This document shows positions 1-64,000 of a stretch of DNA of 64,000 nt, in pieces (position 1 is the stretch's first letter; every line of letters starts with the position of its first letter). Location: positions 62,001 through 126,000 of the forward strand of contig JALFTC010000014.1 of assembly GCA_022779485.1 (NCBI GenBank). Direction: 5' to 3'. A program made the position numbers and the translations under genes. This DNA is from Ruminococcus sp. Lineage in GTDB: Bacteria > Bacillota > Clostridia > Oscillospirales > Acutalibacteraceae. Under the pieces are notes generated by a model that had not been told where the DNA came from, searched no databases, and was given only the letters and a program-made list of their open reading frames with translations.

Positions 1-231
1 TACGATAACCTCGTCACCGGGTCCTACTCCCAAAATACGCAGTGTCATCTCTGCACAGGCTGTTTGAGAGTTAAGGCAAACAGCCACATCTGTGTTGCAC
101 CACTTGGCTATTTCCTTTTCAAAAGCCTTTGTTTTTGGTCCGGTGGTAATCCATCCCGACTTTAACACCTCAACAACGGCGTCAATTTCCTTTTGTGTAA
201 TATCGGGAGGAGAAAAAGGTATGTTTCTCAT
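1..231 (-). CDS. DegT/DnrJ/EryC1/StrS-type aminotransferase, N-terminal part (gene runs off the left edge)
   Basis: Own translation of the minus strand from ATG at 231: MRNIPFSPPDITQKEIDAVVEVLKSGWITTGPKTKAFEKEIAKWCNTDVAVCLNSQTACAEMTLRILGVGPGDEVIV, typical of this PLP family. Confidence 0.85.
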   Translation of the reverse strand, partial: MRNIPFSPPDITQKEIDAVVEVLKSGWITTGPKTKAFEKEIAKWCNTDVAVCLNSQTACAEMTLRILGVGPGDEVIV

Positions 232-444
232 AAGAATATTCCTCGCTTAACTTTTGGCTTGCCTAATAATTTATAAAAACTCAGAAATGTATATTTTTTC
301 GCAAATATGCGTTAAACAAGCCATATCCATTAATAACCAAAATCTTACTACATTATACTACTAATATTTACAAGTGTAAAGTGTTTCATTAGTTTTATCT
401 GATATATTAGTGTGGGTAGTGTGTGGTGTACTCCAAACTCCAAA

Positions 445-1179
445 CTACACCACAAACCCTCCGCTGACATTTAGGATTTGCCCTGTGATGTAGTCGGCAT
501 CTTTGCTTGCAAGAAAGGCTACCGACTTTGCAATATCCTTTGGAGTGCCAAGCCTTTTCAGCAGAGTTTTATCCTTAAGGTCATTTAAGGTTATTTCGTC
601 AAAAATTTTTGTCATATCCGTTTCGATTACACCGGGGCAGATGCAGTTGACGGTAATATTGCTTGGGGCAAGCTCCTTTGCCAAAGCTTTTGTAAAGCCG
701 ATAAGACCTGCCTTTGCTGTTGAGTAGTGAACCTCACAGCTTCCTCCTGTGATGCCCCACATTGAGCCTATATTTATTATTTTGCCGTACTGACGCCCAA
801 TCATTCCCGTAATTACACATTGTGTGCAGTTAAATGCACCGTCAAGGTGAGTGCTTAGCATTGTTTTCCACTCATATTCATCAATGGAGCGAAAATCCCT
901 TTGGGTGCTGATTCCTGCGTTGTTAACAAGAACAGTTATTGTGCCAAGTTCACTTTGGATTTTCGTTGTCATTTCTTCAACTTCGTTTCGGTTTTTAACA
1001 TCCGCCTTGTAGGCACAGGCAGGAACAGAAAATTCCCTCATAATATTTAAAGCAAGTTCCCTTGCAGACTTTTCACTATTTACATAGTTAATTGCTACGG
1101 CATATCCCTTTTTTGCAAATTCCAAGGCGGTTTCTTTGCCGATTCCTCTTGAACCGCCTGTTATCAGTGCTGTATTCAT
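445..1179 (-). CDS. SDR-family oxidoreductase, FabG-like 3-oxoacyl-ACP reductase
   Basis: TGGSRGIG Rossmann motif, NNAG, YSTAK catalytic motif. Confidence 0.88.
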   Translation of the reverse strand: MNTALITGGSRGIGKETALEFAKKGYAVAINYVNSEKSARELALNIMREFSVPACAYKADVKNRNEVEEMTTKIQSELGTITVLVNNAGISTQRDFRSIDEYEWKTMLSTHLDGAFNCTQCVITGMIGRQYGKIINIGSMWGITGGSCEVHYSTAKAGLIGFTKALAKELAPSNITVNCICPGVIETDMTKIFDEITLNDLKDKTLLKRLGTPKDIAKSVAFLASKDADYITGQILNVSGGFVV

Positions 1180-1241
1180 AGTTTATCTGTGTTTCCCCAA
1201 AAAAGGCATTGGTTGCCCAATGCCCTTTGGTTTTTAAAAAT

Positions 1242-2930
1242 TTATTTTTTCTTTTTAAAGCCGTCCTTTAGACTTACACTTCTGTTGAATACAAGGTGGT
1301 CTTTACTGCTTGTCTTGTTGTCAACGGTGAAGTAACCAAGCCTCATAAACTGAAAATGAATGTTGCTGTTGTCCTTTATAGACGCTTCAATTTTGCAGTT
1401 TTCAAGGGTTACAAGGCTTTCGGGGTTGATGTAATCCAAGAAATTCTTGTCACCTGTGTCAGGCTCAGGGTCTGTGAACAGGTTGTCGTAAAGGTTTACG
1501 GTTGCAGGGACATAGTTGTTTGCGTCAACCCAGTGGATAGTACCCCTTACCTTTCTGTTGTCGGGGGCATTTCCGCCCTTTGTTTCAGGGTCGTACTCTG
1601 CGTAAACAGTTGTAACATTTCCCTCTTCGTCCTTTTCACAGCCTGTACAGGTTACAAGGTATGCAGACTTCAGCCTTACCTCGTTGCCGGGGTACAGCCT
1701 TTGGTACTTCTTTACGGGAACCTCCATAAAGTCGTCGCTTTCGATATAACATTCACGGGAGAATGTGATTTCCCTCTCTCCGTCCTCAGGGTGGTTAGGG
1801 TTGTTTTCCACAGTAAATGTTTCGGTTTTGCCCTCAGGATAATTGGTGATTATCAGTTTTATCGGCCTTAAAACACCCATAAGCCTTTGTGCAGAGTCGT
1901 TAAGGTCGTTCCTTAAACAATGCTCCAAAAAGTTGTATTCAACTGTGGAATTTACCTTTGCAACGCCGATTTGCTCGCAGAAATCCCTAATGGACTTGGG
2001 TGTGTAGCCACGCCTTCTCAGTCCGCAAAGGGTAGGCATTCTTGGGTCGTCCCAACCGTCAACATAGCCATCTTCAACCAGTGCTCTCAACTTTCTCTTG
2101 CTCATAACTGTGTTGTTAATGCCAAGCCTTGCAAACTCAATCTGCCTTGGCTTTGAGGGACTGGAAATATTCTCAATAACCCAGTCATAAAGCGGTCTGT
2201 GGCTTTCAAACTCAAGGGTGCAAAGTGAATGTGTAATGCCCTCAATAGCGTCCTCGATAGGGTGGGCAAAGTCGTACATTGGGTAAATGCACCAAGCATC
2301 CCCTGTGCTGTGGTGGTGCATATGGTTGATTCTATAGATAACAGGGTCACGCATATTGAAGTTGCCGGAGGCAAGGTCGATTTTTGCCCTTAAGGTCATA
2401 CTTCCGTCCTCAAACTCTCCCTCCTTCATACGGCGGAAAAGGTCAAGGCTCTCCTCAATAGGTCTGTCCCTGTAAGGACTTTTTGCAGGAGTTTTAAGGT
2501 CGCCCCTGTATTCCCTCATCTGCTCTGCGTTAAGCTCACAAACATAGGCAAGTCCCTTTTTAATCAGCTCCACAGCATATTCGTACATCTGTGGAAAATA
2601 GTCGGATGCATAGTAAAATCTGTCGCCCCAGTCAAAGCCAAGCCACTTGATGTCCTCTTTGATTGCGTCAACATACTCAACATCCTCTTTTGTAGGGTTG
2701 GTGTCGTCCATACGCAGGTTGCACATACCACCATATTTTTCGGCTGTGCCAAAGTCAATGCAAATCGCCTTGGCGTGGCCTATGTGTAAATATCCGTTTG
2801 GTTCGGGAGGAAATCGTGTGTGAACAGTTTTCCCCTCATATTCTCCGCCGGGTGCAATATCCTCGTCAATAAAAGAGTGGATAAAGTTACCCGCCATTAT
2901 TTCCTCGTTGTTCTTTACTTCCTCTGCCAT
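1242..2930 (-). CDS. glnS: Glutaminyl-tRNA synthetase
   Basis: Full-length class I aa[17 protein letters not shown] signature and VMSKRK (KMSKS-like). Confidence 0.96.
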
Positions 2931-3227
2931 AATGCCCTCGCTTATATTTTTTAAATATATGTATAGATTATATCACAAATACAAAAATTTTCAATATGTA
3001 TCTATTTTATCCCCGTTTTGTTCCTTATATTATAACAGCAACTATGTGATTTTGTGTTTTCAACGGTTTAAAAATGTGAAAAATCCAACATAATTTTTGC
3101 ATTTTGCCTATAAAAAGGGTGTTCTTATTGTTGAAATATACAAAATTACTGAAAGGCACTTTACTGATTTAAAGCAAAGTGGTAAAATCATTTTTGTTAA
3201 GTTAAATTCATTGAGGAGGAATTAACA

Positions 3228-4202
3228 ATGAAAAAATTAATTGCACTGTTGTGCGTAGTAGCAATGGCTATCGGAATTACAGCTTGTGATACATCCGACA
3301 GCAAAAAAGATGAATCAAAAACATACAAAGTAGGTATCTGCCAGCTTGTTCAGCACGAGGCTTTGGATGCTGCAACAAAGGGCTTTAAGGATTATCTTAC
3401 CGATAAGCTTGGCGACAGAGTTGAGATTAACGAGCAAAACGCTTCAGGCGACGCTGCTAACTGCTCAACAATCTGCAACCAGTTTGTAAGTGAAAATGTT
3501 GACCTTATTATGGCAAATGCAACACCTGCTGTGTCAGCAGCGGTTTCCGCAACAAAGGAAATTCCTATTTTGGGAACATCAGTAACAAGCTACGGCGTAG
3601 CACTTGGAATTGACGGCTGGAAAGGCGGCGCAGTAGGCGGTAATGTTTCAGGTACAAGCGACCTTGCCCCACTTGACGAGCAGGCAGCAATGGTAAAGGA
3701 AATTTTCCCTGACGCTAAAAATGTGGGTATCATTTACTGCTCCAGCGAACCAAACTCTAAATATCAGGCGGATGTAATAACAGATCACTTCAAGGAGTTA
3801 GGCATTGAAGTTAAGACATACACATTCTCTGACTCAAACGATGTAGCATCAGTTACAAAGACAGCTTGTGTAGACAGTGATGTTATCTATATTCCAACAG
3901 ATAATACAGCCGCTTCCTGCGCAAAGGCTATCAATAATATTGCGCTTAAGGCTAAGGTGCCAATCATTGCAGGCGAAGAGGGCATTTGTGCCGGCTGCGG
4001 TGTTGCAACACTTTCAATCAGCTACTATGACCTTGGTCAAAAGACAGGCGAAATGGCTTACAACATCCTTGAAAAGGGTGAGGATATTTCCAAGATGGAA
4101 GTTCAGTCTGCACCAAAGTTCACAAAGAAGTATAACGAAGAAATCTGCAAGACCTTAGGTGTTGAGATTCCTGAGGGATACGAGAAGATTGAGGCTAAAT
4201 AA
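3228..4202 (+). CDS. ABC transporter substrate-binding lipoprotein (COG2984-like)
   Basis: Lipoprotein signal MKKLIALLCVVAMAIGITAC; ABC substrate-binding fold; followed by permease and ATPase genes. Confidence 0.88.
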   Translation: MKKLIALLCVVAMAIGITACDTSDSKKDESKTYKVGICQLVQHEALDAATKGFKDYLTDKLGDRVEINEQNASGDAANCSTICNQFVSENVDLIMANATPAVSAAVSATKEIPILGTSVTSYGVALGIDGWKGGAVGGNVSGTSDLAPLDEQAAMVKEIFPDAKNVGIIYCSSEPNSKYQADVITDHFKELGIEVKTYTFSDSNDVASVTKTACVDSDVIYIPTDNTAASCAKAINNIALKAKVPIIAGEEGICAGCGVATLSISYYDLGQKTGEMAYNILEKGEDISKMEVQSAPKFTKKYNEEICKTLGVEIPEGYEKIEAK

Positions 4203-4349
4203 TCAGCAACTTGACTTAAGATTGCCTGAATAATAAAAACTAAAGTTTTAATGCTGGTGGGCAACGCAGTAGTACTGTGTTGCCCAAGCGTTATGTAAGC
4301 TCAAAGGTGTATAAATGTATTTTGTGAATTTCTATAAGAATACATTTAT

Positions 4350-5339
4350 ATGCTTTTGAGCATAGAATGGAGAAGTGTTATGGATTCTTTAATGTCATAT
4401 TTTAGCTCGCTAAATCCGTTAAACCTCCTTAACAGTATGCCCGGAGCAATAGCACAGGGCATTATTTGGGGTATAATGGCACTTGGCGTTTATATCACCT
4501 TTAGGATACTTGATGTTGCCGACCTTTCTGTGGATGGCACATTTGCAACAGGCGGTGCTGTTACAGTTATGCTAAGGCTTGCCGGTATGCCGATTTGGTC
4601 TTGCCTTTTGATTGCGGTTCTTGCCGGTGTAATCGCCGGTGTAATCACAGGCTTTTTACATACCAAGCTGGGTATCCCTGCAATTTTGGCAGGTATTTTG
4701 ACACAGCTGGGACTGTACTCAATTAACCTTAGTATTATGGATATGTCTGCCAACAAATCCTTTAACTATGGAGAAACCGGTCTTTATGTAACCTTGGGTA
4801 AAATCCCACAGTCCATTATTGTGGCAGCAATTTTTGCCGCCGCAATAGTTATTCTGCTGTATTGGTACTTTGGAACAGAACAGGGCTCTGCACTTAGGGC
4901 AACAGGCAGTAACCACAGTATGAGCAGTGCTCAGGGTATCAATATCAGCACTATGAAGGTTATCGGACTTGCACTTTCCAACGGTATTGTTGCATTGTCA
5001 GGGGGACTTTTTGCACAGTATCAGGGTAACGCTGATGTTAATATGGGTCGTGGCGCTATCGTTATCGGCTTGGCGGCTGTTATCATAGGCGAAGTGCTTG
5101 GTATGGCATTTTTGGGTAAAAGGCTCAATTTTGTGGGTAAACTTGTGTTTGTAATTGTTGGCGGTATTGTTTACTACATTGTTTTGTCCATAGTATTGTG
5201 GCTAAAGCTGGATTCCAACTTCCTAAAGCTGTTTTCCGCAATAATCGTTGCAATATTCCTTGCTATTCCATACCTAAAATCACAAAGCAAAAACTCCTTT
5301 AAGAAAGCAAAGAAGAAAGGAGAAAAGCAGGATGCTTAA
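4350..5339 (+). CDS. ABC transporter permease (COG4120-like)
   Basis: Multi-TM protein between substrate-binding protein and ATPase genes; likely start MDSLMSYF at 4380. Confidence 0.85.
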   Translation: MLLSIEWRSVMDSLMSYFSSLNPLNLLNSMPGAIAQGIIWGIMALGVYITFRILDVADLSVDGTFATGGAVTVMLRLAGMPIWSCLLIAVLAGVIAGVITGFLHTKLGIPAILAGILTQLGLYSINLSIMDMSANKSFNYGETGLYVTLGKIPQSIIVAAIFAAAIVILLYWYFGTEQGSALRATGSNHSMSSAQGINISTMKVIGLALSNGIVALSGGLFAQYQGNADVNMGRGAIVIGLAAVIIGEVLGMAFLGKRLNFVGKLVFVIVGGIVYYIVLSIVLWLKLDSNFLKLFSAIIVAIFLAIPYLKSQSKNSFKKAKKKGEKQDA

Positions 5340-6126
5340 AGTAAACAACATTGAAAAGACCTTTAACCCCGGCACAATAAATGAAAAGAAAGCACTTGAC
5401 GGTGTTTCGCTCCACCTTAACCCCGGCGACTTTGTAACAATTATCGGCGGTAACGGAGCCGGTAAATCAACCCTTATGAACGCTATCACAGGTGTTTGGC
5501 CTGTGGATAACGGAAGTATTATCCTTGACGGTACAAATGTTACAGGTATGCCTGAATACAAAAGGGCAAAATATATCGGCAGAGTTTTCCAGGATCCAAT
5601 GATGGGTACTGCTCCTGATATGCAGATTATTGAAAACTTAGCTTTAGCTTACAGAAGGGGCAAAAAGAGAACCCTTAGTTGGGGCATTACAAAAAAGGAA
5701 AGGGAGCTTTACCACGAAAAGCTGAAAATCTTAGGTCTTGGCTTGGAGGACAGAATGACCTCCAAGGTTGGACTGCTCTCAGGTGGACAAAGACAGGCAT
5801 TAACCCTGCTTATGGCGTCCCTCCAAAGCCCAAAGCTGTTGCTCCTTGACGAGCACACTGCGGCACTTGACCCAACAACAGCGGCAAAGGTGCTTGAAAT
5901 TTCGGAAGAAATAATAAGCGAAAACAACCTTACAGCAATGATGATTACTCACAATATGCACGACGCTATTGCCCACGGCAACAGGCTGATTATGATGAAC
6001 GAGGGTAAAATCATCTATGATGTTCAGGGTGAAGAGAAGAAAAACCTGACAAAAGCAGACCTTATGGCAAAGTTTGCCGAGATTGCAGGACATCAGGTTG
6101 AGTCGGATAAAATGCTTTTATCCTGA
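5332..6126 (+). CDS. ABC transporter ATP-binding protein
   Basis: Walker A GGNGAGKST, LSGGQRQ signature, LLLLDEHTAALDP Walker B. Confidence 0.92.
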   Translation: MLKVNNIEKTFNPGTINEKKALDGVSLHLNPGDFVTIIGGNGAGKSTLMNAITGVWPVDNGSIILDGTNVTGMPEYKRAKYIGRVFQDPMMGTAPDMQIIENLALAYRRGKKRTLSWGITKKERELYHEKLKILGLGLEDRMTSKVGLLSGGQRQALTLLMASLQSPKLLLLDEHTAALDPTTAAKVLEISEEIISENNLTAMMITHNMHDAIAHGNRLIMMNEGKIIYDVQGEEKKNLTKADLMAKFAEIAGHQVESDKMLLS

Positions 6127-6142
6127 TAATATTTTTAGTAGT

Positions 6143-6172
6143 AAAACGGTACAGCTTAGGCTGTGCCGTTTT
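6143..6172 (+). terminator. Rho-independent-like terminator after the ABC operon
   Basis: AAAACGGTACAGC-TTAG-GCTGTGCCGTTTT hairpin. Confidence 0.7.
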
Positions 6173-6206
6173 GGGTACATAAGTTTAGTTAAAATATTAT
6201 GAAAAT

Positions 6207-6253
6207 AAAGCCGATGGGTTTGTGACGATAGAATCACAACTCATCGGCTTTTG
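6207..6253. terminator. Hairpin AAAGCCGATG...CATCGGCTTTT
   Basis: Strong inverted repeat between convergent genes (ABC ATPase and spoIIID). Confidence 0.55.
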
Positions 6254-6280
6254 TAACGGATACAAGATTGATATGTATAT

Positions 6281-6553
6281 TTACTCACTATGCTGTTTTT
6301 GCTGTCTAAGCAGTAGATATTTGTTTTTTGTAGCCATTCCGCCCCTTATGTGGCGTTCGCATTTGTTGATTTCCAACACCTTTTTTACCTCTGTGTAAAG
6401 AGAAGGATTTATCTTTTTCAGCCGTGAGCTGACATCCTTGTGTACGGTGCTTTTGCTTATTCCGTATTTTTTTGCGGTTTCACGCACAGTGTCCCCGCTT
6501 TCTGCAATATGTGTTCCCAGTGTAACAGCTCGTTCTTCCACAATTCCTTTCAC
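6281..6553 (-). CDS. spoIIID: Sporulation transcriptional regulator SpoIIID
   Basis: MKGIVEERAVTLGTHIAESGDTVRETAKKYGISKSTVHKDV... conserved SpoIIID HTH sequence. Confidence 0.93.
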   Translation of the reverse strand: MKGIVEERAVTLGTHIAESGDTVRETAKKYGISKSTVHKDVSSRLKKINPSLYTEVKKVLEINKCERHIRGGMATKNKYLLLRQQKQHSE

Positions 6554-6654
6554 ACATTAACCCTCCCTTTAAGGATAGTTAATGATATGCAGGGGATTTT
6601 GCGGATAGTACTTTATATTTGGGAATAGTTATTTTTTAAGGAAATCCATCACAT

Positions 6655-6801
6655 TGTCATTCCGAGCTTGTCGAGGAATCCCCTGCCTATACCACTCATT
6701 TTGTTAGGGAAATCACACTTTCCTATAACCTGATAGTGTCGATTTAGGCACTACTGCTATCCTTTCAGATTCTTCGGTCGCTATGCTCCCTCAGAATGAC
6801 A
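6655..6801 (+). repeat. Dispersed repeat family B, copy 1
   Basis: TGTCATTCCGAGCTTGTCGAGGAATCCCC...AGATTCTTCGGTCG...CTCAGAATGACA, terminal TGTCATTC/GAATGACA inverted repeats; matches copies near 40.3 and 44.1 kb. Confidence 0.85.
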
Positions 6802-6904
6802 GGTGGGGTGCTTTGCCCTTCGGAATGACAGGGCAGTATATTATGTTTCCTCGGAACGACAAACCAAAATAAGAATGTCGCTAAAAAATCAGTAAAATAT
6901 AGTA

Positions 6905-7831
6905 TTATTTGCCCTTTAATGTGATTACTGTAACATCAAGGGGATTAAAAAGTCTTGGGATTTTTCTTGAAGTGTTAAGTCCTGCGGAAATAAGCATATT
7001 TGCATTTCCGTTTGTGTAATAACCCTTTGAATACTTTGGCATAAAGCCCTGTTCAGGTGCGTAAACACCGCCTACAAAGGGAATTCTGAAAATTCCTCCG
7101 TGGGTGTGACCGCATACCATAATGTCAATATTATATTTGTCTAATCCCCACACATAGGTTTCGGGATAGTGGCACATCAGTATGGAAAAGTGATTTTCGT
7201 CCTCTTGTTTTAAATATTTTTGAAAAAGCCTGTTTTCCTCATTGTCGTAGTTCGGTGCGTCATAATCAAAGAATGGGTACCTTTTCAGTCCGGCTATGGT
7301 GATTTTGTCACCGTCCTTTGTTGTAAAGTCGGTCATTTCATTTATGAGCATAGTGGCACCGGTGGAGTTTATTGCGTTTTTAAGATTTTCAATATACTTT
7401 CCCTTTTGACTTTCACGAAAGCTTAACTCGTGATTGCCCGGGATGTAATAGACAGGGAAATCCTTTGCAAGTGTATTGCACAGGTTAACAACACCGGAGT
7501 AGTCACCGTTTTCATTGTCCACCATATCACCAATTATCATAACAAATTCCGGGTTTGCATCCTTTATTTTTTCTGCCAGTCGGCTGTTATTTTCACCGAA
7601 AACTCTGCCCTCGGAGTCTGATATTGCAACAAAGGTTGTCTGCCCCTTGATTTTTGTAGTTTCAACTGTGTATTCGTTATAGGTCAATATGCAGTTGCTT
7701 ACTATTATATTCACTGCAAAAAAGATAATTACAGCAGATAATAAGCAAAGTAAAACTGCCTTTACCTTATGTTTTTTAAAATACATTTTATCACCCAATC
7801 TAATAATAACACAACAAAAAATAATATGCAA
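6905..7831 (-). CDS. Membrane-anchored metallophosphoesterase
   Basis: GDMVDNENGD, GNHE, CGHTHGG motifs; likely start at MYFKKHKV (7786). Confidence 0.88.
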   Translation of the reverse strand: MHIIFCCVIIRLGDKMYFKKHKVKAVLLCLLSAVIIFFAVNIIVSNCILTYNEYTVETTKIKGQTTFVAISDSEGRVFGENNSRLAEKIKDANPEFVMIIGDMVDNENGDYSGVVNLCNTLAKDFPVYYIPGNHELSFRESQKGKYIENLKNAINSTGATMLINEMTDFTTKDGDKITIAGLKRYPFFDYDAPNYDNEENRLFQKYLKQEDENHFSILMCHYPETYVWGLDKYNIDIMVCGHTHGGIFRIPFVGGVYAPEQGFMPKYSKGYYTNGNANMLISAGLNTSRKIPRLFNPLDVTVITLKGK

Positions 7832-7925
7832 AATCTAAATAAAATTATGTGGTATTGGCGAAAGAAATGTGATATAATATTCGTTAACGATTACAATAGG
7901 TAATACTATATTAAGACAAAGTGTT

Positions 7926-8456
7926 GTGCCAAAAGGGGGAATAACTGTGAACGAGCCTTTGGAGATAGAGAGAAAGTGGCTTATAGAGTATCCAAACACT
8001 ATTGAACTTTCCAAAATGGAGGACTACGACTACACAGAGATTTGGCAGACCTACACCGACTATGTGGAGCATAATACCTTTGGAAGAATCCGCAAAAGAG
8101 GAAAAAAGGGTGAATACACCTACACAAAGACATTTAAAAGGAGAATTTCCGACTTAACCCGAGTGGAGTATGAGGAAGAAATTACAAAGGCGGAGTACGA
8201 CAAAATTATGGGGTACAGAAAAAAGGGGTATAATACCATAAACAAGGTAAGGCACACCTTTATGTACAAGGGTTTTAAGTACGAGGTGGATGTTTTTCCC
8301 TTTTGGAGTGACAGAGCATTTTTGGAGTGTGAGGTTAACAGCGAGGACACAGAAATCCCCATTCCAAGCTGTGTTAGGATAATCAAAGAGGTTAGCTTTG
8401 ACTCTCGTTACAAAAATTCCGTCCTTGCACAAAAAATAACAACAGAAAAATTATGA
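7926..8456 (+). CDS. CYTH-domain protein (triphosphate tunnel metalloenzyme-like)
   Basis: N-terminal EIERKWL motif with R/K/E-rich tunnel-fold pattern. Confidence 0.8.
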   Translation: MPKGGITVNEPLEIERKWLIEYPNTIELSKMEDYDYTEIWQTYTDYVEHNTFGRIRKRGKKGEYTYTKTFKRRISDLTRVEYEEEITKAEYDKIMGYRKKGYNTINKVRHTFMYKGFKYEVDVFPFWSDRAFLECEVNSEDTEIPIPSCVRIIKEVSFDSRYKNSVLAQKITTEKL

Positions 8457-8518
8457 AATTTTTAAATTGAATTTATATACCGTCTATGCGGTGACATATG
8501 GAAGAAAGTTGGTAGATT

Positions 8519-9373
8519 ATGAAATTAAGTACATTATACAAAGAGGGCAAAACAGTCCTTTCCTTTGAGGTTTTTCCTCCAAAAAAGACAAGCGGAGTGG
8601 AAACGGTTTACAAGGCACTTGACGAGCTGGCATCATTAAAACCTGCCTATATTTCCGTTACATACGGTGCAGGTGGGACAGAGGCAAACAACACAGCGCT
8701 GATTGCATCAAAGGTAAAGTCCCTGGGTGTTGAGCCTTTGGCTCACCTCACCTGTGTGAACAACGACAGACAAACTGTTGAAAAAGAGTTAGAAATTTTT
8801 AAGAAAAAGGGAATTGAAAATATCCTTGCTCTCCGTGGCGATATTGTTCCCGACATTGAGCCGAAAAAGGATTTTCTACACGCAAGCGACCTTTGCGAGT
8901 ACATTCAGCAAAGGGGAGATTTTGAACTTGCCGGTGCCTGTTACCCCGAAATGCACCTTGAGGCAAATTCAATGGTTGAGGATATCAGAAACCTTAAAAC
9001 AAAGGTTGAAAAGGGCGCAACCCACCTTATTTCTCAACTTTTCTTTGACAATTCGGCATTTTACAGCTTTATGGATATGGTAAGATGTGCAGGCATTGAT
9101 GTGCCTGTTTCAGCAGGAATTATGCCTGTTACAAACAAAAAGCAGATTGAACGGATGGTGTCAATGTGCGGTGCAAGTCTGCCCTCAAAATTTTCAAAGA
9201 TTATGCAGAGGTACGAAAATAATCCCGATGCACTAAGGGATGCCGGTATTGCCTACGCTGTGGAGCAGATTGTTGACCTTATGGCAAACGGAGTTGAGGG
9301 TATTCATCTTTACACAATGAACAACCCTTATGTTGCAACAAAAATTACAGAAGCGATTGGAAACTTGTTATGA
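8519..9373 (+). CDS. metF: Methylenetetrahydrofolate reductase
   Basis: SFEVFPPKK, SVTYGAGG, LALRGD, QLFFDN motifs. Confidence 0.95.
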   Translation: MKLSTLYKEGKTVLSFEVFPPKKTSGVETVYKALDELASLKPAYISVTYGAGGTEANNTALIASKVKSLGVEPLAHLTCVNNDRQTVEKELEIFKKKGIENILALRGDIVPDIEPKKDFLHASDLCEYIQQRGDFELAGACYPEMHLEANSMVEDIRNLKTKVEKGATHLISQLFFDNSAFYSFMDMVRCAGIDVPVSAGIMPVTNKKQIERMVSMCGASLPSKFSKIMQRYENNPDALRDAGIAYAVEQIVDLMANGVEGIHLYTMNNPYVATKITEAIGNLL

Positions 9374-10002
9374 TAACATTGTCATCTCTTGACAGAGCCG
9401 AGGCACTCCGCTATATGGGAGGTCACGGTGTAAATCCCGACAATATAACACAGGCTTTGATGGATAAGGCAGAGGAGGAAATCCTGAAAATATGCCGACC
9501 TGTTTACACCTTTACCGAAATTCCCAAGGACAGCCCTGCCCTTGGTGGTGAGGATATAAAAAAGGTGATAGAAAAAAGCGAAAAGGTTGTGCTGATTGCC
9601 GCAACACTGGGAATTTATGTGGATAAGCTGATTCGCAAGGCACAAATTACCGATATGGCGCAGGCTGTTGTAATTGACGCTATGGCGTCCGTTGCCATTG
9701 AGCAGTTTATGGACAAAATCGAGGTTGAGCTTTCAAAGAGGTACAGCGGATATTACTTTACAAACAGATTCAGCCCCGGCTACGGTGACTATCCCCTTGA
9801 AAAGCAAAGGGAAATTGTACGGCTTTTAAACACAGAAAAAAAGCTTGGGCTTAACCTTACAGAAAGCCTTATGCTCAACCCCACAAAGTCGGTTACGGCG
9901 GTTATTGGTGTGGGTAAAGAAGAGGTTGAGGAAAAACGCTCCTGCACATCAAAGTGTTCGAGGTGCGGTAACAAAAATTGTCCTTACAGGAGGGCGGAAT
10001 AA
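9370..10002 (+). CDS. Stand-alone B12-dependent methionine synthase activation-domain protein with Cys-rich tail
   Basis: MetH reactivation-domain-like sequence (FSPGYGDYPLEKQ) ending CTSKCSRCGNKNCPYR; start overlaps metF stop. Confidence 0.88.
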   Translation: MITLSSLDRAEALRYMGGHGVNPDNITQALMDKAEEEILKICRPVYTFTEIPKDSPALGGEDIKKVIEKSEKVVLIAATLGIYVDKLIRKAQITDMAQAVVIDAMASVAIEQFMDKIEVELSKRYSGYYFTNRFSPGYGDYPLEKQREIVRLLNTEKKLGLNLTESLMLNPTKSVTAVIGVGKEEVEEKRSCTSKCSRCGNKNCPYRRAE

Positions 10003-12368
10003 TGGACTTTAAAACACTCTTAAAAAAAGAATTTATTATATATGACGGTGGAATGGGCACAATGCTCCAAAAGCGTGGGCTAAAAATGGGAGATAACCCA
10101 AATGTGCTGAATATCACCCACCCACAAACTATTGTTGATGTTCACAGGGAATATGTAAACGCAGGAAGTGACATCATCTGTGCCAATACATTCTCCGCCA
10201 ACAGGCACAAGCTGGAGGGTACAGGCTACGGTGTAAAGGAGATTGTAAGTTCTGCTATTGACTGCTGTAAAAAGGCAGTTGAGGGAACAGACACCCTGAT
10301 TGCCCTTGATATGGGACCTATCGGTCAACTCCTTGAGCCAAACGGTACTCTTACCGTTGAGGAAGCCTATGACATTTTTAAAGAGGTAGTAAATTCTGAC
10401 GACAGGTATGATGTTATAGCAATAGAAACTATGACAGATTTGCTGGAGATGAAAACCGCTCTCCTTGCCTGTAAGGAAAACAGCCAAAAGCCTGTGCTTT
10501 GTACAATGAGCTTTGAGGAAAACGGCAGAACATTTCAGGGTGTTTCTCCAAGTGCTATGGTGCTAACCCTTGAGGGACTTGGGGCGGATGCCATAGGTCT
10601 TAACTGCTCCCTTGGTCCTGACGAGATTGAGCCTATGCTAAAGGAGATTTGCGAAAGGTGTAATGTTCCTGTTATTGCAAAGCCAAACGCAGGACTTCCC
10701 GACCCTGTAACCAACACCTACACAATGGGAGCAGAGGAATTTGCGGGGAAAATGGCTGAACTTTCCTCATTGGGTGTTAAAATTTTAGGTGGATGCTGTG
10801 GCACAACACCTGAATTTATAGAGAAGCTAAAGGACGAACTAAAGGACAAAACCTACAGGAAGAATGTTCACCCATATGTGACGGGAGTTTGCTCGGGAAC
10901 AGCGGTTGTAAATATTGACCAGCCCAAAATTATCGGCGAAAGAATTAACCCAACAGGCAAAAAGCTGTTTAAGCAGGCACTTGTAAACAATGATATGGAC
11001 TACATTTTGTCACAGGCTATCAGTCAGGCAGAGGACGGAGCAGAAATTCTTGACATAAATGTAGGTCATCCCGAAATAGACGAAAAAGAAATGATGGTTA
11101 AGGTTGTAAAGGCTGTACAGGGCGTTGTTGATTTGCCGTTACAGTTGGACTCCACAAAGCCTGAGGTGCTTGAAGCAGGACTTAGGGTGTACAACGGACG
11201 AGCAATAGTGAACTCCGTAAACGGTGAAGAAAAGAGCCTTAATGAGATTTTGCCCATTGTTGCAAAGTACGGCGCTGCTGTTGTAGGACTTACTTTAGAT
11301 GAGGACGGAATTCCCGAAACAACAGAAAAGCGACTTGAAATTGCGGAAAAAATTATAAATAGAGCAAAGTCCTTTGGTATTAGGGAAGAGGATATTTATA
11401 TCGACTGCCTGACCCTCACTGTATCGGCACAGCAAAGCGGTGCTGTGCAAACGCTGGAGGCGCTTGAAAGGGTTAAGGAAAAGTACAATGTAAAAACTGT
11501 GCTCGGTGTCAGCAATATCTCCTTTGGACTTCCCCAAAGACCCCTTGTTAATCAAACCTTCCTTACAATGGCTTTGGAGCGTGGACTTGACTTGCCGATT
11601 ATCAACCCCGGTGTGTTTGGTATGGCAGGGGCTGTGCGTTCCTTTAGAGTGCTAAAGGGATATGACGAGGAAAGCCGTGACTATATTGCAAAGTACAGCG
11701 ATTTTGTTGTGGAAACCGTAAGCCAAAACCACGAGAACACCTTGGGCGAGGCGGTAATGAAGGGACTTAAAAAGGAATGTCACGACATCACCCTTAAAAT
11801 GCTTGAAAATACCGACCCTATGGAAATAATTGACAGAGAGCTTATTCCCGCACTTGACAGGGTTGGCTCGTTGTTTGAACAGGGCAAGGTGTTCCTGCCG
11901 GGACTTTTGTCATCAGCCACAGCCGCCCAACAGGCTTTTGAGATTATAAAGGAAAAACTTGCTGAAAACAGCAGTGAAAGTGTATCAAAGGGCAAGATTA
12001 TCCTTGCAACCGTCAAGGGAGATATTCACGATATTGGAAAAAATATTGTTAAGGTGCTCCTTGAGAATTACGGATATGATGTTATAGATTTAGGCAAGGA
12101 TGTTGAGCCTTCTCTTGTTGCGGAAACTGCCAAAAGGGAAAATGTTACCCTTGTTGGACTTTCGGCACTTATGACCACAACCCTTAAAAGTATGGAGGAC
12201 ACAATATCCCTTATTCACCAAACACCCGGTCTGGAGGATACACAAATTATGGTAGGCGGTGCTGTTCTCACAGAGGAATATGCTATGAAGATAAAGGCGG
12301 ATTACTACTGCAAAACAGCGGCAATATCCGTTGAAACAGCAAGAAAGGTTTTTCCTAATAAAGGATAA
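10002..12368 (+). CDS. metH: Methionine synthase (homocysteine-, pterin- and cobalamin-binding domains, no activation domain)
   Basis: GGMGTMLQ, GGCCGTTPEFI, GERINPTGKK, DIHDIGKNIV motifs; in-frame MDFKTLLKKEFIIYDGG start at 10002 with GGAGGGCGG upstream (ORF track starts at 9978). Confidence 0.94.
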   Translation: MDFKTLLKKEFIIYDGGMGTMLQKRGLKMGDNPNVLNITHPQTIVDVHREYVNAGSDIICANTFSANRHKLEGTGYGVKEIVSSAIDCCKKAVEGTDTLIALDMGPIGQLLEPNGTLTVEEAYDIFKEVVNSDDRYDVIAIETMTDLLEMKTALLACKENSQKPVLCTMSFEENGRTFQGVSPSAMVLTLEGLGADAIGLNCSLGPDEIEPMLKEICERCNVPVIAKPNAGLPDPVTNTYTMGAEEFAGKMAELSSLGVKILGGCCGTTPEFIEKLKDELKDKTYRKNVHPYVTGVCSGTAVVNIDQPKIIGERINPTGKKLFKQALVNNDMDYILSQAISQAEDGAEILDINVGHPEIDEKEMMVKVVKAVQGVVDLPLQLDSTKPEVLEAGLRVYNGRAIVNSVNGEEKSLNEILPIVAKYGAAVVGLTLDEDGIPETTEKRLEIAEKIINRAKSFGIREEDIYIDCLTLTVSAQQSGAVQTLEALERVKEKYNVKTVLGVSNISFGLPQRPLVNQTFLTMALERGLDLPIINPGVFGMAGAVRSFRVLKGYDEESRDYIAKYSDFVVETVSQNHENTLGEAVMKGLKKECHDITLKMLENTDPMEIIDRELIPALDRVGSLFEQGKVFLPGLLSSATAAQQAFEIIKEKLAENSSESVSKGKIILATVKGDIHDIGKNIVKVLLENYGYDVIDLGKDVEPSLVAETAKRENVTLVGLSALMTTTLKSMEDTISLIHQTPGLEDTQIMVGGAVLTEEYAMKIKADYYCKTAAISVETARKVFPNKG

Positions 12369-12558
12369 TTATCAAATTAATAAGATTAAGGCGGATTTGG
12401 TAATGATTTGTTGTCAAATATTACAAAAAAATATGGGTAATTTTGAATAATCTCATAGAAAAATACATTTTAATTGACTTTTTTTCTTTATAGTAATATA
12501 ATCTAACCATTAATTATCTTTGTTTTAATTTTTTATTAATTTCTAATTATTTATAAAT

Positions 12559-14472
12559 TTGAGTGGTAATATGATAAGACCGGAATTCAATTTCAGAAAG
12601 GTTATGCTTGGCATTGTGGACGCATTTATAATTGCGTTGTGCGGAGTAGTAACCAACTTTATGCTTGAGGCATTTGACTTTCAGACCGGCTTTGAAAGCG
12701 TGGTAGAAACACCCTATGTGGTGGTTTCCATAATCATAAATGTAATAGTTTGTCTTGTGGCGCTTTGGATTTGCGGAGCCTACAACAAAGCATGGAGATT
12801 TTTTAACATCAGGGATTACCTTGACTGCATTGTTGCAATGTTTTTTGGTGTTGCAGTAAGCACATTGATTTTGTCACTGCGCTACAACACATTCAACTAT
12901 GTTTTGCCCTACACCCTAATCAGCGGTGCAATGTCCATTATGGGCATTGTGATGTTCAGGCTTATTTTTAAAAATGCCTTTATTAAAATCAGCGACTCCG
13001 AAAGGATGAATCAAGGGGAAAGAACCCTTATTGTAGGTGCAGGTAATGCAGGTCGTATAATTTTAAAAGATATTTTTGCCGCACAAAACGACAGCGGAAA
13101 TCCATCAAAAAATCTGTTCCCCATTGGCTTTGTTGACGATGAAAGAACACTTCGCAACACAATGGTGGACACCGTAAGGGTGCTTGGCACAACCTACGAT
13201 ATTCCCGAAATTTGTGCAAGTGAAAACATCAGTCTGATTATTTTTGCAATTCCCTCCTGCAGTGAAGAGGACAGAACAAGAATTTTGGATTTATGCTCAA
13301 AGACTGAGTGTAAAATCAAGATTATCCCATATTTCAGTCAGCTTTTGTTTGACGGTGACGAGGGTAAGCCTCAGCTTTTAAATCAGGTTAAGGACATTAA
13401 AATCGAGGATTTGCTTGGCAGAAAGCCAATTACCTTTGACAAAGCCTCAGTAAAAGAGCTTGTTAATAACAAGGTATGTATGGTGACAGGGGGCGGTGGC
13501 TCAATAGGCTCCGAGCTTGTTCGCCAAATTGCAAATTACTCACCAAAGCAGATAATTATTGTTGATATATACGAAAATAACGCATACGATATACAGCAGG
13601 AGCTTATCCTTGAACACGGAAATAAATTAAATCTTGCCACAGTTATAGCCTCTGTAAGGGATTATGACAAAATGGAGCAGATTTTTAAGGAATATAAGCC
13701 TGAGTTGGTGTGGCACGCTGCCGCCCACAAGCATGTTCCCCTTATGGAAACAGTTCCCTGTGAGGCTGTAAAGAACAACATCTTCGGAACATATAATGTT
13801 GCAACCTTGGCTCAAAAGTACGGAGTTAAGAAGTTTGTTATGATTAGTACCGACAAGGCGGTTAACCCCACAAATGTTATGGGCGCAACCAAAAGGTGCT
13901 GTGAGATGATAATGCAGTATATGGGTCAAAACACAACCGGTACAGAATTTGTAACAACCCGATTTGGCAATGTACTTGGAAGTAATGGCTCTGTTGTCCC
14001 CCTTTTCCGCCGACAGATAGAAAGCGGAAAGCCCATTACCGTAACTCACCCCGACATTATCCGCTATTTTATGACAATACCCGAGGCTGTATCACTGGTG
14101 CTTCAAGCGGCAGGTATGGCTAAGGGTGGCGAGATTTTTGTCCTTGATATGGGTAAGCCGGTGAAGATTACCACCCTTGCGGAAAATCTTTGCAGAATGT
14201 ACGGTAAGGTGCCTTATAAGGATGTTGAGATTAAATTTACCGGACTTCGCCCCGGCGAAAAGCTGTTTGAGGAGCTTCTTATGGATGAAGAGGGACTAAA
14301 GCAGACAGCTAATGAAAAAATTTTTATTGGAAATCAAATTGATATTGATAAAGAAACCCTCCTTGCCAAGCTTCAAAATCTTAGGAAATGTGCCGAGGAT
14401 AATGATGATGACAGGGCGGTGGAATTGTTGGCAGACATAGTGCCGACCTTTGACCATAAACTAAACAAATAA
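12559..14472 (+). CDS. Membrane nucleoside-diphosphate-sugar epimerase/dehydratase (CapD/WbpM-like)
   Basis: N-terminal TM segments, TGGGGSIGSELVRQ Rossmann motif, VNPTNVMGATKR. Confidence 0.92.
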   Translation: MSGNMIRPEFNFRKVMLGIVDAFIIALCGVVTNFMLEAFDFQTGFESVVETPYVVVSIIINVIVCLVALWICGAYNKAWRFFNIRDYLDCIVAMFFGVAVSTLILSLRYNTFNYVLPYTLISGAMSIMGIVMFRLIFKNAFIKISDSERMNQGERTLIVGAGNAGRIILKDIFAAQNDSGNPSKNLFPIGFVDDERTLRNTMVDTVRVLGTTYDIPEICASENISLIIFAIPSCSEEDRTRILDLCSKTECKIKIIPYFSQLLFDGDEGKPQLLNQVKDIKIEDLLGRKPITFDKASVKELVNNKVCMVTGGGGSIGSELVRQIANYSPKQIIIVDIYENNAYDIQQELILEHGNKLNLATVIASVRDYDKMEQIFKEYKPELVWHAAAHKHVPLMETVPCEAVKNNIFGTYNVATLAQKYGVKKFVMISTDKAVNPTNVMGATKRCCEMIMQYMGQNTTGTEFVTTRFGNVLGSNGSVVPLFRRQIESGKPITVTHPDIIRYFMTIPEAVSLVLQAAGMAKGGEIFVLDMGKPVKITTLAENLCRMYGKVPYKDVEIKFTGLRPGEKLFEELLMDEEGLKQTANEKIFIGNQIDIDKETLLAKLQNLRKCAEDNDDDRAVELLADIVPTFDHKLNK

Positions 14473-14489
14473 AGTATTGGAGAATTGTT

Positions 14490-16313
14490 ATGTGTGGTAT
14501 TGTAGGTTATGTAGGACCGAGAGATTGCAGTGATGTTCTTGTTTCAGCACTCACAAGGCTTGAATACAGGGGTTACGACTCCGCCGGTATTGCTGTTTTT
14601 GAGAATGGTAAAATTGAAGTGGCAAAGACTAAGGGCAGACTCTCTGACCTTTCCGAAAAAATGGAGAAGGAGGGCAAACCAAAGGGTCACGCAGGTATTG
14701 GTCACACCCGTTGGGCAACTCACGGTCAGCCTTCATATGTAAATTCACACCCTCATTCAGGAAAAAGGGTGACTATTGTACATAACGGTATTATCGAAAA
14801 TTATATTGAACTTAAGGAGTATTTGACTAAAAAGGGCAAGACCTTTTTGTCCGATACAGACACAGAGGTAGTGGCTCAGCTCCTTGACTTAAAGTACGAC
14901 GGCGACCCGCTGGACACTATACATACGGTAATAAGAATGTTAAAGGGCTCCTTTGCTTTGGGTATAGTTTTTGCCGACTATCCCGACACAGTTTTTGCTG
15001 TTCGCAGAGAAAGTCCATTGATTGTAGGTGTTGGGGATAATGAAAGCTTTATTGCCTCCGATGTTCCTGCAATTCTTAACTATACCAAAAAATATTACCT
15101 TATGAATCACGACGAAATCGTAAAGCTCACCCACGATGGCGTTGAGTTTTTCGACAGTCATATGCTCCCCATTACAAAGGAGCTTCAGGAGGCTGACTGG
15201 GATATGGACGCCGCTGAAAAGGGCGGTTATCCCCACTTTATGATTAAGGAAATTCACGAACAACCTGAGGCTATCAAAAGGACTGTTCTGCCGAGAATTC
15301 GTGACAATATGCCTGACCTTTCTGAATGTGGAATTACCTTAGAGAATATTAAGGACTTCAAAAATATTCACATTGTTGCCTGTGGTACTGCTATGCACGC
15401 AGGAATGGTTGGAAAATATGTTATTGAGGGTCTTGCAAGAGTTCCTGTAAATGTGGATATTGCATCTGAATTCCGTTACAGAAATCCCCTTGTAGGTGAG
15501 GGCGACCTTGTAATAATTATTTCCCAAAGCGGAGAAACTGCCGACAGCAAGGCGGCTATGTCCCTTGCTAAGGAATACGGCGCAAAAACCCTTGCAATTG
15601 TTAACGCAAAGGGTAGCTCCATTGCAAGAGAGGCAGATATGCTGATTTACACCCATGCAGGTCCCGAAATTGCAGTTGCCTCAACAAAGGCATATATGGT
15701 GCAAATTGCAGTTATGTACCTCTTTGCATTCCAGCTTGCACTTGCCAAGGGAAGAATCACAGAGGATGAGTGCAAATCACTATTGACCTCACTTATGGAA
15801 GTTCCCGACAAGGTAGAGGAAACCCTTGAAAAGGTAATGGACGACTGCCAGTACGCAGGAAGCAGTCTTGTAAATGCAGATTCACTGTTGTATATCGGCA
15901 GAGGTCTTGACTATGCCCTTTCTATGGAGGGTTCTCTAAAGTTAAAGGAAATTTCATACATTCATAGCGAAAGCTATGCCGCAGGTGAGTTAAAGCACGG
16001 TACTATCTCACTTATCACAGAGGAAATGCCTGTTATCGCTGTGGCTACTCAAAATGCGCTCTTTGAAAAGACACTTTCAAATGTAAAAGAGGTTAGGTCA
16101 AGGGGAGCTTATGTAATCCTTGTGTGCGATGAAGAATGTCATATCGGCAGTGATGTGGCTGACCAGATTATAAGAGTACCAAAAATCCGTGAGGAGCTGA
16201 TGCCAATGCTGGCTATTGTTCCTTTACAGCTTATTGCCTACTACACATCCTTGCACAGGGGTAACGATATTGACAAGCCAAGAAATCTGGCTAAGTCGGT
16301 TACAGTAGAATAA
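14490..16313 (+). CDS. glmS: Glutamine-fructose-6-phosphate aminotransferase (isomerizing)
   Basis: MCGIVGYVG N-terminal nucleophile start, two SIS domains, C-terminal DKPRNLAKSVTVE. Confidence 0.97.
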   Translation: MCGIVGYVGPRDCSDVLVSALTRLEYRGYDSAGIAVFENGKIEVAKTKGRLSDLSEKMEKEGKPKGHAGIGHTRWATHGQPSYVNSHPHSGKRVTIVHNGIIENYIELKEYLTKKGKTFLSDTDTEVVAQLLDLKYDGDPLDTIHTVIRMLKGSFALGIVFADYPDTVFAVRRESPLIVGVGDNESFIASDVPAILNYTKKYYLMNHDEIVKLTHDGVEFFDSHMLPITKELQEADWDMDAAEKGGYPHFMIKEIHEQPEAIKRTVLPRIRDNMPDLSECGITLENIKDFKNIHIVACGTAMHAGMVGKYVIEGLARVPVNVDIASEFRYRNPLVGEGDLVIIISQSGETADSKAAMSLAKEYGAKTLAIVNAKGSSIAREADMLIYTHAGPEIAVASTKAYMVQIAVMYLFAFQLALAKGRITEDECKSLLTSLMEVPDKVEETLEKVMDDCQYAGSSLVNADSLLYIGRGLDYALSMEGSLKLKEISYIHSESYAAGELKHGTISLITEEMPVIAVATQNALFEKTLSNVKEVRSRGAYVILVCDEECHIGSDVADQIIRVPKIREELMPMLAIVPLQLIAYYTSLHRGNDIDKPRNLAKSVTVE

Positions 16314-16326
16314 AAAATTATTAATA

Positions 16327-16358
16327 AGTCGGGAAAACCTCCCGACTTATGCTTTTTA
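16327..16358 (+). terminator. Terminator after glmS
   Basis: AAGTCGGG-AAAACCT-CCCGACTT hairpin followed by T-rich tract. Confidence 0.75.
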
Positions 16359-16361
16359 ATT

Positions 16362-16385
16362 GTGATTTATTCAGTGTTTCCTTAG
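16362..16385. repeat. Solo terminal arm of the 165-bp palindromic element (right-arm type)
   Basis: GTGATTTATTCAGTGTTTCCTTAG identical to the right end of the full copy at 23583..23747. Confidence 0.8.
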
Positions 16386-16390
16386 TATTA

Positions 16391-16434
16391 TTGACAATTA
16401 TTTTTCCTAAGGTATAATATAGGAAAGATATAAT
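16391..16434 (+). promoter_or_regulatory. Sigma-A-like promoter with duplicated -10 for the FHA-FtsW operon
   Basis: TTGACA (16391) - 16 bp - TATAAT (16413); the TATAATATAGGAAA unit is repeated at 16429. Confidence 0.65.
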
Positions 16435-16470
16435 ATAGGAAATGAGATATACAGGAGAGGTGGGGAATAT

Positions 16471-18246
16471 ATGTATATGCAATGGCTTCTTGATGCCGGA
16501 GTTGTGGCTGTAAGAATCCTTTTGCCACTTTATGCCATAGTAATTATTTATTCAATATTTGCCTCAATGCACAGACACCGCAGGCAACAAAAACCACTGC
16601 TGACATTGGAAAATATGGAAACAGGGGAGAAAATTCCTGTTCTGTTTTGGGAAAACTCCATCGGCAGAAGTCGTGGAAGTGACATAAGGGTAAACGACCC
16701 TGCTGTTTCTCGTGACCACTGCGTTCTGCTCAGAAGGCAAGAGGGTTGGATGATTACCGATGTGGGCAGTAAGTGCGGAACATATGTTAACGGAGAGAAA
16801 ATAAAAAGCAATTCCCCCTCAAGGAATAAGTCCTTCTTTGCAAGTATTTTTTCCTCCTTTAAGGATAATTTGCAAAAAGGGATTAAGGCGGTTGACAACA
16901 CCACTCCTTACCGTACAAAGCTCCTGATAGACGACGAAATTCAAGTTGGCTCTACCTTATTCAGAGTGGAGCGAGGGGACGAATATGACGAGGAGGTTCG
17001 CCCCGACCGATTTTTAAAGAGAATCAGCAACAAGGCTTCTATGAAGCAGTACAAGCTGATGATTATGATAACCATTTTCCATTTTCTAATGGCAATAGAG
17101 GCGTCTTGGGACTACTACGCAAAGGACTTAAACCCCTTTATCTATTGCGGTGTATTTACTGTTATAAGCTGGGGTCTGTTCTTTGTTTCAACAAGAGTTA
17201 TCAAAAGGACAAACTTTGAGCTGGAGGCTTTGGCACTGTTTTTGACGGGACTGGGACTGATGTTACAGGTCAGGCAGTCGGACAGAATGGCGATAATGCA
17301 GATTGCCACAGCCCTTGCCGGTATAATTGGATTTGTGATTATTGTAAAGCTTCTTGAAAGACCTGACTGGGTACAGCGCTTTAGATTTTGGGGTATGATT
17401 GCCTCAATAGCACTCCTTGGCTTTAACCTTGTGTTTGGCAGCATCAAGAACGGTGCCGCCAACTGGATTACAATAGGCGGAATTTCCATTCAGCCATCTG
17501 AATTTGTAAAGATTCTCTACATTTTTGTAGGTGCCGGTACACTTGACGCAATTATGACAAGGAGAAACAAGATTGAGTTTATTGCTTTCTCCGCTATTTG
17601 CGTTGGTGAGCTTGCCCTTATGGGTGACTTTGGTACAGCACTTATATTCTTTGCAACATTCCTCTTTGTTGCATTTATGCGTTCAGGCGACATCAAGACA
17701 GTGCTCCTTGCACTTGCAACTGCCGTTGGAGGCGGAGCCGTAATTTTAAAGATAAAACCCTATGTTGCAAAGCGTTTTGAAACATGGGGACATGCCATTG
17801 AAAATTCCTCCGAGGGTGGTTTCCAACAGGCAAGGGTGCTTACCTATCTTGCATCGGGAAGTCTTTTCGGCGTAGGAATAGGCAACGGATTTTTAAAGTA
17901 TGTTATCGCCTCTGAAAGCGATTTGGTGTTTGGCATTGTGTGCGAGGAAATGGGCCTTATCGTAGGCTTTGCCCTGATTGCGGCTATACTCTGCCTTGCA
18001 ATTTATTCAAGGGATATAGCCACAAGGAGCCGCAGCACATTCTACTCAATTTCCGCCTGCTGTGCAGCAGGATTGTTCATTGTGCAAATGGCACTTAATG
18101 TACTTGGGGCAACTGATATTCTGCCACTTACAGGTGTTACATTCCCATTTGTGTCTGCCGGCGGTTCTTCAATGATTTCCTGTTGGGGACTTCTTGCATT
18201 TATCAAGGCGGCAGACGAAAGGACTTATTCTCAAAAGAGAGGATAA
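16471..18246 (+). CDS. FHA domain-FtsW/RodA/SpoVE family fusion protein
   Basis: N-terminal FHA pattern (IGRSRGSDIRVNDPAVSRDHCVL...GTYVNGEKI) fused to SEDS polytopic domain (GGISIQPSEFVKI...FVSAGGSSMI). Confidence 0.93.
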   Translation: MYMQWLLDAGVVAVRILLPLYAIVIIYSIFASMHRHRRQQKPLLTLENMETGEKIPVLFWENSIGRSRGSDIRVNDPAVSRDHCVLLRRQEGWMITDVGSKCGTYVNGEKIKSNSPSRNKSFFASIFSSFKDNLQKGIKAVDNTTPYRTKLLIDDEIQVGSTLFRVERGDEYDEEVRPDRFLKRISNKASMKQYKLMIMITIFHFLMAIEASWDYYAKDLNPFIYCGVFTVISWGLFFVSTRVIKRTNFELEALALFLTGLGLMLQVRQSDRMAIMQIATALAGIIGFVIIVKLLERPDWVQRFRFWGMIASIALLGFNLVFGSIKNGAANWITIGGISIQPSEFVKILYIFVGAGTLDAIMTRRNKIEFIAFSAICVGELALMGDFGTALIFFATFLFVAFMRSGDIKTVLLALATAVGGGAVILKIKPYVAKRFETWGHAIENSSEGGFQQARVLTYLASGSLFGVGIGNGFLKYVIASESDLVFGIVCEEMGLIVGFALIAAILCLAIYSRDIATRSRSTFYSISACCAAGLFIVQMALNVLGATDILPLTGVTFPFVSAGGSSMISCWGLLAFIKAADERTYSQKRG

Positions 18247-18295
18247 CTACTCAAATTAGCCTTAAATTAGTTATGAAAAGGAGGAACTGTATCCA

Positions 18296-19729
18296 ATGAA
18301 AAGAACCTTGCGCAGAAGTGCTATGATTTTAATTGTTGTACTTCTTATAATCGGCGGTATGGGATACCTTTCCTATAACATAGTAACTGAACACAAAACA
18401 TGGATGAATATGGCTTATAACCGCCATATTTCCTCTGACGGAGGACTTACACAGGCTGGTACAATAACCGACAGAAACGGTGTTGAGCTGGCAAAGTCAG
18501 TAAACGGCGAGAGAGTCTATAACGAGGACAAAAGCGTTAGAAAAAGTATGCTCCACATTGTGGGTGACGACTCCATAAACATAGGCACATCAATCCAGTC
18601 TATGTACAGAATGAACCTTACAGGCTACAACCCTCTGTTTGGATTGGGACTTCCCACATCACTTAAGCCAAACAGTGATATGAGGCTTACTGCTGACGCC
18701 AAGGTGTGTTCTCAGGTCTATCAAATGTTTGACGGTAGGGCAGGTGCCTGTGTCGTTTATAACTACGAAACAGGAGAAATTCTCTGTGATGTTTCAACAC
18801 CTTCTTACGACCCTAACGCACCGCCGGAAATTACAGCGGAAAATGAAGAAGAATACAGAGGCGTGTATGTGGACAACGCTGTTAGCAGCTCATACACCCC
18901 CGGCTCTATTTTTAAGCTTGTAACCACAGCGGCGGCTCTGAAATATATTGATGATATTGAAACTCGTGAATGGTACTGCCAGGGCATTGAATGTGTTGGC
19001 GGAGATGACGAAACCTGTGAAGTTTACTGTAATGACGGCTACGCCCACGGCAGTGAAAACCTGGAGCAGGCTTTGGGAAATTCCTGCAACATAGTATTTG
19101 CCAAAATTGCCGAGGAGCTTGGCATTGAAAAAATGACTGAGGTTGCAAACGAAATGGGCATAAACGGTTCATTTTCAATAGGGGATATTCCCCTTAAGGA
19201 CGGCAACTATGATGTAAGTGACGCTACAAAAAATCAGCTTGCATGGTCAGGGGTTGGTCAGTACACCGACCTTGTGAACCCAATGCAGATGGCAATAATC
19301 TGTTCGGGAATAGCCAACGGTGGAAAGCCTGTTTTGCCTTACCTTATAGGCAGTGACGAGGGCATCCTCACAAAGCTTGGCATCACCACAGGCGGTGGCA
19401 CAGGCTCCAGAATGATGGAAAGTGATGTTGCCCACAGAATTGGGGAAATGATGCGTAACAATGTGGAAAACTACTACGGTGACGGAAATTTTCCTGCCGG
19501 TATGGAGGTTGCCGCCAAAACAGGTACAGGTGAAATCACAAAGTCAAGTGACGGCAGCGGAAGCGACAAGAACAACGCTTGGATTGTGGGATATTGTCAA
19601 AACGAAAAGTATCCCCTTGCATTCTCTGTTGTTGTAAATGATGTTGAGGGCTACGGCTCCCAAAATGCCCAGCCTATTGCCTGTGAGGCACTGTCTGCCT
19701 GCAAGGAATCTATGGACAAAGCGGAATAA
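18296..19729 (+). CDS. Penicillin-binding protein transpeptidase (PbpA-like)
   Basis: SSYTPGSIFKL (SxxK), SCN, AAKTGTGE (KTG) motifs; single N-terminal TM. Confidence 0.93.
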   Translation: MKRTLRRSAMILIVVLLIIGGMGYLSYNIVTEHKTWMNMAYNRHISSDGGLTQAGTITDRNGVELAKSVNGERVYNEDKSVRKSMLHIVGDDSINIGTSIQSMYRMNLTGYNPLFGLGLPTSLKPNSDMRLTADAKVCSQVYQMFDGRAGACVVYNYETGEILCDVSTPSYDPNAPPEITAENEEEYRGVYVDNAVSSSYTPGSIFKLVTTAAALKYIDDIETREWYCQGIECVGGDDETCEVYCNDGYAHGSENLEQALGNSCNIVFAKIAEELGIEKMTEVANEMGINGSFSIGDIPLKDGNYDVSDATKNQLAWSGVGQYTDLVNPMQMAIICSGIANGGKPVLPYLIGSDEGILTKLGITTGGGTGSRMMESDVAHRIGEMMRNNVENYYGDGNFPAGMEVAAKTGTGEITKSSDGSGSDKNNAWIVGYCQNEKYPLAFSVVVNDVEGYGSQNAQPIACEALSACKESMDKAE

Positions 19730-19739
19730 ATCTATAATT

Positions 19740-19776
19740 AGGGGAGGTGTACGACATACTTCCCCTTTATTTTTTT
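19740..19776 (+). terminator. Terminator-like hairpin after PBP gene
   Basis: AGGGGA...TCCCCT imperfect hairpin followed by TTTATTTTTTT. Confidence 0.5.
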
Positions 19777-19849
19777 GGAAACCTGTGTTATAATGAACAT
19801 TATAATAGGAAAATATAGGCTAATGACATTAATATAATTTGAAAAAAGG

Positions 19850-22735
19850 ATGGTTATGATGAATCTTTTAAGAAAAATGTTCGGTTCTTACAGCAAGAAA
19901 GAACTTAAAAGAGTAGAGCCAATCACTCAAAAGGTACTTGCCCTTGAGGAAAAGTACTCCGCTATGAGTGAACAGGAGCTTAAAAATCAAACAACAATTT
20001 TAAAGGAAAGACTTGCTAACGGCGAAACAACTGATGACATTTTGCCTGAGGCTTTTGCAACCTGCCGAGAGGCTTCCTGGCGTGTGCTTGGTATGAAGCA
20101 CTTCCCTGTACAGGTTACAGGTGGTATTATTCTTCATCAGGGCAGAATTGCGGAAATGAAAACAGGTGAAGGTAAAACCTTGGTTGCAACACTTCCGGCA
20201 TACCTGAATGCCTTAACAGGTGAGGGTGTGCATGTTGTTACAGTCAACGACTACCTTGCTACCCGTGACAGCGAGTGGATGGGTAAGGTGTACAAGTACC
20301 TGGGTCTTACTGTTGGTCTTATCACCCAGGAGATGGAGAATGACCAGCGTCAGGAAATGTACGCCTGTGACATTACATACGGAACAAACAACCAGCTTGG
20401 TTTTGACTACCTGAGAGATAATATGGTGGTTTACAAGGAAAACAAGGTTCAGCGTGGTCACGCATTTGCCATTGTGGACGAGGTTGACTCAATCCTCATT
20501 GACGAAGCAAGAACACCTCTTATCATTTCAGGTCAGGGCGACAAGTCCACAGACCTGTATTCAAGGGCAGACAAGCTGGCAAAATCCCTTAAAAAATATG
20601 TGTTCACCGAGGTTGACGCCAAGGAGGACAAAGAGGACTTCTATGCCGAAAACGGTATCGATTACATTGTTGACGAAAAGGCAAAGACAGCAACACTTAC
20701 ACAGCTTGGTGTTAAAAAGGCAGAGGAATTCTTTAACCTTGAAAACCTTACCGACCCCGAAAACCTTACAATTCAGCACCACATCAATCAGGCTATCAAA
20801 GCCAACGGTGTTATGAAGAATGAGGTTGATTACATAGTAAAAGACGGTGAAATCATCATTGTTGACGAGTTTACAGGCCGTCAGATGATAGGCAGAAGAT
20901 ACAACGAGGGTCTGCATCAGGCTATTGAGGCAAAAGAGGGTGTTGAGGTTCAAAACGAGAGCAAAACCCTTGCTACAATCACATTCCAAAACTACTTCAG
21001 ACTTTACAAAAAGCTTTCAGGTATGACAGGTACAGCCCTTACAGAGGAACAGGAATTCCAGGAAATCTACAAGCTGGATGTTGTTGAGGTTCCAACAAAC
21101 AAGCCTCTTATGCGTAAGGATTTGCCTGATATTATCTTCCCAACAGAGATGGGCAAGTTTAACGCAATTATCGAGGATATTATCAAGTGCCACGAAAAGG
21201 GACAGCCTGTTCTGGTTGGTACAGTTTCCATTGAAAAGTCGGAAAAGCTTTCAAAAATGCTGAAAAGGCGTGGCGTTAAGCACAATGTCCTCAACGCAAA
21301 GCACCATGAAAAGGAAGCGGAAATTGTTGCACAGGCAGGTAAGCTGGGAGCGGTAACAATCGCCACAAATATGGCAGGTCGTGGTACCGATATTGTACTT
21401 GGCGGTAACGCCGAGTTTATGGCTAAGACCCAAATGAAGAAGATGAAGTTCTCCGATGAGCTTATAGCAGAGGCTGACGCTCATTCCGAAACCGATGACA
21501 AGGATATTTTGTTTGCAAGACAAACCTTTAACGAGCTCCTTGAGGAATACAAGGAGGAAATTAAGGAAGAGGCAGACAAGGTTCGTGAGGCAGGCGGTCT
21601 TTGCATTATGGGTACAGAACGCCACGAATCCCGCCGAATCGACAATCAGCTCCGTGGCCGTTCAGGCCGTCAGGGTGACCCCGGACAGAGCCGTTTCTAC
21701 CTTTCCACCGAGGACGACCTTATGCGTCTGTTCGGCGGTGACAGAATGAAGTCAATTATGACAACATTAAAGGTATCTGACGACACACCAATCGAAAACA
21801 AGATGCTTTCAAATATTATCGAGTCATCACAGGAAAAGGTTGAAACAAGGAACTTTGGCATCCGTAAAAATGTTCTCCAGTACGACGATGTTATGAACCG
21901 TCAGAGAGAAATCATCTACGGACAGAGGGATCAGGTGCTTGACGGTGAGGATGTTCACGACACAATCATCAAGATGCTGAAGGACACCATTGAGGAGAAT
22001 GTCAGCCTTTATGTAAACGACTCAATTCTCCGTGAATCCTGGAACCTTTCATCCTTGAGAGAAAGCTACAAGTGGCTTGTTCCCGACAAGGATTTCTTAA
22101 AGTTCACAGATGAAGAGCTTGACAAGCTGGACAAAAAGGATATTGTTGAATTAATCACAAACAAGGCGCTTGATATGTACAAGGAGAATGAGCAAATCCT
22201 TGACGAAGAAACAATGCGTGAGATGGAGAGAGTTTACCTCCTAAAGTCAGTTGACACCCACTGGATGGATCACATTGACGCAATGGAACAATTAAAGCAG
22301 TCAATCCACCTTGCAGCTTACGGTCAGAAGGACCCTGTTGTTGAATACAAGCTTGTCGGCTTTGATATGTTTGACGAGATGATTGCCACAATCCGTGAGG
22401 ATACAGTTAAGCTTTGCCTACTCCAGCCAAGGAGAATTGCAGCCTTTAAGGCACAGCAGGAGGAAATTGCCGCCCGCAGAGCAGAGGAAGAGAAAAGGGC
22501 AGCTCAGGCACATCAGGTTATCCTTGACAAGCAGAGCAACGCTCCAATGCCAAGCCCCATAAACCTTGCCCTTAAGCGTGAGCAGGTAGCAGTTCCTACA
22601 AGTGCAGGAGTGTCGGAAAACGGCGAAAAGCCAAAGAAAAAGCCAATCGTTAAAAAGCAGAAGATAGGCAGAAACGACCCTTGCCCTTGCGGTTCAGGTA
22701 AAAAGTACAAAAAGTGCTGTGGAATGAACGAATAA
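19850..22735 (+). CDS. secA: Preprotein translocase subunit SecA
   Basis: [28 protein letters not shown]-terminal zinc motif [14 protein letters not shown]. Confidence 0.98.
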
Positions 22736-22755
22736 TTTGCTTACAACAAAAATTA

Positions 22756-22785
22756 CCCCAAGACGGTATTCTGTCTTGGGGTTTG
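22756..22785 (+). terminator. Terminator after secA
   Basis: CCCCAAGAC-GGTATTCT-GTCTTGGGG hairpin plus T-rich tail. Confidence 0.75.
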
Positions 22786-22922
22786 CTGTTTTGTGGTTAA
22801 TTATATGGTAACAGCGGAATTGTGGAAAATTTACAACGGGCGGAGTTAGCTTAGGGTAACTAAGTGGTCAAGGTGACAAAAATGCCTTGTAATCAAGAAA
22901 ATTTCTAAAATAATCATTGACA

Positions 22923-22936
22923 TTAGCCTTGGCTAA
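22923..22936. promoter_or_regulatory. Candidate metal-repressor (DtxR/MntR-like) operator 1
   Basis: Perfect palindrome TTAGCCTTGGCTAA (centre pair aside) upstream of feoA. Confidence 0.65.
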
Positions 22937-22954
22937 CTGTATAATATGTAACGG

Positions 22955-22968
22955 TTAGCCAAGGCTAA
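22955..22968. promoter_or_regulatory. Candidate metal-repressor operator 2
   Basis: TTAGCCAAGGCTAA, extended GTTAGCCAAGGCTAAC. Confidence 0.65.
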
Positions 22969-22988
22969 CTACTATTTTTAATTCACAG

Positions 22989-23002
22989 TTAGTCGTAACT
23001 AA
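22989..23002. promoter_or_regulatory. Candidate metal-repressor operator 3
   Basis: TTAGTCGTAACTAA within CAGTTAG...CTAACTG. Confidence 0.55.
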
Positions 23003-23066
23003 CTGTATTTTAAGCTTTGCTTAAGGGACTGTATATTTTTTTATTAATAATTGAAAGGAGCTTGTT

Positions 23067-23279
23067 ATGATGCCTTTGATTTTTGCCAATAAAGGAGAAG
23101 AAAATACCATAAAAAAGGTAGGAGGAAGCCCCGAGGTAAAAAAGCACCTAAAGGACATTGGTTTTATCGTGGGCAGTGAGGTGACGGTTATCAACACTAT
23201 GGGCGGTAATGTTATAGTGAATGTCCTTGGCACAAGGGTAGCGGTAAGCAAAGAGATGGCTCAAAAAATTATGATATAG
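23067..23279 (+). CDS. feoA: FeoA-family ferrous iron transport protein (first copy)
   Basis: Small SH3-like protein, HLKDIGFIVGSEVTVINTMGGNVIVNVLGTRVAVSKEMAQKI; upstream of feoB. Confidence 0.88.
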   Translation: MMPLIFANKGEENTIKKVGGSPEVKKHLKDIGFIVGSEVTVINTMGGNVIVNVLGTRVAVSKEMAQKIMI

Positions 23280-23313
23280 TACAGATAGAAAATTATTAGG
23301 GTAAGGTGAGTTT

Positions 23314-23538
23314 GTGATGAAAACACTAAGACAAGGAAAAATCGGAGAAACATTTAAGGTGAAAAAGCTACACGGTCAGGGTGCAGTTAAGCGAAGAATT
23401 ATGGATATGGGTATCACAAAAGGGGCAGAGGTGTACATACGCAAGGTTGCACCGCTTGGTGTTCCATTGGAGGTAACTCTTAGAGGATATGAGCTTTCAA
23501 TCAGAAAAGCCGATGCCGAAATGATAGAGATTGAATAA
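23314..23538 (+). CDS. feoA: FeoA-family ferrous iron transport protein (second copy)
   Basis: RRIMDMGITKGAEVYIRKVAPLGVPLEVTLRGYELSIRKADAEMI. Confidence 0.9.
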   Translation: MMKTLRQGKIGETFKVKKLHGQGAVKRRIMDMGITKGAEVYIRKVAPLGVPLEVTLRGYELSIRKADAEMIEIE

Positions 23539-23565
23539 TTATGAAGAAAAATTTTTACTTTAGAG

Positions 23566-23579
23566 TTAGCGTTGGCTAA
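23566..23579. promoter_or_regulatory. Candidate metal-repressor operator 4, internal to the feo cluster
   Basis: TTAGCGTTGGCTAA between second feoA and feoB. Confidence 0.55.
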
Positions 23580-23582
23580 CTT

Positions 23583-23747
23583 TAGGGAAACACTGATTAA
23601 ATCATTTGCACATATTGTGCCGTCAGATTTTTTGTCGGTTTGTTCAAAAAAACGCAGGAATACTGACGTATGGCGAGTATTTTTTGAGCAAACCGGCGAA
23701 AAATATGCAAGCAAGATGTGTAAAGTGATTTATTCAGTGTTTCCTTA
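23583..23747. repeat. 165-bp palindromic element, full copy 1
   Basis: TA-GGGAAACACTGATTAAATCA...TGATTTATTCAGTGTTTCCT-TA; arms of about 80 nt pair along their length. Confidence 0.92.
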
Positions 23748-23768
23748 GCTTAAAGGAGAGGAAAATAT

Positions 23769-26165
23769 ATGAGCATTACAATAGCCCTTGCAGGCAACCC
23801 CAACTGCGGAAAAACAACTTTGTTTAACGCCCTTACAGGCTCAAACCAATATGTAGGTAACTGGCCGGGGGTTACGGTGGAAAAAAAGGAAGGCAAACTG
23901 AAAAATTATGACAATGTATCAGTTACCGACCTGCCGGGAATTTACTCCCTTTCTCCCTACACCTTAGAGGAGATTGTGGCAAGGAATTATCTTATTGAAA
24001 CCCGACCCGATGTAATATTAAACATTGTTGACGGCACTAATCTTGAAAGAAATTTGTACCTTACCACACAGCTTATTGAGCTTGGTATCCCTGTGGTTGT
24101 TGCAATTAATATGATGGATGTTGTTAATAAAAGAGGGGATAAAATTAATACAGAAGTCCTTGAAAAGGAGCTTGGGTGCAAGGTAGTTGAAATTTCTGCA
24201 CTAAAGGGAAAGGGTATCAGAAAGGCGGTTGAAACCGCAATATCTGTTGCAAGGAAAACACCTTGTGAGCCGTTGCACACATTTTCCGGCTTAGTCGAGC
24301 ATACCCTTGCCCACATAGAGGAGGCGGCTCTCCACCATATGCCTGAGGAAAAGCAGAGGTGGTATGCCATAAAGCTTTTTGAGGGTGACGAAAAGGTTTT
24401 AAAGCAAATCAACCTGCCTGATGAGGTTTTAAGTCATATAAAACAGGATATAAAACTGGTTGAAAAAGAACTGGAGGATGACCCCGAAAGCATAATCACA
24501 AACGAAAGGTATATATACATCTCATCTGTTATGAGCAGATGCTATAAAAAGAAGAATAAAAACAAGCTAACCGCAACGGATAAAATTGACAGAGTGGTGA
24601 CAAACAGGTGGGCGGCATTGCCTATCTTTGCTGTGATTATGTTTATTGTGTATTACATATCAATTTCAACAGTTGGCTCTTGGGTAACGGATTGGGCAAA
24701 TGACGGACTGTTTGGGGATGGTTGGCATCTGTTTGGAGTAGGCTCTTCTCAGTATGAACAGGAGCTTACAGATTACGGCAAAGAAACTGTTTGGGTGCCA
24801 CAGGTGGTTGACACCGTTGAAAAGGCAAGCAAAGCAGGTGTTGTAGGTGCTGACGACATAAAAACAGCTATTTTTGATGAGGATTATTCCGCTTTTGAGG
24901 AGGCTTACGGCTCTTACGGAGAGTCCTTAGCTGAGGAGGGCTATGATATATCTGCCTTGGTTGACCCTGCTATGGAGGGGTCTCCGTCACCCGAGGACTA
25001 TGGAGTTTGGGTTCCGGGAATACCTGTATTAATAGGCGACGGTCTTGAATTTATCGGCTGTGCAAACTGGCTTGCAGGACTGATTAACGACGGTATTGTT
25101 GGTGGTGTTGGTGCTGTGCTTGGCTTTGTGCCACAGATGATTATTTTGTTTATCTTCCTTGCTTTTCTTGAGTCCTGTGGATATATGGCACGAATTGCAT
25201 TTGTAATGGACAGAATTTTCCGCAAATTCGGACTTTCAGGAAAATCCTTTATCCCAATGCTCATTGGTACAGGGTGCGGTGTACCCGGAGTTATGGCGTC
25301 CAGAACAATTGAAAATGAAAGGGATAGAAGAATGACCATAATGACCACCACATTTATCCCCTGTGGTGCAAAAATGCCTATAATTGCACTGATTGCCTCT
25401 GTGCTGTTCGGCGGTGCGTGGTGGGTTGCACCAAGCGCCTACTTTGTGGGTGTGGGCGCCATAATCGTGTCGGGTATTATGCTAAAGAAAACAAAGCTCT
25501 TTGCAGGAGAGCCGGCGCCATTTGTTATGGAGTTACCCTCATATCATCTGCCAACAGCAGGAAATGTTCTCCGTTCAATGTGGGAGAGGGCTTGGTCGTT
25601 TATTAAAAAGGCAGGAACAATAATACTCCTTTCCTCGATTGTCATTTGGGCAGGCTCTTGCTTCGGCTTTGTTGACGGAAGCTTTGTCTTTGACAGCGAA
25701 ATGGACTTGGAAAACAGTATTTTAGGCATAATCGGAAACGCAGTTTCCTTTATATTTACCCCCTTGGGATTTGGCAATATCAAGGCTACCATTGCCACTA
25801 TAATGGGTCTTGTTGCAAAAGAAGAGGTTGTGGGTGTGTTTGGAGTTTTGGACTTTGAAGGTATGACCCGCCTTGCCGCATACTCCTTCCTCATCTTTAA
25901 TTTGCTCTGTGCACCTTGCTTTGCAGCTATCGGCGCTATCAAAAGAGAGATGAACAGTACAAAATGGACATTGTTTGCTGTTATCTACCAGTGTGTATTT
26001 GCATACATCATTTCCCTTTGTACATATCAGCTTGGTATGCTGTTTACAGGGGAAGGCAGTGCTTTGGGAGCTGTTTTTGCATTCATGTCTGTTGCACTGA
26101 TTATGTTTATGCTGTTCAGACCCAACAAAGAATATAATAGACTTTCTGAAAAAGTCAGGGTATAA
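23769..26165 (+). CDS. feoB: Ferrous iron transport protein B
   Basis: GNPNCGKTTLFNALTG G1 motif, NWPGVTVEKKEG, DLPGIYSLSPY, C-terminal Gate and Core TM regions. Confidence 0.97.
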   Translation: MSITIALAGNPNCGKTTLFNALTGSNQYVGNWPGVTVEKKEGKLKNYDNVSVTDLPGIYSLSPYTLEEIVARNYLIETRPDVILNIVDGTNLERNLYLTTQLIELGIPVVVAINMMDVVNKRGDKINTEVLEKELGCKVVEISALKGKGIRKAVETAISVARKTPCEPLHTFSGLVEHTLAHIEEAALHHMPEEKQRWYAIKLFEGDEKVLKQINLPDEVLSHIKQDIKLVEKELEDDPESIITNERYIYISSVMSRCYKKKNKNKLTATDKIDRVVTNRWAALPIFAVIMFIVYYISISTVGSWVTDWANDGLFGDGWHLFGVGSSQYEQELTDYGKETVWVPQVVDTVEKASKAGVVGADDIKTAIFDEDYSAFEEAYGSYGESLAEEGYDISALVDPAMEGSPSPEDYGVWVPGIPVLIGDGLEFIGCANWLAGLINDGIVGGVGAVLGFVPQMIILFIFLAFLESCGYMARIAFVMDRIFRKFGLSGKSFIPMLIGTGCGVPGVMASRTIENERDRRMTIMTTTFIPCGAKMPIIALIASVLFGGAWWVAPSAYFVGVGAIIVSGIMLKKTKLFAGEPAPFVMELPSYHLPTAGNVLRSMWERAWSFIKKAGTIILLSSIVIWAGSCFGFVDGSFVFDSEMDLENSILGIIGNAVSFIFTPLGFGNIKATIATIMGLVAKEEVVGVFGVLDFEGMTRLAAYSFLIFNLLCAPCFAAIGAIKREMNSTKWTLFAVIYQCVFAYIISLCTYQLGMLFTGEGSALGAVFAFMSVALIMFMLFRPNKEYNRLSEKVRV

Positions 26166-26180
26166 TAGGCAAGAGGAGAT

Positions 26181-26363
26181 GTGATTATGCTTTCTTGGTT
26201 AATTGAAAATATTGCAACAATTATTGTGGGGCTTGTTGTGCTTGCTGTACTTGTGGCACTTGTGATAAGAATGATAAAGAATAAGAAAAAAGGAAAAACC
26301 TCCTGCTCCTGTGGTTGCTCCGGGTGTCCTATGAGTGGTAAATGTCATAAAGAAGAAAAGTAA
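26181..26363 (+). CDS. FeoB-associated Cys-rich membrane protein
   Basis: Single TM then CSCGCSGCPMSGKCHKEEK; directly after feoB. Confidence 0.88.
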   Translation: MIMLSWLIENIATIIVGLVVLAVLVALVIRMIKNKKKGKTSCSCGCSGCPMSGKCHKEEK

Positions 26364-26377
26364 ATTATAGCAAAAAT

Positions 26378-26410
26378 ACCGCCCCCTCGTTGTGAGGGGG
26401 CGTTGGTTTT
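26378..26410 (+). terminator. Terminator after the feo operon
   Basis: GCCCCCTC-GTTGT-GAGGGGGC hairpin. Confidence 0.75.
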
Positions 26411-26447
26411 ACTCCATAGAGTGACAGAATAACCTTTTACATTTAAC

Positions 26448-26612
26448 TAAGGAAACACTGATTAAATCATTTGCACAGATTGTACAGTCAGATTTTTTGT
26501 CGGTATGTTCAAAAAACCGCAGTAATACTGGCGTATTCCGAGGATTTTTTGGGCATACCGGCGGAAAATATGCGTACAAGATGTGTAAAGTGATTTATTC
26601 AGTGTTTCCCTA
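26448..26612. repeat. 165-bp palindromic element, full copy 2
   Basis: TAAGGAAACACTGATTAAATCA...TGATTTATTCAGTGTTTCCCTA; overlaps the stop codon of the adjacent minus-strand LRR gene. Confidence 0.92.
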
Positions 26613-27761
26613 AATCGCAACGAACTTAAAGCCGTTTTTCTTGGCGTACTTGTGGGCGGTTGAGCCTTTTTTGCCTTTGATTGTAAAGCCTTTAATTTTT
26701 TCATATCCGTCATAGCCGTCGTCGGTATAGCCAAAGGCTTTTTCTTCAATACAGGTTACAGTTTTGGGAATTGTCACAGTTTTAAGTTCCAAACAACCGA
26801 AAAACTCAAATGCTTTTATTGTTTTTACATTTGCAGGTATTGTTATCTTTTCAAGCCAACCGCAATAGGCAAATACCCCATCTTCATACACTTTTGGAAC
26901 TACTAATTTTTCAACATAGTTACAATTTGCAAATGCCCAGTTGTATATTTTAAGATTTTTATTTGCATCAATATTAATCTTCTCCACGCTTTCGCAACCT
27001 GAAAAAGCGCTTTTACCAATTTTCACAATATTTTTTGGTATATTTATAGTTTTTAACTCCTTACAATCTGTAAAAGCAAAAGTTCCAATGTTCCTTAAAT
27101 TACCTGAAAAATCAACTTTTTCAAGGCGGGTTGAAAAAGCAAATGCCGAATTGCCGATAGATGTTAGCGTCTTTGGAAATTTGACTTCTTTTAGATATTT
27201 ATTTTCGTAAAATGTTCGTGTTGCAGTGGCTTTTACACCCTTTGGAATAGTATAGCTTGAACCCTTTTTTTCCTTCGGATAAAGCATAATCTTATCCATA
27301 GATTTTGTGAACAAAACTCCGGATTTGCTTGTGAAGTATTTGTTATTCTTTGGAACTTTTATTTTATCGCAAACGATACCTTCACGCAAGGGTGTATTGC
27401 TTATATACCTAACATTATTACCGAAACGAAATTCTTTGATTTTACATTCCAAAAATGCATCTCTTCCGATTGTCACTATGGTGTTTGAAATTACTACACT
27501 GTCAAATTTGTTCAATAAGGCAATACCTCTTGGAGAAAAAGCATAGTTGCTGATTTTTGTAACCTTATTGCCGTCAATTTCCTCCGGTAATTTCAGGTCT
27601 TTGTCCTTGCCGTAATACCTTGTAATAGAAATTGTACCGTCATCAAGAAACTTGTATGAGTAGTCCCCACTACGGATTTCCTTAGCCGATGCCGTTGGAA
27701 CAATAATAATTGCAGACAGCATCATAATTATCGTTAATGTTATTGATATTAGTTTTTTCAT
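26610..27761 (-). CDS. Secreted BspA-like leucine-rich repeat (LRR_5) protein
   Basis: Signal peptide MKKLISITLTIIMMLSAIIIVPTASA; repeated IPKxVxxIGxxAFxxC units. Confidence 0.85.
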   Translation of the reverse strand: MKKLISITLTIIMMLSAIIIVPTASAKEIRSGDYSYKFLDDGTISITRYYGKDKDLKLPEEIDGNKVTKISNYAFSPRGIALLNKFDSVVISNTIVTIGRDAFLECKIKEFRFGNNVRYISNTPLREGIVCDKIKVPKNNKYFTSKSGVLFTKSMDKIMLYPKEKKGSSYTIPKGVKATATRTFYENKYLKEVKFPKTLTSIGNSAFAFSTRLEKVDFSGNLRNIGTFAFTDCKELKTINIPKNIVKIGKSAFSGCESVEKINIDANKNLKIYNWAFANCNYVEKLVVPKVYEDGVFAYCGWLEKITIPANVKTIKAFEFFGCLELKTVTIPKTVTCIEEKAFGYTDDGYDGYEKIKGFTIKGKKGSTAHKYAKKNGFKFVAI

Positions 27762-27798
27762 AGTATGCCCTCCTTTCAGGCGAGAATAAATCTTATCG

Positions 27799-28872
27799 TC
27801 ACAGAGTGATTGACTTTACCTCTGACCATTGTCCGTATAAGAACTTATTACCGCTAAACCCAATGGAATAATTGTGTTCATCGATAGCTCCATATATTCT
27901 ATAAGTGGGCATATAGGTGTAATTCCTTATACGGATATAGTACCTTTTACCCTTTTCCATATTGTTTATTGTGCAAAGGTTAGTTTTTTCACCTTTTATG
28001 GTAGTTTTGACGCTAAAATCAGCAACCTCGCTATACTGAATTTCTGCATATGTGAAAGGAACATCGGAATTTATTTTAACCTGAGTATCGCTAACCTTAA
28101 CCAACTCGCTTATATGTTGCTTTGGAGGTTTTATGTTAAAAGAAAAAGCTATTGTACCGCTGTAATTTTCCTTGCCTTTAACAAAAACAAAACTTGTTCC
28201 CACCAGATAATTTTGTGAATATGTCAATGTATAATCCTTGTTTTTTTTAAGGATTGTGCCTTTGTTCTTCATAGTAACAGCAGGGGTTTTCTTTTTTCCG
28301 TCATAACTGAAATTTACATACAATTCGCCATCTCTTTTTAATTGTTTACCCACAGAATTATAAGCCTTTAAACCGTAACCGCTTAATTTATAATTATCAT
28401 CTAAACCAAAGCACAGAATATCTATATCGCCATACATCTTTTTATCGCCCACTAATTTATATACCAAGTTGTTTTTTACGGCATATTTATGGGCGTAAGA
28501 GTTTTTGTCACATATCACCGTTGCCAAAAAGCCTATTTTTTTGTAATCGCTGTGTATGGTTTTTGAAAAATTATTGTTTATTGATTTTACTGTTTTAGGT
28601 ATTCTGATTTTTCTGAAATGGTCATTGACACTCCATTTTGTGCTTATCCTTGTAACCTTGTGTCCGTCAAGCTTAGAAGGTATTTTCCAGTAATCGGAAC
28701 TATCACTTTTCCCAAAGCAAAAATCCACAACAGTTGCATTGCCGTTTTTGTCAACGGTATATACACAGTTTCCGCTTGTATATTCCTTAGCCTTTGCACT
28801 TGCTGTTGGGACAAAGCATAAAGCAGATAACAGCATTGTTGCAGTTAAAATAATAGATAACAGTTTTTTCAT
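27799..28872 (-). CDS. Secreted protein, LRR-like N-terminus with fibronectin-like C-terminus
   Basis: Signal peptide MKKLLSIILTATMLLSALCFVPTASA nearly identical to the neighbouring LRR protein; single LRR-like segment; beta-rich C-terminus. Confidence 0.6.
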   Translation of the reverse strand: MKKLLSIILTATMLLSALCFVPTASAKAKEYTSGNCVYTVDKNGNATVVDFCFGKSDSSDYWKIPSKLDGHKVTRISTKWSVNDHFRKIRIPKTVKSINNNFSKTIHSDYKKIGFLATVICDKNSYAHKYAVKNNLVYKLVGDKKMYGDIDILCFGLDDNYKLSGYGLKAYNSVGKQLKRDGELYVNFSYDGKKKTPAVTMKNKGTILKKNKDYTLTYSQNYLVGTSFVFVKGKENYSGTIAFSFNIKPPKQHISELVKVSDTQVKINSDVPFTYAEIQYSEVADFSVKTTIKGEKTNLCTINNMEKGKRYYIRIRNYTYMPTYRIYGAIDEHNYSIGFSGNKFLYGQWSEVKSITL

Positions 28873-29053
28873 AGTAAGACCTCCTTGCTGTATAACATTT
28901 ATTTCAATAATTTACTAAATTTAATTATTCCATCGGAAACGCTCCTTTTATAAAAAAGTGAAAAATTAACCCTTTCACTATATACAACAAAGAAAATTCA
29001 AAAAATGGGACAGATTTTTGAAAAAAATTTAAAAATTTTTTCTGCGTGTCTTT

Positions 29054-29881
29054 CTACCTACTCACATAGGCTATTCCGCAGGAGTTTGTTCCTATGTGAC
29101 TTCCTATTACTGCTCCGGCGTTTACAAGGCTGTGGTTGTTGATGTTGTAACCGGCTTCTATAAGTGATTCTTTCAGCACAACACCTTGGTGGTGAATGTG
29201 GGTGTACATAATGTGGAATGGGTATTTTAGGTCGGGCTTGTTGTGGTTAAGTCTGTGTATGATGTAGTTCATTCCCCTTTTCATACCAATGCTTTTGTGG
29301 GTCAAAACCACCTTGCCATTTTCCATAGTGATAACAGGCTTGATGTTGGCAACAGAGCCGATTTTCGCCTTTTGGGAGGATATTCTTCCGCCCCTTTGCA
29401 GAAAATCTATGTTGTCTATACAGGCATACAGCTTGATTTTGTGCTTTAGATTTTCAAGGCGGTTAAAAATTTCTGATGCGCATTTCCCCTCATTTCGCAT
29501 TTTTACCGCCTCCTCTACCAAAATTCTCTCTCCGGCAGAGGCACTCATACTGTCTATGATGTAACAGCTTTTGCGGTTTTTGGAAAAATATTTTACACTC
29601 TGATATGTTCCGCTTAGGTGTGAGGACAGAAAAATCCCCACAATTTGGTCGTTTGGCGGAATTTTGCTAAAGGTATCCTCAATCAGCTTTGGCGAGGGAA
29701 GGGAAGTCTTAGGGTGTGCGTCCTGCATAGTAAGAAGATTGTAAAAAATCCTCTTTGTCAAATTCACATTTTCCTTGTAGTGGACATTGCCAAAGGAAAC
29801 AGTCAGAGGTATAGACTCTATGTCCAGCAGAGATATTTCAAGGGGTTCAAAATCGGCGGCAGAATCGGTTATTATCCTTAC
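29054..29881 (-). CDS. DegV family protein
   Basis: MVRIITDSAADF start (ORF track begins upstream at 29944); PKTSLPSP, SSHLSGTYQS motifs. Confidence 0.9.
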   Translation of the reverse strand, partial: VRIITDSAADFEPLEISLLDIESIPLTVSFGNVHYKENVNLTKRIFYNLLTMQDAHPKTSLPSPKLIEDTFSKIPPNDQIVGIFLSSHLSGTYQSVKYFSKNRKSCYIIDSMSASAGERILVEEAVKMRNEGKCASEIFNRLENLKHKIKLYACIDNIDFLQRGGRISSQKAKIGSVANIKPVITMENGKVVLTHKSIGMKRGMNYIIHRLNHNKPDLKYPFHIMYTHIHHQGVVLKESLIEAGYNINNHSLVNAGAVIGSHIGTNSCGIAYVSR

Positions 29882-29943
29882 CATAAAGTTCCTCCAAAAA
29901 GTGTTCTGTATATTATATTGCCCCGAAAAATCACCAATAATCA

Positions 29944-29972
29944 AAAAGCCTTGACCGTCAAGTCAAGGCTTT
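29944..29972 (-). terminator. Terminator downstream of nadE
   Basis: AAAAGCCTTGAC-CGTCAA-GTCAAGGCTTTT. Confidence 0.7.
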
Positions 29973-29993
29973 TGAGTTACTTTATTAAAGTTT

Positions 29994-31970
29994 TTACAGC
30001 TTTTCTACCTCGTCAAGCCAAATTCTTGCACTGGAATCCGTGGGCATTCGCCAGTCACCCCTTGGAGAAAGGCATACAGAGCCAACCTTTACGCCGTCAG
30101 GCAGACAGCTCCTTTTAAACTGCTGTGTGAAAAATCTTCTGTAAAATGTTTTCAGCCACTTTTTAATTGTGTCCTTGTCAAATTCACCCTTAAAGGCGGT
30201 ACAGGCAAGGCTGAAAATCTTTTCAGGCTTAAAGCCAAAGCGGAGAACATAGTACAGGAAGAAGTCGTGTAGAATATACGGTCCAACCTTTTCCTCTGTT
30301 TTTTGTGCGATTTTTCCGTCCTTTGTAGGTGGTAAAAGCTCGGGGGAGATAGGTGTGTCAATAATATCCTCCAAAATTTCCGTACCCTCTGCAAAGATGT
30401 TGTTCTTTGCAACAGCGTCAATCATCCACTTAATAAGGGTTTTTGGGATAGAGGCATTGACACCGTACATTGACATATGGTCGGCATTGTAGGTGCACCA
30501 GCCAAGGGCAAGCTCGGATAAATCCCCTGTGCCCACAACAATTCCTCCAACCTTGTTAGCTACATCCATAAGCACCTGTGTTCTTTCCCTTGCCTGAACA
30601 TTCTCGTAGGTGATGTCGTGTACATTTTCGTCGTGACCTATGTCCTTCATATGCTGACGACAGCTGTCGGCAATAGGGATTTCCATCAGGGTTACGCCAA
30701 GGGCTTTCATCAGGCTGATTGAGTTGTTGTAGGTGCGGTCGGTTGTGCCAAAGCAGGGCATTGTAACCCCCACAACATCTGTCATTGGCTTGTTCATTCT
30801 CTTTGCAGTTTCGGCGCATACAAGGAGAGCAAGGGTTGAGTCCAGTCCTCCGCTTACCCCAACAACCATTTTTCCGCCTATAACGGAAATTCGCTTTTTC
30901 AGTCCCTCAACCTGCATTGAGAAGATTTCCATACATCTCTTTAGCTTTTTGCTGTTGTCGGCAGGTACGAAAGGAGTTTTGTATACAGGGTAGTATTCGC
31001 CGTTTGACACAGAATCCTTTATTGGTTTATCTGTTTCGTCAATGTAAAATTCTCTTTTTTCATTAACAAAATTTGTATAGATATCTTCGTTGAATTTCTT
31101 GTAATATACCAGACAGTCCTTAAAGGACTTGTTTTTTCTGCGGTCAGCCCTTATTTTGCCAAGGTCTGTGTCGCAGATTAACAGGTAGTCGTTGTCGATA
31201 GTCTTTTGGTTTTCTTTTAGAATAGTTCCGTTTTCGCTGATGATGGAGTGACCGCTGTAAATCAGGTCTTGGGTGCTTTCTCCCGCACCTGCCGAGCAGT
31301 AAACATAGGTGCAGATGTTGCTGCCGCTAAACTGCTTTACCATTGAACGGAGATATTCACCCTTGCCGATTGTTGCGTTGCTGGCGGATAGGTTCAGTAT
31401 GATTTCCGCACCTGAAAGTGAAAGCATTGCTGAGGGTGGCACAGGCGCCCACAAATCCTCGCAGATTTCCACACCGAATTTGCAGTAGTCGTTGTCAAAA
31501 ATCATATTTCCGAAGCCTATGCACTTATAGCCGGCAAAGCTCATAACTTCAAAGGGCTGATTATTCAGGTCGGTGTTTGAGCTGAACCACCTTTTTTCGT
31601 AAAACTCGTTGTAGTTTGGCAAAAAGGTCTTTGGCACAATGCCCACAATGTCGCCCCTTGTAATTACAACACCGCAGTTGTAAAGCTGACCTTTATATTC
31701 TACGGGACAGCCAACAATAAATGTTCCGTACAGCTTTTTTGATTTTTCCGTAATGACTCTTACGCCATCTTCTGCGTTTTCAAGGAGTTCCTGCTGAAAG
31801 AACAAATCCTGACAGGTGTAGCCTGTTACGGAAAGCTCGGGAAATACGGTGATGTCCACCTTTTCCCTGTCTGCCATTTTCATCATTTTTATGTGTTCTT
31901 CAACATTCTTTTTGGTGTCTGCAACGGTTGTGTTAATCACAGCCGAGGCTACCCTTACAAAATCGTTCAT
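29994..31970 (-). CDS. nadE: Glutamine-dependent NAD+ synthetase
   Basis: Nitrilase-type glutaminase domain plus VGVSGGLDSTLAL PP-loop and GTGDLSELALGWCTYN. Confidence 0.95.
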   Translation of the reverse strand: MNDFVRVASAVINTTVADTKKNVEEHIKMMKMADREKVDITVFPELSVTGYTCQDLFFQQELLENAEDGVRVITEKSKKLYGTFIVGCPVEYKGQLYNCGVVITRGDIVGIVPKTFLPNYNEFYEKRWFSSNTDLNNQPFEVMSFAGYKCIGFGNMIFDNDYCKFGVEICEDLWAPVPPSAMLSLSGAEIILNLSASNATIGKGEYLRSMVKQFSGSNICTYVYCSAGAGESTQDLIYSGHSIISENGTILKENQKTIDNDYLLICDTDLGKIRADRRKNKSFKDCLVYYKKFNEDIYTNFVNEKREFYIDETDKPIKDSVSNGEYYPVYKTPFVPADNSKKLKRCMEIFSMQVEGLKKRISVIGGKMVVGVSGGLDSTLALLVCAETAKRMNKPMTDVVGVTMPCFGTTDRTYNNSISLMKALGVTLMEIPIADSCRQHMKDIGHDENVHDITYENVQARERTQVLMDVANKVGGIVVGTGDLSELALGWCTYNADHMSMYGVNASIPKTLIKWMIDAVAKNNIFAEGTEILEDIIDTPISPELLPPTKDGKIAQKTEEKVGPYILHDFFLYYVLRFGFKPEKIFSLACTAFKGEFDKDTIKKWLKTFYRRFFTQQFKRSCLPDGVKVGSVCLSPRGDWRMPTDSSARIWLDEVEKL

Positions 31971-32026
31971 ATATACACTTCCAAGGTTTTATTTAATTAT
32001 TATAATCATACTTGTTGTTTTTATTA

Positions 32027-32051
32027 AAGGGGCAGAAAAACTGCCCCTTAT
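32027..32051 (-). terminator. Terminator between the YARHG lipoprotein gene region and nadE
   Basis: AAGGGGCAG-AAAAA-CTGCCCCTT hairpin. Confidence 0.6.
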
Positions 32052-32078
32052 AATTACATATTTGTACTACATAAAAAC

Positions 32079-32654
32079 TTATCTGTAATTTGACAGGAAG
32101 TTTTTGTTGTAGTTTTCGTAGTCGTTAAAGCTTTTTTCTGCCTCACTTTGGCTGTTGACAGTACCCTTGTACCAGGACTGGCTTTCGTAGTAAGCCTGAA
32201 TTGAGGCTGTTTTGAAGATATAGCCGTGGTGAGCGTAGATGTCGTTGATAACGCTTTGTACTGTGTCGGCAGAAAGACCAGCTACATCACTTTCGTCAAA
32301 GTATCTCGTTGATGCTCCGCTGTAATCAATGTAACCCACAGGAGCCTCTGTTGCAGGCTCATAGTACTGAGTTGTCGGCTCATAATAAACGGTGGTAGGC
32401 TCATAATATTCTGTGGTGGTAGGAGTTTGTGTTGCCTTTTTCTTTGTGGTAGAAGGCGCAGTTGCCTTTTTGGTGGTAGAGGTTTTATCTCTGAATGAAA
32501 ATGTTACTGATTCCGAAATTGAAATGGTAGGCTCCTTAAAGGTTGCCTGTGTGGTGGATTCTGAATCTGTTTTGCTTATGAAGTCACATCCTACAAATGT
32601 AAGGAGTGTAACAAATACCAGTAGTATTGGGAATGTTGTAAATAATTTTTTCAT
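32079..32654 (-). CDS. YARHG-domain lipoprotein with Thr/Pro/Tyr repeat linker
   Basis: Lipobox LLTFVGC; linker YYEPTTVYYEPTTQYYEPATE; C-terminal INDIYAHHGYIF...W pattern. Confidence 0.8.
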   Translation of the reverse strand: MKKLFTTFPILLVFVTLLTFVGCDFISKTDSESTTQATFKEPTISISESVTFSFRDKTSTTKKATAPSTTKKKATQTPTTTEYYEPTTVYYEPTTQYYEPATEAPVGYIDYSGASTRYFDESDVAGLSADTVQSVINDIYAHHGYIFKTASIQAYYESQSWYKGTVNSQSEAEKSFNDYENYNKNFLSNYR

Positions 32655-32852
32655 AGTGACCTCCTATATAATTAATGGGTAATTAGCGTTATGACAAATT
32701 TCTACACCTTTACTTTACCAAATAACAATTATTTAGTCAATATTTTAAGATAATTATTCCAAAAATGTAATTAACACTTGTAATTTATACCCCAAATGTA
32801 TTAAAATCATATCAGTTATATTTTACTCAAGGATATACGGGAGGAAACAAAT

Positions 32853-34208
32853 ATGCATGTGGTTGTTATCGGTGCCGGTAAGATAGGAAAGTTCCTTATC
32901 AGCAGTCTTAGAGAAGAAGGCCATGATGTTGTTGTAGTTGATATAGACGAGCAAAGAGTTGACAGAATTGTTGAAGAGCAGGATGTTAACGGAATTTGTG
33001 GCAACGGAACTCATTATGATGTGCTAAGGGAGGCGAACATTCAAAACGCCTACCTTGTTATATCCACCACACTTTCTGACGAGATAAACATACTCTCTTG
33101 TCTTATAGCCAGAAAAATGGGTGCAAGACACGCTATTGCAAGGGTGCGTGGACCTGAATATGTCAATCAAATTGACTTTATGAAGAACGAACTGCGAATA
33201 TCAATGATGGTTAATCCCGATATGAGCGTTGCAAATGAAATATCCCGTATTTTGAAATTCCCTGCCGCCACAAATTACGAAACCTTTGCAAACGGCAGAA
33301 TTGATATGATTGAGGTTAAGGTCAAGGGGGATAACGACATAATTGACAAGCCTATATATGAAATTTCCCGTATGTACGGCAATCAGTTTTTGATTTGCGC
33401 TGTCTGCCGAAATGAAGATGTATTTATTCCAAACGGTAATTTTGTTATCCGTGAAAAGGACAGCATCTACATCTGCGGTTCACACAAGACCATTGAAAAT
33501 ATCCTAAAGGGAATGAAAATTCTCAAGCACAGGATAAAAAATGTTATGATAATAGGCGGTTCACGAATTGCCCACTACCTTACAATGATACTTATGAAAA
33601 TGGGTATGAATGTGACTGTAATTGAGAAGAATAGGGAAAGGTGCAAGTTCCTTGCAGACCATTTGCCTGACGCAAGAATTGTCCTTGGCAATTCCGCCGA
33701 CCACAAGCTTTTGATAGAAGAGGGCATTGCAAACAGTGACGCTGTGGTAAATGTTACCGACAGTGACGAGGGTAACTTCCTTGTGGCTATGTATGCCCAA
33801 AGCTTTAATGTAAAAAAGCTGGTTACAAAGATAAACGAGCCGGAGTTTTATCAGCTTTACAACAAAATTATGGGTGAAAGTGCCATATCTATGAGCCAAA
33901 TAACCTCTTCAATAATTGTAAAATATATGAGAGCCAAGCTTAATGCAGAGGGAGAGGAAATCAAAAATCTGTATAAGCTGATGGATGGCAGAATTGAGGC
34001 AATAGAATTTGTTGCACAGGGCAATAAGGACTATATTGGAGTTCCAATAAAGGAGCTTAAATTTAAAAAGGATATACTTGTAGCCGCAATCAGCAGAAAA
34101 AAGATGATTATTTTCCCCACAGGTGATGATACAATACAGGAAAATGACTCTGTAATTGTTGTTACAAAGGGCAAGGCTATTCGTTCATTAGAGGATATAT
34201 TTGTATGA
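32853..34208 (+). CDS. trkA: Trk system potassium uptake protein TrkA
   Basis: Two Rossmann RCK-N domains (VVIGAGKIGKFL; MIIGGSRIAHYL) and RCK-C domains. Confidence 0.93.
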   Translation: MHVVVIGAGKIGKFLISSLREEGHDVVVVDIDEQRVDRIVEEQDVNGICGNGTHYDVLREANIQNAYLVISTTLSDEINILSCLIARKMGARHAIARVRGPEYVNQIDFMKNELRISMMVNPDMSVANEISRILKFPAATNYETFANGRIDMIEVKVKGDNDIIDKPIYEISRMYGNQFLICAVCRNEDVFIPNGNFVIREKDSIYICGSHKTIENILKGMKILKHRIKNVMIIGGSRIAHYLTMILMKMGMNVTVIEKNRERCKFLADHLPDARIVLGNSADHKLLIEEGIANSDAVVNVTDSDEGNFLVAMYAQSFNVKKLVTKINEPEFYQLYNKIMGESAISMSQITSSIIVKYMRAKLNAEGEEIKNLYKLMDGRIEAIEFVAQGNKDYIGVPIKELKFKKDILVAAISRKKMIIFPTGDDTIQENDSVIVVTKGKAIRSLEDIFV

Positions 34209-35653
34209 ACTATCGTGCAGTAATTAATATTTTAGGCAAAATTATGTTCCTTGAGGGGGCGCTTATGACTCTGCCCCTGATAGTAGCCATAATTTACGGA
34301 GAAACAAGTACATACATTTCATTTGTAATTCCTATTTGTATTCTGCTTAGTATAGGGTTGATTTTTGGACTTAAAAAACCAAAGAATAATATGCTCCTTG
34401 CAAGAGAGGGACTGGCAATCTGCGGTCTTGCGTGGATTTTTATGTCACTATTCGGGTGTTTGCCATTTGTTATTTCGGGAATGATACCAAACTATTTGGA
34501 CGCATTTTTTGAAACTGTGTCGGGATTTACCACCACAGGCTCAACCATTATGACAAAAATCGAGGGCAACCCCCTTGGACTACTGTTTTGGAGGAGTTTT
34601 ACTCACTGGATTGGCGGTATGGGTGTTCTCACATTTTTAATGGCGGTTGTACCCCAGGGTGACGGTCAGTCAATGCACCTTATGCGTGCAGAGGTGCCGG
34701 GACCAAAGGCGGGCAAGATTGTGAGCAAAATGACTGATACTGTGAGGATACTCTATGTCCTTTACTTCGTCTTAACCGTTGCGGAGATTGTTTTCCTTAT
34801 GTTTTCCGGCATTGGCTTTTACAACAGCGTTGTCACAGCCTTGGCAACAGCAGGTACAGGAGGATTTTCCGTAAAGGACGCATCTATTGCAGGTTACAAC
34901 AGTCCATATGTTGAATATGTTGTGGCGTCATTTATGATGCTGTTCGGCGTAAACTTTAACCTGTATTTCTTCCTGATTATGAGGAAGTTTGGCACTGTGT
35001 TTAAGGATGAGGAGTTCAGAACCTATATCTGCATAGTAGCGTCAAGTGTGGGGTTAATTGTAATTAATCTCCTCACCACATCTCAGGTTGCCTTTGAAAA
35101 GGCTTTCAGGGATTCCTTCTTTACCGTCACATCAATTATAAGTACCACAGGCTTTGTTACGGCGGATTTTGAACAGTGGTCAATTTTTGCCAAGATAATC
35201 CTTGTTTTGCTTATGTTTGTAGGCTCAATGGCTGGCTCAACAGGTGGCGGAATTAAGGTCAGCCGAATAATCATTTATTTTAAGCAGATGATTAACGATT
35301 TAAGGCAGATGATTCGTCCCCGTCAGGTTATGAGCGTCAGGCTGAACAAAAAAAGTGTTGACAACAGCATACTAAAGGGTATCAACACCTATCTTGTTAT
35401 CTATGTTTTTATTATAATTACAAGCGTTTTGCTTGTGAGCATTGAGGGTGAAAGTCTTGTTACAACCTTTACCTCTGTTGTTGCCTGTTTTAACAACATA
35501 GGCCCCGGTATGGAGGATGTTGGTGCGACAGCAAACTTTGCCCATATGAGTGTGCTGAGCAAAATTGTCCTTAGTTTTGATATGCTCGCCGGCAGACTTG
35601 AAATTTTCCCGATGATGATACTGTTTATACCGTCACTGTGGAAGAGGCATTGA
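34205..35653 (+). CDS. trkH: Trk system potassium uptake protein TrkH
   Basis: Multi-TM; TVSGFTTTGSTI and GSMAGSTGGGIKVSR filter/loop motifs; overlaps trkA. Confidence 0.94.
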   Translation: MNYRAVINILGKIMFLEGALMTLPLIVAIIYGETSTYISFVIPICILLSIGLIFGLKKPKNNMLLAREGLAICGLAWIFMSLFGCLPFVISGMIPNYLDAFFETVSGFTTTGSTIMTKIEGNPLGLLFWRSFTHWIGGMGVLTFLMAVVPQGDGQSMHLMRAEVPGPKAGKIVSKMTDTVRILYVLYFVLTVAEIVFLMFSGIGFYNSVVTALATAGTGGFSVKDASIAGYNSPYVEYVVASFMMLFGVNFNLYFFLIMRKFGTVFKDEEFRTYICIVASSVGLIVINLLTTSQVAFEKAFRDSFFTVTSIISTTGFVTADFEQWSIFAKIILVLLMFVGSMAGSTGGGIKVSRIIIYFKQMINDLRQMIRPRQVMSVRLNKKSVDNSILKGINTYLVIYVFIIITSVLLVSIEGESLVTTFTSVVACFNNIGPGMEDVGATANFAHMSVLSKIVLSFDMLAGRLEIFPMMILFIPSLWKRH

Positions 35654-35673
35654 TAAAAAATGATAAAAATAAC

Positions 35674-35713
35674 GGCTGTGAAATTGTTAATTCAATCTCA
35701 CAGCCTGTTTTTT
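35674..35713. terminator. Bidirectional-type terminator between convergent trkH and PPTase genes
   Basis: GGCTGTGA-AATTGTTAATTCAATC-TCACAGCC flanked by A- and T-runs. Confidence 0.7.
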
Positions 35714-35733
35714 TGCCTAAAGCAAATCGCTGA

Positions 35734-36375
35734 TTACAGAGTATTAGCACCTAAAATCCTCTCTGTCACATCTATTAACTTTTCCTCAAATTCATTGTCC
35801 TCACTGCAAACAGAAAGCTGGTATCCCTCTATATTGTATTCCTTAAAGTAATAGGGGTAGTTGTTGATGTTTTGCTCTACCCTGATGTCACCGCCGTTAA
35901 GGTTAATGCTTGTTTTGCGAAGATTTCTTCCAATACCTGTTCCGATACATTTCAGGAAAGCCTCTTTGAGAGTCCACAGTCTTGTAAAGGTTCTGTCGGG
36001 GTCGTAGCTTTGGTCTATCTGTATATTCTCTTCAAGGGTAAAGAATTTTGAGGCTATCTTTCTTCTGCCCCTTTGCAAAAGCTCAATGTCAACTCCCACA
36101 GGCTCGTTAGAAACGGAAAGCACTACATATCTTCCGCTGTGGCTGATGTTGAACTGTGTTTCCAAAGCCTGTGGTTTTCCCCCTATGCCGTAGGAGGTTA
36201 TGTCCCCTACAAAAGTTTTGATAAGAAGCCCTGCCCCAAGGGATTGCTTTTGAGGGGTGTTCTTTGGAAGTCGCAAAATCTTTTTTCTACGCTCCTTGTC
36301 AACGGTGTCAAGCTTTTTTTCAAAAAGCTCCCTGTTGTCAAGGGCATCTGTGTTTAAAATATAAGTTTTAACCAT
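35734..36375 (-). CDS. 4'-phosphopantetheinyl transferase (Sfp-like)
   Basis: FNISHSGRYVV, VGVDIE, FTRLWTLKEAFLKCIGTG motifs. Confidence 0.92.
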   Translation of the reverse strand: MVKTYILNTDALDNRELFEKKLDTVDKERRKKILRLPKNTPQKQSLGAGLLIKTFVGDITSYGIGGKPQALETQFNISHSGRYVVLSVSNEPVGVDIELLQRGRRKIASKFFTLEENIQIDQSYDPDRTFTRLWTLKEAFLKCIGTGIGRNLRKTSINLNGGDIRVEQNINNYPYYFKEYNIEGYQLSVCSEDNEFEEKLIDVTERILGANTL

Positions 36376-36397
36376 GAAAAATCACGCCTTTGTAAGA

Positions 36398-36880
36398 TTA
36401 TTTCTTATCAACTGAATTTGTTAAGGGTTTCTTATAAGTTCCGTATGCTAATATTTTCTTTTTGTACATACCGTTTGACCTTTTGATTAGTATAGTCAGT
36501 AGGAATAGAGTTTTAAAGAACAGAAAAACGGCTGCAATTATCATAACGCACCAACCCCATAGGTGGTCAATATTGCCAAAACCAACTGTAATCACAAGGG
36601 CAAATCCGATTACCGGATATTCAATAACAGACGCTGCCTTTGGAAGAAAAATCAACAGAATAAGGAAAGCCGACCACAACACGAAGTCCATGATTTTTGC
36701 CAGTGGCCCGAAGAGCCATCCGCTTACCTGGTCAATGGGGATGAATGTAACTAAAAAGGGAATTATTATCTTAAAAATAATTCCAAAGCTGTTGCCTAAT
36801 TTTTTTCCGATAAAATCAAAAAATTTAACAAGTGCCATACTTAACACCCTATCACAATTAATATATTTGAATTCTATCAC
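36398..36880 (-). CDS. Hypothetical multi-TM membrane protein
   Basis: ORF with several hydrophobic segments; no family recognised; likely start MALVKFFDF. Confidence 0.6.
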   Translation of the reverse strand: MIEFKYINCDRVLSMALVKFFDFIGKKLGNSFGIIFKIIIPFLVTFIPIDQVSGWLFGPLAKIMDFVLWSAFLILLIFLPKAASVIEYPVIGFALVITVGFGNIDHLWGWCVMIIAAVFLFFKTLFLLTILIKRSNGMYKKKILAYGTYKKPLTNSVDKK

Positions 36881-37019
36881 ATTAATAAGTGAATGTCGAG
36901 TTGTTTTTTTGTTATTCTGTTTCTTTTATTAAAGATTTATTCTGCAAAAGTGCAAATACTTGATTATTCTAAATGCAAAAGGTATAATATATTGGAAATA
37001 AACGAAAAGAAGTGTTACT

Positions 37020-38177
37020 ATGCAAGAATATATGCGTGTAAGGGCAGATGTAGACCTTGATGCAATACATCACAATCTGTCACTTGCAAAAAGCGTTATT
37101 AACAAGGATACTCAGCTTATGGCTGTTATCAAGGCTGACGGATACGGTCACGGTGCAAATCAAATTGCAAAGTACTGTGATGATGTTATCGACAGATATG
37201 CAGTTGCTATCCCCGAGGAGGGAATTGACCTTAGAAAAGCAGGCTTTACAAAGCCAATAAACCTTTTGGGCTACACACATCCTACCCAGTATGAGGATGT
37301 GATAAACTATGACCTAATCCCTGCAATCTTTACCCTTGATATGGCAAAGACGCTTTCCCAAAAAGCCTTGTCTATGAATAAAACTGTAAAAATACACATA
37401 AAGCTTGATACGGGAATGAGCCGAATAGGCTTTGCCGACAACGAGAAAAGTGTTGATGTAATTAAGGAAATCAGCCTGTTGCCTAACTTGGAGGTTGACG
37501 GTATTTTCAGCCATTTTGCAAGGGCAGATGAAAAGGATAAATCTGTTGCAAGAAGTCAGTTTGAAAGATTTACAAATTTTGTAAATAAACTAAAGTCAGA
37601 AGGACTTAAAATTCCAAATTGTCATATAAGCAACTCCGCCGCGATTATGGAGCTTTCGGATATGAATTTGCAGATTGTTAGAAGCGGAATTATCACCTAC
37701 GGTCTTTATCCAAGCGAGGAGATGGACAAGGAGAATTTCAAGATTATTCCGGCAATGGAGCTAAAGTCACAGGTGTCTTTTGTAAAAACTCTAAAGGCAG
37801 GAACTCCCGTTGGGTACGGCGGTACATATGTGACAGATAAGGAAACTGTAATTGCCACCATACCTGTGGGTTATGCCGACGGTTATCCTCGTTCACTCAG
37901 CAATAAGGGCAGAGTGATTATCAAAGGACAATCTGCGCCTATCGTTGGCAGAGTTTGTATGGATCAGTTTATGGTTGATGTAACCTGTATTGAGGGTGTA
38001 AAGCAAGGTGACGAAGTAACTCTTATGGGTAAAGAGGGTGAGGAATTTATCAGCTGTGAGGAACTTTCCGGTCTTGCCGGAAGTTTTAATTATGAATTTG
38101 TGTGTAACATCAGCAAGCGAGTTCCAAGGGTTTACTACAAGGACGGAAAGATTGTGGATGTTGTAACCTATGTATAA
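37020..38177 (+). CDS. alr: Alanine racemase
   Basis: AVIKADGYGHGA PLP-lysine motif, TGMSRIGF, VGRVCMDQFMVDVT. Confidence 0.96.
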   Translation: MQEYMRVRADVDLDAIHHNLSLAKSVINKDTQLMAVIKADGYGHGANQIAKYCDDVIDRYAVAIPEEGIDLRKAGFTKPINLLGYTHPTQYEDVINYDLIPAIFTLDMAKTLSQKALSMNKTVKIHIKLDTGMSRIGFADNEKSVDVIKEISLLPNLEVDGIFSHFARADEKDKSVARSQFERFTNFVNKLKSEGLKIPNCHISNSAAIMELSDMNLQIVRSGIITYGLYPSEEMDKENFKIIPAMELKSQVSFVKTLKAGTPVGYGGTYVTDKETVIATIPVGYADGYPRSLSNKGRVIIKGQSAPIVGRVCMDQFMVDVTCIEGVKQGDEVTLMGKEGEEFISCEELSGLAGSFNYEFVCNISKRVPRVYYKDGKIVDVVTYV

Positions 38178-38196
38178 AAATATATTATTGTTTTTT

Positions 38197-38230
38197 GGGG
38201 CTGTTGTTTATAAAATAACAGTCCCTTTTT
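38197..38230 (+). terminator. Terminator after alr
   Basis: GGGGCTGTTGTTT-ATAAAATAACAGTCCC hairpin plus TTTTT. Confidence 0.65.
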
Positions 38231-38431
38231 AAACAATTTATAATAAAAAGGGTATGAAAGATAAGTCCTATAATTCGTCAAAGTTTAGTATTTATCCCGT
38301 ATTTTATAACATTATTTGTCGAATTGTTCAATTGAATAGAAACAGAGTTTGAAGTATAATATTTATGTAGTGTGTTATACAAAAAAATTGTATGATCACC
38401 GGAAAAGAAAAAGATATATTGAGGGGAAAAT

Positions 38432-39883
38432 ATGTACAAAAAAAGTTATCAAAGCTGGCAAAAACACTTTGACTTTTTGCTTTTGGATGTTTTGTGTCTG
38501 CATATTTCTTACATTTGTGCCTTCTGGATGTTTGAGGGATGGGGAAATCCCTACGGCGTAAGCCTTTTCAGAATATGCGTAATTATGGCAACCCTGGTAG
38601 AGGTTCTTGTAGCAATATTTTTTGAATCCTACAAGCATATTTTACAGCGTGGAAAATACAAAGAATTTGTTGCAGTCCTAAAGCAATTTGCACTATGCAC
38701 CTTGATTTTTGTTTTACTTTTGTTCTTTGTGCAAAACGAGAATAATGTTGACAGACCGTTACTGCTAATATGGTTAGGTATTGCTTTTGTTATTACATAC
38801 GGAGAGAGATTACTGTGGAAAACGGTACTTATTAACAGGGCAGACGCCTCAGGTAAAAGGGCAATGCTTGTTGTAACAACAGGCAATCGAATGACATCTG
38901 TTCTGAATAATATCAAAAACAACAATTATGTGAGATACAGAATTGTAGGTATTTCAGTAATCGACCAAGACCTGAAGGGTCAGCATATAGACGGAATTAG
39001 GATTGTTGCAAACAGCGACGATATTTGCGAATTTGTTTGCAAAAACTGGGTTGACGAGGTTTTTATTGACATTGGAGAGGAATATTCTATTCCGGACTTT
39101 TTGATTGAAAAGTTTGAATCTATGGGTGTTGTTACCCATGTAAGCCTATTTGATGGAAAAGAGGTTGTTGGCAGAAAGCAGTTTATTGAGCGTGTTGGAG
39201 GATACACAGTTCTTACTACATCCATAAACTATTCTAGTCCTGCAAGACTTCTTGTTAAGCGTACCATTGATATTGCAGCCGGAATTTTCGGTTGTATATT
39301 AACCGGTTTGCTTTTCCTTATCTTTGCACCGATGATATATAAAGAGTCCCCTGGTCCAATATTCTTTTCACAAGAGCGTGTGGGTAAAAACGGTAAAACC
39401 TTTAAGATTTATAAATTCAGAAGTATGTACCTTGACGCAGAGGAGAGGAAAAAAGAGCTTGAGTCACAAAATGCCGTTGAGGGCGGACTTATGTTCAAAA
39501 TGGAAGATGACCCAAGAATTATAGGCTACAAGAAATTGCCTGACGGTTCATTTAAAAAGGGTATCGGTCACTTTTTAAGGCGTACCAGCGTTGATGAATT
39601 TCCTCAATTTTGGAATGTGTTAATAGGGGATATGAGCCTTGTAGGCACTCGTCCTCCAACTGTTGACGAATGGCAAAGGTATGAGCTTCACCACAGGGCA
39701 AGGCTTTCCACAAAGCCGGGTATTACAGGACTTTGGCAGGTTAGCGGTAGAAGTGAAATTACCGACTTTGAAGAAATCGTTAACCTTGACAGGGAATATA
39801 TCCGAAATTGGTCAATAGGAAATGATATAAAAATTCTCCTTAAAACAGTTAAGGTTGTTTTAAGGGGCGAGGGTTCAATGTAA
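38432..39883 (+). CDS. Polyprenyl glycosylphosphotransferase (WcaJ/WbaP-like sugar transferase)
   Basis: N-terminal TMs and C-terminal RTSVDEFPQFWNVLIGDMSLVGTRPP...KPGITGLWQVSGRSEITDFEE. Confidence 0.93.
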   Translation: MYKKSYQSWQKHFDFLLLDVLCLHISYICAFWMFEGWGNPYGVSLFRICVIMATLVEVLVAIFFESYKHILQRGKYKEFVAVLKQFALCTLIFVLLLFFVQNENNVDRPLLLIWLGIAFVITYGERLLWKTVLINRADASGKRAMLVVTTGNRMTSVLNNIKNNNYVRYRIVGISVIDQDLKGQHIDGIRIVANSDDICEFVCKNWVDEVFIDIGEEYSIPDFLIEKFESMGVVTHVSLFDGKEVVGRKQFIERVGGYTVLTTSINYSSPARLLVKRTIDIAAGIFGCILTGLLFLIFAPMIYKESPGPIFFSQERVGKNGKTFKIYKFRSMYLDAEERKKELESQNAVEGGLMFKMEDDPRIIGYKKLPDGSFKKGIGHFLRRTSVDEFPQFWNVLIGDMSLVGTRPPTVDEWQRYELHHRARLSTKPGITGLWQVSGRSEITDFEEIVNLDREYIRNWSIGNDIKILLKTVKVVLRGEGSM

Positions 39884-40005
39884 TGCTATAACAGTGTTGT
39901 GAGGAAATTTTAATTTTTAATGACTTCCACACAAGACTTTATCCCTTTAAAAGGTAACTTCAAGACAGTTGTTGCCGATTTACAATTTTTTGCGGAGGTG
40001 TTTTT

Positions 40006-40185
40006 ATGGGTAAATCAAATTGTGATATGTGCGCACATTATATATATGATGAGGAATTTGATTATTACACCTGCGATATAAATTTAGACGAAGACGAGGC
40101 TGTCAGGTTTATGCAGGGCAGTTTTGACAACTGTTCATTTTACGACCCCTATGATGAATACAAAATCGTAAGAAAGCAGAACTAA
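40006..40185 (+). CDS. Small Cys-containing protein (DUF6472-like)
   Basis: Own translation, 59 aa: MGKSNCDMCAHYIYDEEFDYYTCDINLDEDEAVRFMQGSFDNCSFYDPYDEYKIVRKQN; GGAGG RBS upstream; below the ORF-track size cutoff. Confidence 0.85.
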   Translation: MGKSNCDMCAHYIYDEEFDYYTCDINLDEDEAVRFMQGSFDNCSFYDPYDEYKIVRKQN

Positions 40186-40266
40186 TGTTGATGAAAAGTG
40201 CTCCGTGGTTTCACCAATGTCGTCAACTTAATAACATTTATACCCAATGGTTTGCACCACTATCCT

Positions 40267-40403
40267 TGTCATTCTGAGGGAGTGAAACGACCGAAGAATC
40301 TGAAAGGAAAGCAGTAGTGCCTAAATCGACACTAACAGGTTATAGGAAAGCTAACAAAGTAAGTGGTAAAGGCTGGGGATTCCTCGACAAGCTGGTCATG
40401 ACA
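40267..40403 (-). repeat. Dispersed repeat family B, copy 2 (inverted orientation)
   Basis: TGTCATTCTGAGGGAGTGAAACGACCGAAGAATCTGAAAGG...GGGGATTCCTCGACAAGCTGGTCATGACA. Confidence 0.85.
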
Positions 40404-40765
40404 GAGTGGTGGCTGGGAATTACAGTGTTAGAATTATTTCTTAAGTTGACGACATTAGTGGTTTCATAGGAGCATTTTATTCTTTCAGTTATACTATGCC
40501 GTTGATAAAAAATCAGGCATATTTTGTAATATGCAGGTATAATAAGACAGTTTTTGTCCTGTGATTTTGCACAAAGAAATTTTTAAAAAAGTCTTTTTGA
40601 ATATGCACAAAATGGAAATTTGAGTTTTGAAAAAAATAACGGCATAAATAATTTGTTTCATTATAAAATATGTGATATAATTTTGTAGTTGGAAAAATAT
40701 AATTAAAGGGTTAGGTTATATAATTTGTGCTAAACAAAGCCTAATCAGATTTTTGGAGGTAAAGT

Positions 40766-41599
40766 ATGATTTGTAAAAATTGCGGAAAAGAAATTGCGGA
40801 TAACTCCCGTTTTTGCACACTTTGCGGTGCAAAGCAGGATGAACAAAGTGCACCTGTACAGCAGACTGCTCCTGTTCAGAATGAAACACCTGTTTCAAAC
40901 GAAGTTCCACCACAGGGAACAGCCCCTGTTTCAAACGAAGTTCCGCCACAGGGAACAGCACCGTTTGAAAATCAAGCACCTGTACAACCTGTTGTTGACC
41001 CCGCCGGTCAGCCCACAGGAGTACCTTATCAGCCAACAGCTCCCGTTGCAAAGAAGTTTGACTTTAAGAAGTATCTTCCCATGCTGATTGCTATTGCCGG
41101 TGGAGTAGTAGCAGTTATCATTGTTATTTGTGTTGTTGTGAACATTGTATCCAACAGCGGTGTTAAGGGTGTTGTTAACCGTATGGAGGACGCTGTCAAC
41201 GATAGGGATATTGATAAGTTTAAGGAACTATATCCTGATTTCGTTGTTGAGGAAATGGATATTGACGAGGACACAATGGAAAGCGCTCTTGGATTGATTG
41301 GCGGCTTTGATGTTGATGTTGACTTTGAAGTTGTTGACGAAGAGGACATTACAGACGAGGATTATGAGTATGACGACTCTATGACTTGGGCTGAATATAT
41401 TCAGGAAAATTATGCCGACAACTATATTGAATATGATGACGAAGAAGTTGACGCAGTTAGTAAGGTTACTGTTAAAATGGAAATGGACTTTGACAACGGT
41501 ATTGCAAACGCACTTGCAGATGCTTTAGCCGATTCTGTTGAGGAGAAGGAAATAACCTGTGTTAAGGTTGACGGCGACTGGTACATTTATGAAAATTAA
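40766..41599 (+). CDS. Zinc-ribbon membrane protein with Pro-rich repeat linker
   Basis: N-terminal CKNCGKEIADNSRFCTLCG, tandem PVSNEVPPQGTAP repeats, one TM, acidic C-terminus. Confidence 0.85.
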   Translation: MICKNCGKEIADNSRFCTLCGAKQDEQSAPVQQTAPVQNETPVSNEVPPQGTAPVSNEVPPQGTAPFENQAPVQPVVDPAGQPTGVPYQPTAPVAKKFDFKKYLPMLIAIAGGVVAVIIVICVVVNIVSNSGVKGVVNRMEDAVNDRDIDKFKELYPDFVVEEMDIDEDTMESALGLIGGFDVDVDFEVVDEEDITDEDYEYDDSMTWAEYIQENYADNYIEYDDEEVDAVSKVTVKMEMDFDNGIANALADALADSVEEKEITCVKVDGDWYIYEN

Positions 41600-41617
41600 T
41601 TAATCAAACTTCACCAC

Positions 41618-41644
41618 AAAGCTCCCGTAATAGGGAGCTTTTCT
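41618..41644. terminator. Hairpin terminator between convergent genes
   Basis: AAAGCTCCC-GTAATA-GGGAGCTTTT. Confidence 0.7.
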
Positions 41645-41654
41645 TATATGATAG

Positions 41655-42587
41655 TTATTGCAGAAAAATACCAAATAAAAGGGGAATTGTAATAATGCAC
41701 ATCAGCTGACTCACAAGTGCAAGGCTGCCTCCCAGCTTTGGGTCTTTTCCGTATGCCGAGGGGATAATTACCGTGTTAAGTCCCAGTGGCATTGCGTTGG
41801 CACACAAAGCTACACTTACAATATCCTTTGGAGTGTTAAGTAAGTTAAGAATCACCACAATCAAAAGTGGCATAACAAAAATCCTTGCAACTGCAATAAT
41901 ATATACCTTGTAGTTTTTCAGCTGACTTAAAATAGGATAACTGCCGATTACAAAGCCTGTTAATATCATAGCCATAGGGGACATTGCCTTTGATGCTCCG
42001 CCTATGATAGAGGGCAAAAAGTTAAGCTGTTCAGGAATATACCTAACTGCATTTGTAAGCCCCATAACAGCACCTATAAGCAGGGATATGCATATTGGGT
42101 TAAGGAAACTTTTAAAAGAAAAACCGTTATTCCCCTCAGTTGGAATAAGCCAGGCAACTCCCAAGGAAAATGTGTAAAGGTTTAGAGGGAGAATAAACAG
42201 AAGATAGTCAAACAGTAGCTCAGGCGCAACTCCCTCAACGAAAGCAATTCCCAAAAAGGCAAAATTGCATACAGTAAAGGAGTAACGGTATATCCGCTGA
42301 ATGTAGGGGTCTTTGTGGAAAAATCTGCCGAATAATAGCCCCACAATAATGCAAAAAAGCAAAATTACGGAGGAATACAGCATAATATGCCACTTGCTCA
42401 CAAAATTCTCCACAGTGCATTTGTCCATAAAGGTGTTAATAATGGTTGCCGGCATAAGTATATAGTTTAAAAGTCTTGATATTACCGTTGGAGTATTTTC
42501 CGGCAAAAATTTTCCCCTGCACAGGAAAAATCCCATACCCATATATCCAAACAGAATAAGTATTTGATTGATTGTGGTCAAAAGCAT
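41655..42587 (-). CDS. AEC (auxin efflux carrier) family transporter
   Basis: About 10 hydrophobic segments; AEC-like N- and C-termini (ALCANAMPLGLNTVIIPSAYG). Confidence 0.85.
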   Translation of the reverse strand: MLLTTINQILILFGYMGMGFFLCRGKFLPENTPTVISRLLNYILMPATIINTFMDKCTVENFVSKWHIMLYSSVILLFCIIVGLLFGRFFHKDPYIQRIYRYSFTVCNFAFLGIAFVEGVAPELLFDYLLFILPLNLYTFSLGVAWLIPTEGNNGFSFKSFLNPICISLLIGAVMGLTNAVRYIPEQLNFLPSIIGGASKAMSPMAMILTGFVIGSYPILSQLKNYKVYIIAVARIFVMPLLIVVILNLLNTPKDIVSVALCANAMPLGLNTVIIPSAYGKDPKLGGSLALVSQLMCIITIPLLFGIFLQ

Positions 42588-42708
42588 AAAATTCCCCCTA
42601 AGGTATTGTTAGAAAAACAGATAGTATTATTCTTATTTTCTTTTGCGTTTCTTGACCTTGTGTTTGATTAATGATAGAATTATCATATAACATTACAGGA
42701 GAAAAGTT

Positions 42709-44007
42709 TTGGACAGAGTAAAAAATAAATCGGACGAAAATATAAATAAAAATATAAATAAAGAAAAAACACCCATCAGCATAATCAGGGTGACAGTAGG
42801 TGCATCAATAGGTGTTTGCGTTCTTGTACTTCTTTGGCTTTTTGTGTACTACACAGGAATTTTTGATGTATCCCCAAGTGGCTTTGAGGTGAATATGAAG
42901 GGTAGCGGTATGGAGATTGTAAGCTATAACGGTGAAGAAAAAAATCTTACAATTCCCGATACTATTAACGGTCACAAGGTGGTTTATATTGGGGAGAAAG
43001 CCTTTTATAAAAATGATACCGTGGAAAAACTTGTGTTGCCCTCAACCGTAAAAGAGGTTGGCAAACAGGCCTTTGCCGATACAAAATCACTTAAAGAGAT
43101 TGAATTTTCCTCAAAATACACCCAATTTGGTGAGAGTACCTTTGAAAATTCCTCTGTTGTAAAGGCAAAGCTACCTACAAGACTGCAAAAAATCAGCGAT
43201 TGTATGTTCAAAAACTGCAAAAGCGTTACAAGTGTATCTTTCCCTGATGACCTAAAGAGCATAGGTGATGAGGCTTTTTCGGGATGTTCCTCCCTGAAAT
43301 CAATGACCATAGGTGACGAGGTCTTAAAAATCGGAAAGGATGCCTTTGCCAACGAGCAAACAGGCTTTACACTAAACAGTATTATCGGCAGTGAAACGGA
43401 AAACTATGCCAGAGATAACGGAATTGAGTATGTCCCCTGTAACTCCTACTACGAGCCTTACACAAAATATAGTTTACACTACGGTAAAAACAGCCTTAAC
43501 ACACAACAGGTGTCAGAGGGCAGGAGAGGAATCCTGTCTTTCTTCCCAAGTGCAACAGGCTACTACCGAATTACCCTTGAGGGCAAGGGTGTAGGCTTTT
43601 TTGTTACAGACGCAATCAAGGATAACCAAATTTGTCCCTTAATAAAGGGTGACGAAAGCGACTTTATCGGCTATTATCAGCAGGGAAAGGAGTACTTTTT
43701 CCCTGTTCGCTCCGACGGATTTGTAAACTATGAGGTTAATGTTGCAAAAACAGACAAGGGCATTGCCGATATGTACAAAAAAGGAGAAAATCTGCTGAAA
43801 GGTAAGGGGAAGTGCAGTCTTGTGGGAGGTTCTTCCCTGTACAAGAACCACAGCACAAATTCGGAAAATGTGGCGCAGGTTAATTCCGATATTATGCTTA
43901 CAAAGGTGCTTGACTACTATGTAGAAGACAGTAAACACATATGGTATCAAATCAACGCCAATGTGGGCGGAGCAGGCAAGCAGGACCTTTGGTTTAGGAG
44001 TAAATAG
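42709..44007 (+). CDS. Membrane-anchored leucine-rich repeat (LRR_5) protein with SH3-like C-terminus
   Basis: N-terminal TM, LRR_5 units (VVYIGEKAFYKNDTVEKLVLPSTVKEVGKQAF), C-terminal LVGGSSLYKN...IWYQINA. Confidence 0.8.
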   Translation: MDRVKNKSDENINKNINKEKTPISIIRVTVGASIGVCVLVLLWLFVYYTGIFDVSPSGFEVNMKGSGMEIVSYNGEEKNLTIPDTINGHKVVYIGEKAFYKNDTVEKLVLPSTVKEVGKQAFADTKSLKEIEFSSKYTQFGESTFENSSVVKAKLPTRLQKISDCMFKNCKSVTSVSFPDDLKSIGDEAFSGCSSLKSMTIGDEVLKIGKDAFANEQTGFTLNSIIGSETENYARDNGIEYVPCNSYYEPYTKYSLHYGKNSLNTQQVSEGRRGILSFFPSATGYYRITLEGKGVGFFVTDAIKDNQICPLIKGDESDFIGYYQQGKEYFFPVRSDGFVNYEVNVAKTDKGIADMYKKGENLLKGKGKCSLVGGSSLYKNHSTNSENVAQVNSDIMLTKVLDYYVEDSKHIWYQINANVGGAGKQDLWFRSK

Positions 44008-44025
44008 GGTTTTCACCACTACCTC

Positions 44026-44173
44026 CGTCATTCCGAGCTTGTCGAGGAATCCCCTTCCTCTATCACTCATTTTGTTAGAGAAATCATACTTTTATATAAC
44101 CTATTGGTGTCGATTAATGCACTACTGCTTTCCTTTCAGATTCTTCGGTCGTTTCACTCCCCTCAGAATGACA
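44026..44173 (+). repeat. Dispersed repeat family B, copy 3
   Basis: CGTCATTCCGAGCTTGTCGAGGAATCCCCTTCC...AGATTCTTCGGTCG...CTCAGAATGACAG, colinear with copy 1. Confidence 0.85.
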
Positions 44174-44224
44174 GGGAGAGAAGTTTCACCCCCTCAGAAT
44201 GACAGGATGAGTGGCATAAGGCGA

Positions 44225-44273
44225 AAAAAATGGTCTGTCGCAAATCTAAGGATTTAGCGATAGACCATTTTCT
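44225..44273. terminator. Hairpin terminator between convergent genes
   Basis: AAATGGTCTGTCGC...GCGATAGACCATTTT. Confidence 0.65.
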
Positions 44274-44309
44274 CATATTATTTTGTAATTATAATTTTTG
44301 CAAACTTAC

Positions 44310-44891
44310 TCAATTCCTCTTCAGGTCATCCAAGGTCCACTTTGTGCCTGTGTCGTGTTCAATATAGTCAAGGAGCTTGTCGCTGTCGTCAAAATATCTG
44401 TAAAGGTCACTGCATTTTTCCCTTACAAAGCCCTCTCGCATTGAATGCTCCATCATTTCTTCCATACTGTCGTAATATCCGTTGATGTTGTAAACTGCTA
44501 TGGGCTTGTTGTGTCTGCCAAGCTGTTTAAGGGTTACAATCTCAAAAAATTCCTCAAAAGTACCGACACCGCCGGGAACAATGATAAATGCGTCCGCCAT
44601 ATCCTCCATTTTTGCCTTTCTCTCCCGCATTGTATCTGTGGTGAAAAGCTGTGTACATTCTTCAAAAAGTCCCTCAATGCCCTCTTCAACAAAAAATTTC
44701 GGAACAACACCGTAAATTTCTCCGCCGGCTTTCTTCATTCCCCTTGCAGAGGCGCCCATAAGACCCTCTTTTCCTGCACCAAAAACAAGCTGATGATTCC
44801 TTTTGCCCATTTCATAGGCAAATTCCTCAACAGTTTTGATGTAGCTTTCGTTTATTATATTACTGGCTGAGCCAAAAACACAAATTCTCAT
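44310..44891 (-). CDS. LOG-family / TIGR00730 Rossmann-fold protein
   Basis: FGAGKEGLMGA, MRERKAKM, PGGVGTFEEFFE motifs. Confidence 0.92.
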   Translation of the reverse strand: MRICVFGSASNIINESYIKTVEEFAYEMGKRNHQLVFGAGKEGLMGASARGMKKAGGEIYGVVPKFFVEEGIEGLFEECTQLFTTDTMRERKAKMEDMADAFIIVPGGVGTFEEFFEIVTLKQLGRHNKPIAVYNINGYYDSMEEMMEHSMREGFVREKCSDLYRYFDDSDKLLDYIEHDTGTKWTLDDLKRN

Positions 44892-45031
44892 ATTAATACC
44901 TCTTTTTATATATCTTTTTTCTGAATATATTATATATTATATTTTAACTTTTATCAATAAATAACCGTGTTGTAAATGAGATTTTATAGTAGTATAATTT
45001 ATTTACAGTCTTTTTAATAAGGTGAAAGGTT

Positions 45032-45634
45032 ATGTCATACATTTGTTTAATAGGAAATGAATACGGTATTGTTGCCTCCTCGGATTCAAGAGAAACAATG
45101 GGTGAGGGAAAATATTTTGACAACCGACAAAAGGTATTTTGCGACAAAAAGCAAGGACTTATTTGGGCTTGTTGCGGAATTACCAAGCATTTGGGCAAGG
45201 ATTATCTTCGTCTTGTGGAATTTATTATGAGGGACAGCAAAACGACCTTTGACCAAAAGCTTGATTACCTTGAAAAGAGTATTTGCAAGGTTACTTTGGA
45301 GGCTGTTGAAACCTTGGGCAGAAAAAGTGCTATGGATATTCTTGTGGGCAAGGTGGATAAACGCACAATGATGATAAGAATGAACTTTGCTATGGGCAAT
45401 ATGGACAGAAAGGTGTTTTTCTCCCCCTTAGCATTGGAGGGAGGGTGCGGAAAATTTCTGTGTCCTAAGATGAAACTAAGTGAATACAAAGGTCTTTTAG
45501 TGCCCGACCTAAAGAAATATGCTCATAATCGTGTTGAAAGCGTAATATATAAAGATAGAGAATTGTCAGCAAATTGCCCTACAAGAGAAAATTCCATTGG
45601 CGGAAGAGTGCTTTGTGAGTGTATAAAAAGGTAA
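45032..45634 (+). CDS. Hypothetical protein with possible proteasome/HslV-like (Ntn-hydrolase) fold
   Basis: ORF; N-terminal CLIGNEYGIVASSDSRETMGE...DNRQKVF resembles beta-subunit N-terminal pattern. Confidence 0.5.
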   Translation: MSYICLIGNEYGIVASSDSRETMGEGKYFDNRQKVFCDKKQGLIWACCGITKHLGKDYLRLVEFIMRDSKTTFDQKLDYLEKSICKVTLEAVETLGRKSAMDILVGKVDKRTMMIRMNFAMGNMDRKVFFSPLALEGGCGKFLCPKMKLSEYKGLLVPDLKKYAHNRVESVIYKDRELSANCPTRENSIGGRVLCECIKR

Positions 45635-45827
45635 ATTTAGGTAATTTAATCCCGTATTAAAGAATTGTTAATAATTTGTTCATAAAAATTTATGCTTTTT
45701 TAATAGTTTTTTCAAAATAAAGTTATGTAAATTGAGAATAGTTTATTCTTCGGCAATTTGTTATAATCAATTATGGTTAGTCTGATAGATTGAGAATAGA
45801 TTATTTTTAGAAAGAGGGTTCTTATTT

Positions 45828-48800
45828 ATGAGAAAAATATGTAAACCGTTATCAATGCTGTTGGCGCTTGTTTTGCTTGCAACAACTGCAACATTCTCAG
45901 TTCTTTCTGCAACAAATGATTACAATTCGAGTGGGGCTGATATTGAAGTGGAAGCGACATCTGCATACACAAATTCCGGCGAAAGCTACAACACATACAG
46001 CGGAAACGACCTTGGTGCGGTTTATTCCAAGGACTCCACAACATTTAAGGTTTGGGCTCCGTCTGCTACAAAGGTACAGTTAAAGCTGTACAACACAGGT
46101 TCCGACAGCGAAAGCGGAGCCGGTGTAATCGGTACATACGATATGTCCAAGGACAGTACAAACGGTGTTTGGTCAATTACTAAGAGCGGTGACCTTAACG
46201 GTAAGTATTACACCTATCTTGTCACCGTTAACGGTACAACAAAGGAAACTCGTGATGTATATGCCAATGCTGCCGGTGTAAACGGTAGGCGTTCAATGGT
46301 TATTGACCTTAGCAGTACCAATCCTGACGGCTGGTCAAACGACAGGCATATTCTCTTTGACAATGCACCGGAGGCTGCAGTTTGGGAGGTTTCTGTAAGG
46401 GACTTTTCCATTGACAGTACATCAGGTGTGGACGCTGACAAGCGTGGTAAATATATGGCATTTACACAGCACGGAACAACCCTCAACGGTGCCGGTGTTC
46501 TCAAGACAGGTATAGATTACCTTATTGAAAACAATATTAACTGTGTTCAGATTATGCCAATGTATGACTTTGGCTCTGTTGACGAAACAAAGGGCGGACA
46601 AAACTGGGGATATGACCCAATGAACTACAATGTTCCCGAGGGTTCATTCTCCTCAAACCCATATGACGGTGCTGTTAGAATCAAAGAGCTTAAATCTATG
46701 ATTAAGGCACTTCACGATGCAGGAATTTCCGTAATTATGGATGTTGTTTACAACCATACCTACAACACAAGCGACTCTGCATTTGAAAACACTGTTCCCG
46801 GCTACTATTACAGAATGAACGGAAGTACATTCCTTAACGGCTCAGGCTGCGGAAATGTTACAGCATCTGACAAAACAATGTACAGAAAGTATATGATTGA
46901 TTCTGTAAAATACTGGGCAAACGAGTACCATATTGACGGTTTCCGTTTTGACCTTATGGGTTGTCACGACTATACAACAATGAACAAAATCCGTACAGAG
47001 CTTGACAAGATTGACAAGCGAATCATTATGTACGGTGAGCCTTGGATGGCTGACTGGGGCTCAAACGGTATTGCAAATTCCTCTGCTGCTGTTATGGATA
47101 ATGCAAGCAAGCTAAATCCAAGAGTAGGATGCTTTAACGATAAGATGAGAAATGCCCTGAAGGGTGGCACAAGCGACAAATCATCAGGCTTTATTCAGGG
47201 TTCAACCTCAAGCACAGCAGATGTTAAAGCCGGTTGTATGGCTCATACATCATCACTTCTTGGTAAGTGGTCACAAGCTCCAAGCCAGACAGTAACCTAC
47301 AACTCCTGTCACGATAACCTTACCCTTTGGGATAAGATTTTGTATTCACAGGGAAGCACAGATTACAACGGCTCCAACGGAACATTCCTTGCAATGAACA
47401 AACTTTCTGCGGCTCTTGTTCTCACTTCACAGGGAGTTGCCTTTACACAGGCAGGTGAAGAATTTGCAAGAACCAAAAGAGGTGACGAGAACTCCTACAA
47501 CACAGGTGACGCTGTAAACAAAATTGACTGGACACGAATTTCACAGTATTCAAGCCTTAGGGAATACTACAAGGGTCTTAGATTAATCAGACAGGTTTAC
47601 AGTCCGTTTACAGACGGAACAAACACATCTGTCGGACAGTCATACTTTACAGGCTCAAACTCCGTAATTGCATACACAATGCAAAACAAAACTGCAAACG
47701 CCGCTAACGAGTGGGGAACAGTTGCTGTTATTGCAAACAACAGCGCCTCTACTCAGTCTGTAACACTAAAGGCAAGTACAACACTTCCAACCTCTTGGGC
47801 AACAATAGTTAACGGTTCAAGTGCAGGTCTTAAGAACTTGGGTACTGTAACAGGCACAACCATCTCTGTTCCGGGAAGAACAGCAATGGTGCTTGTTGAC
47901 TTGGCGTCCTTTAACGAAAAGAATATTCAGGGACCATCTACAACTGTTCCAACTACTTCTACACCGGCTAACGGAACTGTTACTTGGAATACAACAAAAA
48001 TCAAGGGCTTTGCTGACGGCGTAGCATACGAGGATTTGGCAGGTTCAACATCAAGAATTACAAAGACAGTTGTTCCTGAGGACGGATACGAGATTGCATA
48101 TGTAAAGATTGTTACAGGCGGTGCAGATGTCACATCAACTGCATACAATTCTGCAACAGGTACAATCGACTTTACCCGCAACGGCAACGCAGAGATTACA
48201 TTAATTGCAACAAAAATTCCATCAACTCACCTTTACGGAGATGCTAACGAGGACGGACTAATCAATGTTAGAGATGTAACAACTATCCAAAAGTATATTT
48301 GCAATCCTAACGACTCCTTAAGTGATGTTGGAAAGAAAGCGGCAAATGTTAACGGTGACGAGGGAATAGATGTTCAGGACGCAACTGTTCTGCAAAAGTA
48401 TGTTTCAAAGTACATCACTTCACTCCCTGTTGGCGGCTCTTTCTCTGATGAAAAACCAACATTTACAATTCCTACAGAAACAACAACTTCTACAACAGCT
48501 ACCGTACCTACAAGCACACAAACATCACCCACAAATCCTTCCGGTTCAATTACAGTCAACTTTGTATCAAATGTTGACAATGGTAAAGAAAGATGGGCTG
48601 CATACTGTTGGACAGACACAAACAATATGTGGTTTGATGTAGTTAACGGACAGGTTACTGTTCCAAGCAGTATGGAGAATATTATCTTTGTAAGATTTGA
48701 CGGCACCTCCACAGAGAATAAGTGGGATGAAGAGGGTGCAACAGTTAAATATGTTTGGAATCAAACTGACGACTTATTCCTCGGCTCGGGTTCAACCTAC

Positions 48801-48857
48801 ACAGTTACCGGCTGGGGCGACGGCTGGGGAGCACCCCTTGAAGGTTCTTGGTCATAA
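45828..48857 (+). CDS. Secreted type I pullulanase (GH13) with dockerin and C-terminal putative carbohydrate-binding module
   Basis: Signal peptide; QNWGYDPMNYNVPEGSFS, DVVYNHTY, GFRFDLMGCHD, GEPWM; two Ca-binding dockerin repeats; Thr-rich linker; C-terminal beta-rich module. Confidence 0.92.
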   Translation: MRKICKPLSMLLALVLLATTATFSVLSATNDYNSSGADIEVEATSAYTNSGESYNTYSGNDLGAVYSKDSTTFKVWAPSATKVQLKLYNTGSDSESGAGVIGTYDMSKDSTNGVWSITKSGDLNGKYYTYLVTVNGTTKETRDVYANAAGVNGRRSMVIDLSSTNPDGWSNDRHILFDNAPEAAVWEVSVRDFSIDSTSGVDADKRGKYMAFTQHGTTLNGAGVLKTGIDYLIENNINCVQIMPMYDFGSVDETKGGQNWGYDPMNYNVPEGSFSSNPYDGAVRIKELKSMIKALHDAGISVIMDVVYNHTYNTSDSAFENTVPGYYYRMNGSTFLNGSGCGNVTASDKTMYRKYMIDSVKYWANEYHIDGFRFDLMGCHDYTTMNKIRTELDKIDKRIIMYGEPWMADWGSNGIANSSAAVMDNASKLNPRVGCFNDKMRNALKGGTSDKSSGFIQGSTSSTADVKAGCMAHTSSLLGKWSQAPSQTVTYNSCHDNLTLWDKILYSQGSTDYNGSNGTFLAMNKLSAALVLTSQGVAFTQAGEEFARTKRGDENSYNTGDAVNKIDWTRISQYSSLREYYKGLRLIRQVYSPFTDGTNTSVGQSYFTGSNSVIAYTMQNKTANAANEWGTVAVIANNSASTQSVTLKASTTLPTSWATIVNGSSAGLKNLGTVTGTTISVPGRTAMVLVDLASFNEKNIQGPSTTVPTTSTPANGTVTWNTTKIKGFADGVAYEDLAGSTSRITKTVVPEDGYEIAYVKIVTGGADVTSTAYNSATGTIDFTRNGNAEITLIATKIPSTHLYGDANEDGLINVRDVTTIQKYICNPNDSLSDVGKKAANVNGDEGIDVQDATVLQKYVSKYITSLPVGGSFSDEKPTFTIPTETTTSTTATVPTSTQTSPTNPSGSITVNFVSNVDNGKERWAAYCWTDTNNMWFDVVNGQVTVPSSMENIIFVRFDGTSTENKWDEEGATVKYVWNQTDDLFLGSGSTYTVTGWGDGWGAPLEGSWS
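48231..48437 (+). other. Dockerin domain coding region within the pullulanase
   Basis: GDANEDGLINVRDVTTIQKYI and VNGDEGIDVQDATVLQKYV repeats. Confidence 0.88.
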
Positions 48858-48902
48858 CAGGCTGATTTCGCAGAAAATTGAAATAGAAAAATAATAAAAT
48901 TT

Positions 48903-48932
48903 GGGCGTACCCATATGGGTGCGTCCTTTTTT
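48903..48932 (+). terminator. Terminator after pullulanase
   Basis: GGGCGTACCC-AT-ATGGGTGCGTCC hairpin with TTTTTT tail. Confidence 0.7.
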
Positions 48933-49265
48933 GCATATAGTTTTCTCTGCAATTCCGAGGATACCCTCTCATTCTGCCATTTCCGGCTTGTCGAGGACTA
49001 CCTCGCCTATATTTCCACCACATTTTTTTGTATAAGTTTTATAAAAATAACCATTTTACTTGTGAAGTATTTATTTTCGTTGCAAATATGAACAAAATAT
49101 TAACAAAATATTAACATAAAGTTTGGCTATGATTACCATTTATTTCTATTTGTACTTATGATAGACTTAATTACAATGTTTTATTTATATACTATTAACA
49201 ATTTAATAGTACATATTTAATATAAGAACATATAACAAAACAAAATTTTAGGAAGGAGAACAATT

Positions 49266-52200
49266 TTGAAAAAAGGTAAGTTGACAAAATTAATGGCAAG
49301 GACATCAACTGCTGTTATTTTGGCATTTATGACTGCTATATCCAGCATTTCTGTTATTGCTGTAAATACAGAAAATGCGGATACCGGCGCTAATTCAGAC
49401 TTAGTAGAATCCGGTGCACAACTTCCACAGGATTGTGATTACCATCTTATAGGTGATTTCAACAACTGGGCAAAGAGTGACCCCGACTGGAAACTGACAA
49501 GCAATGACGGCAACTGCTATACCGGCACTTTTACGCTTACCGGTTCCGAAACTAATTACCAGTTCAAGGTTTATAACAGTGACGGTAACGACTACTCTGC
49601 CAATGGTTATTACTTTAAGGATAGCGCTACTGTGGCAACAGCACTTAGCACTTCAAACAAAAATAATGACCAAATCCAGTGTATTGCTACCTCAGGTTCA
49701 ATTACCCTTAATGTAAAGCTCTACTGTGAGTACAGCGGTGACAGCCGTCTTGAAATCACACAGAGAATATCAGGAAACGGTGGGGTTGCTGAAATTACCA
49801 AGGGAAACACCGCAGATTCCGAAGTGCACAATGCAAATATTGGCATTGAAAACCAAACAAGCGGTACTGAGATTATTTCTGTAAACGGTTCGTTCTATGA
49901 CTACTATATGGACGAGGAAATAAGGAATAACGGACGCTGGCGCAGTAGTCTGACAGGCTATTACAGGTCTGTTGAAAACGGCAACGAGGCTGCCGCCCGT
50001 GAGCCTTTTGAATGCTTTAACAAGGCTTTGGGTGCGTATAGCTTACAGAACAGTAACTGGAAATATCCTCTTTATTTCGGTGACTTTAACGGTCAGTCAA
50101 ACGGTTACATAGGCAGAGGTGACAGCTCTCTTCAAAAATTTAAGATTAGACCAAACAACTCAATGGCAACATTATCCACAGTCAACGGCTCTGTTTCTGC
50201 TCTTGTTGACACCACCCTTAACAGTGACGGTATGCTTACTGCAAACGGAGTTACTCTCCCTTACTTTGATGCGGACTGGCTTACAAAAAACGGATACGGC
50301 ACAGTCATTAACTCGCCTTTCCCAATGAGGAAGTCCCAGACTGCAAAGGGCAACGACTACTTTGAGTTTGACAGTAACAACGGTAAGGATAACTGCTACT
50401 TTAGCGGTTACTCCACAAACCAGTACACAATGAACTATGCCTACAACAAAAACAAGGTTAAGGACGCACTAAGCGGATTTTCAAGTGACGGTGACGGATA
50501 CGGATTTTTCCCATTTGACCGTTCAACCGAGCATAGCGGAAATGCCTATGACTTTGGCTTTGGTATGCGACTTGACATTGACTTTACCCTTGGTGAAAAC
50601 GGCACAATCGGCAGTGGCGCAAATAAAGAGAATACACAGTTCACCTTCTCCGGTGACGACGACCTTTGGGTATATCTTGACGGAGTACTTGTCCTTGATA
50701 TGGGCGGTGACCACAAAAAGTCCAATGGATTAATTGACTTTGCCAAAAGGAAGTCATATGTAAACAAAATAGACACTTCCTACAAGGAAGATAAAGAAAA
50801 CGCTTTGAATTATGTTGAAGACACAATTGTTTCAGGCTACGAATATTCAGCAGAGTTCCCACAGCTTTTTGCAAACAATGCAAACACAACAAGCACCTAT
50901 GCTTTGGGTACTTCAAAATTTGACAATAAGAACCCTAATGTAAAGCATACTCTTACAGTTTTCTATATGGAAAGAGGTATGATTGAGTCAAACCTTAGTG
51001 TTGGCTTTAACTTTGTTCCTGCAAAGGACTCCCTAAAGGTAACTAAAACCGTTGACGCATCGAAAGTTAACCCTCTCCTTGCTGACAAGGTTGAGAATTT
51101 AGATTCCTTTGGCTATGCAGTAAAGAACGCACCTGCTTTGGACGGTGTTCCTACAGATATTTCAAACAAAAACTATACCTTCAACGACAGCACAGACGAA
51201 CACAGCTACTATGCTGTTACAGACGGTAAGTCATTCTCCTTGGCAAACGGCGACAGTGCTGTTTTCAGCGAACAGTTTGTTCCCGGTTCGTATATTCAGG
51301 TTACCGAGAATGACTCTCCAAAGGATACAATTGTTACATTAAACCAAGACAGACTGCTTTTCTTTGACCCGTCAGGATGTACATGGTTCGGTGACAGCGG
51401 TGCTGTTCCTGCAATAGCACAGAATTATGACGGTAAAACACCTTCTAATTACAGTTTGATGTCATCCTATAAGGTTGACGGAAAAACATATTACTACTAC
51501 CCAATTTCCGACACCACAACTACATTTACCATAGCAAGAAAAACTGCAACCGGCATATACAACAGGTTTAAGTTTTATGTGGCTGATGATAACGGAAAAC
51601 TAACAAGTAACTATATTACAGCCGGCAGTGTGTGGAACGGAGATACCGAGGGACAAAATACCTGCCCGGAGTATTCTTCCTCTGACACAAAGGGCACTAC
51701 ATACACAAAGTTTACTAACACCTACCCGGACACAACACAAAGTGTGATTAAGACAAGCAACAGAAGTAAAATTGCTTACAGTCCTTCTTGGAGTCTTTAC
51801 GACATTTCAAAGGACTCCGAAGCAACCACTGACAATCCTATATTTTCAGGCGTTAGCGAAACTGCATCTTTCCAATATTTCAACTCGGCTAAGGACAAAA
51901 TGCTTTCTACACATATGCTGTTGTCATATGTAAACACAGTACTTACAAAAAATATTACCGTTAAAAAAACAGTTGTTGATAAGGATAATAATAATCTTTC
52001 CGATGACGATACAGAATTTACTGTAAAGCTACTTGTTGACCTTGATAACGACGGTACATACGAGGACTACGGATTAACAGGAACAATCAGTCAAAATAAT
52101 CCTTATGTATTCAGGGGTATTCCACAGGGTGTTGACTATCAGATTGTTGAGGAAGATTCATACGGATACACCAACTTAACGGATGTAATTGAAGGAACTC

Positions 52201-53261
52201 TCAGCAAAGAAAGTGCCCAACACACCTTTACAAACCTTAAGAAACCGGCAGAGTACACTCCTGTTGTGACAAAGACTCTTGACGGTGAAAACTACTATGG
52301 TGAAAAATTCACATTCACCTTAGAGGGTATGGGGTCAATAAAACTTGGCGATGGTGAAACACGGGACACATCGAGAATGGCTGTTGATAAGAAAACAAAG
52401 ATTCCGTCAGAAACTCCCGGCAAGGTTAGATTTACAAGTATTTCATATTACAACGAGGGTACTTACCTTTACAAAATCACAGAGGGAAGCGTAAACGACA
52501 CTGACTATCAGACTGACAGTGATACAATTATCCTAAAGGTTGTAGTAAGCCGAAATAACGACAATACCCTTAGCGTAACGCCAACCTATTACAAGGGAAA
52601 TCTTAACGATTACATTGATGATTCAGAGAACAGCGACTCTGTCACATTTGACTATGAATCATTTATGGTTGATGGCAACGCAACCGATACTCCAACCTTT
52701 AAAAATGTTTCCACCAAGGGTGAAATTACTGTTCTAAAGGTTGACAAAATTAACAATGACGGTAAAGTTCCTGATGATGCTATAAGGCTCAAAGGTGCTA
52801 AATTTAGCCTTTACAAGGTTACCGGTAATAATGTTACACCCGGTACTAATGACAACCCAATTCAAACATTGGCAACCGATGAAAACGGCGAAATTACATT
52901 TAGCGATTTGGATATTTTTGCTGAAAACGGCAACGGTATCAGTGGTGCTAAAAATTATCAGTGGTACTATGTTGTAGAAACAGCTGCCGCTGAGGGTTAT
53001 ACACTGTCAACAAATCAGGAGTGGTTCTGTTTTAACGGTGCAACCTATGACGATACAAATAATATTTACACACATTCGTTTGCAGCATTAAATGTACTAA
53101 TCGCAGTTCCAAGTACCGGTATTGATTACTTAATGCAACACAACTTCCTGTTGTATGGTGGTTTAGTTCTTGGCGTAGGCACAGTTCTTGCCTGTGCATA
53201 TATGTTGAGAAAGAAAAAAACAAGAGCAAAAGCTCCTGTAGGTAAACATGGTATAAAATAA
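49266..53261 (+). CDS. Large pilus-type adhesin: N-terminal starch-binding-like module, fibro-slime/PA14-like domain, pilin isopeptide-linkage and SpaA-like domains, VPSTG sorting signal
   Basis: YHLIGDFNNWAKSDPDWKL...YQFKVYN; TFSGDDDLWVYLDGVLVLDMGGDH; PVVTKTLDGENYYGEKFTFTLEG; VPSTGIDYLMQHNFLLYGGLVLGVGTVLACAYMLRKKKTRAK. Confidence 0.85.
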   Translation: MKKGKLTKLMARTSTAVILAFMTAISSISVIAVNTENADTGANSDLVESGAQLPQDCDYHLIGDFNNWAKSDPDWKLTSNDGNCYTGTFTLTGSETNYQFKVYNSDGNDYSANGYYFKDSATVATALSTSNKNNDQIQCIATSGSITLNVKLYCEYSGDSRLEITQRISGNGGVAEITKGNTADSEVHNANIGIENQTSGTEIISVNGSFYDYYMDEEIRNNGRWRSSLTGYYRSVENGNEAAAREPFECFNKALGAYSLQNSNWKYPLYFGDFNGQSNGYIGRGDSSLQKFKIRPNNSMATLSTVNGSVSALVDTTLNSDGMLTANGVTLPYFDADWLTKNGYGTVINSPFPMRKSQTAKGNDYFEFDSNNGKDNCYFSGYSTNQYTMNYAYNKNKVKDALSGFSSDGDGYGFFPFDRSTEHSGNAYDFGFGMRLDIDFTLGENGTIGSGANKENTQFTFSGDDDLWVYLDGVLVLDMGGDHKKSNGLIDFAKRKSYVNKIDTSYKEDKENALNYVEDTIVSGYEYSAEFPQLFANNANTTSTYALGTSKFDNKNPNVKHTLTVFYMERGMIESNLSVGFNFVPAKDSLKVTKTVDASKVNPLLADKVENLDSFGYAVKNAPALDGVPTDISNKNYTFNDSTDEHSYYAVTDGKSFSLANGDSAVFSEQFVPGSYIQVTENDSPKDTIVTLNQDRLLFFDPSGCTWFGDSGAVPAIAQNYDGKTPSNYSLMSSYKVDGKTYYYYPISDTTTTFTIARKTATGIYNRFKFYVADDNGKLTSNYITAGSVWNGDTEGQNTCPEYSSSDTKGTTYTKFTNTYPDTTQSVIKTSNRSKIAYSPSWSLYDISKDSEATTDNPIFSGVSETASFQYFNSAKDKMLSTHMLLSYVNTVLTKNITVKKTVVDKDNNNLSDDDTEFTVKLLVDLDNDGTYEDYGLTGTISQNNPYVFRGIPQGVDYQIVEEDSYGYTNLTDVIEGTLSKESAQHTFTNLKKPAEYTPVVTKTLDGENYYGEKFTFTLEGMGSIKLGDGETRDTSRMAVDKKTKIPSETPGKVRFTSISYYNEGTYLYKITEGSVNDTDYQTDSDTIILKVVVSRNNDNTLSVTPTYYKGNLNDYIDDSENSDSVTFDYESFMVDGNATDTPTFKNVSTKGEITVLKVDKINNDGKVPDDAIRLKGAKFSLYKVTGNNVTPGTNDNPIQTLATDENGEITFSDLDIFAENGNGISGAKNYQWYYVVETAAAEGYTLSTNQEWFCFNGATYDDTNNIYTHSFAALNVLIAVPSTGIDYLMQHNFLLYGGLVLGVGTVLACAYMLRKKKTRAKAPVGKHGIK

Positions 53262-53276
53262 ATTACATATATTTTA

Positions 53277-54833
53277 TTGAAAAAGGAGAAAATGAAAATG
53301 ACAAATTCAATTAAGAAAATTTTTGCAATTCTTTTAGTAGTTGCAACAATGGCACTTATGATTCCTTTCGGAGCCAGTGCAACAAGGAACGCCTCAACTG
53401 ATGTAACATTTAAGCTAAGCGATAGTTCTGTTGTAGGTAAGTTTAGGTTTGATATTTACAAAATTGCCGGTGTTAATACAACAACAGGTGCAGTTACACC
53501 TGCTACCGGTATTCCGACAGAGGTTGCTAATGCGATTAAGGCAGAAGGTACTGACGCTAACACACAGACTCTTATCTCTAAATGTAAGACTAATCTAAGC
53601 TCTTTAGGCTCACCTGTTAAGCAATGGGATGCCACAACAGATACTATTACATATAGCAGTGAAAGCGGTAATGGACAACTATCAGCAGGTATCTACTACA
53701 TTCACCCGGTAGCAAAGAGTACTGCTACAAAGGCTAACGACTCTATTGTTGTTCTTCCTAATTATAACGGAAGAGAGTGGGTTGCAGTTGGCGAAGTTGA
53801 CCTGGCTTCTAAGGTTAGCACAAAGGACATCGTTCTTGACAAGACAATCACAAAGGTTGACAACACAGATGTAAACGCAAAATATGCAACAGCAGGTGTA
53901 GGTAGCACAGTTGAATTTAAGCTTGAAGCTAATGTCCCCGGTTCTGCAGACGCTATGCTAAAGAAATATGCTATTGTCGACAAGATGGACGCAGGTCTTA
54001 CATTCGATAAGGACTCTGTAAAGGTTTACTACACAGCTGGTACACTTTCCGAAAACACCCTTGTTAGTGCTGATAAATATACAGTAGATGTTCCTTTCGC
54101 AACTAGTGATAATAATACATACACATTTGCTGTAAACTTCAAAGCTGATACAGCAGACGGTTATGTAAAGAACATTTATGATGCAACTAAGAAAATGGTA
54201 GTTGTATTTAATGCCACAGTTAACAAGAATGCTACAGTAGGTAAAACTTCTAACGACAACCAGGTTTGTCTTGATTATGCTAATGACGATGCTAAGGCAG
54301 TTGAGCAGGGTCCTACTGTTCAGGTGTTTGCTTTCAACATTCAGGTAGTTAAGACAAACAGCAACGGCACAGCTAACCTTTCCGGTGCAGAATTTGAATT
54401 ATACAAGGCTGACAAATTGACAAAGATTGCAACAGCTACATCAGACGGAAACGGTCTTGTGAAGTTTACGAATGCGAATGCAAACACACAGATTCAGCTT
54501 GCTAATGGTACATACTATGTGAAAGAAACAGTTGCTCCGGAAGGATATGTTCTGCCAACAGGTGATGCTGCTTGGACAGAAATCGTTATCGATCCAACAA
54601 TTTCTAAAAAAGCAAATGCCGGTGCAAATGAGGCTAAGTATGAGCTGACTGCTCTTGCAAACAGTACTGATAACGATTTAGCAGTTGTTACAAGGAATAT
54701 CAAAAACATTAAACTGACTGTTCCGGAGACAGGCGGTATGGGTACAGCAATCTTCACAATTTGCGGTGCATCTCTAATCGCACTTGCAGGTGTAATGTTT
54801 GTTATTCTTAAGAAAAAGAAAGCTAATAAATAA
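53277..54833 (+). CDS. Isopeptide-forming fimbrial/pilin subunit with VPETG sorting signal
   Basis: Signal peptide; D2-type fimbrial domain; SpaA-like LSGAEFELYKADKLTKIA...YVKETVAPEGYVLP; VPETGGMGTAIFTICGASLIALAGVMFVILKKKKANK. Confidence 0.9.
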   Translation: MKKEKMKMTNSIKKIFAILLVVATMALMIPFGASATRNASTDVTFKLSDSSVVGKFRFDIYKIAGVNTTTGAVTPATGIPTEVANAIKAEGTDANTQTLISKCKTNLSSLGSPVKQWDATTDTITYSSESGNGQLSAGIYYIHPVAKSTATKANDSIVVLPNYNGREWVAVGEVDLASKVSTKDIVLDKTITKVDNTDVNAKYATAGVGSTVEFKLEANVPGSADAMLKKYAIVDKMDAGLTFDKDSVKVYYTAGTLSENTLVSADKYTVDVPFATSDNNTYTFAVNFKADTADGYVKNIYDATKKMVVVFNATVNKNATVGKTSNDNQVCLDYANDDAKAVEQGPTVQVFAFNIQVVKTNSNGTANLSGAEFELYKADKLTKIATATSDGNGLVKFTNANANTQIQLANGTYYVKETVAPEGYVLPTGDAAWTEIVIDPTISKKANAGANEAKYELTALANSTDNDLAVVTRNIKNIKLTVPETGGMGTAIFTICGASLIALAGVMFVILKKKKANK

Positions 54834-54859
54834 TTTTGACATACGCAAATAACCTTTAT

Positions 54860-55024
54860 TAAGGAAACACTGAATAAATCACTTTACACATCTTGTACGC
54901 ATATTTTCTGCCGGTATGCCCAAAAAATCCTCGCAATACGTCAGTATTCCTGCGTTTTTTTGAACATACCGACAAAAAATCTGACTGTACAATCTGTGCA
55001 AATGATTTAATCAGTGTTTCCTTA
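54860..55024. repeat. 165-bp palindromic element, full copy 3 (opposite orientation to copies 1 and 2)
   Basis: TAAGGAAACACTGAATAAATCACTTTACACATC...GATTTAATCAGTGTTTCCTTA. Confidence 0.92.
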
Positions 55025-55137
55025 ACTTTATTTATCTATTTGGGGTGCAGGAAACTGCATCCCATATTTTTGTTGCAATTATTACTGGTGTATTTTATAA
55101 TTGTATTAGTATAAGAGTGAGAATAAGGACAATATTT

Positions 55138-56040
55138 ATGAAAAAGAAACTCCCGATAATCGCAATAATATTAATTTTTGTAATTGGTCTTGGAATAATG
55201 AGCTATCCTCTTGTTAGCTCAATGATTAACAATTCAAAGTTTCGTGAAGGTATGAATGACTATACCCAAGTAGTTAAAAAAATGAAGAAAGAGGACTATT
55301 CCAATTTTTTTAATGATGCAAAGAAATATAACAAAAGCCTTACGGCAACATCAATCATCACCGACCCTTTTGATGAGAAGGCATACAAGGCTATTGGCGC
55401 AAGATATAATAATGTGCTTAATGTTGACGAAAAAGGTCTTATTGGCTATGTTGTAGTGCCAAGAATTGATGTTAATTTACCCATATATCATGGTTCAAGC
55501 AAAAAAGTACTTGAAAACGGTGCAGGCCACTTGCGGAATACTTCAATGCCTATTGGTGGCAAAAGTACCCATGCGGTTATATCTGCTCATACAGGATTTC
55601 CTGACCAAACTTTTTTTGATAACTTAACTGACCTTGTAAAGGGAGATATTTTTTACATAAAGGTTTTGGACAAGACTCTTGCTTATAAGGTTGACCAAAT
55701 CAAGGTTGTTCTGCCGGAAGAAACCGAGAATTTGCGTATTATTCCTTACGAGGACTATGTAACGCTATTAACCTGTACTCCTTACGGTGTCAACACCCAC
55801 AGATTGCTTGTAAGAGGTGTTAGGACCAAATATATACCGGAAGAACAAGCGAAAGCTAAAGAGGTAAAACAAGCTCCCTTTGAAAAGTGCTTCTATTTCT
55901 TAGGATGCAAAATTCCATATTGGGTTGCCGGTTTATTTATAGTTGGGTTTGTCCTTGTGGTTATAATTATTGTAATTGTAATAGTCAGAAAGAATAACAA
56001 AAGAGCCAAAACAAAGAAGGTACAGACTGATGAAAAGTAA
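55138..56040 (+). CDS. Class C-type pilin sortase
   Basis: MKKKLPIIAIILIF start (ORF track begins at 55045 inside upstream sequence); HTGFPDQTFFDNL catalytic His, TLLTCTPYGVNTHRLLVRGVR, C-terminal TM. Confidence 0.92.
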   Translation: MKKKLPIIAIILIFVIGLGIMSYPLVSSMINNSKFREGMNDYTQVVKKMKKEDYSNFFNDAKKYNKSLTATSIITDPFDEKAYKAIGARYNNVLNVDEKGLIGYVVVPRIDVNLPIYHGSSKKVLENGAGHLRNTSMPIGGKSTHAVISAHTGFPDQTFFDNLTDLVKGDIFYIKVLDKTLAYKVDQIKVVLPEETENLRIIPYEDYVTLLTCTPYGVNTHRLLVRGVRTKYIPEEQAKAKEVKQAPFEKCFYFLGCKIPYWVAGLFIVGFVLVVIIIVIVIVRKNNKRAKTKKVQTDEK

Positions 56041-56809
56041 AAAAGCTCGCAGGGTTATGGTGATAATTGCCACATTCTTTCTTGTAACAGGAATCGGCTT
56101 ATTGTTGTTTCCGCAGGTTTCAAATACTTATGGAAAATATGTAGCGAGGAATATTTCTGATGATTTTGAAACAAGGGCAGAACACCCACGAAAAGGCTCC
56201 TATTCTGATGCAAAAAAGAACGGAGAGGTAGATGGTAACGGTTGCCTTGCTGACGGTACACAGGTAGTGTATGATGTTGATATTAAAAGATTAAAGGAAG
56301 ACAGTATTAAGTATAACAATATGCTAAAAAAACATCAGTGGGAAAAGCTGACTAACTCCCTTTCTTATGAACAGCCAAGCCTAAAATTAAGCGAGTATGG
56401 AATTTTTGACGGTGTGTATGGATATTTGGAAGCTCCCACAATCGGTATGAAGTTGCCTATATATTTAGGCACTGCAAGAAATCACCTGAGCTACGGTGCA
56501 GCTCATTTAACATATACTTCTCTGCCTATAGGCGGTCAGGACACCAATGCGGTACTTGCCGGTCATACCGGTTATGTTGGCAGAATATTTTTTGATGATA
56601 TCAGAAATTTGCAAATCAATGACAAAATTAATGTAAGAACCTATTGGTCAAAAATGACTTATAAGGTTGTAAGTACAAAGGTAATAAAGCCAAATGAAGC
56701 AAGCGATATATATATTCAGAAAGGTAAGGACATGATTATCCTTATGACTTGTATATCTAACGGTAATGGTGGATTTGACAGATATTTGGTGTTTTGCGAA
56801 AGGAAGTAA
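56030..56809 (+). CDS. Second sortase (divergent)
   Basis: AGHTGYVGRIFFDDI catalytic His, ILMTCISNGNGGFDRYLVFCERK catalytic Cys/Arg; overlaps the preceding sortase gene. Confidence 0.88.
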   Translation: MKSKKARRVMVIIATFFLVTGIGLLLFPQVSNTYGKYVARNISDDFETRAEHPRKGSYSDAKKNGEVDGNGCLADGTQVVYDVDIKRLKEDSIKYNNMLKKHQWEKLTNSLSYEQPSLKLSEYGIFDGVYGYLEAPTIGMKLPIYLGTARNHLSYGAAHLTYTSLPIGGQDTNAVLAGHTGYVGRIFFDDIRNLQINDKINVRTYWSKMTYKVVSTKVIKPNEASDIYIQKGKDMIILMTCISNGNGGFDRYLVFCERK

Positions 56810-56811
56810 TT

Positions 56812-57189
56812 ATGGATAAGAATCTTAACAAACTGCAAAGGGAAGAGGCAGGAAAAAGGCTGAAAATTTTGGGATACCCAAAGGATGTTTGCGAGAAATA
56901 TAACGACAAATCTTTTCTGCTAAAACTTCAAGAGGCAGACAGCGGAGATGTCCCCGAAGATATTAATATTGCACCGTTCCTAAAAATGGAAGAGGACGAA
57001 AACATATTCACATACCTGTACAGATATTCTGTAACAGAAGAGGGAAAATTGCAGTTAAGACTGTTTTTCGTCACCGATAAGGTAGAAGAATGGGAAAAGG
57101 ACAGAGAAACCTTGCGTAGTGCAATGGAAAAGGGAATAGATACGAAAGATGCAAAATCAATATTCCGTACATTTGTCCGTCCAATGTGA
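56812..57189 (+). CDS. Hypothetical protein, last gene of the pilus cluster
   Basis: ORF with ATG (MDKNLNKLQREE) at 56812, immediately after the second sortase stop; no family recognised. Confidence 0.65.
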   Translation: MDKNLNKLQREEAGKRLKILGYPKDVCEKYNDKSFLLKLQEADSGDVPEDINIAPFLKMEEDENIFTYLYRYSVTEEGKLQLRLFFVTDKVEEWEKDRETLRSAMEKGIDTKDAKSIFRTFVRPM

Positions 57190-57331
57190 TGTTTTCCCTG
57201 ATATTACCCGCAATAAAAACGGTAAAACAAATAAATACACAAAATAATATATTTTTATGTAATTATTTTTCAAAAAGCTATTGACAATTTACCATAACTT
57301 ATTATATAATAATCAGGCACGAAAATAAGAA

Positions 57332-57408
57332 CGAGGTGTAACTCAGTTTGGTAGAGTGCTTGGTTTGGGACCAAGATGCCGCAGGTTCGAGTCCTGTCAC
57401 CTCGACCA
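57332..57408 (+). tRNA. tRNA-Pro (anticodon TGG)
   Basis: CGAGGTGTAACTCAG... anticodon stem CTTGG-TTTGGGA-CCAAG, T arm GGTTCGAGTCC, encoded CCA, 77 nt. Confidence 0.96.
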
Positions 57409-57410
57409 TT

Positions 57411-57442
57411 AAAACAGGTAATGCCATGGTATTACCTGTTTT
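57411..57442. terminator. Hairpin after tRNA-Pro(TGG); possible terminator or processing site
   Basis: AAAACAGGTAAT-GCCATGGT-ATTACCTGTTTT. Confidence 0.6.
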
Positions 57443-57458
57443 GATTTTAAATAAGCAA

Positions 57459-57535
57459 CGAGGTGTGGCTCAGTTTGGTAGAGCGCTGCGTTCGGGACGC
57501 AGAGGCCGCAGGTTCGACTCCTGTCACCTCGACCA
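57459..57535 (+). tRNA. tRNA-Pro (anticodon CGG)
   Basis: CGAGGTGTGGCTCAG... anticodon stem CTGCG-TTCGGGA-CGCAG, T arm GGTTCGACTCC, encoded CCA, 77 nt. Confidence 0.96.
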
Positions 57536-57537
57536 TT

Positions 57538-57569
57538 AAAACAGGTAATGCATTGGCATTACCTGTTTT
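57538..57569. terminator. Hairpin after tRNA-Pro(CGG)
   Basis: AAAACAGGTAATGC-ATTG-GCATTACCTGTTTT, near-duplicate of the hairpin at 57411. Confidence 0.6.
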
Positions 57570-57586
57570 AATTTTTAAACAAGCAA

Positions 57587-57605
57587 CGAGGTGACAGGAG
57601 TCGAA
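57587..57605 (-). repeat. Inverted 19-nt fragment of tRNA-Pro(CGG) T-arm/acceptor 3' strand
   Basis: CGAGGTGACAGGAGTCGAA is the exact reverse complement of TTCGACTCCTGTCACCTCG in the tRNA at 57459..57535. Confidence 0.9.
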
Positions 57606-57727
57606 GGTGACGAGTACGACCGCCGCCGGTGGCGGAGGAAGGGAGTACGAGGAAGAGCCGCAACAAGGAGTTTGAGGAAGTGCATTTATGCACGACGCTA
57701 AACGACTATGTTGCAATCGGAGTAAAG

Positions 57728-57751
57728 AAAACAGTCCGGTGGACTGTTTTT
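57728..57751. terminator. Hairpin ending the GC-rich segment
   Basis: AAAACAGTCC-GGT-GGACTGTTTTT. Confidence 0.6.
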
Positions 57752-58037
57752 AGGGAGGGTGTAGAAGATACTATTGTAGGAAATAGTGTTTCTTCTTTGT
57801 ATATAATATATCGTCTATTCTATAAATTAATTGCAAAACATTTACTAAAATGATATGATATTTTTAGGAAATTAACTGTATAGGAATAGGAGGGGGTTAT
57901 ATCCTTTCAATGTCAGTAACAGATGAAAGAAATTCTGACTTAGCGGGTACATTTCATATTACTTCAACATGGAAAAAGTCAGAAAATACATACAAGCTTA
58001 TTTTTAATATGGATTCAAGAATTATGTGAGGTGCAAA

Positions 58038-58292
58038 ATGGATAAAATATGTCAAAGTTGCGGTATGCCTATTCCATCTAATGAACAATTAGGCACAGAA
58101 AAGGATGGAAAAATAAATAACGACTACTGTAAATACTGCTACGAAAAAGGTGAATTTATTGACAAGGTGACAATGGAAGAATACATAGAAATGTGTTCAC
58201 AATACGGTTCACAGGCAGGAATGACAAATGAAGAAATGAAAGAGCATTGTGAAAAGCTTTTCCCTACATTAAAAAGGTGGAAAGCTGAATGA
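58038..58292 (+). CDS. Putative zinc-ribbon protein
   Basis: MDKICQSCGMPIPSNEQLGTEKDGKINNDYCKYCYEKGEFI; CxxC...CxxC. Confidence 0.82.
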   Translation: MDKICQSCGMPIPSNEQLGTEKDGKINNDYCKYCYEKGEFIDKVTMEEYIEMCSQYGSQAGMTNEEMKEHCEKLFPTLKRWKAE

Positions 58293-58336
58293 TTAGTATT
58301 GGCAAATAATGATTTGTACTTATGGTGGTGTGTGTA

Positions 58337-59911
58337 ATGAATGAAGAATCTAACCAGGGGTTGACCCTGCTGAAAAAAGGGCAGAAAGGACTGTTTCATC
58401 TGATTTTCAGCCGATTGGGACTGATTTTGCTGATGTTGGCAGTTCAGATTTTTGTTATGTTCGGTGTATTCTATTGGTTTGCAGAGTTTCTCCCTCATAT
58501 CTATGGCGGAATGATACTATTTATGGCGGTTATGGTGCTGTATCTCATTAACAGTCGTATGGATGCATCGGCAAAACTTACCTGGATGATGGTTATTATG
58601 CTGTTGCCCGTATTCGGTGCGTTGCTGTTTTGGTACACTCAAAGGGACTTGGGGAATCGCACCCTGAAAAAGCGTATGAATTGGCTGATTGACCATACAA
58701 GAAAGAGTATTCCCCAATCCCATAAGCTGATGGAAAAGCTGGACAAGGAGGCTCCTGAGGTTTCAGCACTTACCCGATATTTGGGGCGTAGCGGGTGCTA
58801 TCCTGTCTATGAAACCACCGATGTGACATATTTCCCATTGGGGGAAAAGATGTGGGAAGAGATGCTTAAGCAACTGGAACAGGCGGAGCATTTTATATTT
58901 TTGGAATACTTTATTGTAGATGAAGGGCTGATGTGGGGAAAACTATTGGAGATTTTGGCTCGGAAAGCCAAGCAGGGAGTTGAGGTTCGTGTAATGTACG
59001 ACGGCACCTGTGAGTTTTCAACACTGCCACACGATTATCCAAAGCGGTTGAAGGAACTGGGTATAAAGTGCAAAATGTTTTCACCTGTGACTCCCTTTCT
59101 CTCTACCCATTATAATTATAGGGATCACAGAAAAATTATGGTGATTGACGGACACACCGCCTTTACAGGCGGGGTGAATCTGGCAGATGAATACATAAAT
59201 CATAACAGCAAATACGGCCATTGGAAGGATGTAGGTGTTATGCTTAAGGGAGATGCTGTAAAAAGCTTTACCTTGATGTCATTGCAGAGCTGGAACATTG
59301 ATGAAAAACATCCTGAGTTCCAAAAATATTTGGATTATCCAACTTTTGCACCTAACAATACTTCAGGATATGTTATTCCCTATGGTGACTGCCCTTTGGA
59401 TAAGGACAAGGTGGGTGAGCGTATCTATATGGATATTTTGAATAGGGCACAGAAGTATGTGCATATTATGACGCCCTATCTGATAATGGATAACGAAATG
59501 GAAACAGCACTGAAATTCGCTTCCGAGCGTGGAGTGGAAGTTTCTCTTATTCTGCCGGGAGTGACTGACAGTGCAGCCGCCCATGGCTTGGCATGGACAC
59601 ACTATGCCTCATTGCTGGAGTCAGGAGTGAAAATATACGAATACACACCGGGATTTGTTCACGCAAAGGTGTTTGTCAGCGATGATAAGGAGGCGGTTGT
59701 TGGCACAATCAATATGGATTACAGGAGCCTTTATCATCACTTTGAGTGTGCCACCTATTTGCATAAAACCGACTGTATAACGGATATTGAACAGGATTAT
59801 AGAGAAACTCTTTCAAAGTGCGTTGAGATAACACCCCGCTCACAAAGAAAGGTAAAATTCAGCCGAAAGGTGATAGGAGTTCTCCTAAAAGTTTTTGCAC
59901 CTTTGATGTAA
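58337..59911 (+). CDS. cls: Cardiolipin synthase
   Basis: Two PLD HKD motifs (HYNYRDHRKIMVIDG; FVHAKVFVSDDKEAVVGTINMDYRS), N-terminal TMs. Confidence 0.94.
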   Translation: MNEESNQGLTLLKKGQKGLFHLIFSRLGLILLMLAVQIFVMFGVFYWFAEFLPHIYGGMILFMAVMVLYLINSRMDASAKLTWMMVIMLLPVFGALLFWYTQRDLGNRTLKKRMNWLIDHTRKSIPQSHKLMEKLDKEAPEVSALTRYLGRSGCYPVYETTDVTYFPLGEKMWEEMLKQLEQAEHFIFLEYFIVDEGLMWGKLLEILARKAKQGVEVRVMYDGTCEFSTLPHDYPKRLKELGIKCKMFSPVTPFLSTHYNYRDHRKIMVIDGHTAFTGGVNLADEYINHNSKYGHWKDVGVMLKGDAVKSFTLMSLQSWNIDEKHPEFQKYLDYPTFAPNNTSGYVIPYGDCPLDKDKVGERIYMDILNRAQKYVHIMTPYLIMDNEMETALKFASERGVEVSLILPGVTDSAAAHGLAWTHYASLLESGVKIYEYTPGFVHAKVFVSDDKEAVVGTINMDYRSLYHHFECATYLHKTDCITDIEQDYRETLSKCVEITPRSQRKVKFSRKVIGVLLKVFAPLM

Positions 59912-59934
59912 ATGATTTAATCAGTGTTTCCCTA
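59910..59934. repeat. Solo terminal arm of the 165-bp palindromic element (left-arm type)
   Basis: AAATGATTTAATCAGTGTTTCCCTA, matching the left-arm end of the full copies (reverse complement); overlaps the cls stop codon. Confidence 0.8.
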
Positions 59935-59952
59935 ATAATACTGTAAAACATT

Positions 59953-59992
59953 ACAGGCAAAGATGAATTCGCTTCATCTTTGCCTGTTTTTT
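59953..59992. terminator. Terminator between convergent cls and ABC ATPase genes
   Basis: ACAGGCAAAGATGAA-TTCG-CTTCATCTTTGCCTGTTTTTT. Confidence 0.8.
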
Positions 59993-60045
59993 GAATATTA
60001 CAATATTTTGGAGAATTACTTACTAAATCACATCACAAAGAATTT

Positions 60046-60909
60046 TCAATTCTCAAACACATACAAATACAAGTCCTCAAGGGTTGGGGGTACTGGTTTT
60101 GGTGCGTAATTTTTTGGTGGTGTATCGGTTACTATTCTCACTGTTATTTTGTCACCGCTGTGGAATAGATTTGACACACGGTAGTTTTCCTGGAAATACT
60201 TTAATTCTTCCTTTTCGATTTCCACTTCAAAAACCTTGTTTTCTATTTCCTTTGTAAGGCTGTTACAGGTGTTGTGGGATATGAGTTTGCCCTCTTTCAG
60301 CAGGATAATTTCCTTTGCTATGAACTCAATGTCGGACACAACATGGGTGGAGATTAGGACTATTTTGTCCTCGGCTATCTCACTTATAAAATTTCTTATT
60401 CGTATTCTTTCCTTTGGGTCAAGTCCTGCTGTCGGCTCGTCAAGGAGTAACACCGTTGGGTTACCAAGCAAAGCCTGAGCCAGTAAAACCCTCTGTTTCA
60501 TTCCTCCGGAAAACTCACCGATTTTTTTGTGGGCAACATTATCAAGATTAACCACCTTTAGCAAACGGTCAGTTTCTTCTTTTGCTTGTTTTCTTGATAT
60601 GCCTTTCAGATTTGCCATATAAAGCAGGAATGCTTTGGATGAAAATTTATCGTAAAAGCCCTGTTGCTGTGGCATATATCCCAGTTCTTTTCTAAAGGCT
60701 TTCCCTAACTTTAAAATATCTGTTCCGTCAAAAAGGATTTCACCGGAGTTTCTTCTTACATTGTCTGTAATAAGGTTCATAAGTGTAGTTTTTCCTGCGC
60801 CGTTTGCACCTAAAAGACCATAAACCCCTTCATTAAGCTTTATATTAATATTACTTAGTGCCTGATATTTGCCGTAACACTTGCTGAGATTTTTAATTTC
60901 AAGCTCCAT
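60046..60909 (-). CDS. ABC transporter ATP-binding protein
   Basis: GANGAGKTT Walker A, FSGGMKQRV signature, LLLDEPTAGLDP. Confidence 0.93.
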   Translation of the reverse strand: MELEIKNLSKCYGKYQALSNINIKLNEGVYGLLGANGAGKTTLMNLITDNVRRNSGEILFDGTDILKLGKAFRKELGYMPQQQGFYDKFSSKAFLLYMANLKGISRKQAKEETDRLLKVVNLDNVAHKKIGEFSGGMKQRVLLAQALLGNPTVLLLDEPTAGLDPKERIRIRNFISEIAEDKIVLISTHVVSDIEFIAKEIILLKEGKLISHNTCNSLTKEIENKVFEVEIEKEELKYFQENYRVSNLFHSGDKITVRIVTDTPPKNYAPKPVPPTLEDLYLYVFEN

Positions 60910-63310
60910 TTACACACCACCTTTTATTTGAAAACACTAATCCTGTTATTCCCAAAAGCATCACTAAGGCTATTGGAATAACAAAGACAAAGCTTGTGCT
61001 TTCTCCTAACAATTTTGAAACAGAAACGAGGATTGACAAGGACAAATATTTGAATATATCAATACCCAAACTATACAAAAGTGACGGTACAACCAACACA
61101 AGTGTTGATACTGCAATACATACTTCATATCTTGTAACCGTTGAAATAAAACAAATAATATACGCTACACATAAAATCATAACAAGCTTTATTAAATACA
61201 CCAAAATCAAATAGGTCATTATAGAAACCTGAAATGGTAATTCCTTGAAAAACATCAGACTTTTAACAGGTGCTGTGAGATTTTCGAGATTATAGTTGAC
61301 CGACACTCTGTAAAAATCAGTTGCACCTGTAACAAGCCAGATAAACACTGCAACAATTGACGCCACTGCTGTCTTTTTTCTGAATATGTAATTCCGTCCT
61401 CTATATGTAGCTTTCATAGTATAATAAACATTGGATTTTTTCTCATATGCAAATACACCGCTTAACAAAATGATTAACACGAAAATTGATATGATTGCAT
61501 TTTTCGTTTGTTGAGCGTAGCCCCCTTTTCCCAACAGTTCGCTATATCCCTGTGGATTCACAATCCATACATCATTTTCCTTTGCGTAGGATAACCTTTC
61601 CTCTAAAATTTCAAGAGCCTCTCTTTTGCTGTCATAAGCTAAGGATTTCATTTCCTTGCTTTGGTATTCTTCACCTGTGATTTTGTCATTTCTATAGTCA
61701 CTTACAGCCTTTGCATATTCTTTATCAACCGCCTCTATTTCTGTTGCCAGATTTTTCACATAGACTTCGGCATTATTTATACCATTACCGCTGTACTTCT
61801 CATAAAAGCTATTTACTACACTGTCAGTGGCACCGTAATATATTGTATCGGTATTAACAGAGTTAAAAAGGATAAACAAAAAAACAACAGCCACTATAAA
61901 GCCTTTTTGGATAACAAGAATTTTATACAGCTCATAACCAATAACAGTGAGCCTTTCTATCATCAGCCAATAAATATTTTTAATCCTTGCAACAAGACTT
62001 GATATTATAATTTCAATCTTTGCAGGGGTTTTGATTGGTCTTTTTAATGTTGAGGAAATCACCGCTAATGTTGAGAAAACAATAATACAAATTATGGCTC
62101 CTGTAATAAGCAGACTAAACATATTTAATGTAAATCCAAGGGTTTCAAGGTTTCTGTATTTTATAATTGCATTTGACGGATTTATAAAGGTGAATATGTT
62201 AATACACTTAAATAATGAAAAATAGTTTTGGTAAGGCAGGTAGTTATATATCAAAAACTCCCCTGCGAAAACTATTCCGGTTATGCCAAAGGCAAATGTT
62301 ATATTCTGTATAAAAGCAAAAATCAACCAAAGTATAGAGGCAAGTGCCATCTGCATTAATACGGTTACACCAATATAAAAGACGATAAATTGTAGCTCTG
62401 ACATTGGAAAAACAAAGTTTTTAAACATTGCTATAGACTGGACATTCCTTGATAAATCCGCAGTTCCGCCATAAATAGCAAATGCTGTGGTAAACATACA
62501 TATGTACATAACAGCAGTTGCAAAAGCGGTTATAATTGAAAGAATACCTGCTCTTTTTAAGGCAAGGTGCAGTCTTCCCTTTGGGTTAGAATATATCAGA
62601 GTCCACAAGCCTTGCTTTCTTTCTTCCAAAAAGATTAAAACTAAGAACAGACTGAAAACTATCAGCAAATAATTAGGCAGTTCAGAATTTACAACTGAAA
62701 CAATCGGTTCATCTATACCTATAGACAGTTTTATATTTTTCAGTTTGGAATAATCCTGCACCGTTTTTTCAATGTTATCATTTACAGTATTGTTCTCTGT
62801 TTTGAAAATACTGATGCTGTTCATATTTTCTGCACTGCCGTTAATGCTTTCAAGGTAAGCCGGATAGCTATCTATATATTCAATTTGTTCTAAAATTTCT
62901 GTAAGTGCTTTCTGCTGAACATATAGACTGTTAGCGTTTATAGTCTTTTTATTATTATCGTAGTAATTTGCAGTTTTCTTATTTTCTTGTCGGAGCTGTT
63001 GTTCACTTTCCATCCACAATTCTTCATACTGTTTGTAATTATCAGACTTCATTTTGTCAAAATCAATCAAATCGCAAAGTGTTGTTACATATGTAAGTTT
63101 ATTTGCAGCAGTTTCAGCCAACTTTTCGGGACGACAGTTTTTAAGCTCATCTACAAATTTTCCTCTTGCTGTGTTTATTTCAGCAATACTATAACCACTG
63201 TATTCTTCATTTTTCATCTGAGAATTAATAAATAAACCAACACCTATTACAAGGATAAACACAAATAAAAACAAGGTCTTGGTATTAAAAACTACTCTTC
63301 TAAATTCCAT
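60899..63310 (-). CDS. ABC-2-type transporter permease, double-length
   Basis: About 800 aa, two repeated membrane halves each with a large extracytoplasmic segment; overlaps the ATPase gene. Confidence 0.82.
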   Translation of the reverse strand: MEFRRVVFNTKTLFLFVFILVIGVGLFINSQMKNEEYSGYSIAEINTARGKFVDELKNCRPEKLAETAANKLTYVTTLCDLIDFDKMKSDNYKQYEELWMESEQQLRQENKKTANYYDNNKKTINANSLYVQQKALTEILEQIEYIDSYPAYLESINGSAENMNSISIFKTENNTVNDNIEKTVQDYSKLKNIKLSIGIDEPIVSVVNSELPNYLLIVFSLFLVLIFLEERKQGLWTLIYSNPKGRLHLALKRAGILSIITAFATAVMYICMFTTAFAIYGGTADLSRNVQSIAMFKNFVFPMSELQFIVFYIGVTVLMQMALASILWLIFAFIQNITFAFGITGIVFAGEFLIYNYLPYQNYFSLFKCINIFTFINPSNAIIKYRNLETLGFTLNMFSLLITGAIICIIVFSTLAVISSTLKRPIKTPAKIEIIISSLVARIKNIYWLMIERLTVIGYELYKILVIQKGFIVAVVFLFILFNSVNTDTIYYGATDSVVNSFYEKYSGNGINNAEVYVKNLATEIEAVDKEYAKAVSDYRNDKITGEEYQSKEMKSLAYDSKREALEILEERLSYAKENDVWIVNPQGYSELLGKGGYAQQTKNAIISIFVLIILLSGVFAYEKKSNVYYTMKATYRGRNYIFRKKTAVASIVAVFIWLVTGATDFYRVSVNYNLENLTAPVKSLMFFKELPFQVSIMTYLILVYLIKLVMILCVAYIICFISTVTRYEVCIAVSTLVLVVPSLLYSLGIDIFKYLSLSILVSVSKLLGESTSFVFVIPIALVMLLGITGLVFSNKRWCVNGA

Positions 63311-63316
63311 AACAAA

Positions 63317-64000
63317 TTATCCTATATTTATTTCTCCATCATCGGAAATTGTAAATACAGTTTCCCATTTAACATTACTATTAATTTGGGAAATATCAGC
63401 ACCAAGAACTTCCCTGTTGTTGGTTTCCATATATAGTCTTCTACCATCAGAGCCGACAAAATACTCACAGTCAGGAATATTTACATCATTTATAACCTTG
63501 CCCTCTTCATCAATAATATGCAACACATAATCTTCCGGTTCTGCTATACCGTTATCCCAGTTGGTGTAATATATGTAATTATGGTCACTTACTACGATTG
63601 CGGATTTGTCTTTGTTTTGGCATATTGGAAAAATCTTACCTGACTTCAAATCATATGCATTTATATCTCTGTCTTTAAAGTAATAAATTTTGTTATTGAA
63701 AACAGTAAAACAACTGTTTGTATCTATAAGTTTTTCCTTTTTGTCTGTGTTAATATTAAGGCGATAAATTTCTCCCTTATAGTTTTCATAATCTTCGTTT
63801 TCAGAGTATGAGTATGAAAAATACATATAATTGCCAACACAGGCAAACCGTGAAATAAAGCCTGTATTATCTTCACACCGGAAAATCTCAGTTTTGTATT
63901 GGGGGCTGTTGATGTTCAGCTTATAAATACAAAAATTGCCCTTTGAGTTTATTGCCGTCCAAAAGGCATATCCCCTATGTACTGCAAACTCTCCTACACT
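63317..64000 (-). CDS. Beta-propeller-like (DUF5050-like) protein, 3' part; gene continues beyond the right edge
   Basis: The ORF-track M at 63826 is internal: the reading frame continues to 64000 (...SVGEFAVHRGYAFWTAINSKGNFCIYKLNINSPQYKTEIFRCEDNTGFISRFACVGNYMYFSYS); repeated NxIYYxK/YYTNWD-like blades. Confidence 0.7.
   Translation of the reverse strand, partial: SVGEFAVHRGYAFWTAINSKGNFCIYKLNINSPQYKTEIFRCEDNTGFISRFACVGNYMYFSYSYSENEDYENYKGEIYRLNINTDKKEKLIDTNSCFTVFNNKIYYFKDRDINAYDLKSGKIFPICQNKDKSAIVVSDHNYIYYTNWDNGIAEPEDYVLHIIDEEGKVINDVNIPDCEYFVGSDGRRLYMETNNREVLGADISQINSNVKWETVFTISDDGEINIG

Follow-up and report, generated by a model that had tools for sequence, protein, structure and literature searches.

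Positions 49266–57189 of the window, meaning the whole 64 000-nucleotide stretch of DNA that was analysed, hold a pilus locus comprising a wall-anchored adhesin, a backbone pilin of the SpaH/EbpB type and two class-C-type sortases, with a dockerin-bearing type I pullulanase upstream. All of these genes lie on the + strand. The adhesin (49266–53261) is a tip-type protein of 1331 aa with a signal peptide, a CBM48/X25/SusE-like module (residues approx. 56–166; 49431–49763), a fibro-slime/PA14-like core (residues approx. 205–590; 49878–51035), an isopeptide stalk (51036–53105) and a VPSTG sorting signal with transmembrane segment and basic tail (53106–53261). The backbone pilin follows (53277–54833) and ends in a VPETGG sorting signal; its start is more likely the ATG at 53292 or 53298, placed after an AAGGAG site, than the TTG at 53277. 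Sortase 1 (55138–56040), which carries a DPF lid-like motif, starts at ATG 55138 rather than at the listed GTG 55045, since the latter sits within a terminator-like hairpin, and sortase 2 occupies 56030–56809. These calls confirm the layout given in the original prediction, namely two secreted proteins with LPxTG-like signals followed by two sortases.

Directly 3′ of sortase 2 is a gene for a small conserved protein of 131 aa with no assigned family (56794–57189), which is kept in four species (the window and relatives L009, L060 and L063). A palindromic, MITE-like repeat of 163 bp lies between the pilin and sortase 1 (54861–55023, + strand); it is present at about 41 distinct genomic places with 77–100% identity, and is not found at the corresponding spot in L009. 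No homopolymer tracts of 7–8 or more bases, which might act as an expression switch, were found at the locus. The host genome is a 2.02-Mb draft, 94.8% complete, with 19 dockerin, three cohesin and 22 CBM26 matches. This content, together with the nearest solved relatives of the pullulanase (Ruminococcus bromii Amy10 and Amy12), suggests that the host is an R. bromii-like starch specialist.

Pilus machinery and exchange of the shaft

The backbone pilin scores 118.5 bits against NF033902 (cut-off 95), and its profile matches pilin relatives among solved structures down to E = 8e-49. Across 20 aligned backbones of the genus, the triad K189–D235–N328, the pair K359/E417 and K179 are all invariant; K179 (20/20) lies directly ahead of the second domain, at a position comparable to that of the pilin-motif lysine in SpaA, in a YPK sequence that is non-canonical for the pilin motif. 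The adhesin stalk had been predicted to consist of pilin isopeptide domains, and this is supported by serial Lys–Glu–Asn triads kept across 20 homologues: all residues of K901–E962–N990 and K1003–E1073–N1147 are present in 20/20 adhesins, as is the pair K1158/E1238, while K594, E681 and N890 are found in 17/20, 19/20 and 20/20, respectively. Against solved structures, the stalk profile matches Spy0128-type pilins and one GAS ancillary protein 1. For the two proposed pilus sortases, the class C assignment is firm for sortase 1 (NF033745, 281.5 bits against a cut-off of 160), while sortase 2 (153.9 bits) falls slightly short of that cut-off and is better called class-C-like.

On this evidence, the locus very likely builds a sortase pilus. 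No base pilin was found within the cluster, so the pilus would be a two-component one, and the genome encodes six sortases, of which one of the remaining four may anchor the fibre. The adhesin carries its own sorting signal, and similar tails are seen in other pilus-linked adhesins of the genus; in Actinomyces oris, it is the sorting signal of the tip pilin that decides tip placement (PMC11389406). We predict that the adhesin probably sits at the pilus tip. Adhesin sorting signals in the genus are often non-canonical (PNASG, PDASG, PSTAG), and the backbones nearly always keep PxTGGxGT.

In the sister species (L009/G048, 80% identical), DNA identity with the window is approximately 90–95% over 40487–52714 and approximately 90% over 56279–59915. 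The intervening, sharply bounded block (52714–56279) is divergent: it takes in the last adhesin domain together with the sorting signal, the backbone pilin (protein identity 38%), sortase 1 (57%) and the start of sortase 2. Over this same block the more distant L060 matches the window at 72–77% DNA identity. With flanks of about 90% identity, a divergent block and L060 the nearer sequence within it, the shaft unit has been replaced in L009 while the adhesin head was retained. The best reading is that the last adhesin domain, sorting signal, backbone and sortases travel together as a matching shaft unit, an exchange that would fit if sorting signal, backbone and sortase have to suit one another in function and the head is under selection of its own.

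The exchange also bears on whether a pilus is made at all. The adhesin could be anchored to the wall on its own, with the cluster being a remnant, as the transposon-like repeat and the terminator-like hairpin that separate the pilin from its sortase might indicate. However, every gene is intact, the key residues are all conserved and the shaft block has been exchanged as a unit, and we regard a remnant as highly improbable.

An exchangeable adhesin head

The original prediction saw a module resembling the CBM48/SusE type in the N-terminal segment YHLIGDFNNW...YQFKVYNSDG. Taken alone, this segment matches Pfam CBM_48 with E = 0.013, below the cut-off. A leave-out profile, from which the sequences of the window, L009, L060 and L083 were withheld, scored the window module at 32.1 bits, whereas none of the 2000 shuffles that served as the null exceeded 10.5 bits. 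The profile of the module family reaches the solved structures of SusF (6e-7), SusE (1.5e-5) and the glycogen-binding domain of AMPK β1 (8e-4), and family members match Pfam AMPK1_CBM, X25_BaPul and SusF_SusE at 1e-5 to 1e-6. The predicted resemblance is borne out by these scores, which argue for true homology rather than a chance motif and, by profile, place the module in the CBM48/AMPK/X25/SusE–SusF group of α-glucan modules. AlphaFold predictions for the module and for the module with the core, using the window and L009 sequences only, gave unusable models (pLDDT 45.5 and 27); the module was predicted as all-β, which at this pLDDT from two sequences is not trustworthy. Neither CBM26 (Pfam PF16738) nor a dockerin or cohesin was found in the window adhesin.

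Within the aligned module family, Trp68 (of FNNW) is invariant and Lys101 nearly so. They align with the glycogen-contacting Trp100 and with Lys126 of AMPK, respectively. Of the two sugar-contacting AMPK tryptophans, only the first is kept; the position of Trp133 is occupied by Asp109–Tyr110 in the window and by Tyr–Tyr in L009 and L060. X25 modules of R. bromii bind maltooligosaccharides, and those of its protein Sas20 showed no binding on their own when isolated (PMC9112005). We consider it reasonably likely that the head of the window adhesin binds α-glucan. A non-binding, Ig-like spacer that has kept the fold and lost the site, with the core doing the binding, would agree with the missing second aromatic position and with the behaviour of the isolated Sas20 modules. 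Such a spacer is nonetheless distinctly unlikely in our estimate, given the conservation of Trp68 and Lys101 and the repeated replacement of the module by CBM26 described below, which suggests selection for binding.

Numerous secreted proteins of the genus contain an FNNW-type module (71/150 genomes, E ≤ 0.01), and some of these proteins also carry CBM26 and dockerins. One such protein, encoded in L056 (6235–11406, − strand), is a leucine-rich-repeat protein of 1723 aa with a single FNNW module, many short CxxC motif repeats and a C-terminal dockerin.

Matches to the adhesin were found in 53/118 relatives, nearly all of the same genus, and a scan of the genome collection yielded a single close relative, the Oscillospiraceae MAG SUG1572. 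The cassette of adhesin, pilin and two sortases recurs at many genomic places in the genus. Within the adhesin, it is the core that is conserved genus-wide, and this core is rare elsewhere in the class (11 of about 290, weak matches); viral contigs gave only two distant, uninformative fibro-slime matches. The predicted fibro-slime/PA14-like character of this core stands in part: the window adhesin scores 44.0 bits against TIGR02148, just under the curated cut-off of 45, and Pfam PA14 is matched by 5/20 homologues, the window adhesin not being among them at 1e-3. Large fibro-slime proteins lacking a sorting signal were also seen in five relatives (L045, L049, L066, L073 and L076), each with a gene 3′ of it for a leucine-rich-repeat protein of about 300 aa with a C-terminal dockerin; these pairs appear to form a second, amylosome-linked type.

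The region before the core varies among orthologues. CBM26 is present in 10/20 aligned orthologous adhesins (E ≤ 1e-3); among those tested, six have it in the N-terminal slot with a score that passes the Pfam cut-off. The CBM48/X25/SusE-like module is found in the adhesins of the window, L009, L060, L043, L044 and L049, and there are internal insertions of CBM26 or FNNW modules, for example in L075, L062 and L067. A third conserved head type (IYIDMRSFTGW...FRVFTF...), shared by five adhesins (L061, L063, L064, L065 and L067), has no Pfam or PDB match; it is distantly like the first domain of a multi-CBM26 protein in L057. An N-terminal module is missing from at least 10 of the adhesins read, most of them members of a single clade. 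A tree of the adhesin core, in which some deep branches are long and of uncertain placement, implies at least eight changes of slot content; L063, with the third head type, groups with the CBM26-bearing L040 with 96% support. The adhesin head in this R. bromii-like genus is best read as a slot in which starch-type binding modules are exchanged.

The presence of bona fide CBM26 modules in the same slot of orthologues strengthens the starch reading, although CBM26-type modules are common in the secreted proteins of the genus and their presence in adhesins is therefore partly background. Since at least 10 adhesins have no N-terminal module, starch binding cannot be the sole use of these pili. The gut sortase pili described so far mostly recognise host ligands, and the pilus could likewise bind the host or a neighbour, its core and head attaching to mucin, epithelial or bacterial-surface glycans, with the module seeing another glycan or being auxiliary. 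The orthologues without a module and the unmatched third head type are in keeping with this alternative. We think it unlikely, however, because the recognised modules of the adhesin family are overwhelmingly of α-glucan type (CBM26 and CBM48/X25/SusE-like) and the genus is rich in dockerins and CBM26.

The neighbouring pullulanase

The secreted pullulanase (45828–48857) scores 641 bits against TIGR02104 (cut-off 504), with CBM_48 and Dockerin_1 above their Pfam cut-offs and a CBM26-like stretch at the C-terminus; its domain order is that of Amy12. It is separated from the adhesin by a 409-bp gap holding a strong, intrinsic-terminator-like hairpin with a 10-bp stem (48903–48926, + strand). The two are adjacent in three species, one of which has only 51% adhesin identity. 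In G022 and G049, the full-length pullulanase orthologue keeps its upstream neighbours in a conserved block of its own, with no pilus downstream, and the G022 pilus has the same outer neighbours as that of the window (a gene for a 277-aa zinc-ribbon-type protein and the 131-aa gene), the pullulanase being absent there. Across the genus, the majority of pilus loci lack a pullulanase at their side. Because of the terminator and gap, and of the separate pullulanase and pilus locations in these relatives, the pairing is a lineage-specific rearrangement and not a conserved operon.

Dockerin genes as a class are somewhat enriched near pilus loci, the raw count of 18 comparing with 5.8 to 10.2 expected and, after syntenic sets were collapsed, 14 with 5.3; the effect is modest and sensitive to the choice of expectation. 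Dockerin genes lie directly upstream of the pilus in L041 and L043 (one each) and L042 (two), and some of these carry CBM26 or FNNW-module arrays. Such enrichment, together with the gene order shared by three species, speaks for a single starch-utilisation operon in which pullulanase and pilus are co-regulated and act as one unit. This seems very unlikely to us given the terminator and gap, the separate block in G022 and G049 and the absence of the neighbour beside the pilus in most species, and the pullulanase is not supported as an operon partner. The interpretation put forward earlier thus keeps its sortase pilus with a tip-type adhesin and a module of the α-glucan group, and loses both the pullulanase as partner and its adjacency as an argument.

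Predicted role and relation to known systems

We favour, with some caution, a two-subunit sortase pilus that tethers the cell to starch granules through the adhesin head. The sortase would join the adhesin first and the shaft of backbone pilin would polymerise behind it; the outermost module of the adhesin would then hold α-glucan, tethering the cell to a granule at a distance, and the separate dockerin/cohesin enzyme system of the organism would digest the tethered starch. A role in holding starch granules is a somewhat favoured prediction, and pilus genes are known to be induced on starch in two bifidobacteria (PMC11286577). More broadly, there is perhaps an even chance that sortase pili here are substrate-adhesion organelles whose plug-in head slot has repeatedly gained, lost or changed starch-type modules (CBM26, X25/SusE-like and a third, unclassified type), with the shaft unit exchanged independently between species.

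Granule capture by keystone degraders of resistant starch has so far been explained by cell-surface amylosomes and starch-adherence proteins. If the proposed role is correct, a starch-binding pilus head would add long-range, covalent attachment to this picture, and sortase pili of the gut, for which host binding is the usual view, would in some cases serve to hold on to food particles. Each part of this can be tested with recombinant domains and isolates of the genus. None of the building blocks is new in itself: sortase pili, X25/SusE and CBM26 modules, fibro-slime adhesins and the amylosome have been described before. Neither a pilus adhesin with starch-type modules nor starch-binding sortase pili were found in the open-access literature searched, and the combination is potentially undescribed.

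Close architectural parallels are the two-component class C sortase pili, such as BcpA/BcpB of Bacillus cereus and the SpaA type. The window locus shares with them a backbone with isopeptide domains and a putative pilin-motif lysine, a large subunit of tip type that bears a sorting signal of its own, and a dedicated class C sortase. The head differs, in that it joins a fibro-slime/PA14-like core to a CBM48/X25/SusE-like module, and so does the gene set, in which a second sortase is present and a separate base pilin is missing.

Other systems share some of its features. Sortase pilus genes are also linked to growth on starch in Bifidobacterium adolescentis and B. pseudocatenulatum, although that link is one of expression only and a starch-binding module in the pilin is not reported there (PMC11286577). 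Pili occur in Pseudoruminococcus massiliensis, a starch-degrading relative of R. bromii, but these are type IV pili and unrelated, and the report on them makes no mention of a sortase (PMC8726730). The fibro-slime proteins of Fibrobacter succinogenes are, like the window adhesin as predicted here, surface proteins with a fibro-slime-type domain that serve to hold an insoluble polysaccharide, but the polysaccharide is cellulose and they belong to the outer membrane of a Gram-negative bacterium without sortase involvement (PMC4668043). The R. bromii amylosome, with Sas20 and Sca5, likewise displays X25/SusE-type and CBM26 modules on the cell surface for starch, and its dockerin pullulanases Amy10 and Amy12 are similar to the enzyme encoded beside the pilus. 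Sas20 and Sca5 are, however, held by dockerin–cohesin pairing or by a single wall anchor (PMC9112005, PMC5814915), whereas the window adhesin, free of both dockerin and cohesin, is encoded together with a pilin and pilus sortases.
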